This document shows, in pieces, positions 1 through 32,541 of a stretch of 32,541 bases of DNA (positions within the stretch are counted from its first letter, which is position 1; each line of letters starts with the position of its first letter). Position numbers and translations under genes: made by a program. The stretch is from a virus. The notes beneath the pieces were generated by a model that saw only the letters and a list, made by a program, of their open reading frames with translations, ran no database searches and was not told the origin of the DNA. The stretch is taken from positions 1-32,541 of IMG/VR virus record IMGVR_UViG_3300032242_001184, one strand, 5' to 3'.

Positions 1-6
1 AACAAA

Positions 7-81
7 TGGTACTCGGTACGAGAATCGAACTCGTCTTTCCGGCGTGAAAGGCCAGCGTCCTAACCGATAGACGAACCGAGC
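7..81 (-). tRNA. tRNA-Glu (TTC)
   Basis: Full cloverleaf with encoded CCA; 7-bp acceptor ending G-U at the first pair, anticodon loop CTTTCAC. It is the last tRNA of the leftward array and follows the structured RNA at 85-337. A second, very similar Glu(TTC) lies at 6909-6983, so the pair arose by duplication. Confidence 0.95.
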
Positions 82-84
82 ATA

Positions 85-337
85 CTCTATATAAAAACAC
101 ATTAGGATGTTTGACAACTATAACAGTTTTGATCCTGCCCTACCGTGCCGTCCACGGACTTGTTTGTCGCACACATTATAGTTCAAGTTGTTCCAGCGTG
201 ACTACCGTCTCAGCTTTGGTGCGAACCAGAGTTTCGTTTCCATCTTTCGTGTAACTTAATAGTGCTAGCCCGTCAGCTAGTTACTCACGTACTAAGTTAC
301 CTACTGGCTTGATAACCTAATGTATTTTCATATAGAG
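85..337 (-). ncRNA. Candidate structured RNA closed by a 22-bp helix
   Basis: No gene is visible in this stretch. Its ends (85-106 and 316-337) are complementary over 22 nt. Read as minus-strand RNA every position pairs, 20 Watson-Crick and two G-U; read as plus-strand RNA the same two positions become A-C mismatches, so the minus strand is the likely RNA. Inside are helices 251-258/293-300 enclosing 265-269/276-280, 116-123/176-183, and hairpin 143-147/153-157. A perfect host-type promoter at 419-447 points into it and tRNA-Glu follows directly. I do not recognise it as tmRNA, RNase P or 6S RNA. Tandem placement with phage tRNAs recalls the GOLLD and ROOL families, but it is much shorter. 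Confidence 0.6.
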
Positions 338-418
338 CCCTGAACTTAACAGGGATATATGTTTCTCTAAATTTTAAAGAACTCTTGCAACTACTCTATC
401 GTTTGTTGCTATGTGTCT

Positions 419-447
419 ATTATAACACCATTTGAATTAATTGTCAA
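419..447 (-). promoter_or_regulatory. Consensus sigma70-type promoter
   Basis: TTGACA (442-447) and TATAAT (419-424) are separated by 17 nt, a perfect consensus. The start would fall near 412, about 75 nt before the closing helix of the candidate structured RNA. A small hairpin (CCCTG/CAGGG at 338-342 and 350-354) lies in between. Confidence 0.85.
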
Positions 448-449
448 GA

Positions 450-499
450 ACTTTGTTTCAGTGCCGTTGCATATGCGGTGGACCTATCTGAAACAAAGT
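450..499 (-). ncRNA. Hairpin between two promoters
   Basis: A perfect 12-bp inverted repeat (450-461 with 488-499) encloses 26 nt containing the palindrome GCATATGC. It lies just downstream of the promoter at 522-550 and just upstream of the promoter at 419-447. It may be a short RNA, an attenuator or a processing site; there is no clear U-tract for a terminator. Confidence 0.4.
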
Positions 500-521
500 C
501 TTTTTCTCAACTCATGTATGT

Positions 522-550
522 ATTATAGCACCAACTTGATTTATTGTCAA
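522..550 (-). promoter_or_regulatory. Consensus sigma70-type promoter
   Basis: TTGACA (545-550) and TATAAT (522-527) with a 17-nt spacer. It overlaps the end of the HNH gene at 547-903 and reads into the hairpin at 450-499. Confidence 0.85.
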
Positions 551-903
551 ATTTTATGCTGTAGTACTTTTGTTTTCATTTCATAATGAATTTCAGTGTG
601 GCAATTCCTACAGACTAAAATACACTTATCTAATTCTTTTCGCAACTTATCTAGGTTGTATCCTCGACCGTTACTTAGTGCAAACTCTTTTTGCTTAGGA
701 TCAACGTGATGAAATTCTAATGCATCCATACACTTATCATACCCACAACAAGAACATTTGCCTCCGTATTCTTGTTTAACAATTTTAACATTGTCTTTAC
801 CACGCTGGGCAGTTCTTACATTCCAACATTCTTTACAATACCAACCCTGACTATTGTAAAAGTGTTCTTGACCTTCTTTGCTACAAGTTTTACATTTCCA
901 CAT
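547..903 (-). CDS. HNH homing-type endonuclease, 118 aa
   Basis: A free-standing HNH nuclease of the kind scattered through T4-like phages, which cleaves DNA and can mobilise itself or neighbouring genes. Four zinc-type cysteine pairs are visible (CKTC near residue 4, CKEC near 23, CSCC near 50, CRNC near 98). The core is LEFHHVDP followed by the CRNCH finger. The ATG is preceded by a GAGGAAA ribosome site and a late-type octamer GATAAATA (924-931). It sits between structured RNA and tRNA-Arg(TCT), with no intron or disrupted target in view, so it is probably intergenic. The nuclease assignment is firm; homing activity is inferred. Confidence 0.85.
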   Translation of the reverse strand: MWKCKTCSKEGQEHFYNSQGWYCKECWNVRTAQRGKDNVKIVKQEYGGKCSCCGYDKCMDALEFHHVDPKQKEFALSNGRGYNLDKLRKELDKCILVCRNCHTEIHYEMKTKVLQHKI

Positions 904-923
904 ATTTGTTTCCTCGGTTAGAG

Positions 924-931
924 TATTTATC
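924..931 (-). promoter_or_regulatory. T4-type late promoter octamer (GATAAATA)
   Basis: Octamer about 20 nt upstream of the HNH start, leaving room for a leader with a ribosome site. Confidence 0.5.
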
Positions 932-958
932 TCTAACCTAAAAAATATGTAGATTATT

Positions 959-1033
959 TGGTCCGGGGTGCAGGAATCGAACCCACATTCATCGGGTAGA
1001 AGCCGATTGTATTATCCATTATACTAACCCCAG
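959..1033 (-). tRNA. tRNA-Arg (TCT)
   Basis: Encoded CCA; acceptor pairs with one G-U; anticodon stem ATCGG/CCGAT around loop CTTCTAC. Reads AGA. Confidence 0.95.
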
Positions 1034-1054
1034 ATAAATTTCTAACTTGCCTCT

Positions 1055-1083
1055 ATTATAGCAGAATATTGATTTACTGTCAA
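1055..1083 (-). promoter_or_regulatory. Consensus sigma70-type promoter
   Basis: TTGACA (1078-1083), 17 nt, TATAAT (1055-1060). It lies between tRNA-Asn and tRNA-Arg(TCT) and drives the latter leftward. Confidence 0.85.
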
Positions 1084-1105
1084 CCTGTGACAATAACTAT
1101 TTGAA

Positions 1106-1181
1106 TGGCTCCACAGCCTGGGTTCGAACCAGGGACCAATTGATTAACAGTCAACTACTCTACCGACTGAGCTACTGCGGA
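1106..1181 (-). tRNA. tRNA-Asn (GTT)
   Basis: Cloverleaf with encoded CCA and loop CTGTTAA. A second Asn(GTT) gene is at 7465-7540. Confidence 0.95.
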
Positions 1182-1189
1182 ATAAATCT

Positions 1190-1265
1190 TGGTGCCCCCA
1201 CCATGACTTGAACACGGGACCTACTGATTACAAATCAGTTGCTCTACCAACTGAGCTATAAGGGC
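1190..1265 (-). tRNA. tRNA-Thr (TGT)
   Basis: Cloverleaf with encoded CCA; anticodon stem ACTGA/TCAGT around loop TTTGTAA. It is preceded by a perfect 8-bp hairpin (about 1273-1296) in the leader from the promoter at 1311-1339. A divergent second Thr(TGT) is at 6991-7065. Confidence 0.95.
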
Positions 1266-1310
1266 GTTTGTGATACAGTGTCGTTACTCACTGTATGTTT
1301 ATTTAGATTG

Positions 1311-1339
1311 ATTATATCACATCGAAACTTTTCTGTCAA
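1311..1339 (-). promoter_or_regulatory. Consensus sigma70-type promoter
   Basis: TTGACA (1334-1339), 17 nt, TATAAT (1311-1316). It starts the Thr/Asn tRNA transcript just downstream of the second HNH gene. Confidence 0.85.
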
Positions 1340-1354
1340 GAGTCGATGTGATGT

Positions 1355-1915
1355 TTAGGATAACAAAATTCTACTATGTTTAGGGACACCTGCAAGCAAG
1401 TATTCCATTTGGTCAGCAAGAATAGTTCTATGCTGTAGAATCATGTTTTCATAGTGGTTAGGTGCATAAGGTGCATACAATAGTTCCATACGTGCTTCTT
1501 TCAAAGTCTTATGGCCCTTCTTGCTATTACATTCCTTACATGCAGTTACCACGTTCATCCAAGTGTTTTCACCACCATGATACTTAGGTACAATGTGGTC
1601 ACGACTTAGATTGTTGTAGTTGGCATGATGTTCGCCGCAGTATGCACAAACATAACGGTCACGACCAAACAAGGTTCTGTTAGTCAATGCAACAGTTGAA
1701 TGCTTATGTGGGTTAAAGCTATGTCCCTTAATCGCAATGATTGAAGGAGATTCTAGGTAGCTTTCAGTTCCATCATTACGTACACCACCTCTATACTTAG
1801 CCACAACTTCACCCATACTCCATGCTACTGAATCAGTTGCGTGGTATGAGATTGCGTCATCGTATGAGATCCATTGCCGGGGAACTCCTGAAATGTCTAG
1901 TGCTAGAACAGCCAT
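1355..1915 (-). CDS. HNH endonuclease, 186 aa
   Basis: A second, unrelated-looking HNH nuclease. The C-terminal half carries the classic layout: CAYCG (near 90-94), the DHIVP motif with the catalytic His, a conserved Asn and the ACKECN finger with KKG. The N-terminal part (ALDISGVPRQWISYDDAISY) resembles the N-terminal domain of the widespread stand-alone HNH proteins of bacteria and cyanophages. A strong AAGGAG ribosome site precedes the ATG, with a late-type octamer CATAAATA at 1945-1952. It sits between tRNA-Arg(TCG) and tRNA-Thr, so it may help shuffle or spread the tRNA array, although that role is inferred. Confidence 0.88.
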   Translation of the reverse strand: MAVLALDISGVPRQWISYDDAISYHATDSVAWSMGEVVAKYRGGVRNDGTESYLESPSIIAIKGHSFNPHKHSTVALTNRTLFGRDRYVCAYCGEHHANYNNLSRDHIVPKYHGGENTWMNVVTACKECNSKKGHKTLKEARMELLYAPYAPNHYENMILQHRTILADQMEYLLAGVPKHSRILLS

Positions 1916-1944
1916 ACTATACTCCTTTGTTTACTGTCTACATT

Positions 1945-1952
1945 TATTTATG
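1945..1952 (-). promoter_or_regulatory. T4-type late promoter octamer (CATAAATA)
   Basis: About 30 nt upstream of the HNH gene at 1355-1915, with a separate AAGGAG site downstream. Confidence 0.5.
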
Positions 1953-1959
1953 TGCCGGT

Positions 1960-2034
1960 TGGAGGGTCGTAGAGGATTCGAACCCCTGACTACTGGTTTC
2001 GAAGACCAGAACTCTTCCACTGAGTTAACGACCC
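1960..2034 (-). tRNA. tRNA-Arg (TCG)
   Basis: Cloverleaf with encoded CCA; anticodon stem CTGGT/ACCAG, loop CTTCGAA. The discriminator base is U73, unusual for a bacterial tRNA-Arg (normally A or G). Confidence 0.93.
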
Positions 2035-2042
2035 GTTGTGTT

Positions 2043-2071
2043 ATTATACGACAAATGTGATTATTTGTCAA
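2043..2071 (-). promoter_or_regulatory. Consensus sigma70-type promoter
   Basis: TTGACA (2066-2071), 17 nt, TATAAT (2043-2048), immediately upstream of tRNA-Arg(TCG). Confidence 0.85.
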
Positions 2072-2119
2072 ATTTGTTGGTTTGAGATGGACGCTAAGAT
2101 ATAGTGTCCCTAGACGCAT

Positions 2120-2428
2120 TTATATTGTCTTACCTGTTCGGCTAGAAGTAATACCGTGTGCATTATTGTATTCTTCTCTTTTAGCTACAAAATCTATTAC
2201 TACTGGATCTGCGATTGATTCTTTGAATGATTCTTCACTATCCCATGCATGTACAATGGTCTGTGTCAATTTGTCACTAGACAAATCAATTTCTGCTAGC
2301 ATTACTTTACCAGTTAATAAATATTTTGTTCCCCAATTGGTTCTAAAGGCTTCATGTTGGCTGTCATTGACTGAAAAGAATTCTACATCAGTTGTAGGTC
2401 TTATTGATGTTACTATGTTTTCGTACAT
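2120..2428 (-). CDS. ~100-residue family protein, copy 1 (possible dimeric alpha/beta-barrel)
   Basis: 102 aa with no assigned function. It is one of four related small proteins in this window (others at 3034-3345, 11077-11391, 15051-15356). All share an opening strand, an RPxxDVxFF or PFY motif near residue 12-18, a middle S-x-D-x-LT-x-T stretch, then WDSEESF-type and DP motifs, and (copies 1 and 4) a REEYNxxxxIT tail. That layout, with two beta-alpha-beta halves and a WDSEE helix, resembles antibiotic-biosynthesis-monooxygenase (ABM) or other dimeric alpha/beta-barrel proteins. The fold is inferred. It is closest to the copy at 15051-15356, which like this one sits directly after a cupin gene. 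AGGAAA and an octamer GATAAATA (2450-2457) lie upstream. Confidence 0.7.
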   Translation of the reverse strand: MYENIVTSIRPTTDVEFFSVNDSQHEAFRTNWGTKYLLTGKVMLAEIDLSSDKLTQTIVHAWDSEESFKESIADPVVIDFVAKREEYNNAHGITSSRTGKTI

Positions 2429-2449
2429 ATTTATTTCCTATTGTAATGA

Positions 2450-2457
2450 TATTTATC
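2450..2457 (-). promoter_or_regulatory. T4-type late promoter octamer (GATAAATA)
   Basis: About 21 nt upstream of the ATG at 2428, with AGGAAA between. It overlaps the point just past the stop of the cupin gene. Confidence 0.45.
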
Positions 2458-2458
2458 T

Positions 2459-3037
2459 TCAAAACTCTTTATTTGACGATATGTCAGCATATCCCGGCAC
2501 TATTAGTGCATTTTCGTTATGGGATCGTATCAAATCTGCTTGGATAGGTCCGTGTAATTTGCCTTTCCATTGTATTGCGGCTGAAGTCATTTCTTCTGGT
2601 TTATACCACTTTTGAAACGCTAGTGTAACAAATCCATCACCTACTACAGCATCAGATATTCCACCATGTACTTCTCCGGGCATTAGTTTTGTATCAGTGA
2701 TACCCCATTTCATTGAAGTACCATTTTCTTGTTTTGGTGCTAAACTTCCTCCACCTAACTGCATAATGATTACTTCCATATCCGGATGTGAATGTTCTAA
2801 TATTTGCATTTGAGGGAACTCTAAATAGAATTCAACTTGATACATGCCTTTACGAAAAACACATACTGCCGAAGCATCATCACTGTGAATTACTTCTGCG
2901 TTCCATGGAACCATTAATGGCATTCTAGCATCTACATACCATTGTACAAAATCTTCTAAAGTGTCCCAATCATTTGGTATTTCAATATTTGCAAAATACT
3001 TTATTGAATCAAACTTTTTCCAAGTTCGAATAGTCAT
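2459..3037 (-). CDS. Cupin-domain protein, 192 aa (copy 1)
   Basis: A small cupin with a metal-binding core: EHSHPDMEV provides the two His and Glu of motif 1 and GEVHGG the His of motif 2. The N-terminal segment (DWDTLEDFVQWYVDARMP) and the C-terminal stretch (MTSAAIQWKGKLHGPIQ) are nearly identical in layout to the paralogue at 15406-15996. Cupins with this metal triad act as dioxygenases, isomerases or sensors; the substrate is unknown. The start overlaps the upstream gene by ATGA, so it is translationally coupled. It is part of a small unit (two ~100-residue proteins and a cupin) that mirrors the large accessory cluster. Confidence 0.8.
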   Translation of the reverse strand: MTIRTWKKFDSIKYFANIEIPNDWDTLEDFVQWYVDARMPLMVPWNAEVIHSDDASAVCVFRKGMYQVEFYLEFPQMQILEHSHPDMEVIIMQLGGGSLAPKQENGTSMKWGITDTKLMPGEVHGGISDAVVGDGFVTLAFQKWYKPEEMTSAAIQWKGKLHGPIQADLIRSHNENALIVPGYADISSNKEF

Positions 3038-3345
3038 ATGTTATCCTTTACTTCAGTTTTGATACTGATGGTGTTTATGTTATTATTTCTATCATATACT
3101 ATCATAGGTATGATATAATTGTCGTAGCAAAAAACATCAGTCATATAATCTAGTGCATCTTTTCTAGAATTCCAATATGTATGTATGCTCAGTATTAATT
3201 TATCTTTTGTATATTCTTGCTCTACTTTGAGTAATTTATTATGAAATATTCTATTGACATATTCATTATTATACATGTTATTGATTTCGGTATAAAAAGG
3301 AACGTCTGTGTTTACTCTTTTTTGTTCTTTTGTTATTTTAAACAT
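3034..3345 (-). CDS. ~100-residue family protein, copy 2
   Basis: 103 aa. I chose the ATG at 3345, not the in-frame GTG at 3360, because the product then begins MFKITKEQ and aligns from residue 1 with MFKLIKKF of the copy at 11077-11391. Motifs shared with the family are the PFY near residue 17, the Y-T-K-D-K-L-I-L-S strand, then W-N-S-R and a D-x-x-x-Y segment. No function is known; a dimeric alpha/beta-barrel is a guess. The late-type octamer ACTAAATA ends 4 nt before the ATG, with no ribosome site, so the mRNA may be leaderless. It is divergent from the plus-strand PP-loop gene 27 nt away. Confidence 0.68.
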   Translation of the reverse strand: MFKITKEQKRVNTDVPFYTEINNMYNNEYVNRIFHNKLLKVEQEYTKDKLILSIHTYWNSRKDALDYMTDVFCYDNYIIPMIVYDRNNNINTISIKTEVKDNI

Positions 3346-3349
3346 AATA

Positions 3350-3357
3350 TATTTAGT
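3350..3357 (-). promoter_or_regulatory. Late promoter octamer, predicted leaderless start
   Basis: ACTAAATA followed by 4 nt and ATG. It lies almost back-to-back with the plus-strand octamer at 3360-3367. Confidence 0.55.
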
Positions 3358-3359
3358 CA

Positions 3360-3367
3360 CATAAATA
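3360..3367 (+). promoter_or_regulatory. Late promoter octamer, predicted leaderless start
   Basis: CATAAATA followed by 5 nt and the ATG at 3373. T4 late octamers sit about -13 to -6, so transcription would start at the ATG. Confidence 0.55.
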
Positions 3368-3372
3368 TGTCA

Positions 3373-4317
3373 ATGCAATTTACATTAAACAACTGGTATG
3401 AATGGTACTATGATGATGAATTATTTGGACGTCAAGACCTAAATAACTTTAAAAAATATACCACCCGTTATAATTGTAACATATCAACATTAGGCACATA
3501 CAAAGAAGAATTACACAATACTGCACGTAATACGCTTGAAATTTTTAATGGCAAAGATTTGACATTGTGTTTTTCAGGTGGCATGGATAGTGAAGTTGTA
3601 TTGCGTAGTTATTTAGAAATAGGGCATCCTATTAAAGTAGTTATCTATCGATATGAAAATAATATCAATCAGTATGATGTGCATCACGCAATAAAAGTAT
3701 GTGAACAATTAGGATCACAATACAAAATAATTGATTTTAATCTTGCTAAATTTTTTGAAACTGATGCAACTGATATGATTGAAAGCTGTCAAATTGACAA
3801 GCCTATGCAATTAGTTGGGTGTAAGTTTTTAGAAATCACTGAGGGAATACCCATCATGGGAGAGGGAGACCCATTAATTAATATGCGTCCTGCAAATGAT
3901 GCAGATGATAAAACAAACTATTATTGGGCAGTATCTGACTGGAGTGCAGAAATTTGCCGAGAACAATATGTTAGACATATTAATAAAAAATCAATAACTG
4001 CTTGGCTACAATGGAGACCCGAAGTAGTATTAGCTTGTTTAGAATCGGAGTATGTTCATAAGCTTATAACAAATCAATATAGAAATGTATATAGCTGTTT
4101 AAGCAACAAGTACGAACAATACAGTGTATATTTCCCTAACATAATTAACAGAGAAAAAGTTAGCGGGTTTGAAGATGTACCAATTGGCATTGTTGATGAG
4201 TTTAAAAAACACATCATAAAAACCAATGGATCAAAAATGAAATATATGCAACCTCATGATAGAACTGTTAGTCAAGTTATCAATGAACTAAGAGGTCGTT
4301 CTAGGTTGTCAAAATAA
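3373..4317 (+). CDS. PP-loop (SGGxDS) ATP pyrophosphatase-like protein, 314 aa
   Basis: Carries the PP-loop SGGMDS at about residues 68-73, the signature of N-type ATP pyrophosphatases (asparagine synthase, NAD synthetase, QueC, ThiI and similar), which adenylate a substrate for amidation or thiolation. Immediately after it, VVLRSYLEIGHPIKVVIYRY matches the equivalent part of the gene at 20359-21225, so these two form one subfamily. The closest known activity cannot be named. ATG 3373 is preferred over ATG 3367 because it lies exactly 5 nt after CATAAATA, as in other genes here; there is no ribosome site. It is one of only two plus-strand genes, both inserted in the tRNA array. It ends just before tRNA-Phe, which is on the other strand. 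Confidence 0.8.
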   Translation: MQFTLNNWYEWYYDDELFGRQDLNNFKKYTTRYNCNISTLGTYKEELHNTARNTLEIFNGKDLTLCFSGGMDSEVVLRSYLEIGHPIKVVIYRYENNINQYDVHHAIKVCEQLGSQYKIIDFNLAKFFETDATDMIESCQIDKPMQLVGCKFLEITEGIPIMGEGDPLINMRPANDADDKTNYYWAVSDWSAEICREQYVRHINKKSITAWLQWRPEVVLACLESEYVHKLITNQYRNVYSCLSNKYEQYSVYFPNIINREKVSGFEDVPIGIVDEFKKHIIKTNGSKMKYMQPHDRTVSQVINELRGRSRLSK

Positions 4318-4319
4318 TT

Positions 4320-4395
4320 TGGTGCCAACGAATGGGATCGAACCATTGACGCACAGATTTTCAGTCTGTCGCTCTACCATCTGAGCTACGTCGGC
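4320..4395 (-). tRNA. tRNA-Phe (GAA)
   Basis: Canonical cloverleaf with encoded CCA, loop CTGAAAA. Compare the Phe-like arm inside the element at 4611-4700. Confidence 0.95.
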
Positions 4396-4400
4396 TTGTT

Positions 4401-4475
4401 TGGTGGATGATAGTGGGATCGAACCACTGACCTCTTCGATGTCAACGAAGTATTCTACCGCTGAAATAATCATCC
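4401..4475 (-). tRNA. tRNA-Val (GAC)
   Basis: Cloverleaf with encoded CCA; stem CTTCG/CGAAG, loop TTGACAT. Confidence 0.93.
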
Positions 4476-4481
4476 GAAATT

Positions 4482-4602
4482 TGGCTGCGCCCCAGGGATT
4501 CGAACCCCGACCTCGTCCTTGACAATGGAATGAAGTAGATTGCTGTTTGTATCCTTGACAGGATAACTTTTCTACGTGTGCTAACCATTACACTAAAGCG
4601 CA
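4482..4602 (-). tRNA. tRNA-Asp (GTC)-like gene interrupted in the anticodon arm
   Basis: Acceptor, D-arm, T-arm (TTCGAAT loop) and CCA are intact, but the anticodon arm is expanded by about 46 nt, so the gene is 121 nt. TGTCAAGGA occurs twice (4516-4524 and 4552-4560 on the complement), so the anticodon region is partly duplicated with a 36-nt period. The insert also contains the box AGGAT-N4-ACAGCAA found in the elements at 4611, 5383 and 7074, but with the ATCCTG half placed before it. It could be an intron, a dead gene or a processed RNA. An intact tRNA-Asp(GTC) exists at 7384-7458. The insert is too short for a group I intron. Confidence 0.6.
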
Positions 4603-4610
4603 AAATAAAA

Positions 4611-4700
4611 CAGGATAGAAAGTTTACGGATTCGAACCGTTAAGTTTCTTTTTCAGAGAAATTGCGAACCAATCGCGGTATTGTTTGCTGTGGCTATCCT
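4611..4700 (-). ncRNA. Hairpin element (E3) with tRNA-Phe-like core
   Basis: Closed by the 7-bp helix AGGATAG/CTATCCT, followed by G and T-rich sequence, with the box ACAGCAAA near the 5' side. The inside holds D-like (GCG/CGC), anticodon-like (TTTCT, loop CTGAAAA, AGAAA) and T-like (ACGG, loop TTCGAAT, CCGT) arms, but no matching tRNA acceptor stem directly on them and no CCA. It could be a decayed tRNA-Phe trapped in the element, or a tRNA with an extended acceptor region. Confidence 0.5.
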
Positions 4701-4705
4701 AAAAC

Positions 4706-4779
4706 TGGCACCCGGAGTAGGAATCGAACCTACAATAGCAGAGTCAAAGTCTGTTGTGTTACCACTACACTATCCGGGA
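4706..4779 (-). tRNA. tRNA-Gln (TTG)
   Basis: Cloverleaf with encoded CCA, loop CTTTGAC. Second Gln(TTG) at 7302-7375. Confidence 0.95.
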
Positions 4780-4786
4780 ATAAATT

Positions 4787-4863
4787 TGGTAGCCTCACTG
4801 TGACTCGAACACAGGACCCCCGCCTTATCAAGACGGTGCTCTAACCAACTGAGCTATGAGGCT
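4787..4863 (-). tRNA. tRNA-Ile (GAT)
   Basis: Canonical cloverleaf with encoded CCA, loop TTGATAA, normal T-loop. Compare the aberrant Ile(GAT) at 5301-5374. Confidence 0.95.
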
Positions 4864-4960
4864 AAACTTCTTTGGGGTGACCACTGGGAATCGAACCCAG
4901 ACTAAGAGAATCACAATCTCTGTTGCTAACCGTTACAACATGGCCACACCAAAGAAGTTT
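4864..4960 (-). repeat. Perfect 12-nt inverted repeat flanking tRNA-His
   Basis: AAACTTCTTTGG (4864-4875) and its complement (4949-4960) enclose tRNA-His, and one arm includes the CCA. The precursor can form a long coaxial extension of the acceptor stem that hides the CCA end until processed. Confidence 0.6.
4873..4947 (-). tRNA. tRNA-His (GTG)
   Basis: Cloverleaf with encoded CCA, loop TTGTGAT, discriminator C73 as expected for bacterial His. The base at position -1 is T, not the usual G, so the G-1 identity element would have to be added or supplied otherwise. Confidence 0.92.
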
Positions 4961-4963
4961 AAT

Positions 4964-5038
4964 TGGTGGTGATAGTTAGATTCGAACTAACGACCTGCTC
5001 CGTATGAAGGAGATGCACTACCGCTGTGCTATATCACC
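4964..5038 (-). tRNA. tRNA-Met (CAT)
   Basis: Cloverleaf with encoded CCA; loop TTCATAC. The 5' end pairs fully (G1-C72), so it is not a canonical initiator. Elongator Met is most likely; a lysidine-modified Ile2 tRNA cannot be excluded. Confidence 0.9.
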
Positions 5039-5044
5039 GTTGTT

Positions 5045-5139
5045 TGGAGGAAAGCAGAGGAGTCGAACCCCATCCCATTCTTCATGAGAACCTAGTTTTC
5101 AAGACTAGTCGCCGGACCATCCCGACTGCATTACTTTCC
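5045..5139 (-). tRNA. tRNA-Ser (TGA)
   Basis: Class II tRNA of 95 nt with a long variable arm, stem CTAGT/ACTAG and loop CTTGAAA. Discriminator reads U73, whereas G is usual for Ser. Confidence 0.92.
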
Positions 5140-5300
5140 ATTATAAAGGCGGGAGCCTAACTATCTTGTTGTTAGCAAGCCTTGTTAGATTGTCTCGAAT
5201 AAGAGAGTTTATACTACCATGTAATCGTGTGCGGTGTCACATAGCCGACCAAAACTATGCTAGATTACTAGGGACTCTATCTTACCGTCTATCCCAAAAC

Positions 5301-5374
5301 TGGTTCCCTGTCGAGGTAACGATCCTCGGTCGCACGATTATCAGTCGTGTGCTCTACCTTTGAGCTAACGGGGA
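5301..5374 (-). tRNA. tRNA-Ile (GAT), divergent
   Basis: Anticodon stem CACGA/TCGTG with loop CTGATAA is clean. The T-loop is ATCGTTA in place of TTCGAAT, swapping the T54-A58 pair to A54-T58, and the acceptor has one C-A mismatch. It duplicates the normal Ile(GAT) at 4787. About 160 nt upstream (5140-5300) holds no gene but several short hairpins. Confidence 0.75.
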
Positions 5375-5382
5375 ATATAAAA

Positions 5383-5444
5383 CAGGATGTATTTTTACGA
5401 GTTGAATTAAAAGTTCAGTGTATAAAATTTGCTGTTAACATCCT
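5383..5444 (-). ncRNA. Hairpin element (E1)
   Basis: 7-bp closing helix AGGATGT/ACATCCT with box ACAGCAAA after it, then G and TTTTAT. It lies between the CCA of tRNA-Leu and the start of tRNA-Ile. The inside holds a TGAA/TTCA stem with 7-nt loop CTTTTAA, which looks like a Lys anticodon loop; this may be chance. Confidence 0.55.
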
Positions 5445-5449
5445 AAAAC

Positions 5450-5527
5450 TGGTACCCCGAGTCGGATTCGAACCGACACGATTCTCCTTTTGAGAGAGAC
5501 ACCTCATTCCAATTGGGTTATCGGGGC
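5450..5527 (-). tRNA. tRNA with CAA anticodon (Leu) lacking a long variable arm
   Basis: Encoded CCA; anticodon stem TCTCT/GGAGA, loop CTCAAAA, T-stem GTCGG/CCGAC. A 3-bp D-stem with a long D-loop fits Leu or Ser, but the variable region is only 5 nt, whereas bacterial tRNA-Leu is class II with a long arm. Confidence 0.75.
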
Positions 5528-5529
5528 AA

Positions 5530-5718
5530 TTATATTTTTGTATCTACATGACGACCTTTGGTGTTGTCAGGCTCTATTCGTCCTGTATCATCATAAAGGC
5601 GTTCTACAACTTCTATAACTTTTTTGTGAGTTACAGGATCTTCAAGTGTTGTGTATACAGTGTTTTTATAACCTGTACTAGTAACACCCATCGTGCTGTG
5701 TATTGATTGAACTATCAT
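5530..5718 (-). CDS. Small hypothetical protein, 62 aa
   Basis: No family recognised. Composition is mixed and charged (VIEVVERLYDDTGRIEP), without a membrane segment. I chose ATG 5718 rather than ATG 5745 because it lies exactly 5 nt after a perfect TATAAATA octamer (5724-5731), as in the other predicted leaderless genes; the longer start would place the promoter inside the coding region. Just upstream is a 17-bp inverted repeat that ends in the CCA of tRNA-Lys. It lies in the tRNA array with no partner genes. Confidence 0.6.
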   Translation of the reverse strand: MIVQSIHSTMGVTSTGYKNTVYTTLEDPVTHKKVIEVVERLYDDTGRIEPDNTKGRHVDTKI

Positions 5719-5723
5719 ATAGA

Positions 5724-5731
5724 TATTTATA
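5724..5731 (-). promoter_or_regulatory. T4 late promoter octamer (TATAAATA), predicted leaderless start
   Basis: Perfect T4 late consensus followed by 5 nt and ATG 5718. It overlaps the inner edge of the inverted repeat at 5730-5809. Confidence 0.6.
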
Positions 5732-5809
5732 CCATATAGAAACACACTGTTGTTACCTCACCCATAGCCCGTTGTATGCACCGTGACGGCAATGTGTTTC
5801 TATATGGTA
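5730..5809 (-). repeat. Perfect 17-bp inverted repeat with 46-nt loop
   Basis: Arms 5730-5746 and 5793-5809 match exactly. The distal arm contains the CCA and discriminator of tRNA-Lys(TTT). The loop extends the helix with TTGCC/GGTAA. It could cap the tRNA 3' end, act as a terminator-like or processing hairpin, or occlude the late promoter. Confidence 0.65.
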
Positions 5810-5879
5810 GGGGCACAGGGAATCGAACCCTGATAGACTGGTTAAAAGCCAGCTATTCTAGCCGTTGAATTATACCCCC
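5805..5879 (-). tRNA. tRNA-Lys (TTT)
   Basis: Cloverleaf with encoded CCA; loop CTTTTAA. Confidence 0.94.
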
Positions 5880-5882
5880 ATA

Positions 5883-5957
5883 TGGTCCCTCCGCTCAGAA
5901 TCGAACTGAGTCTTCTCGGATTAAGAGTCCGGTATGCTACCGTAACATCTCGAAGGG
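5883..5957 (-). tRNA. tRNA-Lys (CTT)
   Basis: Cloverleaf with encoded CCA; loop CTCTTAA. Its 5' leader forms a hairpin (5955-5961 with 5987-5993, inner 5964-5969 with 5979-5984) that competes for the first three acceptor bases. Confidence 0.92.
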
Positions 5958-6019
5958 ATGGATCGTAAATAATTTTCTTTTACGTGCCATCCCTGACCAT
6001 ACGGGGGTCAAGAATGACA

Positions 6020-6043
6020 CTATCGTTTACCTGAACGTTTCAT
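6020..6043 (-). CDS. Possible 7-codon minigene (MKRSGKR)
   Basis: AAGGAG lies 6 nt before an ATG that opens a 7-codon basic peptide ending in TAG. The only support is the ideal ribosome site and a consensus promoter 23 nt upstream (6066-6094). It could be a leader peptide or chance. Confidence 0.25.
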   Translation of the reverse strand: MKRSGKR

Positions 6044-6065
6044 GTCGTTCTCCTTTTAAAAATGT

Positions 6066-6094
6066 ATTGTATCACACTTGTGATTTATTGTCAA
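6066..6094 (-). promoter_or_regulatory. Near-perfect sigma70-type promoter
   Basis: TTGACA (6089-6094), 17 nt, TACAAT (6066-6071). The -35 lies inside the 28-nt direct repeat 6086-6113. Confidence 0.75.
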
Positions 6095-6113
6095 ACTATG
6101 GTGCGACCTAAGA
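6086..6113. repeat. 28-nt direct repeat, copy 1 (tRNA-Arg 3' end remnant)
   Basis: 27 of 28 positions match 6813-6840. It carries the acceptor 3' strand, discriminator and CCA of tRNA-Arg(ACG), then diverges at the T-arm. It is one boundary of a 727-bp unit that contains a plus-strand gene, as at an attachment site. Confidence 0.75.
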
Positions 6114-6195
6114 TATTCAAACTTCCAACTCCTCTGCATCACTTTCCGTTACTCGCATAAACTTATAAAATCTGGCAGACAACAAGTTACGCTAG

Positions 6196-6203
6196 CATAA
6201 ATA
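6196..6203 (+). promoter_or_regulatory. Late promoter octamer (CATAAATA), predicted leaderless start
   Basis: Followed by 5 nt and ATG 6209. Confidence 0.55.
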
Positions 6204-6208
6204 TCAAA

Positions 6209-6778
6209 ATGACTGATTATTGTGTTGATTTAACTTTACCCATAAACCCATTGATTGATGGTATATCCATTGATAGTTTACAAGAAAACAATGCTCAATG
6301 GACTCCTATATCACTAGAATATATTAACTCTGATTTAAAAAAATTATTTCAGTCTCTAGATTTAAAAATAAAAATAGCCGGATTATTCGTACTCAATGGT
6401 TATTCCTCATTAGGTGTACACATTGATGGATTTGAAATTTATGATGCAACTAAAATAAATTGGTCATATAATACTAATTATGACATGGTATGGTACAATG
6501 TTAGGGCAAAAAATAAAAAAAATATAGTTGGAACCGCTAATCCAAATAATTCGTCATTACTACCAAGATATTATGTATCATATAATAAAAACGAAGTTGA
6601 AGAAATATATCGTTATGAAATTAAATTTCCCAGTATAGTACAAGTAGGTATACCACACACATTGGAAAATTATACGGGTGTTAAAAAATGCTTGTCAATC
6701 ACATTATTTGACATGGACAATAAAACTGTTCCAATGCACAGAGCAAAAGAACTATTTTCACAATATTTGGCACCATAG
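6209..6778 (+). CDS. Putative Fe(II)/2-oxoglutarate-type oxygenase, 189 aa
   Basis: Small protein with an HxD motif (His71, Asp73 in VHIDGF) and a distal His near 150 (IPHTLENYTG), the usual 2-His-1-carboxylate iron site of beta-hydroxylase-like oxygenases. The residue that normally binds 2-oxoglutarate (Arg) appears to be Lys (TGVKKCLSITL). It resembles in layout the proteins at 11455-11904 and 17826-18410. Family assignment rests on motifs only. Its position is striking: it is on the plus strand, has its own late-type promoter and is bracketed by 28-nt copies of the 3' end of tRNA-Arg(ACG), so it looks like a gene cassette delivered into the array. Confidence 0.65.
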   Translation: MTDYCVDLTLPINPLIDGISIDSLQENNAQWTPISLEYINSDLKKLFQSLDLKIKIAGLFVLNGYSSLGVHIDGFEIYDATKINWSYNTNYDMVWYNVRAKNKKNIVGTANPNNSSLLPRYYVSYNKNEVEEIYRYEIKFPSIVQVGIPHTLENYTGVKKCLSITLFDMDNKTVPMHRAKELFSQYLAP

Positions 6779-6812
6779 ACGGGAATCTAGCCTGTCTTTA
6801 CAACTCGAAGGC

Positions 6813-6840
6813 TATTGTCAAACTTTGGTGCGACCTAAGA
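6813..6840. repeat. 28-nt direct repeat, copy 2 (within intact tRNA-Arg)
   Basis: This copy continues into the complete tRNA-Arg(ACG); see 6086-6113 for the broken copy. Confidence 0.75.
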
Positions 6841-6902
6841 GAGTCGAACTCCTGACCCCCAAGTTCGTAGCCTGGTGCTCTATCCATCTGAGCTAAGGTC
6901 GC
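6826..6902 (-). tRNA. tRNA-Arg (ACG)
   Basis: Cloverleaf with encoded CCA; loop CTACGAA. Its 3' end is the repeated segment at the border of the cassette. Confidence 0.94.
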
Positions 6903-6908
6903 ATTGTA

Positions 6909-6983
6909 TGGCACTCGGTACGGGAATCGAACCCGTCTTTCCAACTTGAAAGGCTAGCGTCCTGACCGATAGACGAACCGAGT
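6909..6983 (-). tRNA. tRNA-Glu (TTC), second copy
   Basis: Closely similar to the gene at 7-81 but with loop CTTTCAA and a weaker anticodon stem (two G-U pairs). Confidence 0.94.
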
Positions 6984-6990
6984 ATAAATT

Positions 6991-7065
6991 TGGTGCTCCA
7001 TGACAGACTTGAACTGCCTTCTACGGACTACAAAACCGTTATTCTACCACGTGAACTAATAGAGC
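6991..7065 (-). tRNA. tRNA-Thr (TGT), second copy
   Basis: Acceptor and T-arm are good; anticodon stem ACGGT/TCCGT has one T-T mismatch and loop TTTGTAG. Divergent from Thr at 1190. Confidence 0.85.
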
Positions 7066-7073
7066 ATATAAAA

Positions 7074-7129
7074 CAGGATGCATTTGTTTTCACCAAAAGA
7101 AAAGTTTTTAACTTTGCTGTTAGCATCCT
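7074..7129 (-). ncRNA. Hairpin element (E2)
   Basis: 7-bp closing helix AGGATGC/GCATCCT with box ACAGCAAA, then G and TTTTAT, between tRNA-Cys and tRNA-Thr. The inside holds a 5-bp stem TTTTC/GAAAA with a 7-nt loop TTTTGGT. Compared with E1 and E3, closing-pair positions 6-7 change on both sides together. Confidence 0.55.
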
Positions 7130-7134
7130 AAATC

Positions 7135-7209
7135 TGGTGGAAACCGTGAGAATCGAACTCATCTAGTCAACAAGGTTGCAAACCCCGCCCGTGCCCCAGC
7201 ACTGCCCCC
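7135..7209 (-). tRNA. tRNA-Cys (GCA), atypical
   Basis: Anticodon stem CGGGG/CCTTG with loop TTTGCAA and encoded CCA. The acceptor relies on three G-U pairs and ends in an A-G mismatch, the D-loop is only about 4 nt, and the gene is unusually G/C-rich on its 5' side. Confidence 0.75.
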
Positions 7210-7215
7210 ATATTG

Positions 7216-7294
7216 TGGTCTGTATGGTAGGATTCGAACCTACGACCTCTCAGTTCCAAACCGAGCCGTCTGACCTGACTGACATTACACACAG
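7216..7294 (-). tRNA. tRNA-Pro (TGG)
   Basis: Encoded CCA; stem CTCGG/CTGAG, loop TTTGGAA, long D-region. Confidence 0.9.
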
Positions 7295-7301
7295 ATAAAA
7301 T

Positions 7302-7375
7302 TGGCAGAGGCACTTGGAGTCGAACCAAGGATAACAAGTTCAAAGCCTGTTGTGTTTCCGTTACACTATGCCCCA
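7302..7375 (-). tRNA. tRNA-Gln (TTG), second copy
   Basis: Encoded CCA; loop CTTTGAA; first acceptor pair T-T, as tolerated in Gln tRNAs with a weak 1-72 pair. Confidence 0.92.
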
Positions 7376-7383
7376 ACAAATAC

Positions 7384-7458
7384 TGGCGATGCGTGGGAGA
7401 ATCGAACTCCCGTCTTCGGATAGACAATCCGAGATAATGACCATTATATGAACGCACC
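7384..7458 (-). tRNA. tRNA-Asp (GTC), intact
   Basis: Encoded CCA; stem TCGGA/TCCGA, loop TTGTCTA. This is the functional counterpart of the interrupted gene at 4482-4602. Confidence 0.94.
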
Positions 7459-7464
7459 TAAATT

Positions 7465-7540
7465 TGGCTCCCCAGCGTGGGATCGAACCACGGACACCTT
7501 GATTAACAGTCAAGTGCAACTACCGCTGTGCTACTGGGGA
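7465..7540 (-). tRNA. tRNA-Asn (GTT), second copy
   Basis: Encoded CCA; stem CTTGA/TCAAG, loop CTGTTAA. First tRNA of the leftward array. Confidence 0.95.
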
Positions 7541-7547
7541 ATAAAAT

Positions 7548-7819
7548 ATGTCACTACAGCTTAACCCGTCAGAAGGGTCAGGGATTTGTTCATCTGTAGT
7601 AAGCATTCTAAAACACATTCACCCGAATGGACATTGTCACCTCCGTCTACGGTCGGAAATATGTTTTAGAATGCCGTGTATTGCTACACGACATGATAGG
7701 GTTGATACCCTACCCAGTAGTCTTACTAGTGCGTTATCGCCACACGTTCATGTATACTGTCCGCCCATTCTATACATTTTGCGCTGTATTACGGCTCTCG
7801 TTGCCTATTCACGCTTCTA
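7548..7819 (-). ncRNA. Hairpin-rich non-coding stretch upstream of the tRNA array
   Basis: No convincing gene. On the minus strand it folds into many local hairpins: a perfect 13-bp stem GCATTCTAAAACA with its complement (7607-7619 and about 7662-7674), stem ACTACAG/CTGTAGT (7553-7600) around a 6-bp stem with 7-nt loop TTCTGAC, CGTGT/ACACG, and TAGGGT/ACCCTA. It may be the 5' leader of the tRNA transcript or an independent structured RNA. Confidence 0.45.
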
Positions 7820-7987
7820 TCAGTTTTGCTTAGTCAGTGCAAGCACCTTCTTAGTAGCCTCTTGATAGAGTTTTGCACGTTCAATCTTATTAAGGATCAA
7901 TTGTGCATACTGTTCTTTTGTCAAAACATGATCGCTAAACCAATCACGCTTTTTGTCAGAAGAACCTGATTCTACTGTATTTTTCAT
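7820..7987 (-). CDS. Small hypothetical protein, 55 aa
   Basis: A short, charged, probably helical protein (DWFSDHVLTKEQYAQLILNK then ERAKLYQEATKKVLAL). No family recognised. AAAGGA lies about 14 nt before the ATG, rather far. A promoter-like TTGACA-17-TAGAAT overlaps the start codon (7969-7997), so either this promoter or the ORF start may be wrong. It follows the terminator at 8032-8063 in the direction of transcription. Confidence 0.5.
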   Translation of the reverse strand: MKNTVESGSSDKKRDWFSDHVLTKEQYAQLILNKIERAKLYQEATKKVLALTKQN

Positions 7988-7997
7988 TTACTGTCAA
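7969..7997 (-). promoter_or_regulatory. Promoter-like TTGACA-17-TAGAAT
   Basis: Perfect -35 and spacing, five of six in the -10. It could initiate the hairpin-rich RNA and tRNA array. Confidence 0.45.
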
Positions 7998-8030
7998 ATT
8001 TCCTTTGTTGTTTTTAAGCAACACAAACAA

Positions 8031-8063
8031 AAACCCCTGAGACTTTTTAGTTTCCCAGGGGTT
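8031..8063 (-). terminator. Rho-independent terminator
   Basis: Stem AACCCCTG/CAGGGGTT (8032-8039 with 8056-8063), followed on the minus strand by TTTTTGTTTG. It ends leftward transcription from the accessory cluster before the tRNA region. Confidence 0.85.
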
Positions 8064-8089
8064 CGATAAATGTGTACTATGTGTAGACT

Positions 8090-8224
8090 TTACCTGTCCC
8101 CCGGGCTCCACTCTTGTGAATCATTGCCGCGAATACTTGTAGGATATGATGGTACAAAGGATGCTAAGGCTATTGTGGCCGCTAGCGTCTGATGTTTCGT
8201 CATATTACAAATAAAGTTTGTCAT
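8090..8224 (-). CDS. Possible small protein, 44 aa
   Basis: The ORF begins just after an ACTAAATA late-type octamer (7 nt upstream) and ends before the terminator. It has a hydrophobic patch (TLAATIALASFV) followed by a polar tail, so it could be a secreted or membrane-linked peptide. No homologue recognised and no ribosome site. Confidence 0.4.
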   Translation of the reverse strand: MTNFICNMTKHQTLAATIALASFVPSYPTSIRGNDSQEWSPGDR

Positions 8225-8301
8225 AGTGTTTTATTTAGTCCTGGTTAAAAATTACTGCAAATAAGCACTGTTTTTTGTGCCTTTTCGCAATTCATGTATG
8301 A

Positions 8302-8330
8302 ATTATAGCAGAGAAGTGAATTAGTGTCAA
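8302..8330 (-). promoter_or_regulatory. Consensus sigma70-type promoter
   Basis: TTGACA (8325-8330), 17 nt, TATAAT (8302-8307), right after the stop of the gene at 8339-9028. Confidence 0.85.
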
Positions 8331-8338
8331 CACTTTTT

Positions 8339-9028
8339 TCACAATTTGGGCACATCCACTGTAATTTTTACAGGCGTATGTGACTTCAAGTGCGAGTGTA
8401 TTGTGGTGCTTAGTGTATCATCGCTGTTAAGTGTGAGACCAAAATGCTCATCCCAAAATAAATCATTGTATTCCCATTTAGATAAACTATTACTACGAAT
8501 GTATTCTTCTATGCCCACATATTCGTTATGTAACTTCTCTCGCATTATTGTTGGGTTTTGATAGTAGGTACTATAATTGGGGTATGTGATGCGCTCGAAT
8601 CCACCTGCTATCATCCATGCATTATAGCAGAATTCTTCAGGAGCAGTGACAAATATAAAATCACTTAAAGGAAATTCTTCACGTAACTTGTGTAGATGTA
8701 GACTTAGTACATGGCTTTTGACTAGTTTTTTTCCAGGAGTAGACATGTCCCATACTTTAGCAATATCTTGAAGGATGTTCTCACGTGTTACTCCTTCAGC
8801 TAGGTGCCAATTCTCTCCGAGACCCATTCCAGGACCAAAGTAACAACCTTGATGTGTTATACCCGGGGCAGAGTGTGCGGTCTTGCCTGGTATTGCATGT
8901 TGGTAAAATCTGTCAGGAGTATGGTCAGTGAGGTCAAAGGTTCCAATTGGAGACAGGTGTGTCAATAGGTTACTAAAACCACTCCATCTACTGCCTGGCA
9001 CTCCTATCACAAACGTAATATTTTTCAT
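8339..9028 (-). CDS. Sulfotransferase-like P-loop protein, 229 aa
   Basis: The N-terminus FVIGVPGSRWSGFSNLL (near residues 5-21) resembles the PAPS-binding P-loop strand-turn-helix of sulfotransferases, and VKSHVLSLHLHKLREEFPLSDFIFV (near 104-128) fits the second conserved segment in which the RS/KSH motif and the strand before the 3'-phosphate site lie. It is likely to transfer sulfate from PAPS, but the acceptor is unknown and catalytic residues are not confirmed. The start overlaps the upstream gene by ATGA. It is the last gene of the P450 operon, just before a terminator. Confidence 0.65.
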   Translation of the reverse strand: MKNITFVIGVPGSRWSGFSNLLTHLSPIGTFDLTDHTPDRFYQHAIPGKTAHSAPGITHQGCYFGPGMGLGENWHLAEGVTRENILQDIAKVWDMSTPGKKLVKSHVLSLHLHKLREEFPLSDFIFVTAPEEFCYNAWMIAGGFERITYPNYSTYYQNPTIMREKLHNEYVGIEEYIRSNSLSKWEYNDLFWDEHFGLTLNSDDTLSTTIHSHLKSHTPVKITVDVPKL

Positions 9029-9942
9029 GTAAGTTCCTTTATTTTTGTCATAGCTTTGTTTTTCAATTGTTTCAAATACTCATGAGGAGAATCTAGTATT
9101 TCGTTTTGTTGTTTACTTTTATAGTCATCAAAGAGTTGAACAACATAATTTTGTTCGTTGTCACTTAATGGTATAAGGTTTTGTATTCTATCTAGTAGCA
9201 TTGCAGAGTTATGATCCATGAGATATTTATAGGGCAACAATGTACATTGTTCATTTATAAATTCTGAGAGGTTGTACGGTGTCGGGCTTAAATGTCCATT
9301 ATGTGCAAACACAGGCAGATGTTGGTATTCTCCTAAATGATAAAATTTTAATGTTCGGTCAATAGTAAAGTATGTCATAACATCTTTGTCGTTGATAGCC
9401 TCATCTATCTTTTCTTTAGGTAGAATTGTTGATAGATCCATTCTAATCAACTTATTCCAATAATTGGTTACTTGATGCCATTCTTCTTCTGAGAAGGGTG
9501 TAGACATATCATGGTCTGTTAAGTTTTTAATACAATGCATAAATGTTATTGCTAATTGTTCTTCTTCAGTCTCTGCGGTAATCACTAAGATTTTTGAGTT
9601 TGGAAATAAATTAGTATAATCACTTATGTTGTTATAATCATGTGTCCAAGTAATAGATGTACCAGTAACATTGGACTGTATCATACTCTTATAGTATTGA
9701 AGTCTTTCAACCTCTGAATAAAACTTTCTACGTTCTGATACAAACGTACCCAACGATATATAGTCCCTGCCACTTATCTTTCTATTCACTATGTTGTTAG
9801 AATGAGTGCTACCGGTAGATGCAACATCAAGTTTGTCTAATTTTTTTGATTGTAAGTTGTTCAATAATCCAACAATGAAGTTACCGCTGGCTCCCGGAGC
9901 AAAAACTACAAAAATATGCTCTAAGTCAAATACAGAACTCAT
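9025..9942 (-). CDS. P-loop transferase-like protein, 305 aa (paralogue of 14049-15050)
   Basis: Begins FDLEHIFVVFAPGASGNFI, matching FNLSHIFVVFHPGAAGNFI of the gene at 14049. The G-rich turn after a hydrophobic strand is a Walker A or PAPS-binding-like loop. A later shared segment (TWTHDYNNI, then LFPNSKILVIT) resembles the second conserved region of sulfotransferases, as in other phage transferase-like proteins. Both copies end with a similar helical stretch (SPHEYLKQLKNKA against NPIEYLQVLKQKA). Function is unassigned; sulfotransferase fold is an inference. ATGA overlap with the P450 gene. Confidence 0.62.
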   Translation of the reverse strand: MSSVFDLEHIFVVFAPGASGNFIVGLLNNLQSKKLDKLDVASTGSTHSNNIVNRKISGRDYISLGTFVSERRKFYSEVERLQYYKSMIQSNVTGTSITWTHDYNNISDYTNLFPNSKILVITAETEEEQLAITFMHCIKNLTDHDMSTPFSEEEWHQVTNYWNKLIRMDLSTILPKEKIDEAINDKDVMTYFTIDRTLKFYHLGEYQHLPVFAHNGHLSPTPYNLSEFINEQCTLLPYKYLMDHNSAMLLDRIQNLIPLSDNEQNYVVQLFDDYKSKQQNEILDSPHEYLKQLKNKAMTKIKELT

Positions 9943-11075
9943 ATTGTCTCTATGATAATATTTGATATCATGTCATCATTACCTGATGCAGTCATTACAA
10001 ATTTTAAATCTTCATTGGGTGTTACTATGCGATACATGCCATTATCTAATAGTGCTTCTAAATAAACTGCCATTACTGCTTTGCTTATTGCTAGTGCTAT
10101 ACACGCATGTACTCCATACCCAAATCCAAGATGACTACTAGTATTTCTGTGCAGGTCAAATACTTCTGGATCATTGAAGATATTTGAATCTCTGTTAGCA
10201 GACTCCAAACACAATGCCACTCTATCACCTGATTTCAAATTAACATTATGTAGTGTAATGTCCTTAGTCACTGTTCTTGTAAATCTACCGGTAGATGCAC
10301 GAAATCGCAGTGATTCATTTATAGCTTGAGGTATAAGACTACGATCTTCCATTAACTTAGTTAATTGATTTTCTCTAGCCAAATCTAGTGTTAAAAATTC
10401 TAGTGCTCCGGTTAATGAACTTGCTCCTGAAACACAAGGACCAGTGAACAACGAATTTACTACTGCACCGGTTGGATTGTTATTCATGTATTCATGATAT
10501 ATGCCCGAGCCTGTGGATTCTGTACGCTTTAATGTAGTTAGTTTAAATAATAATTTACTAAATTCAATAGTAGAGGTATTGTCAATATTCTCTGAAACAC
10601 ATTTTGACGAATGCCTCTGCATATCAAATATCAAATCTTTGATATAAGATTTATCACACGGCAGGTTCAGTGTTTCCGCAATTGTCCATGCTGATATTTC
10701 TTCTGTAATTTCTGAAATGTTAAAAGTACCCTTACCAAGCAATCGTTTAGTATGTTCTTTGGCACAATTACTTATGCGTTGTATGTTTTCTTTGCTGTAT
10801 GCGGCAAAGGCAATATTTTTATAGATGGTATGTACAGGGTGATCGCTTGCGCCCAACGACATATTAAATCTATCTTCACTTTCTACAATCAAATTTCCTT
10901 TAGCTGAGGAGAATGTGTTGTGATCTGTTAGTGCAGACTTTACATCATTGTATCTTGTTATCACATGAACGTTGTATTTTTCATTATAACGTGCTGTATT
11001 CTCATTACGTAGTGTTTTATAAATTTCAAATTTATTCAACAACCAATCATTAGAGTGCGGGTTAAAGTAGTCCAT
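9939..11075 (-). CDS. Cytochrome P450-like protein, 378 aa
   Basis: A soluble P450 monooxygenase fold: ExxR in the K-helix (Glu254-x-x-Arg257, NESLRFRA) and the haem loop FGYGVHAC with Cys325 as the proximal ligand, plus an N-terminal P450 profile. At 378 residues it is slightly shorter than bacterial P450s. The I-helix region reads TGPCVSGASSLTGA, where most P450s have AGxxTT with an acid-alcohol pair; the acid and Thr seem to be missing, which may mean unusual chemistry. ATG 11075 is preferred to an in-frame TTG at 11087 because GGAG lies 6 nt ahead of it, and the upstream gene stops at 11077. It needs a redox partner; none is fused, though the rubredoxin gene lies downstream of no evident ferredoxin. 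Very rare in phages. Confidence 0.9.
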   Translation of the reverse strand: MDYFNPHSNDWLLNKFEIYKTLRNENTARYNEKYNVHVITRYNDVKSALTDHNTFSSAKGNLIVESEDRFNMSLGASDHPVHTIYKNIAFAAYSKENIQRISNCAKEHTKRLLGKGTFNISEITEEISAWTIAETLNLPCDKSYIKDLIFDMQRHSSKCVSENIDNTSTIEFSKLLFKLTTLKRTESTGSGIYHEYMNNNPTGAVVNSLFTGPCVSGASSLTGALEFLTLDLARENQLTKLMEDRSLIPQAINESLRFRASTGRFTRTVTKDITLHNVNLKSGDRVALCLESANRDSNIFNDPEVFDLHRNTSSHLGFGYGVHACIALAISKAVMAVYLEALLDNGMYRIVTPNEDLKFVMTASGNDDMISNIIIETI

Positions 11076-11076
11076 G

Positions 11077-11391
11077 TTATTCTCCAACGCAAATAGTTTC
11101 TGTAATTATATTGTTTTCTAAATTATACACATGGTTATTTATAAAATTTTGCACTATGCATGGTGTTTTATCAAATGCCATCAACAAAAAATCATCTGAC
11201 GTATTGAATTCCATAGTGACAGTTAGGGTAAGCATGTCTTTGGATAACTCATTTGATTGACTTAGTATCAATCCAGTATCAATATATGTTGTCTTCATCA
11301 CTAATTTAAATTCATCTGTCAAAGGATTAACGTCCCTGTAAAAGGGTATCTCTATGTTTGGTCTTGTGAATTTTTTAATTAGCTTAAACAT
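11077..11391 (-). CDS. ~100-residue family protein, copy 3
   Basis: 104 aa, starts MFKLIKKFTRPNIEIPFYRD, aligning with the copy at 3034-3345. Middle strands L-T-L-T-V-T and a T-S-D-D-F-L segment follow the family layout. Function unknown. The consensus promoter at 11397-11425 puts its start point at or next to the ATG, so this transcript is probably leaderless. It heads the operon with the P450 and two P-loop proteins. Together with the two copies next to cupins, this suggests the small protein serves as an accessory or partner of oxygenases. Confidence 0.7.
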   Translation of the reverse strand: MFKLIKKFTRPNIEIPFYRDVNPLTDEFKLVMKTTYIDTGLILSQSNELSKDMLTLTVTMEFNTSDDFLLMAFDKTPCIVQNFINNHVYNLENNIITETICVGE

Positions 11392-11396
11392 TGTTG

Positions 11397-11425
11397 ATTA
11401 TATATCAAAAACAAACAATTGTCAA
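11397..11425 (-). promoter_or_regulatory. Consensus sigma70-type promoter of the P450 operon
   Basis: TTGACA (11420-11425), 17 nt, TATAAT (11397-11402), then 5 nt and the ATG at 11391. The transcription start should fall on or beside the ATG. Confidence 0.85.
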
Positions 11426-11454
11426 CAATTTATGAGCCGGTCATACCCAAACTG

Positions 11455-11904
11455 CTAAACAATACTTTCATAAATTGATACAGCCAATCTAACTGAATCA
11501 ATATTAGTAACTTGATGCGGTGTGCTAGAGTCGTGCCAATACCAAGTTCTTATCGAATATTGCACACTATCTAATAAATTTCCGGCGTCATCGTACCAAC
11601 TGGTTCTTGCATTATTAGGTAATAGCAAGTAATTGTGTGTTGAATTTCTAATTTTGTCAACATGTTTATTACCCTGAGTGATTCCATAATACTGTTGCAT
11701 AATAATTTTGCTAGTGGGTTGTATGGGTAGGGTAGCATATGCCCAATACTTAAAAGAGGTAGTAGTGTCAAACTGATTATATCCAGCTTTTGAATTGGGG
11801 TTGGCACCCTTCCAAATAGTAGTAGCACTATTGGCAAATGTAATCAATTCAGCTTCTAATTCTTCTGGTATTGCCGGCCAATCAAGTTTAATGTAATGTT
11901 TCAT
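11455..11904 (-). CDS. Putative Fe(II)/2-oxoglutarate-type oxygenase, 149 aa
   Basis: A compact protein with HVD (His81, Asp83), a distal His near 130 (STPHQVTNID) and Arg near 139 (VRLAVSI), the iron site and 2-oxoglutarate-binding arrangement of asparaginyl-beta-hydroxylase-like oxygenases. In length it is close to the minimal fold. It overlaps the upstream PP-loop gene by 17 nt, so they are coupled. The oxygenase may modify a product of the PP-loop enzyme or a protein. Activity not proven; the three motifs are the evidence. Confidence 0.65.
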   Translation of the reverse strand: MKHYIKLDWPAIPEELEAELITFANSATTIWKGANPNSKAGYNQFDTTTSFKYWAYATLPIQPTSKIIMQQYYGITQGNKHVDKIRNSTHNYLLLPNNARTSWYDDAGNLLDSVQYSIRTWYWHDSSTPHQVTNIDSVRLAVSIYESIV

Positions 11905-13114
11905 AATCCAAGAATTGTTTGTAAGAGCCTATCTTAAATTTCATTGAATGAATTGCAAATCCAGTACGATCTGTAGTCAGATATATAGGATTTATTTTAC
12001 TATAAAACGCTTTAAAATCGCTTTCTAATAATTGCATTGCCATAGAATCAGAGTGCAATTTATATAACCAACCATGTTGTAATCCCATAAATCCACCACT
12101 AGACTTGTCACATTGAAAAGTACTATGGTCATATGTTGTCGGGTATAGTATAGGGTTCATTGCTCTAAAAAATTTACTTTTTGGACTAGTTGGTTGATTT
12201 TTAATAATGTCAACTTTTGGTAGTCCAAATTGGTTAGTTTCTGTTATTACTTTTTTCGTAGGATATATACTAAGTTCTTTTAACAAATTAGATATCCATA
12301 AATTTTCTTTTTTATGTATATATTTTGAAACCATATGACATTGCTTAACTATAAGCTCTGGCAGGTCAGGAGCATAGTAAAAAAGCACTCTGTCTACATT
12401 AGGATAAGGTGTCTTAAATGGGGGTCTACCTACATTAACAGATCGGTCGTGTATAGATACTATTATATCCCCTCCCTCAATATAACGCAATGACGGTTTG
12501 TCTACGCCCCATACAACACCAATACGTTTACCTTGCTCAGCCATATCAACCAAATGCTTGAATTTGTCTAAGCTTCCTTTAGTGGCACTAACAGGGCTGA
12601 TCCAATCACCGCTTTGATATATCCATTCATCTGTTTTGTAATTAATAATGTCTTCAAAGTAATCATTGATTGTTATTTTAACATTAGGATGCTTAACTGC
12701 AATTTCATTTAATAACGGAAACAATGCATATTTTGTTTCACTAATAGTATTAGTAACTGATGTATCTGTATTACTCCACTCCCAGTTTTTTAATCCAGAT
12801 TCCGGAATCATTGATACAACTTCATCTACGTGAATGCCGTTATTTAAAAAACTGCAAACTGCATTGGTGCTATCTGCACCTCCACTACATAAAACAATAA
12901 CGTAATCATATGTGTCTCGTATTTGTTGTGCTCTTAATTTATATAAAGTATCAATAGACAATTCCGGTTCAACCAACCAGTTGGCTTTTTCAAACTTTTC
13001 TTTATAAAAATACCAGTCAATCTTTGCAGAAGTTTTTTGTGCTTCTAGTATTGCATGTATCTTGTCAGTAAACACCTGTCCATTTACTGTGTAATAACCC
13101 AAATCGTAGTTCAT
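11888..13114 (-). CDS. PP-loop (SGGxDS) ATP pyrophosphatase-like protein, 408 aa
   Basis: PP-loop SGGADS at residues 77-82, in a hydrophobic strand VIVLC. The N-terminal stretch (VNGQVFTDKIHAILEAQKTS then WYF) matches the paralogue at 16016-17209 (VNGTPIKNKLQALLEASKTT then WTF), and both have the same spacing up to the PP-loop. Probably forms an adenylate and then an amide or thio-bond, as in asparagine-synthase-like or tRNA-thiolation enzymes, but no glutaminase domain is present, so an ammonia or other nucleophile must come from elsewhere. The substrate is not known. Adjacent genes (a Bug-type protein and an oxygenase) share its operon. Confidence 0.8.
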   Translation of the reverse strand: MNYDLGYYTVNGQVFTDKIHAILEAQKTSAKIDWYFYKEKFEKANWLVEPELSIDTLYKLRAQQIRDTYDYVIVLCSGGADSTNAVCSFLNNGIHVDEVVSMIPESGLKNWEWSNTDTSVTNTISETKYALFPLLNEIAVKHPNVKITINDYFEDIINYKTDEWIYQSGDWISPVSATKGSLDKFKHLVDMAEQGKRIGVVWGVDKPSLRYIEGGDIIVSIHDRSVNVGRPPFKTPYPNVDRVLFYYAPDLPELIVKQCHMVSKYIHKKENLWISNLLKELSIYPTKKVITETNQFGLPKVDIIKNQPTSPKSKFFRAMNPILYPTTYDHSTFQCDKSSGGFMGLQHGWLYKLHSDSMAMQLLESDFKAFYSKINPIYLTTDRTGFAIHSMKFKIGSYKQFLDYETLH

Positions 13115-14041
13115 TTATTCTTGTTTTACTTTTTTAATTATAGGGGCCCACATATCATATTCTTTTTTAACATATTTTTTAAAATCCACAGAAGTCATTG
13201 TTACTGGTGTGGCACCCAATGTTAAAAATTTGTCTGTTGATTTTTTTACTGAATCATTGATAACACTATTAAATTCACTAATGTAACTCGGGTCTGTACC
13301 TATAGGTGCAAATAGACCAAACCAAGTAGTTATTACTAAATTAACTTTAGATTCTTGTAATGTAGGCACATTGGGTAAAATAGCAAACCGATTTTTAGAA
13401 GTTACTGCAATCGCTCTAAGTTTTTTTGAATTAATATGCTGTATTACTCCGGGAATGGTAGCAAACATCCATTGAGTATTACCTGATATTAAATCTACTA
13501 CAGCTTCTGAACCCTTATAAGGAATATGAGTAGACATAATGCCTGTATGTTGTGCAAATAACAAAGAAGCCATGTGTGCTGTAGAACCTATACCAGTACT
13601 ACCATGATTTACTTTTTTAGGAAACTGTTTACTATACGCTAATAAATCATCTATAGTATAAATATCGGACGATGCAGGGACTACTAAAACTAATGGAACT
13701 TGTGCCATGATTGCAATAGGTTCTAAATCTAATAGAGGTTCAAAATTCATTTCATACAATACAGGATTAGATACAAAAAGACTTCCTCCTGTCACCAATA
13801 TTGTATTTCCGTCTGGTTTACTTTTTACTACTTTTTCTGCACCTAAATTTCCACCTGCTCCGGTTTTAAATTCAACCATAATTCGCTGTGACCATTTAAT
13901 ATCTAAATTTGCAATAACTTCTCTAGCTAGTAAGTCAGTTGTGCCACCGGGAGAATGAGTAACTACAAACGTGATTGGTTTAGATGGTTGGGCATGTATA
14001 TTTATTGCCCATAACAATAAAAACGCTAATATATGTTTCAT
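13115..14041 (-). CDS. Bug/TctC-family periplasmic binding protein, 308 aa
   Basis: A hydrophobic signal peptide (residues about 1-17, then HAQPSKP) precedes a tripartite-tricarboxylate-transporter receptor fold: SPGGTTDLLAREV, GAGGNLGAE, VTGGSLFVSNP, HGSTGIGSTAH, IPYKGSEAVVDLISG and the FGLFAP turn are all family-typical. Such proteins bind carboxylates in the periplasm and normally work with the TctA/TctB membrane proteins, absent in this window. The family is vastly expanded in Burkholderiales, so a betaproteobacterial donor or host is likely. Its role in phage infection is unclear: capture of a carboxylate substrate or priming of the host's uptake are options. A late-type octamer AGTAAATA ends 4 nt before the ATG. 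Confidence 0.92.
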   Translation of the reverse strand: MKHILAFLLLWAINIHAQPSKPITFVVTHSPGGTTDLLAREVIANLDIKWSQRIMVEFKTGAGGNLGAEKVVKSKPDGNTILVTGGSLFVSNPVLYEMNFEPLLDLEPIAIMAQVPLVLVVPASSDIYTIDDLLAYSKQFPKKVNHGSTGIGSTAHMASLLFAQHTGIMSTHIPYKGSEAVVDLISGNTQWMFATIPGVIQHINSKKLRAIAVTSKNRFAILPNVPTLQESKVNLVITTWFGLFAPIGTDPSYISEFNSVINDSVKKSTDKFLTLGATPVTMTSVDFKKYVKKEYDMWAPIIKKVKQE

Positions 14042-14045
14042 CTAG

Positions 14046-14053
14046 TATTTACT
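14046..14053 (-). promoter_or_regulatory. Late promoter octamer (AGTAAATA), predicted leaderless start
   Basis: Overlaps the TAA stop of the upstream gene and lies 4 nt before ATG 14041. Confidence 0.45.
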
Positions 14054-15050
14054 TAGACTTGATATGTTCCGAAAATAATATAGCTTTTTGTTTTAATACT
14101 TGCAAATATTCAATTGGATTTTCCAATAATTCTTTTGGTTGACTATTCACATACTTATGTAATTTTTCGACAATATTTTTCTTTTGCTCTACTGACAATT
14201 CACCTATTAAATCATTCATTACATTAATCAATATATCTGTATCATTATTCATAATTACTCGGTATGGCAAAATCACACAGTTATCATCTATACATTCATT
14301 ATAAGGTTTTACTGTGATAAGTAGTTTGTCCGAATTTATCAAAGAACCGGAATATGATACATAATTAACCTTATCATCACATGGCTGGTTATCTATTGCC
14401 GGGAGCAAGTCATATCTATCTAACATTCTAAAAACTGATGCATATGTTAAGATATCTTTATATTCAGCATTGAACCTATCATTTAACATTGTGTTAATAA
14501 ATGATAAATGTTCATTTCCTACCATAGAACATAACATAGAACGGCAACTGTCAGTCCAAGTATTTAAAAACCAATTACGTACCTCATCAGGAATTACCGA
14601 TACTAAATCTTCAACCAGTATATTCTTCATTTGCTGTAATGATGTTATTACTAATTTTTCAGTAATTGATTCCTGAGTAATTACTAAAATTTTACAATTT
14701 GGGAATAATGTTCTATAAAGAGGAATGTTTGTAAAATCATGTGTCCAAGTCACAACAGGCTTAGTAATGGTTTCGTTTAAAGATAATAGTTTATCTTTAT
14801 AGAATTCTACCCGTCTATCAAACGTATGTGGTTTTATATTAGCCTGTTGTATATAGAATATACCACAAGAAAAATATTCAATTGCATCTTTTATTTCTTT
14901 AGAATTTAAATGACAGCTACCACTAGATGATATTGATAACTCTACATTATCTTGAAGCATCAAACTTCTAATAAGTGTAGAAATAAAATTACCTGCAGCT
15001 CCGGGATGAAATACTACAAAAATATGTGATAAATTGAATACATCAGTCAC
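14049..15050 (-). CDS. P-loop transferase-like protein, 333 aa (paralogue of 9025-9942)
   Basis: GTG start directly after the preceding TAA; it gives a product that aligns from residue 2 with the paralogue. Shared landmarks are IFVVFHPGAAGNFI near residues 10-23, the VVTWTHDFTN and LFPNCKILVIT segments, and a C-terminal helical tail. No enzyme class can be named with confidence; a sulfotransferase-like fold is suspected. It follows a cupin and a ~100-residue protein in the operon, while its paralogue follows the P450, so both copies travel with oxidative enzymes. Confidence 0.6.
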   Translation of the reverse strand: MTDVFNLSHIFVVFHPGAAGNFISTLIRSLMLQDNVELSISSSGSCHLNSKEIKDAIEYFSCGIFYIQQANIKPHTFDRRVEFYKDKLLSLNETITKPVVTWTHDFTNIPLYRTLFPNCKILVITQESITEKLVITSLQQMKNILVEDLVSVIPDEVRNWFLNTWTDSCRSMLCSMVGNEHLSFINTMLNDRFNAEYKDILTYASVFRMLDRYDLLPAIDNQPCDDKVNYVSYSGSLINSDKLLITVKPYNECIDDNCVILPYRVIMNNDTDILINVMNDLIGELSVEQKKNIVEKLHKYVNSQPKELLENPIEYLQVLKQKAILFSEHIKSK

Positions 15051-15356
15051 TTATATAGTATTCCGAGTGCTAGATACTGTTGTAATATTATGTTCAGTAT
15101 TGTATGCTTCACGTTTTTGTTTATTGGCTATACAAATAGGATCTGTTTCTGTTTCTTTTTCAAAGGCTTCATCTTCCCAAATTGAGGTATGTGTTAAGGT
15201 AAGCTGATCTTCTGACAATGTTCTAGCTATTGCTGTATTTTTACCTGTAGCTTTGTATGTTTCTTTCCAATGTTTAATAAATTCCAGATCGTTTATACCA
15301 TCATAAAATTCTACATCTAATGACGGGCGTGTGTAAATTGTTTCTTTAATTAACAT
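15051..15356 (-). CDS. ~100-residue family protein, copy 4
   Basis: 101 aa, closest to the copy at 2120-2428 (TRPSLDVEFYDG against IRPTTDVEFFSV; SEDQLTLTHTSIWEDEAF against SSDKLTQTIVHAWDSEESF; KREAYNTEHNIT against KREEYNNAHGIT). A good AGGAG ribosome site precedes the ATG, with an octamer GCTAAATA further upstream (15375-15382). It follows a cupin gene as the copy at 2120 does, so a cupin plus this protein forms a repeated two-gene cassette. Function unknown. Confidence 0.72.
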   Translation of the reverse strand: MLIKETIYTRPSLDVEFYDGINDLEFIKHWKETYKATGKNTAIARTLSEDQLTLTHTSIWEDEAFEKETETDPICIANKQKREAYNTEHNITTVSSTRNTI

Positions 15357-15374
15357 ATATTTCTCCTATTATAG

Positions 15375-15382
15375 TATTTAGC
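15375..15382 (-). promoter_or_regulatory. T4-type late promoter octamer (GCTAAATA)
   Basis: About 19 nt upstream of ATG 15356, with AGGAG in between. Confidence 0.45.
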
Positions 15383-15405
15383 TTTTTAATGTATTGCAAC
15401 TGCGG

Positions 15406-15996
15406 TCATTTGTTAAAAATTTTAGTAATATCAGCTTGACCCGGTTCAACCAATGCTTCAGGATAATATTTGTTTATTAATGAGTCATGTATACTACCTG
15501 CTGTGGGGCCCTTCCATTGTACAGCCGCAGAAGTCATATTAGTATCTCCTAACCATTTTTCAAAACTATACAATACAAAGCCAGTACCTAATGGTGGATT
15601 GGTACCACCGTGGTATTCACCCGGCGATAATCCTAGTGTTTTCCCGCACCATTTACTGGTACCGTATAAACTCTCTTTCCCTGATACAATTCCACCGCCT
15701 GCAAGCACTGTAATAATTTCTACGCCTGGATGACAGTGTTTAGGAATAGTTCTACCTGGGTGTATCATATACATTTCTACTAAATAACGATCATGTTTAA
15801 ATACACATATTGCAGTTGCATCATCTGTACGTATTACCCTAGCATTCCATGGTACAAGAATTGGTTTGCCTGCTTCCATATACCACTTAACAAAATCTTC
15901 TAACGTGTCCCATGTTTCAGGAATATTTAAATTAGGATACTGTACATCAATAGGCCATATCATTTCTCCGTCTTCTTCATTTTTTTCAACTAACAT
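15406..15996 (-). CDS. Cupin-domain protein, 196 aa (copy 2)
   Basis: Metal-binding cupin core KHCHPGVEI with GEYHGG, equivalent to the triad of copy 1. WDTLEDFVKWYMEAGKPILV and the C-terminal MTSAAVQWKGPTAGSIHDSL match the other copy in order. The metal site is complete, so it may be an oxygenase or isomerase. AAAGGACC lies 5-8 nt before the ATG. Genes on both sides belong to the same leftward operon. The N-terminal 10 residues (KNEEDGEM) differ from copy 1. Confidence 0.8.
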   Translation of the reverse strand: MLVEKNEEDGEMIWPIDVQYPNLNIPETWDTLEDFVKWYMEAGKPILVPWNARVIRTDDATAICVFKHDRYLVEMYMIHPGRTIPKHCHPGVEIITVLAGGGIVSGKESLYGTSKWCGKTLGLSPGEYHGGTNPPLGTGFVLYSFEKWLGDTNMTSAAVQWKGPTAGSIHDSLINKYYPEALVEPGQADITKIFNK

Positions 15997-16015
15997 TAAT
16001 AGGTCCTTTACATAT

Positions 16016-17209
16016 TCACATATTTATCAGGTTATCCGTTGAATTACACAAATAGTGCCATTTTGTCTGACAATACTTTAATGTATCTCTATTACGCATA
16101 AATCGTGAATCTATTTGATTTAGATAACTTTTCCAATGGTATGACCATGCTTGTTGTACTCTATCAAAATCAGGTACGTGTGTAAGTATATTGTCCCAAG
16201 CTCTTGTCCCCATTTTAAATCCGTCAAGTACTGCAAAAGGTTTGTCTGCTTGAAATCTATTAAAGTCCCAATAAGGGTAACAAACTAATTTTGAAATTTC
16301 ACTAACTATTGAATATTCAAAATAATGTTTTTCGTAGTTCATATGCACAAAAGTAGGATCTATTAGTGCCCTCTCTGATGGTGATTGAACCAAATACATA
16401 TTTTTTTTATTAATCTCAAAGTAGTTTTTCATTGCTAGAGCTTGGGCTATTGCAATATCTGGAAAGTTTGGACTCCAATAAAAATATTCAGTGCCATGTG
16501 GATTATCAGGATTGGGTTGTGCCATACATGCAGTATCGACAAAATAAAAGAACCATTGATTTTTCTGTTTGACTACACATGGTTTATCTACACCAAATAT
16601 ACTTGCTACTTTCTTACCTTGTAAAGCGAGCGTTCCTTCTATAGTACTGAATGTATTTTGTTTTTGTGCTCTAGCAATACTAGGTAAATTACTAACGTCA
16701 TTTGCAAATATATCATCTTTATAAAATTGTTCTTTAACTGTAGTAGTCCAATCATTTATTTCAATTTTAATTTCAGGATGATTTTTAGCTAACCACTCCA
16801 AATCTTTTTTTATCACTAAATCCCATTCTGAATGAAAGTTTGCATTTGTTCTATCTATGGCATTAGGAGTATATATTCCTTTGTCCATTAATTTCTCAGG
16901 CCATTGAATATAAATATGATCTAATTTAATTCCGTACTCTAGGAAAGTCATCAAGATATTATGACTATCGCTACCACCGCTATAATTTAAAATCAAATAA
17001 TCGTATGAGTCTCTTAATTGTTGTGCCCTATCCCTGTATAACTCCTTCAATGAAATTTCATGCTTGTTAAATTTTTTTGTTGCTGACTCAAAAATTTCAT
17101 CAAAAAATGTCCATTGTACTTTAGCGGTTGTTTTGCTTGCTTCAAGAAGTGCTTGTAATTTGTTTTTGATAGGAGTTCCATTAACAATGTAATTACCATT
17201 TAAACTCAT
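16016..17209 (-). CDS. PP-loop (SGGxDS) ATP pyrophosphatase-like protein, 397 aa
   Basis: SGGSDS at residues 77-82 after a hydrophobic strand, plus the whole N-terminal region matching the gene at 11888-13114. C-terminally both contain a VDKP segment (FGVDKPCVVK against WGVDKPSLRY) that probably helps bind the substrate. No glutaminase or tRNA-binding domain is visible. The start overlaps the upstream sulfotransferase gene by ATGA. With the gene at 11888 it represents the longer of the two PP-loop subfamilies in the window. Confidence 0.8.
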   Translation of the reverse strand: MSLNGNYIVNGTPIKNKLQALLEASKTTAKVQWTFFDEIFESATKKFNKHEISLKELYRDRAQQLRDSYDYLILNYSGGSDSHNILMTFLEYGIKLDHIYIQWPEKLMDKGIYTPNAIDRTNANFHSEWDLVIKKDLEWLAKNHPEIKIEINDWTTTVKEQFYKDDIFANDVSNLPSIARAQKQNTFSTIEGTLALQGKKVASIFGVDKPCVVKQKNQWFFYFVDTACMAQPNPDNPHGTEYFYWSPNFPDIAIAQALAMKNYFEINKKNMYLVQSPSERALIDPTFVHMNYEKHYFEYSIVSEISKLVCYPYWDFNRFQADKPFAVLDGFKMGTRAWDNILTHVPDFDRVQQAWSYHWKSYLNQIDSRFMRNRDTLKYCQTKWHYLCNSTDNLINM

Positions 17210-17853
17210 ATACCGTTATCCTTTAACCAAAAATTTACCTCTTCAATGTTAACTATTTCTACTTTTGATTTGGCATCTTGTACTGTGTATTTTGAACTAG
17301 GATTCCAAATAGTTGAAGGAGGCATTTGAATCAAGTCTTCATATTTGATTTCAATAGGACTAAATTGTTTTCTAACCTCATCCATTCTGTTTCTGCAAAC
17401 ATCCATAATTTGAATTGTGTCATCAAATGACTGCCGAGATACAGTGATACTTTTTGTGTTTACTGTGTTGTGCAACTCTAATGTGTTAAGTGCAATCAAC
17501 AAACTCCAAAAAGTATCTATGTTGTTCTTGCGTTCTAATAATACATATTGCAAATCTTTACTCTCAAAAAATTTACAGATTTGGTCAGTAAACAAGTGTA
17601 AGTGAACCTTAACGGATATCGCATTATGCTGTTTTTGAAATTTGTCAAACAATTCAAACCTATAGTCTAAATCATTTGCCGGCTCAGGTAAATAACTGTA
17701 TCGTATTCCATTATTGATATCAACACTCTTTATGTGGCAATACATTGTGAATAATTCAACTAAATTAAGTTGCGGTAAACTGTCTTGTATCCAAGTGCTA
17801 CCGCTTCTAGGATGACTGAATATAACTACTGATTTGTTTGGGTCAAGTTCCAT
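17206..17853 (-). CDS. Sulfotransferase-like protein, 215 aa
   Basis: The clearest of the four: VVIFSHPRSGSTWIQDSL near residues 9-26 is the canonical PAPS 5'-phosphosulfate loop of sulfotransferases. A later YVLLERKNNIDTFWSLLIAL segment (near 100-120) corresponds to the 3'-phosphate binding region, in which R and S contact PAPS. The short length fits a soluble cytoplasmic enzyme. The acceptor is unknown; the neighbouring oxygenases could make the hydroxyl it sulfates. It overlaps the upstream oxygenase gene by 28 nt. Confidence 0.8.
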   Translation of the reverse strand: MELDPNKSVVIFSHPRSGSTWIQDSLPQLNLVELFTMYCHIKSVDINNGIRYSYLPEPANDLDYRFELFDKFQKQHNAISVKVHLHLFTDQICKFFESKDLQYVLLERKNNIDTFWSLLIALNTLELHNTVNTKSITVSRQSFDDTIQIMDVCRNRMDEVRKQFSPIEIKYEDLIQMPPSTIWNPSSKYTVQDAKSKVEIVNIEEVNFWLKDNGI

Positions 17854-18410
17854 GGGTCTGATGAGAATCTAAAGCTTACAGATATGCGAATATTATCCGT
17901 GCTATTGTATATAGCATGAGGAACAGTGTTGTTCATAATAACCGGGGTATTCAAAATATATCTATCAATTTCTTTTAGTGTTGATTTGGCATAGAATATA
18001 TAAGAACCTTCAGAAGGATCGGGCAATGGTACATAGTCTTTTGGTCCACTTATATATTCATAGAATATTACCGGTGTTTCTGTGCAATTTTGTATGCCAA
18101 AATTCATACTGAGACAGCCCTTACTATCACCGTGTGTTATCGGTGGCTCTACATTTTTGTCTACATGTGCATCTTTTTCCCCCGCACCGGGATGAACCAC
18201 AATATAACATACATTTGTTAGTTTGTTTAATACATTCAGTTCAGTTAAATATTGAACTGTATCTGGGCAATTTGCAAAAAATTTCAACAAATCTACTGTC
18301 CAAAGACCTGTTGGTTTGCCCTCACAGTATGGCAAAATGAATTTTGTTAATTCTTCTTGTATTACATTTATGTTAGGTGTGTTTAAATATCTATAAGTAA
18401 ATAGGTTCAT
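17826..18410 (-). CDS. Putative Fe(II)/2-oxoglutarate-type oxygenase, 194 aa
   Basis: HVD (His82, Asp84 in DAHVDKN) and PHAIYN (His165) form the iron facial triad, with Arg175 or 177 in IRISVSF available for 2-oxoglutarate. GAGEKDAHVD recalls the aspartyl/asparaginyl beta-hydroxylase family. Overlaps the upstream oxygenase by ATGA and the downstream sulfotransferase by 28 nt, so three genes form a tight unit. Substrate not known. Confidence 0.68.
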   Translation of the reverse strand: MNLFTYRYLNTPNINVIQEELTKFILPYCEGKPTGLWTVDLLKFFANCPDTVQYLTELNVLNKLTNVCYIVVHPGAGEKDAHVDKNVEPPITHGDSKGCLSMNFGIQNCTETPVIFYEYISGPKDYVPLPDPSEGSYIFYAKSTLKEIDRYILNTPVIMNNTVPHAIYNSTDNIRISVSFRFSSDPWNLTQTNQ

Positions 18411-19123
18411 TTTTGTATAAGATGATCTATGTCTTTGGTTCCATTTACAGAAATCATAAAGGTATATCTATCATGCTTGCTCATATTCAGTACAGCATGT
18501 TTGTATCCTGTATTTAAAAAATATGCTTTACCCGGGACAAATGTAGTAGCTTCAACATTGTTCTTAACCCAAAATAAATTTACACACTCAGGGTCAGCAA
18601 TGACAGGTATGATGATTCTAACTGCATAGCTAGGATCATAATCTATATGCGGGGTGATATTACTACCTGCTTCTAATTTTACCAAACGAATTCTAGTGGT
18701 TTTTCCCTTGAACTTATTAGTAATTCTGTCAAACACATGTGCATATCTTTTATAAATTTCAGTCTTTACTGTGTATGTTGATTCATTCATCACGCTAGAT
18801 GCATCTAATCCTAAGGATTGTTTTCTTTTGTGATTAGACAAAATACCGGAATCGTGCAGACTTTCATGCACAACTTCACATTCGTCTAATGTGATAGATT
18901 TATTTTCTACGGTGCTATCTGTTAATCCAATTTGAAAAAAGTTATCATATACAGATTTTGAGAGTTCATGATGAATCCCACACAGACCTTTGTTAACTTC
19001 TAATACTGATTTGAATTCAGTATTCAACTCATTCACGCAGTTGACTAGCTCTCTAAGCAAGTCATCTTCCAAACACAGATGCTCAACTACACAATGTGGC
19101 GGTAGTCTATGTTTCAGTTTCAT
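18407..19123 (-). CDS. Aspartyl/asparaginyl beta-hydroxylase-like oxygenase, 238 aa
   Basis: ATG 19123 was chosen since it overlaps the desaturase stop by ATGA; an upstream in-frame start would extend into the desaturase. His159-x-Asp161 (TPHIDYDPSYAVRIIIPV), distal His209 (GYKHAVLN) and Arg219 (DRYTFMIS) are all present, as is the jelly-roll segment between them. This is the best supported 2-oxoglutarate oxygenase in the window. Such enzymes hydroxylate side chains or free amino acids. The neighbours (desaturase, oxygenase, sulfotransferase) suggest a series of modifications on one scaffold, though that is inference. Confidence 0.8.
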   Translation of the reverse strand: MKLKHRLPPHCVVEHLCLEDDLLRELVNCVNELNTEFKSVLEVNKGLCGIHHELSKSVYDNFFQIGLTDSTVENKSITLDECEVVHESLHDSGILSNHKRKQSLGLDASSVMNESTYTVKTEIYKRYAHVFDRITNKFKGKTTRIRLVKLEAGSNITPHIDYDPSYAVRIIIPVIADPECVNLFWVKNNVEATTFVPGKAYFLNTGYKHAVLNMSKHDRYTFMISVNGTKDIDHLIQK

Positions 19124-19824
19124 TTTACACTCATTAATTTGTGTAAATGTCCGCCCCAATCAGCCCAATGTCTGAATGAAGGGTTAGCAGGTTCTTCGTG
19201 GTGATTCTTGTGCCAGCCTTCACCACCGCTAAAGTAGCCAAGAATAGATACATTAACAGGACCTTTGTCATCATGACAAAATATATTGATTAGGCTACCA
19301 CTGAACCACATCAAAAATGCAGGTACAATCAACAACGCCCAATAGTAAGTAAAAGATAAAAACAATATACCTAGTACATGTAATATCAATAATACTTTGA
19401 AATAGTATTTGTGTTGAAATAGATACCAAGGTTTACGCAACAAATCAGGGACGTATCTTATTATATCTTCTGCACCACTAGAGTACCAATATGTTTTCAA
19501 TCTACTATGGTGTTTTGGACTGTGTGGGTCTTTTTCTGTGTCACTATAACGATGATGTTTTCTATGAGTTCCGGCCCATGCTAGTGCAGATCCTGACATT
19601 CCAATCCAAGATAACAATATCAAAATCTTTTCTACTAATGGATTAATTGATTGTTTGTGAGATACTGCTCTATGAAAAAAGGCAGTACCGCATATTCCTA
19701 CATAAACTATCTGCGATATGATAACTGCAGGTATTGAGATTGTTAAGGGTAGGAAGAACAAGCCCAGTACAAACAGTATGTGGGCGTAAATCTGTATCAT
19801 TAGTAATTTTTGTCTTGGGTTCAT
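19120..19824 (-). CDS. Membrane fatty-acyl desaturase, 234 aa
   Basis: Three histidine boxes: HRAVSH (51-56), HRKHH (87-91) and HKNHH (215-219), the di-iron centre of delta-9-type acyl-CoA or acyl-lipid desaturases. Hydrophobic stretches near 10-45, 63-85 and 142-178 fit two membrane hairpins. It would introduce a double bond into host membrane lipid or a lipid substrate. It is short for the family (usually 260-300) but all boxes are kept. It heads the oxygenase operon with a late-type octamer 5 nt before the ATG. Reducing power (cytochrome b5, ferredoxin or rubredoxin) must be supplied. Confidence 0.92.
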   Translation of the reverse strand: MNPRQKLLMIQIYAHILFVLGLFFLPLTISIPAVIISQIVYVGICGTAFFHRAVSHKQSINPLVEKILILLSWIGMSGSALAWAGTHRKHHRYSDTEKDPHSPKHHSRLKTYWYSSGAEDIIRYVPDLLRKPWYLFQHKYYFKVLLILHVLGILFLSFTYYWALLIVPAFLMWFSGSLINIFCHDDKGPVNVSILGYFSGGEGWHKNHHEEPANPSFRHWADWGGHLHKLMSVK

Positions 19825-19829
19825 CTAAG

Positions 19830-19837
19830 TATTTATG
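19830..19837 (-). promoter_or_regulatory. Late promoter octamer (CATAAATA), predicted leaderless start
   Basis: Followed by 5 nt and ATG 19824. It probably starts the long cluster transcript. Confidence 0.55.
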
Positions 19838-19840
19838 CCA

Positions 19841-20371
19841 CTATAAATTCAAAGTTAATAACCATTGTTCTACTCCATTAAACAATATTGGTTTAGATGA
19901 TGCAACAAATTTGTAGTCAGGAAAAGCCTTTGGCAATAGATATTTTATGTTAACTTGAAATAGTTGATAATTGTAGTCATTGAATGACAATATTAATTTA
20001 GAACATCCATTTAGTTTTGCACGTTCAATTTGATAAGTAGTGCAGTACTTATGATTGTAGGGTTTTACCCCGAGTCCCTTATGTCTTGGATCAGAATATG
20101 AAAAAACACGAAATCCTGCTTGATATACTTTTTCATTGTTGAATTCTCTAACTATACCACCTGCACCTGTCCAAAACTTGTCATTGACATATAATAATTG
20201 ATATGTGTCTATTGCATCATCTCGTATTAAACTCAGTAAACTCCATGGATATAAGTATCCATAATTTTCAGGTAATTCATTACCAAATCTAAGATTTAAT
20301 GCTTGTTTTAATTTGTCAGTAAACTCACCTTTGTTCTCATCAGTGAGTATTAGCATTTCTATTTTATCCAT
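19841..20371 (-). CDS. GNAT-like acyltransferase candidate, 176 aa
   Basis: The layout fits a GNAT fold: a central beta-strand pair (YQLLYVNDKFWTGAGGIVREF, QAGFRVFSYSD), then PRHKGLGVKPYN in place of the usual Q/RxxGxG/A acyl-CoA loop, and a following helix (TTYQIERAKLNGC) and strand (KLILSFND). The match is loose, so an acetyltransferase role is a possibility only. It overlaps the upstream PP-loop gene by 13 nt; an alternative start, ATG 20356, would remove the overlap. Confidence 0.45.
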   Translation of the reverse strand: MDKIEMLILTDENKGEFTDKLKQALNLRFGNELPENYGYLYPWSLLSLIRDDAIDTYQLLYVNDKFWTGAGGIVREFNNEKVYQAGFRVFSYSDPRHKGLGVKPYNHKYCTTYQIERAKLNGCSKLILSFNDYNYQLFQVNIKYLLPKAFPDYKFVASSKPILFNGVEQWLLTLNL

Positions 20372-21225
20372 GATAATTTTTCTACTAAAGCATGGTATGC
20401 ATGATTACTTGAACCCCACCATTTATCTTTCCAACTATTGACTAATTGAATGTCAGGGTGATTAAAAATAGGACTTTGTTCTACAATTTCGTATCCGTGT
20501 TTTTTAACACGTTGCTCTAATACAAATTTATTTTGATTGTTATATACATGAACTTTACTAGAATAAGATCCTGTTTTGCCGGGTATCTGATTGTTTGATA
20601 GTTGTTGCATTGTTGGATCAGTTAAAAACGCAAGATACTGTTCTGCGGTGTAACTGAGAAAGAACGGTGTACCATGGATATTGTTTTGCTCATAGAAATT
20701 GAATTGTGTATATAGCGGTTCTAGTTCATCCACATACCATTCATTACCATTTACTAAAAACAAATGAGGATCAGAATCCCCTGTTATTACTGTACCGTCT
20801 ATCTGTTTAGCAAGCCATAGATTACTAGGCATTTGAAATGCGGCTATTTTGTATTCTGTTGCTATTTTTAAAAATTCACCTGACTCCACAAACTTATCAT
20901 AATCTAAATCAATTATAATTGGAGTAATGCTGTTTTCATCACAATACTTAAATGCATATCGTGTTTCATGTTGATTATATTGTGTACGCATAATCACAGG
21001 TGTAATTGGCATACCCAACGTTCTGAAAACTGCTAGTACATATTCACTGTCAAGTCCACCACTATAGCATAAGTGAATATTACCTTGCTTTTCAGCCCAA
21101 ACTTTTTCAGCTACTAACTTAGTTTCTTCGTAATAGGACTTGACAGGTCGATTTACCGGTTTGATATCTACACTCCAAGTTGGTCCGTTACCAGACCAAC
21201 TCAGATAACCATCCTGTAGATTCAT
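20359..21225 (-). CDS. PP-loop (SGGxDS) ATP pyrophosphatase-like protein, 288 aa
   Basis: SGGLDS at residues 55-60 (LCYSGGLDSEYVLAVF). It is the paralogue of the plus-strand gene at 3373-4317: both have SGGxDSEYVL/EVVL, then GxPI-x-PVIxR and a GDSDPH or GEGDP loop. I used ATG 21225 since the frame upstream opens with TTG. No partner domain is visible. The gene follows the rubredoxin gene by 6 nt and is coupled to the GNAT-like gene. Confidence 0.8.
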   Translation of the reverse strand: MNLQDGYLSWSGNGPTWSVDIKPVNRPVKSYYEETKLVAEKVWAEKQGNIHLCYSGGLDSEYVLAVFRTLGMPITPVIMRTQYNQHETRYAFKYCDENSITPIIIDLDYDKFVESGEFLKIATEYKIAAFQMPSNLWLAKQIDGTVITGDSDPHLFLVNGNEWYVDELEPLYTQFNFYEQNNIHGTPFFLSYTAEQYLAFLTDPTMQQLSNNQIPGKTGSYSSKVHVYNNQNKFVLEQRVKKHGYEIVEQSPIFNHPDIQLVNSWKDKWWGSSNHAYHALVEKLSWIK

Positions 21226-21231
21226 CAATAT

Positions 21232-21360
21232 TTAAATTGTTTCGTAGTCAGCTTTGAAGCCACCACACTCTGGGCAAGGAAAGTCCTCTGGTAAATCTTC
21301 CCACTTACCTTCTGTTTCTTCGTCATGTACATGACCGCAAATTACACAAACGTGATCCAT
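21232..21360 (-). CDS. Rubredoxin-like protein, 42 aa
   Basis: Cys5-x-x-Cys8-Gly and Cys29-x-x-Cys32-Gly form the iron knuckles of rubredoxin (VCVICG, PCPECG), with the spacing of the rubredoxin tail of rubrerythrin. It is shorter than free-standing rubredoxins (about 52). It starts in a TAATG overlap with the rubrerythrin stop, so the two halves of a normally fused rubrerythrin are separate but coupled here. It could donate electrons to the di-iron site of the neighbour, or to the oxygenases. Confidence 0.85.
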   Translation of the reverse strand: MDHVCVICGHVHDEETEGKWEDLPEDFPCPECGGFKADYETI

Positions 21361-21827
21361 TATCGTACCTCCACTTGATTTAATTCATCTAACTTAGCTT
21401 GATATGCTTCTGCGTGACGTTGTTCTACTTTTGCAAGTGCGGCAAAACGCTTTTCAGCTTTGGCCAATACAGCCTTGAATTCTTCCGCATGTTCCTTTGA
21501 CTCATTGATTTGATTTTGTGCTTCATTGGCAGCTTTCAAGTTACCTTCAAATTCAGCAACTTCTTTGAAGTGAGGATACATTTCTGTAAATTCATATGTT
21601 TCACCTTCAATCGCTAGCTCCAAACACTTGCGTGTGTCTGGCTTACCAATAATCAATTCTAAGTGACCCCATGAGTGTAGTAACTCTTGGTCTGCTGTAT
21701 GCTCAAAGTGCTTTGCAATTTCCTCAAAGCCTTCTTCACGTGCAATTTTTGCAAAGTATCGATACTTAGTGTGTGCCTGGCTTTCTCCGGAATATGCTGT
21801 ATGTAAACTGTTAATTGTTTCTGACAT
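21360..21827 (-). CDS. Rubrerythrin (di-iron domain only), 155 aa
   Basis: Four-helix di-iron (erythrin) protein with ExxH motifs: SGESQAHTKYRYF, ADQELLHSWGH, EGETYEFTEMYPHFKEVAE and VEQRHAEAY. Rubrerythrins reduce hydrogen peroxide. Only the erythrin part is present; the rubredoxin part is the next gene (21232-21360). Rubrerythrin is usual in anaerobes and microaerophiles but also found elsewhere. In a phage it may protect RNR or iron enzymes from peroxide. AAAGGAAA ribosome site and a GATAAATA octamer (21847-21854) lie upstream. Confidence 0.9.
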   Translation of the reverse strand: MSETINSLHTAYSGESQAHTKYRYFAKIAREEGFEEIAKHFEHTADQELLHSWGHLELIIGKPDTRKCLELAIEGETYEFTEMYPHFKEVAEFEGNLKAANEAQNQINESKEHAEEFKAVLAKAEKRFAALAKVEQRHAEAYQAKLDELNQVEVR

Positions 21828-21845
21828 GTTTTTCCTTTAAAATGT

Positions 21846-22154
21846 TTATTTATCTGTATCTTCTGGTAAGATACCATTGCTATGTTTGTCTGACGTTTTT
21901 TCAACATCTTGGAACATACGCTTCTCTTGTGCTGTTAACTTATCTTTATGAGTTTTGCGAGGATTACCGCAAAGATAACAATCAGGATTACCACAATCCA
22001 TAGCATGATGTTTAGCTAAACGATGAGGTTCTTTTATTGCTTTATCGTGAAAACCTAAACCGTGTTGTTTTGCAATACGTACTTGCCTTGCGACTGCTAT
22101 ATCATTTTTATGACGGCGGCGACTGTTTATAAATTTTGCTGTATCATTTGACAT
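21846..22154 (-). CDS. Small Cys-rich (zinc-type) protein, 102 aa
   Basis: A CGNPDCYLCGNPRK motif (near residues 53-66) holds three Cys plus nearby His (KHHAMDC), a short zinc or iron-sulfur site. Otherwise basic at the N-terminus (FINSRRRHKN) and charged at the C-terminus (EKRMFQDVEKTS). Similar short proteins occur in bacteria and phages without known function. It sits between IscU and rubrerythrin and overlaps both neighbours closely, so it may be part of an iron-handling unit. Confidence 0.6.
   Translation of the reverse strand: MSNDTAKFINSRRRHKNDIAVARQVRIAKQHGLGFHDKAIKEPHRLAKHHAMDCGNPDCYLCGNPRKTHKDKLTAQEKRMFQDVEKTSDKHSNGILPEDTDK
21847..21854 (-). promoter_or_regulatory. T4-type late promoter octamer (GATAAATA)
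   Basis: Upstream of rubrerythrin, overlapping the end of the Cys-rich gene. Confidence 0.4.
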
Positions 22155-22534
22155 TAGTGCCTCTGTTTATAGTCGTTTACTGCGGCTTTAATGGCGTCTT
22201 CGGCAAGGATTGAACAATGGATTTTGACCGGGGGGAGTGCAAGTTCTTCTGCAATTTGACTGTTTCGGAGCTCGGCAGCTTCATCGAGTGTTTTACCTTT
22301 GACCCACTCAGTGACAAGACTTGAGCTAGCAATTGCCGACCCGCACCCATATGTTTTAAATTTGGCATCTGTTATTAATCCTGTTAGTTTATCTACTTTG
22401 ATTTGTAATTTCATTACGTCACCGCATGCAGGGGCTCCAACCATTCCTGTACCTACATCTTCATCGTCTTTTGCAAACGAACCTACATTGCGAGGGTTCT
22501 CGTAATGATCTACTACTGCTGCTGAATAAGCCAT
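22154..22534 (-). CDS. iscU: IscU-type iron-sulfur cluster scaffold, 126 aa
   Basis: Full length for IscU (about 128). All three ligand cysteines are present (Cys37 in GAPACGD, Cys64 in YGCGSAIASSS, Cys107 in KIHCSIL), the assembly Asp39 and the LPPVK motif (100-104) recognised by the HscA chaperone. It would assemble 2Fe-2S clusters with host IscS and deliver them through host HscA/HscB. No IscS, IscR or chaperone gene is in the window. Phage-encoded IscU supports the P450 partners, RNR, and iron enzymes; rarely reported. CAGGAG ribosome site; an ACTAAATA octamer (22554-22561) is upstream. Confidence 0.93.
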   Translation of the reverse strand: MAYSAAVVDHYENPRNVGSFAKDDEDVGTGMVGAPACGDVMKLQIKVDKLTGLITDAKFKTYGCGSAIASSSLVTEWVKGKTLDEAAELRNSQIAEELALPPVKIHCSILAEDAIKAAVNDYKQRH

Positions 22535-22553
22535 GTGTTAGTCTCCTGTACTG

Positions 22554-22561
22554 TATTTAGT
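22554..22561 (-). promoter_or_regulatory. T4-type late promoter octamer (ACTAAATA)
   Basis: About 20 nt upstream of the IscU start, with CAGGAG between. Confidence 0.45.
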
Positions 22562-23126
22562 ATGTTTCGTCATCATCAATTACAATCCAACCTAGTTTTA
22601 ACAAGTCAGAACGAATTTCATCAGTCACGACACTCTCAGATACATATGCTTTAATCTTTAAGTGAAACTCTTGTTGTTCTTTAGTTAGTTGTCTAAACTG
22701 GTCATCATCTAAGTCATCATTGTTTCTTATACCAGAACAATACCAATCAATATAATCGCCCTTCTCTTGCATGTTAGCAATAATGCCACCTGCACTACGC
22801 CAGCTACAACTCCAACGCTTTTCAGTTAGTATAGGAATAACATCATTCTTAGTGAAGTCACGATTGCACATTGCTGCATACAGGTGCTGGGCATATACAT
22901 CATCACTTTTTACTTTATCAACAATCCATTGGGTACTACGCAAATCGTACTCCATATTGTCTATTTTCCACTCGTCGGTTGCTTCTAATTCATCTCGTCT
23001 TTGTTGCCAAGTACGATAGAAATCAATCATTTCTTGTGCTTGTTCAGATGTAGTGGTACCTTCTTCAACACTCTTTAATTGTGTCTCTATTTGAAATGTT
23101 CCACGTTCTGGACTTTTACTTATCAT
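22557..23126 (-). CDS. Conserved phage-type hypothetical protein, 189 aa
   Basis: No enzymatic motif. The sequence WSCSWRSAGGIIANM then EKGDYIDWYCSGIR (near 107-137) resembles conserved hypothetical proteins of T4-like cyanophages. Glu- and Asp-rich ends (DDLDDDQFRQLTKEQQEF). It overlaps the upstream gene by 11 nt. Function unknown. Confidence 0.6.
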   Translation of the reverse strand: MISKSPERGTFQIETQLKSVEEGTTTSEQAQEMIDFYRTWQQRRDELEATDEWKIDNMEYDLRSTQWIVDKVKSDDVYAQHLYAAMCNRDFTKNDVIPILTEKRWSCSWRSAGGIIANMQEKGDYIDWYCSGIRNNDDLDDDQFRQLTKEQQEFHLKIKAYVSESVVTDEIRSDLLKLGWIVIDDDETY

Positions 23127-23592
23127 CTTCTACCTCTATCCAAGTATGATCGCCTAACCATTTAACTCTTGCTAGATATTCATATTCTTCCGGGGCGCTG
23201 CTTGACCAATCATTAGGACCTAAAATAGCTAATCTGGTAAATTGTTTTCTATGGTCATATAACAACCAGTATATGTTGCCATTTGACAATTGAAATTCAT
23301 ACTTTGCCGCATGAACCATATCTGTTAAGTCAAGTCTATGCTTAATCTGTTCAGCTTGCTTCTGTAACACAGTTACTAGTTCCATGATTCTATCATACTC
23401 TTGTTGGGCATGTAATCGTGCTACATTGACCATAATGTCTTTTTGCTTTTCAACAGGGATAAGGTCAAATTTAGGTCCACTACTCTCAGTAGCGTAGGGA
23501 GTTACATTACGATTGAAAAAATGAATCAACGAGCCTGTACCAGTAGAGTCATAGCTACTTCTACCGTTCGCACTGTTATGTTCATTTTCCAT
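23116..23592 (-). CDS. DUF2452-like protein, 158 aa
   Basis: KFDLIPVEKQKDIMVNVARL, the coiled-coil-like helix through about residue 80 and FQLSNGNIYWLLYDHRKQFTRLAILGPNDW match the DUF2452 family of unknown function, with a C-terminal HTWIEVED. I preferred ATG 23592, which overlaps the hydrolase stop, to the earlier start at 23676 that would place 90 nt inside it. Often found in phages and bacteria. Confidence 0.62.
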   Translation of the reverse strand: MENEHNSANGRSSYDSTGTGSLIHFFNRNVTPYATESSGPKFDLIPVEKQKDIMVNVARLHAQQEYDRIMELVTVLQKQAEQIKHRLDLTDMVHAAKYEFQLSNGNIYWLLYDHRKQFTRLAILGPNDWSSSAPEEYEYLARVKWLGDHTWIEVEDDK

Positions 23593-24178
23593 TATTTGCT
23601 TTCTTTTTTGTTCTTGAATAAAAGATGTGATTTCCAATCTTTTTTGCTTGCTGGTAGGGCCATGTTGGTTGTACACTTAAATTGTGAAAGAATAGTGTAG
23701 ACTTAGGCACTACATCATTATACGCATCATATGCTAGTACTTCATATGCTATTTGGGAAGCTTGCTGATATCTTGGGCTATTTTTATTTGGTTCACTTTT
23801 ACCCTCACATACCCAACTAAACTGGCAAAGTTTAATCTTTTCCATTTCACCCTCATCATTCTCTTGTTGTATAGTAGTGGCTTGATATACTACATTACAT
23901 GGATTAGAACCAAATCCATGTGTAATTCTATTCAATACTACTCTAGCAACTGCGGCTTGCCCAAGTATAGGTTCTCCGCCCGCCTCATAGAATATGTTCT
24001 TTGCCAAACAAGCTAATTGTTTTGGGTCAACTTTCTTTGCTACTTTGACAACTTCTTCAACTGGTTTAGGAGCATCTTCTAATAGAAAATATCGATCACT
24101 TGTGTTGGTCAAGAAAAAGCCTAACACTACAATTGTAATGCTGGCGAAAATCCTGAAAAAATTAATTTTCTCTTTCAT
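23582..24178 (-). CDS. SleB-type cell wall hydrolase, 198 aa
   Basis: One N-terminal membrane anchor (about 9-25) then a hydrolase_2 domain: CLAKNIFYEAGGEP, GQAAVARVVLNRI, and the Cys pair with CQFSWVCEG. The Glu in FYEAGGE is the catalytic candidate. These enzymes cut glycan strands of peptidoglycan, as in spore-cortex hydrolase SleB, and occur in many aquatic T4-like phages, probably as a lysin or virion-associated enzyme. Anchor suggests signal-arrest release or inner-membrane location. Confidence 0.88.
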   Translation of the reverse strand: MKEKINFFRIFASITIVVLGFFLTNTSDRYFLLEDAPKPVEEVVKVAKKVDPKQLACLAKNIFYEAGGEPILGQAAVARVVLNRITHGFGSNPCNVVYQATTIQQENDEGEMEKIKLCQFSWVCEGKSEPNKNSPRYQQASQIAYEVLAYDAYNDVVPKSTLFFHNLSVQPTWPYQQAKKIGNHIFYSRTKKKANNGK

Positions 24179-24193
24179 ATTAAACCCCTTAGG

Positions 24194-27100
24194 TTATGCT
24201 AATTGCCAGCAGTCGCAGTTACAGCGTACAACTTCTTCAATAGCTTGTGATACATTATATGTTGATGGATACAATGTGTTTGATGTATACCATGTATTTA
24301 ATGGTGGTGGTATCACGGTGGTATATGGACTGTCAGACCAAGATCCTGGTGTACCGGGCTTATATGGTTTAGGCCCATCACCAAATGTCCACGGCGTCCA
24401 TGCATTACCATTATCTATTGGAATAGGTACTGTTTGTCCGCCACCAAACAAAGGATCTACTACACGATATGTATTGTCAGCAGGTACATATATTCCAATC
24501 GGTGTAGTTTGTATAACAGCACCAATTGGATCAAGTTGTATTGGTGTTGAAGGCACTGTCGTAGATACTGGACCAGTGACAGTAGTAGAGATGAAGGGAT
24601 TTGTTGTATTTGCTGTTACAGAACCACTTGGTATGTTTGGATCATACCTAGCTGTAGGTAATGTACCGTTGGCAATCAATATCTTTTGCTGATCGTATGG
24701 CAATTTGTCTTCTATGTTGTTATCTAATGGAATACCTAATAATGACAAACGTTCTTGGTTTCGTTGCTGGCGCATAAATGCAACAGCACTTTGACCACCT
24801 GGTGTTGAATAATCAGTTATGTTCTCTATTGTTTGAGCATACATATGTGGCTCTGTGTTAAGGCCATATTGAGACAAACTATCAACAAAGTTATAAACTA
24901 CAGTAGGATATAATGACAAATTATTCTGTCGTTGCGGTAGTATAGTTGTACCACCTTTATCTATAGTAGGTGGACCAGTATCTAGTGGAGGTTTTAAACC
25001 GTAGTCTCTAGCACGTTGTTCAATTGTTAATTGAGAACCTATCGCATTCCATGAATTGTTCAAGCTTTGACAGCTAGTTCGTTTATTTGTGTTGATACTA
25101 TTAATCTCGGCATTAGCTTGGTCAATATATCCTTGAAGTACTTGATTCATTCCAGGATCATATCCTCCTCTTGGCCAATACCAAATGCCTTCAGATACAC
25201 TGCCTAAACTACCCTTTGCATAACCCTCTACATTTACCCCGCCGGTTGTAAATGCACCATTAGCTTGTATGGGTAGCATTGCGATAGGTGGAGCCTGTAT
25301 ACGAATGAATTCTTCGGGAGGTATGGGTGGTGTAGGAGCATTTATTTCACACGTTGTAGTACGAGCATACTTGTATGCACCTCCGGAACTTTTAGATTTT
25401 ATTATTGTCTGACCAAATGTGCCGGGGAGATTTGCGTCATTTGAATCTACTGTTAATGTCATACTAGCATTACAATAGTTTGGATAAAAAGTAACTATAG
25501 GAGCGGGAGCATTACCTCTAGTATAACCACCACCAGGTGTTTCTAGTCCAAATGTAATTGTATAATACCAATCATCTATTCTAGGATTACTTGGCTGAAT
25601 ATTTACACTATATATATTTTGTTTTATATATCCTTTAGCACGTTCCCATGACGCTGCCAAATACATGTTATGATAGATGTTATATAATTTAGGTGTCTCG
25701 ACTTCTTTAATTCTAGCTAGTATGTTAGTTAATGGTCCGTTATAAGGTAGTCCACTCATACAACCAAAGAAATCACTAGCAGTATATGTTCCCTGCGGGC
25801 CACTACCCAATGCAATCTTCGGTCTTCCTTGATTTCTCAATGTTAAGTTAGTTGGAACATTTGTTCCGTTAACAGGTAAACCAACTATAGTTTCTAAGTT
25901 AGTAACGATTTGCGCTAATTTTTCTAAAGGCACATTGGTAATGTTTTTGACTTGCAAGAATGAAGTTGCAAGAGCACCACATGCTGTTGCTTGTGCGGGA
26001 GGAAGTATTGATGATAGATAAGACCCAAACCCTACAACAGGCTGTTGAATTACAATATTAGTACCTGGTGCAGTAGCACTTACTAGAGGAGTACCAGTTG
26101 GTACTTGAGCACCTATTTGATTTAATACTGCTGTGCTAGTTAAATTAGGATTAATAGCACCGTTGACATATATGGGATAATATGTTTTGCTATTAGTAGG
26201 TTGCGTAGTAGTATTATATATCGGTACTGTCAGTGTTGCATAACTATTTGGGAATAATTTAATTGGATCTAACAAGTCAGCAATTGATGTTAATCCTGTA
26301 GTTTTGCAATTCAATGGAATTAATGCATCAGTTAAACCTTGACCAACTGTTAAATAAAAGGCAGCGTATAATTTTTGTTCTTGGTCTAATGTAGGTTGTA
26401 GTGCATTTCCCAATATTGCATCTAATTCATTGGTATTAATTCCAGCACTAATGATGGCTAAACTGATGTTTTGAGTCAGTGCATTATGTTTGGCTAATGT
26501 TTTAAGTAAGTTACTAGGTAAACCAAAGGTAGACATAGTTTCAAGATTCAATGCCTTACCCATTGTTATTAAATCTTGACCAAATGCTTTCGTAGCTAAA
26601 CTAATACCAGTTAAATCACCTGACATCAAGTCATTCATATTACTGTAGGTGCCATCTAAAAAAGTAGCAGAATTATCTACAGGAAGAATACTAGAGTTTG
26701 AATAAGCAATAAATCCGGCAGCGGTGTTGAATGATTGCAGAAAGTCTCTGTATCCAGGTGGACTAACATCATCACCTTGTTCAAGTGTGCTATTATAGTT
26801 AAACTCCATCCAAGCTTGCAATGCTAGTAATCTGTTAAAGCCCCATTGTGTTGCGGGGTTAGCTGTGTTAGAGTTTGCGTTTGGTTCACCATTTGCTTCT
26901 CTGTTATTTTTATAAAGAGAACCTCCCCAACCTTTGTAGTCACCTAAGTTAAAAGTACCAGTACCCACCCAACCAATTGGTTTTTCCCAAGTATATAATA
27001 GTGATTTGGCATTACCTAGTGCAGGTACTTGTGTGTCGGCAATAAATGTTCCGGGGGTAGTTGCTGTACCATAATTAGCTGTTACTGCAACTTTAAAATA

Positions 27101-27556
27101 TTTTGCTCCTGAAGTATCTGAGCCAACACTGTCAACTAACCAATTACCATTGTAACCTTCAGGATTAGCTCCTGAAATTCTTACATAGCTGTTAGCACTA
27201 AGTGTTACACTATTTGTGTATGTAACTTTGAAATATTTATAATCAGTACCTGCGTCAACTACTGATGTTATACTAGTTATTGGAATACTTACAAAGCCAG
27301 CACCTATACTAATAAGATTGTTATATGTAGTCGCTGACGGGCCACCGTCAGTGTTACAACTGTATCCTGCACGTATAGCATGTGTCAACACACGCAATGA
27401 AGTAGTTTGGCATATAGTACCAAAAGTGTAATCAGTAAAATTATGTGATGATCCCACAAACCCGGCAAAGATTGGGTTTATCATTAAACCTTTAGCAGTT
27501 AAGTATGAGTTAACTGCATTAACACCTAAGGGACTTTGTTTACCTGTATCACTCAT
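24194..27556 (-). CDS. Very large virion-associated protein, 1120 aa
   Basis: Begins VNAVNSYLTAKGLMINPIFAGF, GSS. Long, low-charge, Ser/Thr/Asn/Gly/Pro-rich sequence with many short repeats of a beta type (SITSVVDAGTDYKYFKVTYT) typical of structural proteins; a Pro-rich C-terminal third and a Cys-rich end (VVRCNCDCW). In T4-like aquatic phages a large protein of this kind follows the PAAR and hydrolase genes and is part of the baseplate or spike complex; the order here agrees. ATGA overlap with the PAAR gene. No hydrolase motif recognised. Confidence 0.65.
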   Translation of the reverse strand: MSDTGKQSPLGVNAVNSYLTAKGLMINPIFAGFVGSSHNFTDYTFGTICQTTSLRVLTHAIRAGYSCNTDGGPSATTYNNLISIGAGFVSIPITSITSVVDAGTDYKYFKVTYTNSVTLSANSYVRISGANPEGYNGNWLVDSVGSDTSGAKYFKVAVTANYGTATTPGTFIADTQVPALGNAKSLLYTWEKPIGWVGTGTFNLGDYKGWGGSLYKNNREANGEPNANSNTANPATQWGFNRLLALQAWMEFNYNSTLEQGDDVSPPGYRDFLQSFNTAAGFIAYSNSSILPVDNSATFLDGTYSNMNDLMSGDLTGISLATKAFGQDLITMGKALNLETMSTFGLPSNLLKTLAKHNALTQNISLAIISAGINTNELDAILGNALQPTLDQEQKLYAAFYLTVGQGLTDALIPLNCKTTGLTSIADLLDPIKLFPNSYATLTVPIYNTTTQPTNSKTYYPIYVNGAINPNLTSTAVLNQIGAQVPTGTPLVSATAPGTNIVIQQPVVGFGSYLSSILPPAQATACGALATSFLQVKNITNVPLEKLAQIVTNLETIVGLPVNGTNVPTNLTLRNQGRPKIALGSGPQGTYTASDFFGCMSGLPYNGPLTNILARIKEVETPKLYNIYHNMYLAASWERAKGYIKQNIYSVNIQPSNPRIDDWYYTITFGLETPGGGYTRGNAPAPIVTFYPNYCNASMTLTVDSNDANLPGTFGQTIIKSKSSGGAYKYARTTTCEINAPTPPIPPEEFIRIQAPPIAMLPIQANGAFTTGGVNVEGYAKGSLGSVSEGIWYWPRGGYDPGMNQVLQGYIDQANAEINSINTNKRTSCQSLNNSWNAIGSQLTIEQRARDYGLKPPLDTGPPTIDKGGTTILPQRQNNLSLYPTVVYNFVDSLSQYGLNTEPHMYAQTIENITDYSTPGGQSAVAFMRQQRNQERLSLLGIPLDNNIEDKLPYDQQKILIANGTLPTARYDPNIPSGSVTANTTNPFISTTVTGPVSTTVPSTPIQLDPIGAVIQTTPIGIYVPADNTYRVVDPLFGGGQTVPIPIDNGNAWTPWTFGDGPKPYKPGTPGSWSDSPYTTVIPPPLNTWYTSNTLYPSTYNVSQAIEEVVRCNCDCWQLA

Positions 27557-27831
27557 GCTACATATACATCAGGACTACCCTGTGCCATTGAATGTCCACA
27601 CAGACAACTATTTAATGAGCCAACTTTTGCTACTGGTTTGCCGTCAGCAAATACTGTAGGACTACCATCAGAAATCATGGCAGCAGTATGCGGGCCACTA
27701 TTAGGGTTGTGTGGGCTAATTTTACTTCCCTGCACACCAACTAATTTTCCGTTTGCAAACACAGTGGTTGCACCGTCCAATATAGCACCCTTCATTTGAT
27801 TTGTGTCACCTATCCTACATAGTTGTGGCAT
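27553..27831 (-). CDS. PAAR-domain spike tip protein, 92 aa
   Basis: Two PAAR-like halves: GAILDGATTVFANGKLVGVQGS and SDGSPTVFADGKPVAKVGS, plus GPHTAAM, CLCGH, and the metal-binding His and Cys near the tip. It sharpens the gp5 spike of contractile tails, the role of gp5.4 in T4. The gene precedes the large virion protein and overlaps it by ATGA. Confidence 0.9.
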   Translation of the reverse strand: MPQLCRIGDTNQMKGAILDGATTVFANGKLVGVQGSKISPHNPNSGPHTAAMISDGSPTVFADGKPVAKVGSLNSCLCGHSMAQGSPDVYVA

Positions 27832-27834
27832 TTT

Positions 27835-28140
27835 TTATCCTAAAATTAGCTTCTTGTCTGGTACTTTAATACCAGTTGTTGCTTCCAAATACTTCATTTT
27901 GACGCTATCGTCAGTTTCAGCATAAAGAGCAATACTACTAGTATTTAGTCTAAAAATACCCTTAGGATCTGCGGTAAAGACACTAGGAATCATTTGCATA
28001 CCCTGCTGCGTAGGGGCAATAGAAACTGGTTCTTCAATCTGAATAAAGTCACCACCTGCTTGTGTGACTTTAGCGATTAGTTCTTCACCTGAGTTAAGTT
28101 TAAATGTATATACTGAGTTTGGTGTTAGTGCTATTTGCAT
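27835..28140 (-). CDS. Sm-like small protein, 101 aa
   Basis: VYTFKLNSGEELIAKVTQAGGDFIQIEEPV is a strand pattern like the Sm1 motif of Lsm/Hfq-type folds, followed by MIPSVFTAD. Such short proteins are found next to the baseplate and RNR genes of T4-like cyanophages; function is unknown. It is TAATG-coupled to glutaredoxin. Confidence 0.55.
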   Translation of the reverse strand: MQIALTPNSVYTFKLNSGEELIAKVTQAGGDFIQIEEPVSIAPTQQGMQMIPSVFTADPKGIFRLNTSSIALYAETDDSVKMKYLEATTGIKVPDKKLILG

Positions 28141-28370
28141 TAATTGCTTTCTGTTAATTTTTGTTTAAGTTCGGTGAAACCACCGATCAGTACACCATCT
28201 AAAATGATTTGCGGTACTGTACGTGCTGACGGGATTGCTTCAATCAATTCTTCTTTGGTAAATCCATCTCCGATCTTGCGTTCTTCAAATTGAATACCCT
28301 TTTGTGTTAATAGTGCCTTTGCTTGGTCGCAATAAGGACAGTGATACTTACTCCATACGATAGCTGTCAT
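28140..28370 (-). CDS. Glutaredoxin, 76 aa
   Basis: Active site Cys11-Pro-Tyr-Cys14 (HCPYCDQAK), cis-Pro loop TVPQI near residue 53, and GG-F-TEL near the end. Reduces NrdA's shuttle disulfide, as T4 NrdC does; it lies directly downstream of NrdB in one operon. Confidence 0.93.
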   Translation of the reverse strand: MTAIVWSKYHCPYCDQAKALLTQKGIQFEERKIGDGFTKEELIEAIPSARTVPQIILDGVLIGGFTELKQKLTESN

Positions 28371-28382
28371 TTTATTTTCCTT

Positions 28383-29483
28383 TTAAATACTTGGTAGTTC
28401 GTCATAGTCTAATGAGTCACTCATTACACCAATGACATAGTTTGTTGATTCGTTTTCTTGAAGCGCAGTTTGCTTTTTACTTGTGTCACTATGTTTGTTG
28501 AACCATGGGATAGGGGTAGTTTTAGGCGCAGGACTTTGATACTTGATGCCGATATCTTTCAATGCATTCACTGCTGTATAGTCTACAAAGTCATTTAGAA
28601 TGTTTGCGTTCAATCCAATGACGGGGCCGAACTTGAACAGATACTTAGCCCAATCTTTTTCTTCACGGATAACATCCATATAGATTTGATAGACTTCTTG
28701 TTCGCACTCACCTTTGATTGCTAGAAAGCGAGGGTCTTCTTTGATTACTTGATTAATCATCCAAGCTGTCCACTCTTTGTGTAATAGTTCATCTTGCAGA
28801 ATCAATCCAATGATGTTGCCGTTACCAATAAAGATTTTGTTCTCTACCATTGCAAGACTTGTAGCAAAACTTACCATGAATCTAAATGCTTCTAATGCAT
28901 AGCTTGCATGTAGTGCCAACCAAATTGCTTTGATGTGGTCATGTTCACTAACAACTTCACCTAATTCTTTACGACAGTTAATAGTATGCAAGTCATCATA
29001 ATATTTGCCAACACTACTGGCCATGCTGATAATCTCTTGTGTATCGTGAATAGTATTGAACACATCTTTTGGTACGTTATAGATATTACGAATGATGTGA
29101 CTGTAACTACGACTATGAATGTTAGTCTCAAAGAAGCTCCAGTTATACATCAATGCTTCTAATTCAGGAATACTACACACAGGTGTAAAGATTTGACTGG
29201 GGCCACGACCTTGTAAACTATCTAATGCAGTTTGACGCAATAGGTTACTTGTAAAGATATGCTTGACTGTATCGCTAGCATCTTTGAAGTCATTTGCATC
29301 TTTAGTTAATGAAATTTCTTCTGGAACCCAAAAGAAACCACGTGCAGTTTGTTCAATTTTTACTAGTTTGTTATATTTCACTTCTTCAAATCTTTGAATG
29401 GTTACGGGACCTTCCGGGTCCAAAAACATTTTTCTATTCAAGTAATCTGTCTTAGTGTTTAGGTTATATTGTTGTTTTGACAT
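28383..29483 (-). CDS. nrdB: Ribonucleotide reductase class Ia beta subunit, 366 aa
   Basis: I chose ATG 29483 (MSKQQYNLN), which begins 4 nt after the NrdA stop; an upstream in-frame start would overlap NrdA. Motifs include YSHIIRNIYN, the iron ligands in ETNIHSRSYSHII and LLHKEWTAWM, FAQ-type DELLHKEW and the conserved FWVPEEISL near the N-terminus. The radical-carrying Tyr is expected near YDDLHTINC or its neighbourhood but is not confirmed. Supplies dNTPs with NrdA for phage DNA replication. C-terminal tail SLDYDELPSI fits binding to NrdA. Confidence 0.95.
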   Translation of the reverse strand: MSKQQYNLNTKTDYLNRKMFLDPEGPVTIQRFEEVKYNKLVKIEQTARGFFWVPEEISLTKDANDFKDASDTVKHIFTSNLLRQTALDSLQGRGPSQIFTPVCSIPELEALMYNWSFFETNIHSRSYSHIIRNIYNVPKDVFNTIHDTQEIISMASSVGKYYDDLHTINCRKELGEVVSEHDHIKAIWLALHASYALEAFRFMVSFATSLAMVENKIFIGNGNIIGLILQDELLHKEWTAWMINQVIKEDPRFLAIKGECEQEVYQIYMDVIREEKDWAKYLFKFGPVIGLNANILNDFVDYTAVNALKDIGIKYQSPAPKTTPIPWFNKHSDTSKKQTALQENESTNYVIGVMSDSLDYDELPSI

Positions 29484-29487
29484 AATT

Positions 29488-31800
29488 TTATAATTTGCAA
29501 CTTTCGCAGTTTTCTTCCATATCAAAGTCAATAACTTCTAATGGAGCATCGTCTGCAACTTCTTTACTACCTTGCTTGTTAATTAAGCTATAGTAGAATG
29601 TTTTTAATCCCCACATGTGACTTTGCATCAAATTCTTAGCGATTAGTGTTGTTGGAACTTTACGATCTGCAAAGTGTGCAGGGTTATAGAATGTATTAGT
29701 ACTGATACTCTGGTCAACATAAGCTGCAATAACTGCGGCTGTCTTTAGATAACCTTCACAGTCAGTTTGCTCCCACATCATTTGATACTTGTTCTTTAGT
29801 TTATGATACTCAGGGACAACTTGAACAAAACTTCCTGCTTTACTTTCTTTAACACTAATCAAACTCATTGGCATTTCAATACCGTTAGTAGAGTTAATTA
29901 CTACACTACTTGATTCTACAGGAGCTACTGCCATTTGTGTAGCATTACGGACACCATAAGCTCTCATTTCTGCACGTAGTAGCTCCCAAGGTAGTTCTGG
30001 AGTAAAGTCTGTTAGTTCATTAACACCTTTAGCACGTAGTTCCCAAGGGAAGATACCATGACCATAACGTGTTTTATCGCTACCCGTACATGCACCACGT
30101 TCTTTGGCTAGTTCAACACTTGCTTCTGTTAGATAAAATGATAAATGTTCCATCCAGCTTTTAACTTCAGCTAGCGAATCTTTTTCACCATACTTCATTC
30201 CACGCTTTGCATGCCAGTATGCCAAGTTAGTAACGCCGATGCCCAATGGACGAATCTCATCATTGCTTAGTTTACTTTGGATGCTTAGAAAGTCTTGATA
30301 GTCCAATATATTATTGAGGCTACGGTGTAGAATGCGACAAGCCCTACGCATATCCTCAGGATTACGGAACGCACCCCAGTTAATAGATCCGAGCGTACAT
30401 AAAGCGATACGACCGTCACTATCATCAAGACGTTTAAAAGATTTAGTAGGAAGAAGAATCTCACAGCATAAGTTACTCTGGTAAATTGTATGATACTCAG
30501 GATCGAACGGACCTTGATTCATAACGTTATCAATAAACACTAGATAGATACGACCAGTGTCAGTGCGTTCTTTTAGAATACCACTCTTGAATACATCTTC
30601 TGCATTCATAGTTTTCTTGCGTAGGTCTTTACGCTTTTCATATTTTACATACAGTTCTTCAAATAGTTCTGTGTTCTTGTAAAATGCTTCGTATAAGTCG
30701 GGTACCTCATTCGGATCAAAGAAGGTGATGTTTTCCTTATTCTTGAATCTGCGCCAAAAGAATGCACTAAGGACAACTCCATAGTCCATGTGTCTAACTC
30801 TTGTTTCTTCTGTACCTTGATTGTTTTTAAGAACAATAAGATCATCAAACTGATGATGCCAAATGGGATAAAATACTGTAGCACTTGCATTTCGAATACC
30901 TCCTTGTGAGCAACTACGTAGGTCGCCAAACCATTTCTTTAAGAACGGAATCATACCTGTATGCATGATTTCGCCACCGCGAATAGGACTACCTAATGGG
31001 CGTAGTCTACCAATCTCTAATCCAATGCCAGCACGTTTGCTAGCATATTTTGCCATCATCTCACCAGAAGCAAAAATACTATCCAAGTCATCATCACTGC
31101 GAATGAGTACGCACGAACTGAATTGTTTAGTAGGGGTACCGAGACCAGCGAGGACAGGAGTAGCAAGAGTAAATAATCCGTCTGAGGCAGCATTATAATA
31201 TTCCTTTATATAACGCATTCTTGCGCTGTTGGGTTCTTCGTTATGGAAGATAGTTGCTGACGCAACCATATAACGAACTTGAGGTGTTTCGTATGTTTGT
31301 TTTGTACTACGGTTCTTAACCAAGTACTTTTCTATCAATTGTTCAATGGCGGCATAACTATAACTTTCGTCCTTAGAATGGTCGATGAAACTATCCATCT
31401 TGTCCCAATCTTCTTCAGTATACCATTCTAGTAGTTCACTAGTATATAATCCTGTTTCTACGTTTGTCTTTACAATATCATATAGTCTGGAAGGTGTATA
31501 TGAACCATATACATCTTTGCGTAACATACTTACACGTTGTTTACCTGCTACATATTGATAATTAGTGTGACCAACATCTGGGTTATTCTCTACATCAATC
31601 AAATCTACAATAGCACGTAATGTAATCTCATCAATTTGCTTAGTAGTAATACCATCATAAAAATGTAATTGAGATTTTATTTCTACCATTGATGGGCTAA
31701 CATCTGCTATCCCTGTACATACTTTTGCTACTTGTGCTTGCCATTTTTCTAATGTGAGAGGCTCTTTTGCGCCAGATCGCTTGATGACGTTTATTATCAT
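29488..31800 (-). CDS. nrdA: Ribonucleotide reductase class Ia alpha subunit, 770 aa
   Basis: ATP-cone domain at residues 1-90 (KRSGAKEPLTLEKW), then the barrel with Cys230 (FSSCVLI), Asn443 and Cys445, Glu447 (SNLCCEILLP) and Cys468 (IALCTLGSINWG), matching the E. coli NrdA set C225, N437, C439, E441, C462. The C-terminal pair Cys765-x-x-Cys768 (CESCKL) shuttles reduction from glutaredoxin. Complete length. The gene overlaps the upstream hypothetical by ATGA and lies with NrdB and glutaredoxin in one unit. Confidence 0.97.
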   Translation of the reverse strand: MIINVIKRSGAKEPLTLEKWQAQVAKVCTGIADVSPSMVEIKSQLHFYDGITTKQIDEITLRAIVDLIDVENNPDVGHTNYQYVAGKQRVSMLRKDVYGSYTPSRLYDIVKTNVETGLYTSELLEWYTEEDWDKMDSFIDHSKDESYSYAAIEQLIEKYLVKNRSTKQTYETPQVRYMVASATIFHNEEPNSARMRYIKEYYNAASDGLFTLATPVLAGLGTPTKQFSSCVLIRSDDDLDSIFASGEMMAKYASKRAGIGLEIGRLRPLGSPIRGGEIMHTGMIPFLKKWFGDLRSCSQGGIRNASATVFYPIWHHQFDDLIVLKNNQGTEETRVRHMDYGVVLSAFFWRRFKNKENITFFDPNEVPDLYEAFYKNTELFEELYVKYEKRKDLRKKTMNAEDVFKSGILKERTDTGRIYLVFIDNVMNQGPFDPEYHTIYQSNLCCEILLPTKSFKRLDDSDGRIALCTLGSINWGAFRNPEDMRRACRILHRSLNNILDYQDFLSIQSKLSNDEIRPLGIGVTNLAYWHAKRGMKYGEKDSLAEVKSWMEHLSFYLTEASVELAKERGACTGSDKTRYGHGIFPWELRAKGVNELTDFTPELPWELLRAEMRAYGVRNATQMAVAPVESSSVVINSTNGIEMPMSLISVKESKAGSFVQVVPEYHKLKNKYQMMWEQTDCEGYLKTAAVIAAYVDQSISTNTFYNPAHFADRKVPTTLIAKNLMQSHMWGLKTFYYSLINKQGSKEVADDAPLEVIDFDMEENCESCKL

Positions 31801-32240
31801 ATTTTACCTATTTTCTCTGTTATTTTTGTTATATCTAATTTTTGTACTACGGTGAATTCTGCTAGACTATTACTTATGACCGTATTGGGCCAGTAATTCA
31901 GTATATATTTTGCGTTGTCAACCAGGACTAGTACCACATCTTCTGCTATATTATTCTTTGCTAAAACCATTTCTATATCAGTTACACCTATTAGATATAG
32001 AGTATAACACATTCCTAGTGCTCTTGCAACCTCACAATAGGTATTTTCGGACAAAAGTTCCCAAGGATTAGGCCAGTTATCCATATCATGCGGATGCAAA
32101 TGGTGAGTAACTAATGGCGCAGTTTGCCACCATTTATCTATAGTGACACATTGGTCCTGTAAGGGTAAACTTGATACGGAATTCCGTAATTGAAACCAAT
32201 CTTGAAGCCTTGCTTCATACGATGATTGAAAAATGTTCAT
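31797..32240 (-). CDS. Hypothetical protein, 147 aa
   Basis: No family recognised. Trp-rich N-terminal half (DWFQLRNSVSS, DKWWQTAPLVTHHLHPHDMDNWPNPWELL) and a more hydrophobic C-terminal part. I used ATG 32240; an in-frame GTG six bases upstream is possible. Unusually the ATG lies inside the stem of the hairpin at 32238-32275. It is coupled to NrdA (ATGA), so it may affect nucleotide metabolism. Confidence 0.6.
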   Translation of the reverse strand: MNIFQSSYEARLQDWFQLRNSVSSLPLQDQCVTIDKWWQTAPLVTHHLHPHDMDNWPNPWELLSENTYCEVARALGMCYTLYLIGVTDIEMVLAKNNIAEDVVLVLVDNAKYILNYWPNTVISNSLAEFTVVQKLDITKITEKIGKI

Positions 32241-32275
32241 AGACACTTACTTATCATTTTAAGAAAGTGTCTATG
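32238..32275 (-). terminator. Inverted repeat after the tail-fibre-like gene; probable terminator
   Basis: Perfect 11-bp stem (32238-32248 with 32265-32275), loop about 16 nt, followed on the minus strand by AACATTTTTC. It lies downstream of the gene at 32288 and contains the ATG of the next gene, so read-through mRNA would hide that start codon. Confidence 0.55.
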
Positions 32276-32287
32276 AATTTGATTATA

Positions 32288-32541
32288 TTAAGAGTAAGTT
32301 GCCTGATGACGAGAACCTGCTGTTAATAAGAAGTTACCAGTTAAGTAACCAGCTGTTGTGTTTGCACCTGCTGTAATGTTAGTTGTTGTCAATGCACCGT
32401 TAGAACCAACTGTCAATGCAGATAATGTACCAACACTAGTAATGTTTGGCTGCGCCGCAGTAGTTACTGTACCTGCTGTAGTTGCACTACCTGCAGTAGC
32501 AACACTCAAGTTAGCAACTTGGGTAGTTGAACTAACAACTA
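32288..32541 (-). CDS. Tail-fibre-like structural protein (C-terminal part, 5' end beyond the window)
   Basis: The frame is open to the window edge, so only the C-terminal ~83 residues are present. The repeat QPNITSVGTLSALTVGSNGA and Gly/Ala/Thr-rich flanks are typical of long structural proteins in aquatic T4-like phages (AAQPNITSVGTLTSL-type repeats). Ends LLTAGSRHQATYS. The role in host recognition is likely but unproven. Confidence 0.65.
   Translation of the reverse strand, partial: VVSSTTQVANLSVATAGSATTAGTVTTAAQPNITSVGTLSALTVGSNGALTTTNITAGANTTAGYLTGNFLLTAGSRHQATYS

Follow-up and report, generated by a model that had tools for sequence, protein, structure and literature searches.

Several kinds of structured RNA are associated with the tRNA genes of phages. 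GOLLD and ROOL are structured non-coding RNAs of phages and prophages that often lie near tRNA islands; their function is unknown, and examples of 659 nt and over 800 nt form nanocages (PMC12286853). RNAs C and D of phage T4 (species 1 and 2; rnaC and rnaD, NC_000866) are small stable RNAs of 139 and 119 nt, which are encoded in the phage tRNA cluster on the strand of the tRNAs. Outside phages, the closest parallel is the rrn operon, in which boxA recruits an antitermination complex and active 30S subunits depend on a leader-trailer helix of more than 17 bp (PMC10250234). Phage tRNAs themselves are a means, demonstrated or proposed, of escaping tRNA-targeting defences (PMC10264068; PMC11555353).

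Here, we analyse a window of 32,541 nt (IMG/VR record IMGVR_UViG_3300032242_001184), a 32.5-kb linear viral fragment with 24 tRNAs, all 24 on the minus strand. Its NrdA is at most 60% identical to those of isolate phages, hence the phage group of the window appears to be uncultivated. At positions 85–337, on the minus strand, it carries a structured RNA belonging to a family of about 200–250 nt. Like GOLLD and ROOL, the members of this family are phage-encoded near tRNA genes, but GOLLD and ROOL are several times larger, whereas the 85–337 family has a framing stem that often sits flush against the end of a tRNA. Like T4 RNAs C and D, the RNA is found within a cluster of phage tRNA genes and on their strand, although it is longer than either. 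GOLLD and ROOL are thus the nearest in kind and T4 RNAs C and D the nearest in position, and the resemblance to all four is one of kind, not of sequence. The phage layout can also be regarded as formally the same as an rrn operon leader, with a strong promoter, a boxA-like motif, a long helix joining the RNA ends and a tRNA after it, although the RNA enclosed in the phage version is not rRNA.

A stem-framed RNA and its leader

A preliminary description, made from the letters of the window alone, interpreted the region as a structured RNA not described before, adjacent to the tRNA array, with a 22-bp closing helix that pairs completely only on the minus strand, at least four internal helices, a perfect promoter ahead of it and a tRNA behind it. 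The present analysis supports that proposal. On the minus strand the closing stem is complete, with 22 pairs that include two G-U, and the internal helices number more than four, those of the ten-helix family model being backed by compensatory changes in relatives. The tRNA that follows is tRNA-Glu(UUC) (81–7, minus strand), 3 nt past the stem. The promoter is present at 447–419 (minus strand; TTGACA-17-TATAAT, 12 of 12 positions) and is one of seven perfect TTGACA/TATAAT promoters within positions 1–8,500 of the window, all on the minus strand in the tRNA region. The minus-strand RNA (337 to 85) folds at −78.9 kcal/mol against −57.1 for shuffled sequences (s.d. 4.5; z = −4.89; 0 of 200 shuffles), and the plus strand of the same region folds at −63.7 (z = −3.1). 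A protein-coding reading was rejected, as stop codons occur in all three frames of the window RNA and member lengths vary widely. The features are collected in Table 1.

Table 1 Features of the structured RNA and its surroundings in the window
Feature	Position	Strand	Remarks
Structured ncRNA, long class, stem to stem	85–337	−	Fold z −4.89; core 97–325 matched by model R1
P1 closing stem, 5' arm	316–337	−	Pairs with 85–106; inner ten pairs covary across members
P1 closing stem, 3' arm	85–106	−	Pairs with 316–337; fold and covariation
P1b, 5' strand UUAU	312–315	−	Pairs with 176–179; alignment covariation
P2, 5' strand	303–311	−	Pairs with 184–187 and 193–197, one-sided bulge between
P3 and P4 hairpin	251–300	−	P3 292–300/251–259, P4 275–279/266–270; GACG-type loop
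P5 region	198–250	−	Alignments and P5 pairs
P6 domain enclosing P7 and P8	113–168	−	Covariation alignments
P7, GACGG loop (family GACGR)	153–157 with 143–147	−	Inside P6
P8	123–138	−	Inside P6
Small hairpin CCCUGUUAAGUUCAGGG	338–354	−	Just 5' of P1
BoxA-like leader motif AGTTCTTTAAAATTT	369–383	−	Resembles E. coli rrnB leader
Promoter TTGACA-17-TATAAT, TG before −10	419–447	−	12/12 consensus match
tRNA-Glu(UUC)	7–81	−	3 nt downstream of structured RNA
Short-class stem frame copy	5730–5809	−	Overlaps CCA end of tRNA-Lys(UUU) 5805–5879; fold z −5.5

Two elements of an rRNA-type leader are found in the window: a long framing helix, whose arms covary, and, between promoter and RNA, a sequence that resembles boxA. 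For comparison, the E. coli rrnB leader carries GCTCTTTAACAATTT about 140 nt ahead of 16S. Across 1.09 Mb, copies of the boxA-like sequence GTTCTTTAAAAATT with up to two mismatches number 130 on the RNA strand versus 28 on the opposite strand; 113 of these 130 are located no more than 120 nt upstream of a tRNA or a long-class RNA. Many members that do not follow a tRNA also have, ahead of P1, a hairpin similar to the one just 5' of P1 in the window. The picture suggested is that phage tRNA arrays are stable-RNA operons with an organisation like that of rRNA operons, and that they carry more than tRNAs.

Relatives, covariation and genomic setting

An initial blast search with the element, against records with a related NrdA, gave short matches in tRNA arrays, several of them to a closing-stem arm only. 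Scans of IMG/VR with arm patterns, and with arm-independent patterns taken from the interior hairpin P7, returned two classes of element, long and short, and 115 distinct long-class members were collected. A covariance model (R1), built from 16 aligned long-class members with the window left out, matches the window core (97–325) with a score of 100.7 bits (E about 2e-23), and it connects diverged subgroups with E values of 1e-7 to 1e-15. Because both alignments described below are fitted to the structure and their sequences are related, detection of the held-out window is the cleanest single test.

In the alignment of members selected by their arms, 95.3% of pair cells are standard pairs (76.4 after shuffling), 46 of 56 pairs show double-sided changes (29.3 after shuffling) and the covariation score is 0.353, compared with 0.117 for shuffled and 0.03–0.06 for slid controls. 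The set selected by interior patterns was chosen independently and gives 94.7% paired cells, double-sided changes in 44 of 56 pairs (32 after shuffling) and a score of 0.489 (0.161 after shuffling). Compensatory changes exceed both the column-shuffled and the slid controls, with 0 of 500 shuffles reaching the observed double-sided counts, a statistic that overstates significance because long-class members share descent.

Support extends through the individual helices. P1b is UUAC/GUAA in most members and the compensated UUAU/AUAA in the window; P2 is paired in 98–100% of cells, with double-sided change in 7–8 of its 9 pairs; P4 is 100% paired with every pair covarying, and the P3–P4 hairpin loop is of the GACG/GCCG type across the family. 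P5 is a short GCC/GGY hairpin in most members, and an insertion has enlarged it in the window. The motifs GGUUACC, AGGU, ACAnGAA and GUAAUG are conserved among long-class members. The fold of the RNA is conserved, and evolution has clearly preserved its structure.

Exactly one copy is present in each of the 32 positive records (15 + 17, of up to 367 kb). R1 finds no match in 35 of 50 large related records; either the RNA is not universal among them, or R1, which was trained on one subgroup (B), misses copies distant from that subgroup. All 1,621 tRNAs in long-class loci are on the strand of the RNA. In 53 of the 115 members a tRNA-Glu lies directly upstream and the RNA starts on its CCA, and in another 32 a tRNA-Glu follows closely downstream; many of the remaining members are at contig edges or beside tRNA-Asp. 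This usual placement inside tRNA arrays may be likened to that of a small ribosomal-RNA unit. On about nine contigs, a long-class copy occurs with no tRNA nearby. Several of these free-standing copies are directly behind TTGAC/TATAAT-type promoters, and most have a shorter closing stem. Given the copies without tRNAs, several of them right behind promoters, the core appears to be a gene in its own right; the long flush stem seems to be an adaptation to existence within an array. The proteins neighbouring two free-standing copies match only PHROGs of unknown function or have no match.

The result is a further RNA family, with good support for its secondary structure. It is widespread among large uncultivated phages; neither Rfam, nor the isolate phages tested, nor the open-licence literature searched contains it. 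A blastn search of the INPHARED isolate phages with three members gave no match to the RNA, only tRNA matches and one short chance match, and a model search of T4, Xanthomonas phage X1, Stenotrophomonas phage Moby and Delftia phage phiW-14 found no copy. In bacterial genomes, none of 10 pattern matches was confirmed by the model. Open-licence literature on such an RNA, or on boxA in phage tRNA operons, consisted only of papers on GOLLD/ROOL, phage tRNAs and rrn operons.

Short inserts in the same frame

The arms CCAUAUARAAACACAYU and ARUGUGUUUYUAUAUGG also frame shorter inserts, mostly 60–130 nt overall, one of which is present in the window (Table 1). The short-arm set comprises 188 elements with tRNA context (loci L082–L221), including a few long-class copies. 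The start is exactly on the upstream CCA in 123 of the 188, and 45 of those 123 also end 1–2 nt inside the next tRNA; no element of the 188 has a neighbouring tRNA on the opposite strand. At stem position 8, 143 of 241 elements share a conserved A-C mismatch, which may serve as a recognition feature.

Flush stems were also surveyed at loci not chosen by the short-arm scan (L222–L385). They follow tRNA-Lys(UUU) in 32 of 66 cases, tRNA-Lys(CUU) in 8 of 15, tRNA-Gln(UUG) in 21 of 67 and tRNA-Glu(UUC) in 53 of 105, the Glu figure being biased by selection; the corresponding values are about 2% for other tRNAs and 18 of 1,594 for random positions. Shared descent could explain part of this bias. The Lys, Gln and Glu tRNAs are those that share the mnm5s2U34 type of wobble modification.

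The interiors of the short class are highly diverse (226 distinct sequences in 151 clusters, 109 of them singletons), and the same cluster can follow different tRNAs. The tRNA T-arm motif GTTCRANTC occurs in 14 of 162 interiors where 0.2 would be expected (in L103, L106, L136, L164, L166, L172, L193 and others), and the interiors bearing it are, judging by this motif, tRNA-derived or tRNA-like inserts. On average the interiors are weakly structured (mean z −0.48; other strand −0.20), hence we make no strong functional claim for them. Stem-framed inserts offer a concrete, testable handle on the old question of the role of non-tRNA RNAs in phage tRNA clusters.

Proposed function and alternatives

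The 85–337 RNA is probably a stable, trans-acting phage ncRNA of about 200–250 nt that is excised from the tRNA transcript through its rRNA-style closing stem. We infer its transcription, excision and trans action, the last from its conservation, its single copy per record and the free-standing copies. Transcription would start early, from host-type promoters; in arrays the RNA would belong to a polycistronic transcript of tRNAs, and the boxA-like leader of that transcript would, by analogy with rrn operons, recruit host rRNA antitermination factors. The long closing stem would join both ends of the RNA, as the leader-trailer helix does for 16S rRNA, and, on the same analogy, may be cut by RNase III of the host or a similar nuclease; a search of 26 large related records for a phage-encoded RNase III (PF00636) found none. 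RNase P and 3' trimming would free the adjoining tRNAs and leave a compact, stable RNA. The mature RNA would act via its conserved junction nucleotides GGUUACC, AGGU, ACAnGAA and GUAAUG and its GACG/GCCG-type loops, with the scaffold of an RNP, or a regulator or inhibitor of a host function, as the most likely predicted role.

A broader reading, which we hold to be possible but doubtful, places the RNA in a small-RNA cassette system: a common stem frame, fitted flush to tRNA ends, would hold exchangeable inserts together with one widely kept core RNA, the 85–337 family. The inserts would be released with the tRNAs and would serve as decoys or counter-defence RNAs, tRNA-targeting defences being one example of what they oppose. 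If true, this would explain the hypervariable interiors (the 151 clusters of our sample), the preference for Lys, Gln and Glu tRNAs and the presence of T-arm motifs in some interiors. Since evasion of such defences has been demonstrated or proposed for phage tRNAs, it is attractive to suppose that stem-framed inserts may have a counter-defence role. It is unlikely that the 85–337 RNA is itself an anti-defence RNA, acting as the short inserts would to inhibit or decoy a host antiviral system, for instance a nuclease that targets tRNAs. The strong sigma-70-type promoters, the concentration of flush stems on Lys, Gln and Glu tRNAs, the exchangeable, hypervariable interiors with their T-arm motifs and the known or proposed countering of tRNA-targeting defences by phage tRNAs (PMC10264068; PMC11555353) are consistent with it, but the long class is conserved rather than hypervariable and no likeness to a known target was found.

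That the stem does nothing more than separate tRNAs in the transcript, around a functionless interior, is improbable for the long class. Stems flush with tRNA ends, most short elements beginning on CCA, and hypervariable, weakly structured short interiors would all fit such a processing spacer, and for some short-class elements it may well be true. However, the interior of the long class is conserved, with covariation across eight inner helices, and this class occurs once per record and also away from tRNAs. We likewise give little credence to cis-regulation of tRNA-Glu expression or maturation by an attenuator, sensor or processing switch. A tRNA-Glu adjoins the RNA in 85 of 115 members, but the RNA is upstream of it in some phages and downstream in others, several copies are beside tRNA-Asp and others alone, and we saw no alternative fold that would form a terminator.

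That the RNA is a far-diverged version of a known family (RNase P RNA, group I intron, GOLLD, ROOL, T4 RNA C or D) is very improbable, although GOLLD, ROOL and the T4 RNAs occupy a similar setting. The preliminary description recognised no family, and Rfam bears this out: searches of Rfam 15 to E 10 with positions 1–1,000 of the window matched only tRNAs and eukaryotic or low-scoring chance hits, none over the structured RNA itself. Three diverged members (the window, L152 and L168) gave nothing credible at gathering thresholds or to E 10, and left the RNase P RNA, tmRNA, 6S RNA and group I intron models unmatched; the GOLLD and ROOL models had no match to E 10 in positions 1–1,000 or in the L152 and L168 members. 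With filters off, R1 reached a best E of 0.17 in the T4 tRNA region, at a site other than rnaC and rnaD; a search of the complete T4 record gave no match. A MITE-like mobile DNA element with the closing stem as terminal inverted repeats is scarcely credible: conserved arms, variable interiors and multiple copies per array recall one, but the inverted-repeat reading is disfavoured because the arms covary as RNA pairs and orientation is fixed relative to the tRNAs (no opposite-strand neighbour among the 188 short elements), and free-standing copies have different, shorter stems, the CCA boundary is exact and the long class occurs as one copy per positive record.

Elsewhere, the window encodes, all on the minus strand, a cytochrome P450 (9939–11087; PF00067, E = 1e-19), a TctC transporter receptor protein (13115–14041), a fatty acid desaturase (19120–19824), a rubrerythrin (21360–21827) and a NifU/IscU-like protein (22154–22534).

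What the first reader, a model, noticed from the sequence alone, without database searches (positions are those of the whole stretch)
4482..4602. tRNA-Asp interrupted by 46 nt that carries the same box in permuted order
The anticodon arm is split, TGTCAAGG appears twice 36 nt apart, and the insert has ATCCTG before AGGAT-N4-ACAGCAA, a circular permutation relative to the spacer elements. An intact tRNA-Asp exists too, so this may be an unusual intron, a decoy or a decayed copy.
Basis: seen in the sequence. Interest (0 to 1): 0.7.

Follow-up and report, generated by a model that had tools for sequence, protein, structure and literature searches.

The report
Phage tRNA carrying Ro60-partner RNA module
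The odd insert in this phage tRNA gene is probably not an ordinary intron but a small structured RNA module that travels with a phage relative of the human autoantigen Ro60; the same module recurs beside that protein's gene in phages, bacteria and archaea and closely resembles the unexplained 'Class I RNAs' of social amoebas.

Summary
A tRNA-Asp-like gene (4482-4602, minus strand) is interrupted by 45 nt in the 5' strand of its anticodon stem (position 29/30). The insert is a circular permutation of an RNA element that occurs three more times between tRNA genes of the window. The element (terminal stem AGNNNNN...NNNNNCTG, then ACAGCAA) is a widespread structured RNA: its 7-bp stem covaries without a violation in 69 sequences. 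It goes with one gene family, Pfam DUF2828/DUF7788, whose AlphaFold model matches Ro60/TROVE proteins over most of its length (best: Ro60 of Thermus phage phiLo). Of 23 complete isolate phages, 11 have both, 12 neither. Searching from the gene instead, 75 of 80 viral loci carry elements, all on the gene's strand, often abutting the gene's ribosome-binding site. They also lie upstream of the gene in bacteria and archaea. Some 29 phage tRNAs with many anticodons carry the permuted module in the anticodon stem, and the split stems still pair. Best reading: a Y-RNA-like system for a Ro60-like protein, with the module grafted into tRNAs. Binding and lack of splicing are inferred. The resemblance to Dictyostelium Class I RNA makes that RNA's function testable.

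The parts
4482..4602 (-). tRNA-Asp-like RNA carrying the permuted module (5' part 4574-4602, insert 4529-4573, 3' part 4482-4528; 8-nt anticodon loop ATTGTCAA, G73, CCA)
   Evidence: syntenic relative L189 83% identical with 7-nt loop
4529..4573 (-). 45-nt insert AGAAAAGTT-ATCCT-GTCA-AGGAT-ACAA-ACAGCAA-TCTACTTCATT between positions 29 and 30
   Evidence: 27 of 29 relatives give a full 5-bp anticodon stem when the bases before and after the insert are joined; shifted controls average 3.1 pairs
4551..4564 (-). P1 hairpin ATCCT-GTCA-AGGAT (stem 4560-4564 with 4551-4555, GNNA loop 4556-4559)
   Evidence: folded in MFE; C-G to U-A double change in relatives
4540..4546 (-). ACAGCAA motif of the insert
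   Evidence: exact match
4611..4700 (-). Spacer element E1: P1 stem AGGATAG/CTATCCT plus ACAGCAA enclosing a tRNA-like part (anticodon-like arm and T-arm GGTTCGAATCC), layout like YrlA
   Evidence: R1 24.6 bits, E 2.5e-4
5383..5444 (-). Spacer element E2: standalone element with anticodon-like inner hairpin TGAA-CTTTTAA-TTCA
   Evidence: R1 59.7 bits, E 1.4e-13; same element in L088
7074..7129 (-). Spacer element E3: standalone element
   Evidence: R1 55.7 bits; Dicty_Class_I_RNA 27 bits over positions 1-56
7384..7458 (-). intact tRNA-Asp (GTC) of the same array
   Evidence: ARAGORN, Rfam

Best explanation
The insert is the protein-binding module of a Y-RNA-like family that partners a phage Ro60/TROVE-fold protein (Pfam DUF2828 + DUF7788). 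In the free form, the RNA's two ends make the P1 stem, followed on the 5' side by ACAGCAA; the interior is variable and often mimics a tRNA anticodon arm or a larger tRNA part. In the tRNA form the same stem and motif are circularly permuted: P1 is closed by a GNNA tetraloop and the module sits between positions 29 and 30 (28 and 29 in some relatives) of an otherwise complete tRNA cloverleaf. The Ro60-like protein binds P1-ACAGCAA in all three settings: free RNAs in tRNA arrays, tRNA-embedded modules, and a copy in its own mRNA leader next to the Shine-Dalgarno sequence, which probably gives translational feedback. The tRNA-embedded form probably stays unspliced and tethers the protein to tRNA-handling enzymes or acts as a tRNA decoy, roles proposed for bacterial Y RNAs. 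Shown: RNA family, structure, permutation, genomic linkage, predicted protein fold. Inferred: direct binding, feedback, no splicing, tether or decoy role.
For: RNA: P1 pairs in 481/481 cells, 111 double changes against 26 in shuffles; the 7th pair, not required by my scan, has 4 pair types and no violation. Gene to RNA: 75/80 viral loci found by the protein alone carry R1 hits, 135 hits, all on the gene's strand; 79 letter-permuted motifs give a mean of 0.15 hits against 76. RNA to gene: DUF7788 in 29/36 element-bearing records against 2/25 controls, and in 16/22 element-bearing records of a second set including window relatives L005, L088, L099, L120. Isolate phages: 11 both, 12 neither, 0 discordant. 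Bacteria and archaea: 43 R1 hits at E about 0.01 or less in 32/80 loci, all on the gene's strand. Leader copies end 5-15 nt before the start codon in many loci. Protein: Foldseek top hits are Ro60/TROVE entries 9l5y, 9kop, 1yvr, 2nvo, 9nen (E 4e-9 to 6e-6); VIA Z 19.4 over 398 residues against 10.8 for the best vWA-only match. tRNA form.
Against: No binding, expression or splicing data. The window is a 32.5-kb fragment and holds no DUF7788 gene itself; its partner is inferred from relatives. Sequence profiles do not link DUF2828 to TROVE significantly (PDB TROVE E 0.13). The AG/CTG ends and ACAGCAA were imposed by my searches, so their invariance is partly by construction. The window copy has an 8-nt anticodon loop and may be less functional than its relatives.
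Confidence: 0.75

Rival explanations
1. The insert is a true small intron, removed by an unknown phage or host activity (or self-splicing) to give a decoding tRNA.
For: Removing it gives a perfect 5-bp anticodon stem in 27/29 relatives; flanks are conserved (T|A..TT|CC); G73 fits Asp in window, L005 and L099.
Against: Bacterial tRNA introns known to me are group I or II, far longer; Rfam finds neither here. The same module has an intron-independent life as free RNA and mRNA leader. 8 of 29 relatives have an 8-nt anticodon loop. The split stem can pair with the insert in place. An intact tRNA-Asp is also encoded.
Confidence: 0.13
2. Decoy: the tRNA-embedded and anticodon-mimic forms divert host anticodon nucleases from phage tRNAs; the Ro60-like protein stores or protects them. 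This can hold together with the best explanation.
For: Many standalone elements carry GACTNNTAATC loops like tRNA-Lys, Thr, Asn or Arg arms. For YrlA a competitive-inhibitor role has been suggested (PMC7790460).
Against: Many inner hairpins are not anticodon-like; no nuclease gene association was tested.
Confidence: 0.25
3. Decayed tRNA pseudogene with a chance or duplicated insertion.
For: 8-nt anticodon loop in the window copy; intact tRNA-Asp elsewhere in the array.
Against: Covariation across the insert, same place in unrelated phages, intact acceptor, D- and T-arms and CCA.
Confidence: 0.04
4. The module is only an autoregulatory or processing signal (e.g. for RNases in tRNA arrays), and the DUF2828 linkage reflects shared regulation rather than binding.
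For: Elements lie between tRNAs and at the gene's leader.
Against: Presence and absence match perfectly in 23 isolate phages, including 12 without elements, most of them with tRNA genes; the Ro60-like fold predicts RNA binding.
Confidence: 0.12

Closest known systems
Ro60 (TROVE/Rsr) with Y RNAs, including bacterial YrlA
   Same: Ro60-fold protein (helical repeats plus vWA with MIDAS), partner RNAs closed by a terminal stem, RNA genes beside the protein gene, tRNA-like modules in some RNAs (window E1, L421, L385).
   Different: Protein is Pfam DUF2828/DUF7788; TROVE is not among its Pfam matches. RNA has a different signature (AG...CTG stem plus ACAGCAA) and no Rfam Y RNA or YrlA match at gathering. 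The module also occurs circularly permuted inside tRNAs.
Dictyostelid Class I RNA (RF01414)
   Same: About 56-60 nt, terminal stem beginning with G and ending CUG(U), 11-nt motif next to the 5' stem (Rfam consensus CCUUACAGCAA), variable interior; the Rfam model aligns full length.
   Different: No hit reaches the gathering score (best 34.1 bits against 41.5). Reported as unique to dictyostelids (PMC7919456). Whether dictyostelids carry DUF2828 was not tested.
Ro60 of Thermus phage phiLo (PDB 9l5y), Ro60-like mycobacteriophage proteins (PMC12363180), ROT/TROVE proteins in jumbo phages (PMC7824862)
   Same: Phage-encoded Ro60-fold proteins.
   Different: The passages read describe no RNA family of this kind, and neither paper came up in the search for DUF2828. 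No paper for 9l5y was found in the library.
Permuted tRNA genes and tRNA introns (algae, archaea; from general knowledge)
   Same: Permutation and interruption of a tRNA.
   Different: Here the added RNA module is permuted, not the tRNA halves; the insertion is at 29/30 within the anticodon stem.

Membership tests
Ro60/TROVE protein | Full-length Ro60 fold (helical-repeat ring plus vWA) | tested here: met
   Foldseek and VIA top hits all Ro60/TROVE, Z up to 19.4 over 398 of 468 residues; model pLDDT 77.8
Ro60/TROVE protein | Significant sequence-profile match to TROVE | tested here: not met
   Pfam gives DUF2828 and DUF7788, vWA_Ro60 only at E 0.02; PDB TROVE E 0.13
Ro60/TROVE protein | Binds Y RNA or misfolded RNA | not testable with these tools
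   needs biochemistry
Y RNA / YrlA | Rfam Y RNA or YrlA model match at gathering | tested here: not met
   Only a 21.4-bit YrlA match (gathering 69) elsewhere, at 4838-4901
Y RNA / YrlA | Encoded beside the Ro gene, terminal stem, optional tRNA-like module | tested here: met
   in relatives; the window itself lacks the gene
Dictyostelid Class I RNA (RF01414) | Score at or above gathering (41.5 bits) | tested here: not met
   best 34.1 bits; archaeal element 32.4
Dictyostelid Class I RNA (RF01414) | Terminal stem starting with G and ending CUG(U), plus 11-nt motif next to the 5' stem | tested here: met
   full-length alignment, positions 1-56; definition from PMC7919456
Dictyostelid Class I RNA (RF01414) | Dictyostelid host | tested here: not met
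   found in phages, bacteria and archaea
Dictyostelid Class I RNA (RF01414) | DUSE promoter upstream | not tested
   not searched
tRNA | Acceptor, D-, anticodon and T-arms, CCA | tested here: met
   96% of cells pair over six helices in 14 relatives, insert left in place
Group I intron | Conserved catalytic core, usually over 200 nt | tested here: not met
   45 nt, no Rfam intron match in the window
Archaeal/eukaryal BHB tRNA intron | Bulge-helix-bulge at exon junctions and a splicing endonuclease | not tested
   insert lies in the stem at 29/30; endonuclease genes not searched

The most novel reading that the evidence does not exclude
DUF2828/DUF7788 proteins form a second large branch of Ro60-like RNPs across phages, bacteria and archaea, all using one ancient RNA signature (AG...CTG stem plus ACAGCAA). 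Dictyostelid Class I RNAs are the eukaryotic form of that RNA. Phages graft a circularly permuted copy into tRNAs of many anticodons, making tRNA-RNP hybrids.
Probability: 0.45. Interest if true: 0.92.

Novelty: new variant of a known kind. Interest (0 to 1): 0.83.

Why it matters
It gives a likely function (a Ro60-like RNA chaperone or tether) to two uncharacterised Pfam domains found beside these RNAs in phages, bacteria and archaea, and supplies the partner RNA family. It offers a direct test for the function of Dictyostelium Class I RNAs. It shows a natural circular permutation in which one RNA-protein docking site is apparently used as a free RNA, as an mRNA operator and as an arm inside tRNAs. 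It also warns that phage 'tRNA with intron', 'tRNA-OTHER' and 'suppressor tRNA' annotations can be something else.

Tried and rejected
Group I or other Rfam intron: none found. Chance 8-mer repeat as a meaningful duplication: rejected, because the hairpin loop is a variable GNNA tetraloop. Idea that the standalone elements are permuted intron-exon genes making circular RNAs: considered from L091, dropped because P2 plus the anticodon-like hairpin explains the sequences simply. CsrA-like GGA site: the GGA is buried in P1, dropped. Third RNA class upstream of DUF2828 in freshwater phages (L024 and others): no Rfam gathering match besides tRNAs, not resolved. NCBIfam and PADLOC gave no match for the protein. 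Literature searches for DUF2828 or phage Y RNAs found no description of this RNA family; the library is open-access only and the Ro60/Y RNA review PMC10870794 was not held. My first D-arm finder misplaced position 26 and was corrected. Alignment A4 had wrong coordinates for some rows and was replaced by A5.

Full report
Observation. The minus strand of 4482-4602 reads TGCGCTT TA GTGTAATGGTTAGCAC A CGT | AGAAAAGTT ATCCT GTCA AGGAT ACAA ACAGCAA TCTACTTCATT | CC ATTGTCAA GGACG AGGT CGGGG TTCGAAT CCCTG GGGCGCA G CCA. It is a tRNA-Asp-like cloverleaf (G73, CCA) whose anticodon stem is split after position 29 by 45 nt. AGGATN4ACAGCAA occurs exactly four times in the window, all on the minus strand and all inside the tRNA array; the reversed control pattern gives none. 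Three copies are spacer elements with the complementary ATCCTG downstream; the fourth, in the tRNA, has it upstream.

A widespread RNA. Most of the 26 loci scanned for tRNAs lie in tRNA arrays; a minority of matches overall look like chance matches in coding DNA. Part of these are tRNAs of many anticodons, part a longer RNA directly upstream of one gene, part chance.

The tRNA form. In 29 embedded tRNAs, joining the bases before the insert (27-29, or 27-28) with those after it gives five of five anticodon-stem pairs in 27; shifting the 5' part by -3 to +6 gives a mean of 3.1 (the frame was chosen as best, which inflates the true value somewhat, and in about ten members the 3' part alone could form the whole stem). 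In an alignment of 14 members, with the insert left in place, 95.9% of cells over six helices pair, with 65 double changes against 19 in shuffles; pair 28-42 is G-C in seven and U-A in seven. So the cloverleaf is maintained across the insert and the module hangs as an extra arm. L189 is syntenic with the window (83% over 4397-4600) and has a normal 7-nt loop, ATGTTAA. The Asp relatives L005 and L099 have ATGTCAA. The window's extra T makes an 8-nt loop, seen in 8 of 29 members.

The partner gene. BLAST against isolate phages found the module in phages of Synechococcus, Cronobacter, Vibrio, Mycobacterium and Pseudomonas, and in five of the records a ~470-aa gene lies next to it. Pfam calls it DUF2828 plus DUF7788; PHROG 850 calls it RNA-binding protein. 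DUF7788 is in 29 of 36 element-bearing records against 2 of 25 control contigs and none of 14 control genomes. One of the two control hits (L181) was put among the controls without inspecting its element. In a second set of 22 element-bearing contigs (two overlap the first) 16 have it, including the window's relatives. Among 23 complete isolate phages, 11 have both elements and gene and 12 have neither (Fisher exact about 7e-7 by hand). Several of the 11 were picked through element similarity, so the 12 negatives, most of which have tRNA genes, are the informative side.

Gene-first test. Searching viral contigs with the protein alone gave 80 loci. A strict scan found 76 elements, all on the gene's strand; 79 letter-permuted motifs gave 0.15 on average. 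Covariance model R1 found 135 elements in 75 of 80 loci (locus count made by hand); three of the five exceptions are cut off just upstream of the gene. Some contigs overlap those of the pattern searches, and some R1 training sequences come from these loci, so the strict scan with its null is the cleaner test. Control loci gave nothing comparable except pattern-selected coding matches (best 24.2 bits). The stem varies among AGAAT, AGGAT, AGGTT, AGAGT, AGACT and others, with matching partners: 481 of 481 cells pair, 111 double changes. In most loci examined one element ends 5-15 nt before the start codon, its 3' strand abutting the Shine-Dalgarno sequence, the anatomy of a translational operator.

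Protein fold. The AlphaFold model (pLDDT 77.8) has N-terminal helical repeats and a C-terminal vWA domain with DVSGSM. Foldseek ranks Ro60 of Thermus phage phiLo, a TROVE domain, Ro autoantigen 1yvr, Deinococcus Rsr and human Ro60 first. VIA gives Z 19.4 over 398 residues against 10.8 for the best vWA-only match. Sequence profiles alone do not reach significance.

Bacteria and archaea. The gene is found in many bacterial genomes (Ruminococcus, Lachnospiraceae, Chloroflexi, Treponema and others) and in Woesearchaeota and Lokiarchaeota records (some of these may be prophages or misbinned contigs). R1, built from phage sequences, finds 43 elements (E about 0.01 or less) in 32 of the 80 loci, all on the gene's strand and mostly just upstream of the gene. 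In Butyrivibrio and Ruminococcus some elements enclose a tRNA-like part with a T-arm, as does window element E1: a layout like that of bacterial YrlA. In an Oscillospiraceae locus (L399), Rfam tRNA matches of 115-121 nt hold the ACAGCAA module.

Dictyostelium link. Rfam's Dicty_Class_I_RNA model aligns end to end to these elements (27 bits for window 7074-7128, up to 34.1 bits in other phage records, 32.4 bits for a Woesearchaeota element found gene-first), always below the gathering score of 41.5. The Genome Research 2021 paper (PMC7919456) describes Class I RNAs as ~60 nt, stem-closed, with conserved AAG start and CUGU end and an 11-nt motif next to the 5' stem, and as restricted to dictyostelids. 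The match of ends, stem and motif suggests the same protein-binding design, by descent or convergence. Whether dictyostelids have DUF2828 could not be checked here.

How it most likely works. By analogy with Deinococcus Rsr, which is tethered by Y RNA to PNPase, and with YrlA, whose tRNA-like part may compete for an anticodon nuclease (PMC7790460), the Ro60-like protein binds P1-ACAGCAA, and the attached tRNA or anticodon-mimic part engages tRNA enzymes or nucleases. Splicing of the tRNA form is possible but unsupported.

Limits. There are no wet data; the window is a fragment without the protein gene; the searches used exact motifs, so the invariance of AG, CTG and ACAGCAA is overstated. Relatives show ACTGCAA, TCAGCAA and TCTGCAA, and other stems.

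Noticed in passing
window 5140-5300 (-): 161-nt spacer between tRNA-Ile and tRNA-Ser; part of it (5191-5308) is 96% identical in L189 and 88% in L107, so probably another structured RNA; no Rfam match.
   Followed up: partly
L024 about 2948-3150, also L051, L054, L129, L283, L298, L310: Longer conserved RNA directly upstream of the DUF2828 gene in freshwater phages, containing ATCCT-loop-AGGAT-N4-ACAGCAA; no Rfam match in the three loci scanned.
   Followed up: partly
standalone elements of L005-L124: Inner hairpins of many standalone elements read GACTNNTAATC, a copy of t6A-type anticodon arms (Lys, Thr, Asn, Arg, Ser).
   Followed up: partly
window 9942-11087 (-): Cytochrome P450 gene (PF00067, E 1.2e-19) in a tRNA-rich phage contig.
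   Followed up: no
window 13118-14041 (-): TctC tripartite tricarboxylate receptor (PF03401, E 1.3e-58); such receptors are abundant in betaproteobacteria (general knowledge), a hint to the host.
   Followed up: no
window 19123-19824, 21363-21827, 22157-22534, 18410-19159 (-): Fatty acid desaturase, rubrerythrin, NifU-like and aspartyl hydroxylase genes: possible auxiliary metabolic genes.
   Followed up: no
window 547-903 and 1355-1915 (-): Two HNH-endonuclease-like ORFs between tRNA genes of the array (the second confirmed by Pfam).
   Followed up: no
L236 2862-3105; L241 2149-2263: Public annotations call module-bearing tRNAs 'tRNA-Ser' (121 nt), 'tRNA-OTHER' and 'tRNA-Sup'.
   Followed up: yes
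L399 2849-2964, 3470-3584, 3799-3919: Oscillospiraceae contig with tRNAs of 115-121 nt that carry the ACAGCAA module with a stem that lacks the AG/CTG ends.
   Followed up: partly

Follow-up and report, generated by a model that had tools for sequence, protein, structure and literature searches.

Does a row of enzyme genes carried by an environmental phage form one pathway, and if so, what might that pathway handle? The question is raised by the window studied here, that is, the whole stretch of 32,541 nucleotides that makes up IMG/VR record IMGVR_UViG_3300032242_001184. Seventeen genes, all on the minus strand, occupy positions 8339-21228 and encode a cytochrome P450, a desaturase, a cupin, a GNAT-like protein and the binding protein TctC, together with three HxD..H oxygenase-like, three PP-loop and four P-loop proteins and two proteins of ~100 amino acids. 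The original prediction had described a leftward block here, a joint metabolic cluster resembling a biosynthetic gene cluster and perhaps making a sulfated metabolite or a modified lipid or surface. The block is real, phage-borne and recurrent: other phage contigs show the same gene order, and dN there is well below dS, which argues that it is more than a chance assembly.

Gene content and extent of the island

All 17 genes of the predicted block are present on the minus strand (Table 1). The ATGA overlaps said to join many neighbours were found, as 4-bp overlaps, at four junctions (9025-9028, 9939-9942, 17206-17209 and 18407-18410), while the other overlaps measure 11-40 bp. The limits first drawn were too narrow: because paralogues of the cupin, ~100-aa and PP-loop genes continue left of the tRNA array, at 2120-4317, the island is larger than the block. 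One of these paralogues, PPLd, may have been annotated with a start too far upstream, given its overlap with s100d. Defence-system profiles gave no match.

Table 1. Features of the island in the window, ordered by position; L numbers designate relative loci.
Feature	Coordinates	Strand	Product	Evidence	Homologues in relative loci
s100c	2120..2428	-	ABM-like barrel protein (predicted), outside original block	39% identity to s100a	
cupB	2459..3037	-	second cupin, outside original block	42% identity to cupA	
s100d	3034..3360	-	fourth ABM-like barrel protein (predicted)	s100 family	
PPLd	3241..4317	+	PP-loop protein, QueC-like by profile	Pfam QueC 5.1e-6; PHROG 1550 1.6e-5	
ox6k	6209..6778	+	oxygenase-like	HxD..H in sequence	
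ST1	8339..9028	-	P-loop protein, PGSRWSG	homologues	L047, L049, L143
ST2	9025..9942	-	P-loop protein, ST3 paralogue	paralogy to ST3	L024 (47%, downstream of PPLb-cupin-s100)
P450	9939..11087	-	cytochrome P450	Pfam 1.2e-19; PDB 8fbc_A 1e-40	
s100b	11077..11391	-	ABM-like barrel protein (predicted)	same family as s100a	
ox11	11455..11904	-	small HxD..H oxygenase-like	motif in sequence	L035 (53% identity, between two hub genes)
PPLa	11888..13114	-	PP-loop protein, synthetase-like with predicted AsnB fold, hub family, without glutaminase domain, 408 aa	AF2, VIA-align	
TctC	13115..14041	-	periplasmic carboxylate-binding protein with predicted signal peptide	Pfam TctC 1.3e-58	
ST3	14049..15050	-	P-loop protein, ST2 paralogue	36% identity to ST2	
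s100a	15051..15356	-	ABM-like dimeric alpha+beta barrel protein (predicted), 101 aa	predicted structure	
cupA	15406..15996	-	cupin	Cupin_2 2.8e-4, below cut-off	
PPLb	16016..17209	-	PP-loop protein, synthetase-like with predicted AsnB fold, hub family, 397 aa	same family as PPLa	L024, L027, L029, L032, L035 (59-80% identity, dN/dS near 0.1)
ST4	17206..17853	-	sulfotransferase-like, HPRSGSTW P-loop	Sulfotransfer_1 2.1e-4	L029, L095
ox17	17826..18410	-	HxD..H oxygenase-like	motif	52-79% identical orthologues adjoining ox18
ox18	18407..19159	-	Asp/Asn beta-hydroxylase-type 2OG-Fe(II) oxygenase	Pfam Asp_Arg_Hydrox 2.1e-6	
desaturase	19120..19824	-	membrane fatty-acid-desaturase-type protein	Pfam FA_desaturase 2.5e-10	
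GNAT-like	19841..20371	-	GNAT-like protein, 176 aa	orthologues	L029, L054, L079, L095 (56-71%, same position)
PPLc	20359..21228	-	PP-loop protein, 289 aa, SGGLDS	26% identity to paralogue PPLd	L029, L054, L079, L095 (60-89% identity, same position)

Recurrence and linkage in other phages

The island's genes recur in scores of other environmental phages. Those that were compared have dN far below dS, as expected under purifying selection, and sub-orders are conserved (hub-TctC; PPLc-GNAT-desaturase-ox18-ox17-ST4; PPLb-cupin-s100-P450/ST2), where the hub denotes the family of PPLa and PPLb. Linkage was examined in 25 phage contigs of 75-357 kb, 23 of which carry TctC. Nineteen of the 33 TctC genes there lie no more than 1 kb from a hub gene; randomly placed genes would give 1.4, and none of 20,000 draws exceeded 7. 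Of 32 desaturases, 12 lie within 5 kb of a hub gene, compared with 2.7 expected. Adjacent hub and TctC genes on the same strand were seen 39 times, 30 of these pairs overlapping, and in the reverse test 17 of 25 TctC-seeded loci had a hub gene in their 4-kb flanks. The surroundings of the hub vary widely in gene content, and TctC is missing from the neighbourhood of several hub loci; binding proteins (SBPs) of the TctC and DctP-like TRAP types and amidohydrolase-like proteins recur near it, and an ATP-grasp ligase adjoins it. The genes predicted to form a joint metabolic cluster do, then, co-occur in many phage contigs, in conserved sub-orders and beside a virus-specific hub. The central idea therefore withstands its own refuting condition, that the genes never occur together elsewhere, and core and tailoring genes that stay together in this way agree with the likeness to a biosynthetic gene cluster.

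Among 50,697 deposited phages, a megablast search with the block and tblastn searches with ST3, s100a, P450 and cupin returned nothing, the hub family was not found by tblastn, and TctC gave two weak faecal-phage matches only. No description of such an island was found in the open-licence literature on TctC or on biosynthetic clusters in phages.

The hub family and AsnB-type synthetases

Members of the hub family occur in at least 557 IMG/VR stretches, and bacterial genomes have almost none. The SGGxDS loop was found in all three proteins of the block that had been called PP-loop enzymes, and across 72 hub members S77, G79 and D81 are invariant and G78 and S82 nearly so. When the predicted structure of PPLa (AF2, pLDDT 93.1) was compared with known structures by VIA-align, the top 12 rows were all amide-forming synthetases of the AsnB superfamily, with Z scores of 10.8 for AsnB 1ct9_B (280 residues aligned over model positions 2-388, rmsd 4.9), 9.4 for beta-lactam synthetase and 8.4 for TsnB9 and carbapenam synthetase; NAD synthetase, LarE and GMP synthetase formed the next tier, with Z near 7. 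Foldseek with the hub model gave a best PDB E-value of 1.3e-3. At the level of sequence profiles, PF00733 (Asn_synthase) matched nothing in the window at E<=1 and none of the 72 hub members at 0.1, an hhalign comparison between the hub alignment and E. coli AsnB recovered only the SGGxDS loop, and a PDB sequence-profile search with the hub gave chance matches or none.

AsnB has an N-terminal Ntn glutaminase domain, of which beta-lactam synthetase keeps an inactive remnant. That domain is missing in the hub, whose model (2-388) aligns to AsnB from residue 121 on and whose proteins have ~400 aa. We consider the hub, on its predicted structure, to be a virus-specific family of the AsnB/beta-lactam synthetase-like fold: it would share with the AsnB, beta-lactam and carbapenam synthetases both the PP-loop and the fold over nearly the whole protein, but differs from them in lacking the glutaminase domain and a detectable profile match and in being almost confined to viruses. 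Beta-lactam and clavam pathways combine an AsnB-fold synthetase with 2OG-type oxygenases, a combination that the island shares as far as the fold prediction holds, whereas no sequence homology of island proteins to the enzymes of those pathways was found.

TctC and its partners

The TctC gene, which lies beside a hub gene and was overlooked by the original prediction, is the feature of the block that best indicates function. Its product scores 199 bits against a curated cut-off of 27, and a signal-peptide-like N-terminus was recognised heuristically in 53 of 53 viral TctCs, the window's included, as against 2 of 103 hub proteins. Profile and predicted signal peptide are those of the Bug proteins, the SBPs of tripartite tricarboxylate transporters (TTT); the differences are that this TctC is phage-borne and paired with a synthetase-like enzyme, and that viral TctCs usually come without TctA. 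In the tree, the 52 other viral TctCs stand apart from that of the window, which falls among bacterial TctCs (98/98); this suggests that the slot beside the hub was filled here by a separate recruitment. No TctA permease was recognised among the window's open reading frames, and only 2 of 25 related contigs encode one, so the SBP would depend on a permease of the host. One 343-kb jumbo-phage contig has a porin, a TctA permease, an SBP-like protein, a hub gene and oxygenase-like genes in a row.

Phage contigs of SUP05 bacteria carry auxiliary genes that include tctA and a 2OG-Fe(II) oxygenase (PMC4164917), so that there, as here, viral DNA encodes a 2OG oxygenase together with a component of the TTT; in the excerpted part of that report, however, the component is TctA only, assigned by domain match, and no synthetase hub is described.

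Candidate tailoring enzymes

Pfam matches confirmed the predicted P450 and desaturase. The P450 carries the heme Cys and ExxR, while the I-helix acid/alcohol pair is missing in all eight aligned viral P450s, which have SGASSL or similar instead. A P450 of Mycobacterium phage Adler (cited in PMC9405906) is likewise phage-borne with no redox partner nearby; the P450s here are distinct in lacking the I-helix pair and in belonging to one gene set that brings them back in several phage contigs. The desaturase matches acyl-CoA desaturase 4ymk at 2e-4 and the DesA family at 2.4e-13, the latter below cut-off. As for the three predicted HxD...H oxygenases, ox18 is upheld by its profile, and ox17 and ox11 by the motif in their sequences.

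The predicted cupin stands on a Cupin_2 match, though one below cut-off, and cupin homologues are fused to the ~100-aa s100 domain in L019/L020/L021 and L024. For the s100 proteins of ~100 aa, modelling predicts an ABM-like beta-alpha-beta-beta-alpha-(alpha)-beta fold: the s100a model (AF2, pLDDT 96.5) aligned with the monooxygenase ActVA-Orf6 at Z 9.8 (92 residues, rmsd 2.1). The predicted likeness to ABM-type dimeric alpha+beta barrels (ActVA-Orf6, SnoaB, IsdG; Z up to 9.8) extends over the whole length, but the s100 proteins have their own family signature and, in relatives, the cupin fusion; the ABM profile matched none of 46 s100 members, which gave weak DUF3291 and DUF4286 matches only, and a PDB sequence-profile search produced chance matches or none.

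Of the four proteins described as sulfotransferase-like, only ST4 approaches that family, at 21.2 bits against a curated Sulfotransfer_1 cut-off of 22. ST1, ST2 and ST3 have no Pfam or PHROG support, ST2/ST3 found no PDB match by sequence-profile search, and mutual comparison of ST1, ST2/3 and ST4 (hhalign, with shallow alignments) detected no relation. The sulfating function once proposed thus comes down to the one weak match of ST4. The GNAT-like protein has no Pfam match.

Discussion

The explanation we favour, tentatively and at somewhat less than an even chance, is that a virus-specific island serves uptake of a small carboxylate, ATP-driven amide formation and subsequent oxidative and acyl tailoring. 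Starting from the genes, their conserved association and purifying selection, and from the predicted folds and signal peptides, we infer that TctC and the hub would cooperate. TctC would be exported to the periplasm, bind a carboxylate and hand it over to the TctA/TctB permease of the host; the PP-loop of PPLa/PPLb would adenylate the carboxylate, and attack by free ammonia or an amine partner would yield an amide; the acyl or amine part might then be tailored by the ABM-like barrels, cupins, desaturase, HxD..H oxygenases, P450, GNAT-like protein and ST4. The order of these steps and the product are likewise our reconstruction. A bolder form of the idea, which we consider rather unlikely, is that phages of many lineages maintain a dedicated route to a small molecule, complete with uptake of the substrate. 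In it, synthetases of the AsnB fold that lack the glutaminase domain and are hardly ever seen in cells would produce a metabolite of the amide type during infection, which might even be a cyclic amide or a signal.

Much of the same evidence could be read as nutrient salvage, in which an environmental organic acid or conjugate is taken up and broken down by oxygenases and amidohydrolases to supply the infected cell with carbon or nitrogen, with no dedicated product. The TctC-type and DctP-like SBPs and amidohydrolase-like proteins recurrent near the hub, and the porin and TctA permease of one phage, are consistent with this, and the ATP-dependent step of the hub could activate a carboxylate for catabolism. 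We regard salvage as unlikely, however, as AsnB-fold synthetases that spend ATP, GNATs, an ATP-grasp ligase, ABM-like barrels and a P450 are characteristic of gene sets that build or tailor, not of bulk degradation, and no complete catabolic route was found. Perhaps there is no common pathway at all, and a plastic zone next to the tRNA array merely gathers unrelated auxiliary genes, as the differing gene content between phages, the tRNA genes within the flanks of 37 of 76 relative loci and the paralogues scattered on either side of the array would suggest. Such a zone would hardly be expected to conserve specific pairs and sub-orders over large divergence, to fuse an s100 domain to a cupin in relatives, or to place a bacterial-type TctC in the very slot beside the hub, and we doubt this reading too.

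The tRNA array adjoining the island also brings to mind nucleic-acid modification, with PP-loop enzymes and oxygenases acting on the array tRNAs or on phage DNA bases; enzymes such as QueC act there, and PPLd matches QueC at 5e-6. We consider this very unlikely: in the structure comparison with the predicted hub fold, AsnB-type enzymes score higher than other PP-loop enzymes; the partner with the closest linkage is an SBP that is exported; and only 3 of 25 contigs have a gene of the thymidylate-synthase family. The search for HMUDK, a base hypermodification family, had no match anywhere and hence carries no weight either way. Alteration of host lipids or envelope sugars by the desaturase, oxygenases and sulfotransferases, as first proposed, can draw on a real desaturase linked to the hub and on the sulfotransferase-like ST4. 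Nothing specific spoke for a modified lipid or surface: ST1-ST3 are without sulfotransferase profile support, the block has no recognisable lipid-specific acyltransferase or glycosyltransferase, and a carboxylate SBP would be left unexplained, making this proposal highly improbable in our view.

The favoured scheme of uptake, amide formation and tailoring falls within phage auxiliary metabolism. Phage auxiliary genes usually patch one host metabolic step; here, a multi-enzyme set is centred on a synthetase family almost confined to environmental viruses and linked to an exported protein that binds a nutrient. The scheme, if confirmed, would mean that infecting phages direct how a specific compound is taken up as well as how it is converted, and an amide-type viral metabolite, if real, would add a previously undescribed class to viral natural products. 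The hub family marks hundreds of viral contigs with unannotated chemistry. One further oxygenase-like gene, ox6k, lies inside the tRNA array itself, and its homologues occur in 26 of the 76 relative loci.

Gene content and occurrence of the block

The block belongs to phage auxiliary metabolism and is centred on an undescribed virus-specific synthetase family, the hub, represented here by two AsnB-fold synthetase-like PP-loop proteins, PPLa and PPLb. The original prediction of an oxidative and sulfating enzyme cluster names or implies 17 genes, and every one was found on the minus strand, tightly packed with short overlaps; that observation was largely right but understated, and the reading as a cluster is supported. 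Profile searches backed the P450, the desaturase and one oxygenase of the Asp/Asn-hydroxylase type, gave weak backing to the cupin and one sulfotransferase-like protein, and lent none to the other three of the four proposed sulfotransferases (ST1-ST4), so labelled; ST4 is the sole support for sulfation, and the products guessed at (a modified lipid, sulfated metabolite or surface modification) are unsupported. The profile search also identified a previously overlooked periplasmic carboxylate-binding protein, TctC (1.3e-58), and, past most of the tRNA array as seen from the block, its families are represented again by another cupin (42% identity), two further ~100-residue proteins and a second PPLc-type PP-loop protein.

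Coordinates of features in the window and in two relative contigs
Feature	Positions	Remarks
tRNA array	7-7540	24 tRNA genes, two HNH endonuclease genes inside
Paralogues of block families	2120-4317	PPLd at 3241-4317
Gene block	8339-21228	minus strand
P450	9939-11087	
PPLa (hub)	11888-13114	
TctC	13115-14041	
s100a	15051-15356	~100-residue (s100) family
PPLb (hub)	16016-17209	
PPLc	20359-21228	separate PP-loop type
Rubrerythrin-like and IscU/NifU-like genes	21360-22534	
1120-residue protein	24194-27556	
PAAR-motif protein	27553-27831	
Glutaredoxin-like protein	28140-28370	
L142 transport row	6433-12925	343-kb jumbo-phage contig
L143 permease region	4129-17743	159-kb contig

Among 50,697 deposited phages, tblastn gave zero matches to the hub, ST3, s100a, P450 and cupin. 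The hub alignment matched at least 557 encoding stretches in IMG/VR, out of which 78 loci were fetched; in bacteria and archaea only three matches appeared in 11.3 million contigs, all on metagenome-assembled contigs. Because hub or s100 baited most fetched loci, the counts among the 76 non-redundant ones are conditional on bait: hub 69, TctC 50, s100 family 41, PPLc/d family 38 and desaturase 32, with ST2/3-type proteins (10), cupins (8) and P450s (7) rarer. With TctC as the seed, a hub gene lay inside the 4-kb flanks of 17 of 25 loci.

Conserved order, P450 and predicted folds

The order PPLc-GNAT-desaturase-ox18-ox17-ST4 (ox17 and ox18 being oxygenase-type genes) is shared, whole or mostly, with L029, L095, L054 and L079 at 52-89% protein identity, and PPLb followed by varying subsets of cupin, s100, P450 and ST2/3 is also present in L024, L027, L029, L032 and L035. 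In nearly every comparison, with few exceptions, dN was far below dS, which was close to saturation in many. In several loci an ATP-grasp gene (GARS_A, 1.5e-24) adjoins the hub. Other recurring neighbours are two radical-SAM families, a Rieske protein, amidohydrolase-like and GNAT-like genes and, as labelled by appearance, a PLP-aminotransferase-like (by eye) and a DctP-SBP-like (substrate-binding) protein. These neighbours represent mostly tailoring or ligation activities.

The window's P450 retains the heme cysteine and ExxR, and its closest named subfamilies are natural-product P450s, with scores far under their cut-offs. The I-helix acid/alcohol pair is absent from all eight viral P450s compared (SGASSL or similar), and this uniform absence suggests that they activate oxygen in a non-standard way or act as something other than monooxygenases.

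The PPLa model (mean pLDDT 93, from 72 sequences) resembles AsnB in predicted fold. When chains ranked by Foldseek were re-ranked by VIA-align, the top 12 were AsnB-superfamily enzymes only, headed by AsnB (280 residues aligned with Z 10.8 and rmsd 4.9), with beta-lactam synthetase at 9.4 and TsnB9 and carbapenam synthetase at 8.4, above a second tier near 7 (NAD synthetase, LarE, GMP synthetase); Foldseek alone gave weaker support (best 1.3e-3), and sequence comparison with AsnB recovered nothing beyond the SGGxDS loop. The alignment starts at AsnB residue 121, and the hub therefore lacks most of the glutaminase domain. Close hub matches in a viral structure library were only 'uncharacterized protein' entries of uncultured Caudovirales phages. 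The s100a model (pLDDT 96.5) matched ABM-type barrels over its full length (ActVA-Orf6, Z 9.8).

Linkage, uptake and possible function

In 25 contigs of 75-357 kb holding 33 TctC genes, 19 of the 33 lay <1 kb from a hub gene, whereas 20,000 random placements put 1.4 there on average and never more than 7; s100 was equally close to the hub (<1 kb) in 7 of 19 cases (0.7 expected), and a desaturase lay within 5 kb in 12 of 32 (2.7 expected). Since this null takes no account of the contigs' shared ancestry, the figures describe clustering and not a count of independent events. The TctC tree, which has few bacterial sequences, reveals one such event: the window's TctC joins 11 bacterial TctCs (98/98), apart from 52 other viral ones, yet directly adjoins PPLa.

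By a simple heuristic, signal-peptide-like N-termini occur in 53 of 53 viral TctCs, the window's included, versus 2 of 103 hub proteins. The TctA permease is encoded in two of the 25 contigs. In L142, a porin (Porin_4, 6e-37) is followed by TctA, an SBP-like gene with a 4-bp overlap into the hub gene, then the hub itself, and oxygenase-like, SDR-like and second oxygenase-like proteins (the labels in '-like' assigned by eye); the row unites a channel for the outer membrane, a permease, a binding protein and a synthetase. A phage-encoded outer-membrane porin with a tripartite tricarboxylate transporter permease is unusual. L143, the second TctA-carrying phage contig, has ST1-like P-loop proteins around its permease and, by eye, a carbamoyltransferase, an AMP-binding enzyme, methyltransferases and an amidohydrolase.

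In the best-supported account, a carboxylate would enter via TctC and a TctA/B permease from the host (rarely the phage), the hub would activate it with ATP and form an amide, and oxidative and transferase enzymes would then tailor the product. The analysis shows or predicts the association, the folds, the export signals and the selection; what the enzymes catalyse, in which order, on which substrate and to which product we infer. Salvage catabolism, in place of a dedicated product, is a serious rival. So is a hot spot of non-cooperating genes: the island tends to adjoin tRNA arrays, with tRNA genes inside the fetched flanks of 37 of the 76 relative loci. Against a hot spot, the s100 domain is fused to the cupin in L019/L020/L021 and L024, which directly indicates joint action of the two. 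Nucleic-acid modification and surface modification are less likely.

Phage context and host

The window, a complete IMG/VR virus record of 32,541 bp, is clearly phage, given its class I ribonucleotide reductase (RNR) pair, endolysin-type SleB, PAAR protein, HNH endonucleases and 24 tRNA genes, and is probably a fragment of a larger genome; among deposited phages, those nearest in the large RNR subunit infect Xanthomonas and Stenotrophomonas and have genomes of 159-200 kb. The L142 porin's plasmid-borne relatives are all Burkholderiales and the window's TctC is nearest to Cupriavidus (44%), which hints at, and does not prove, a betaproteobacterial host. The 1120-residue protein, without any PHROG match, has homologues in four of the relative loci, where SleB is often its neighbour. 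The PAAR-motif and glutaredoxin-like genes neighbour the RNR genes, and the rubrerythrin-like and Fe-S scaffold genes directly adjoin the island, as both do in some relatives.
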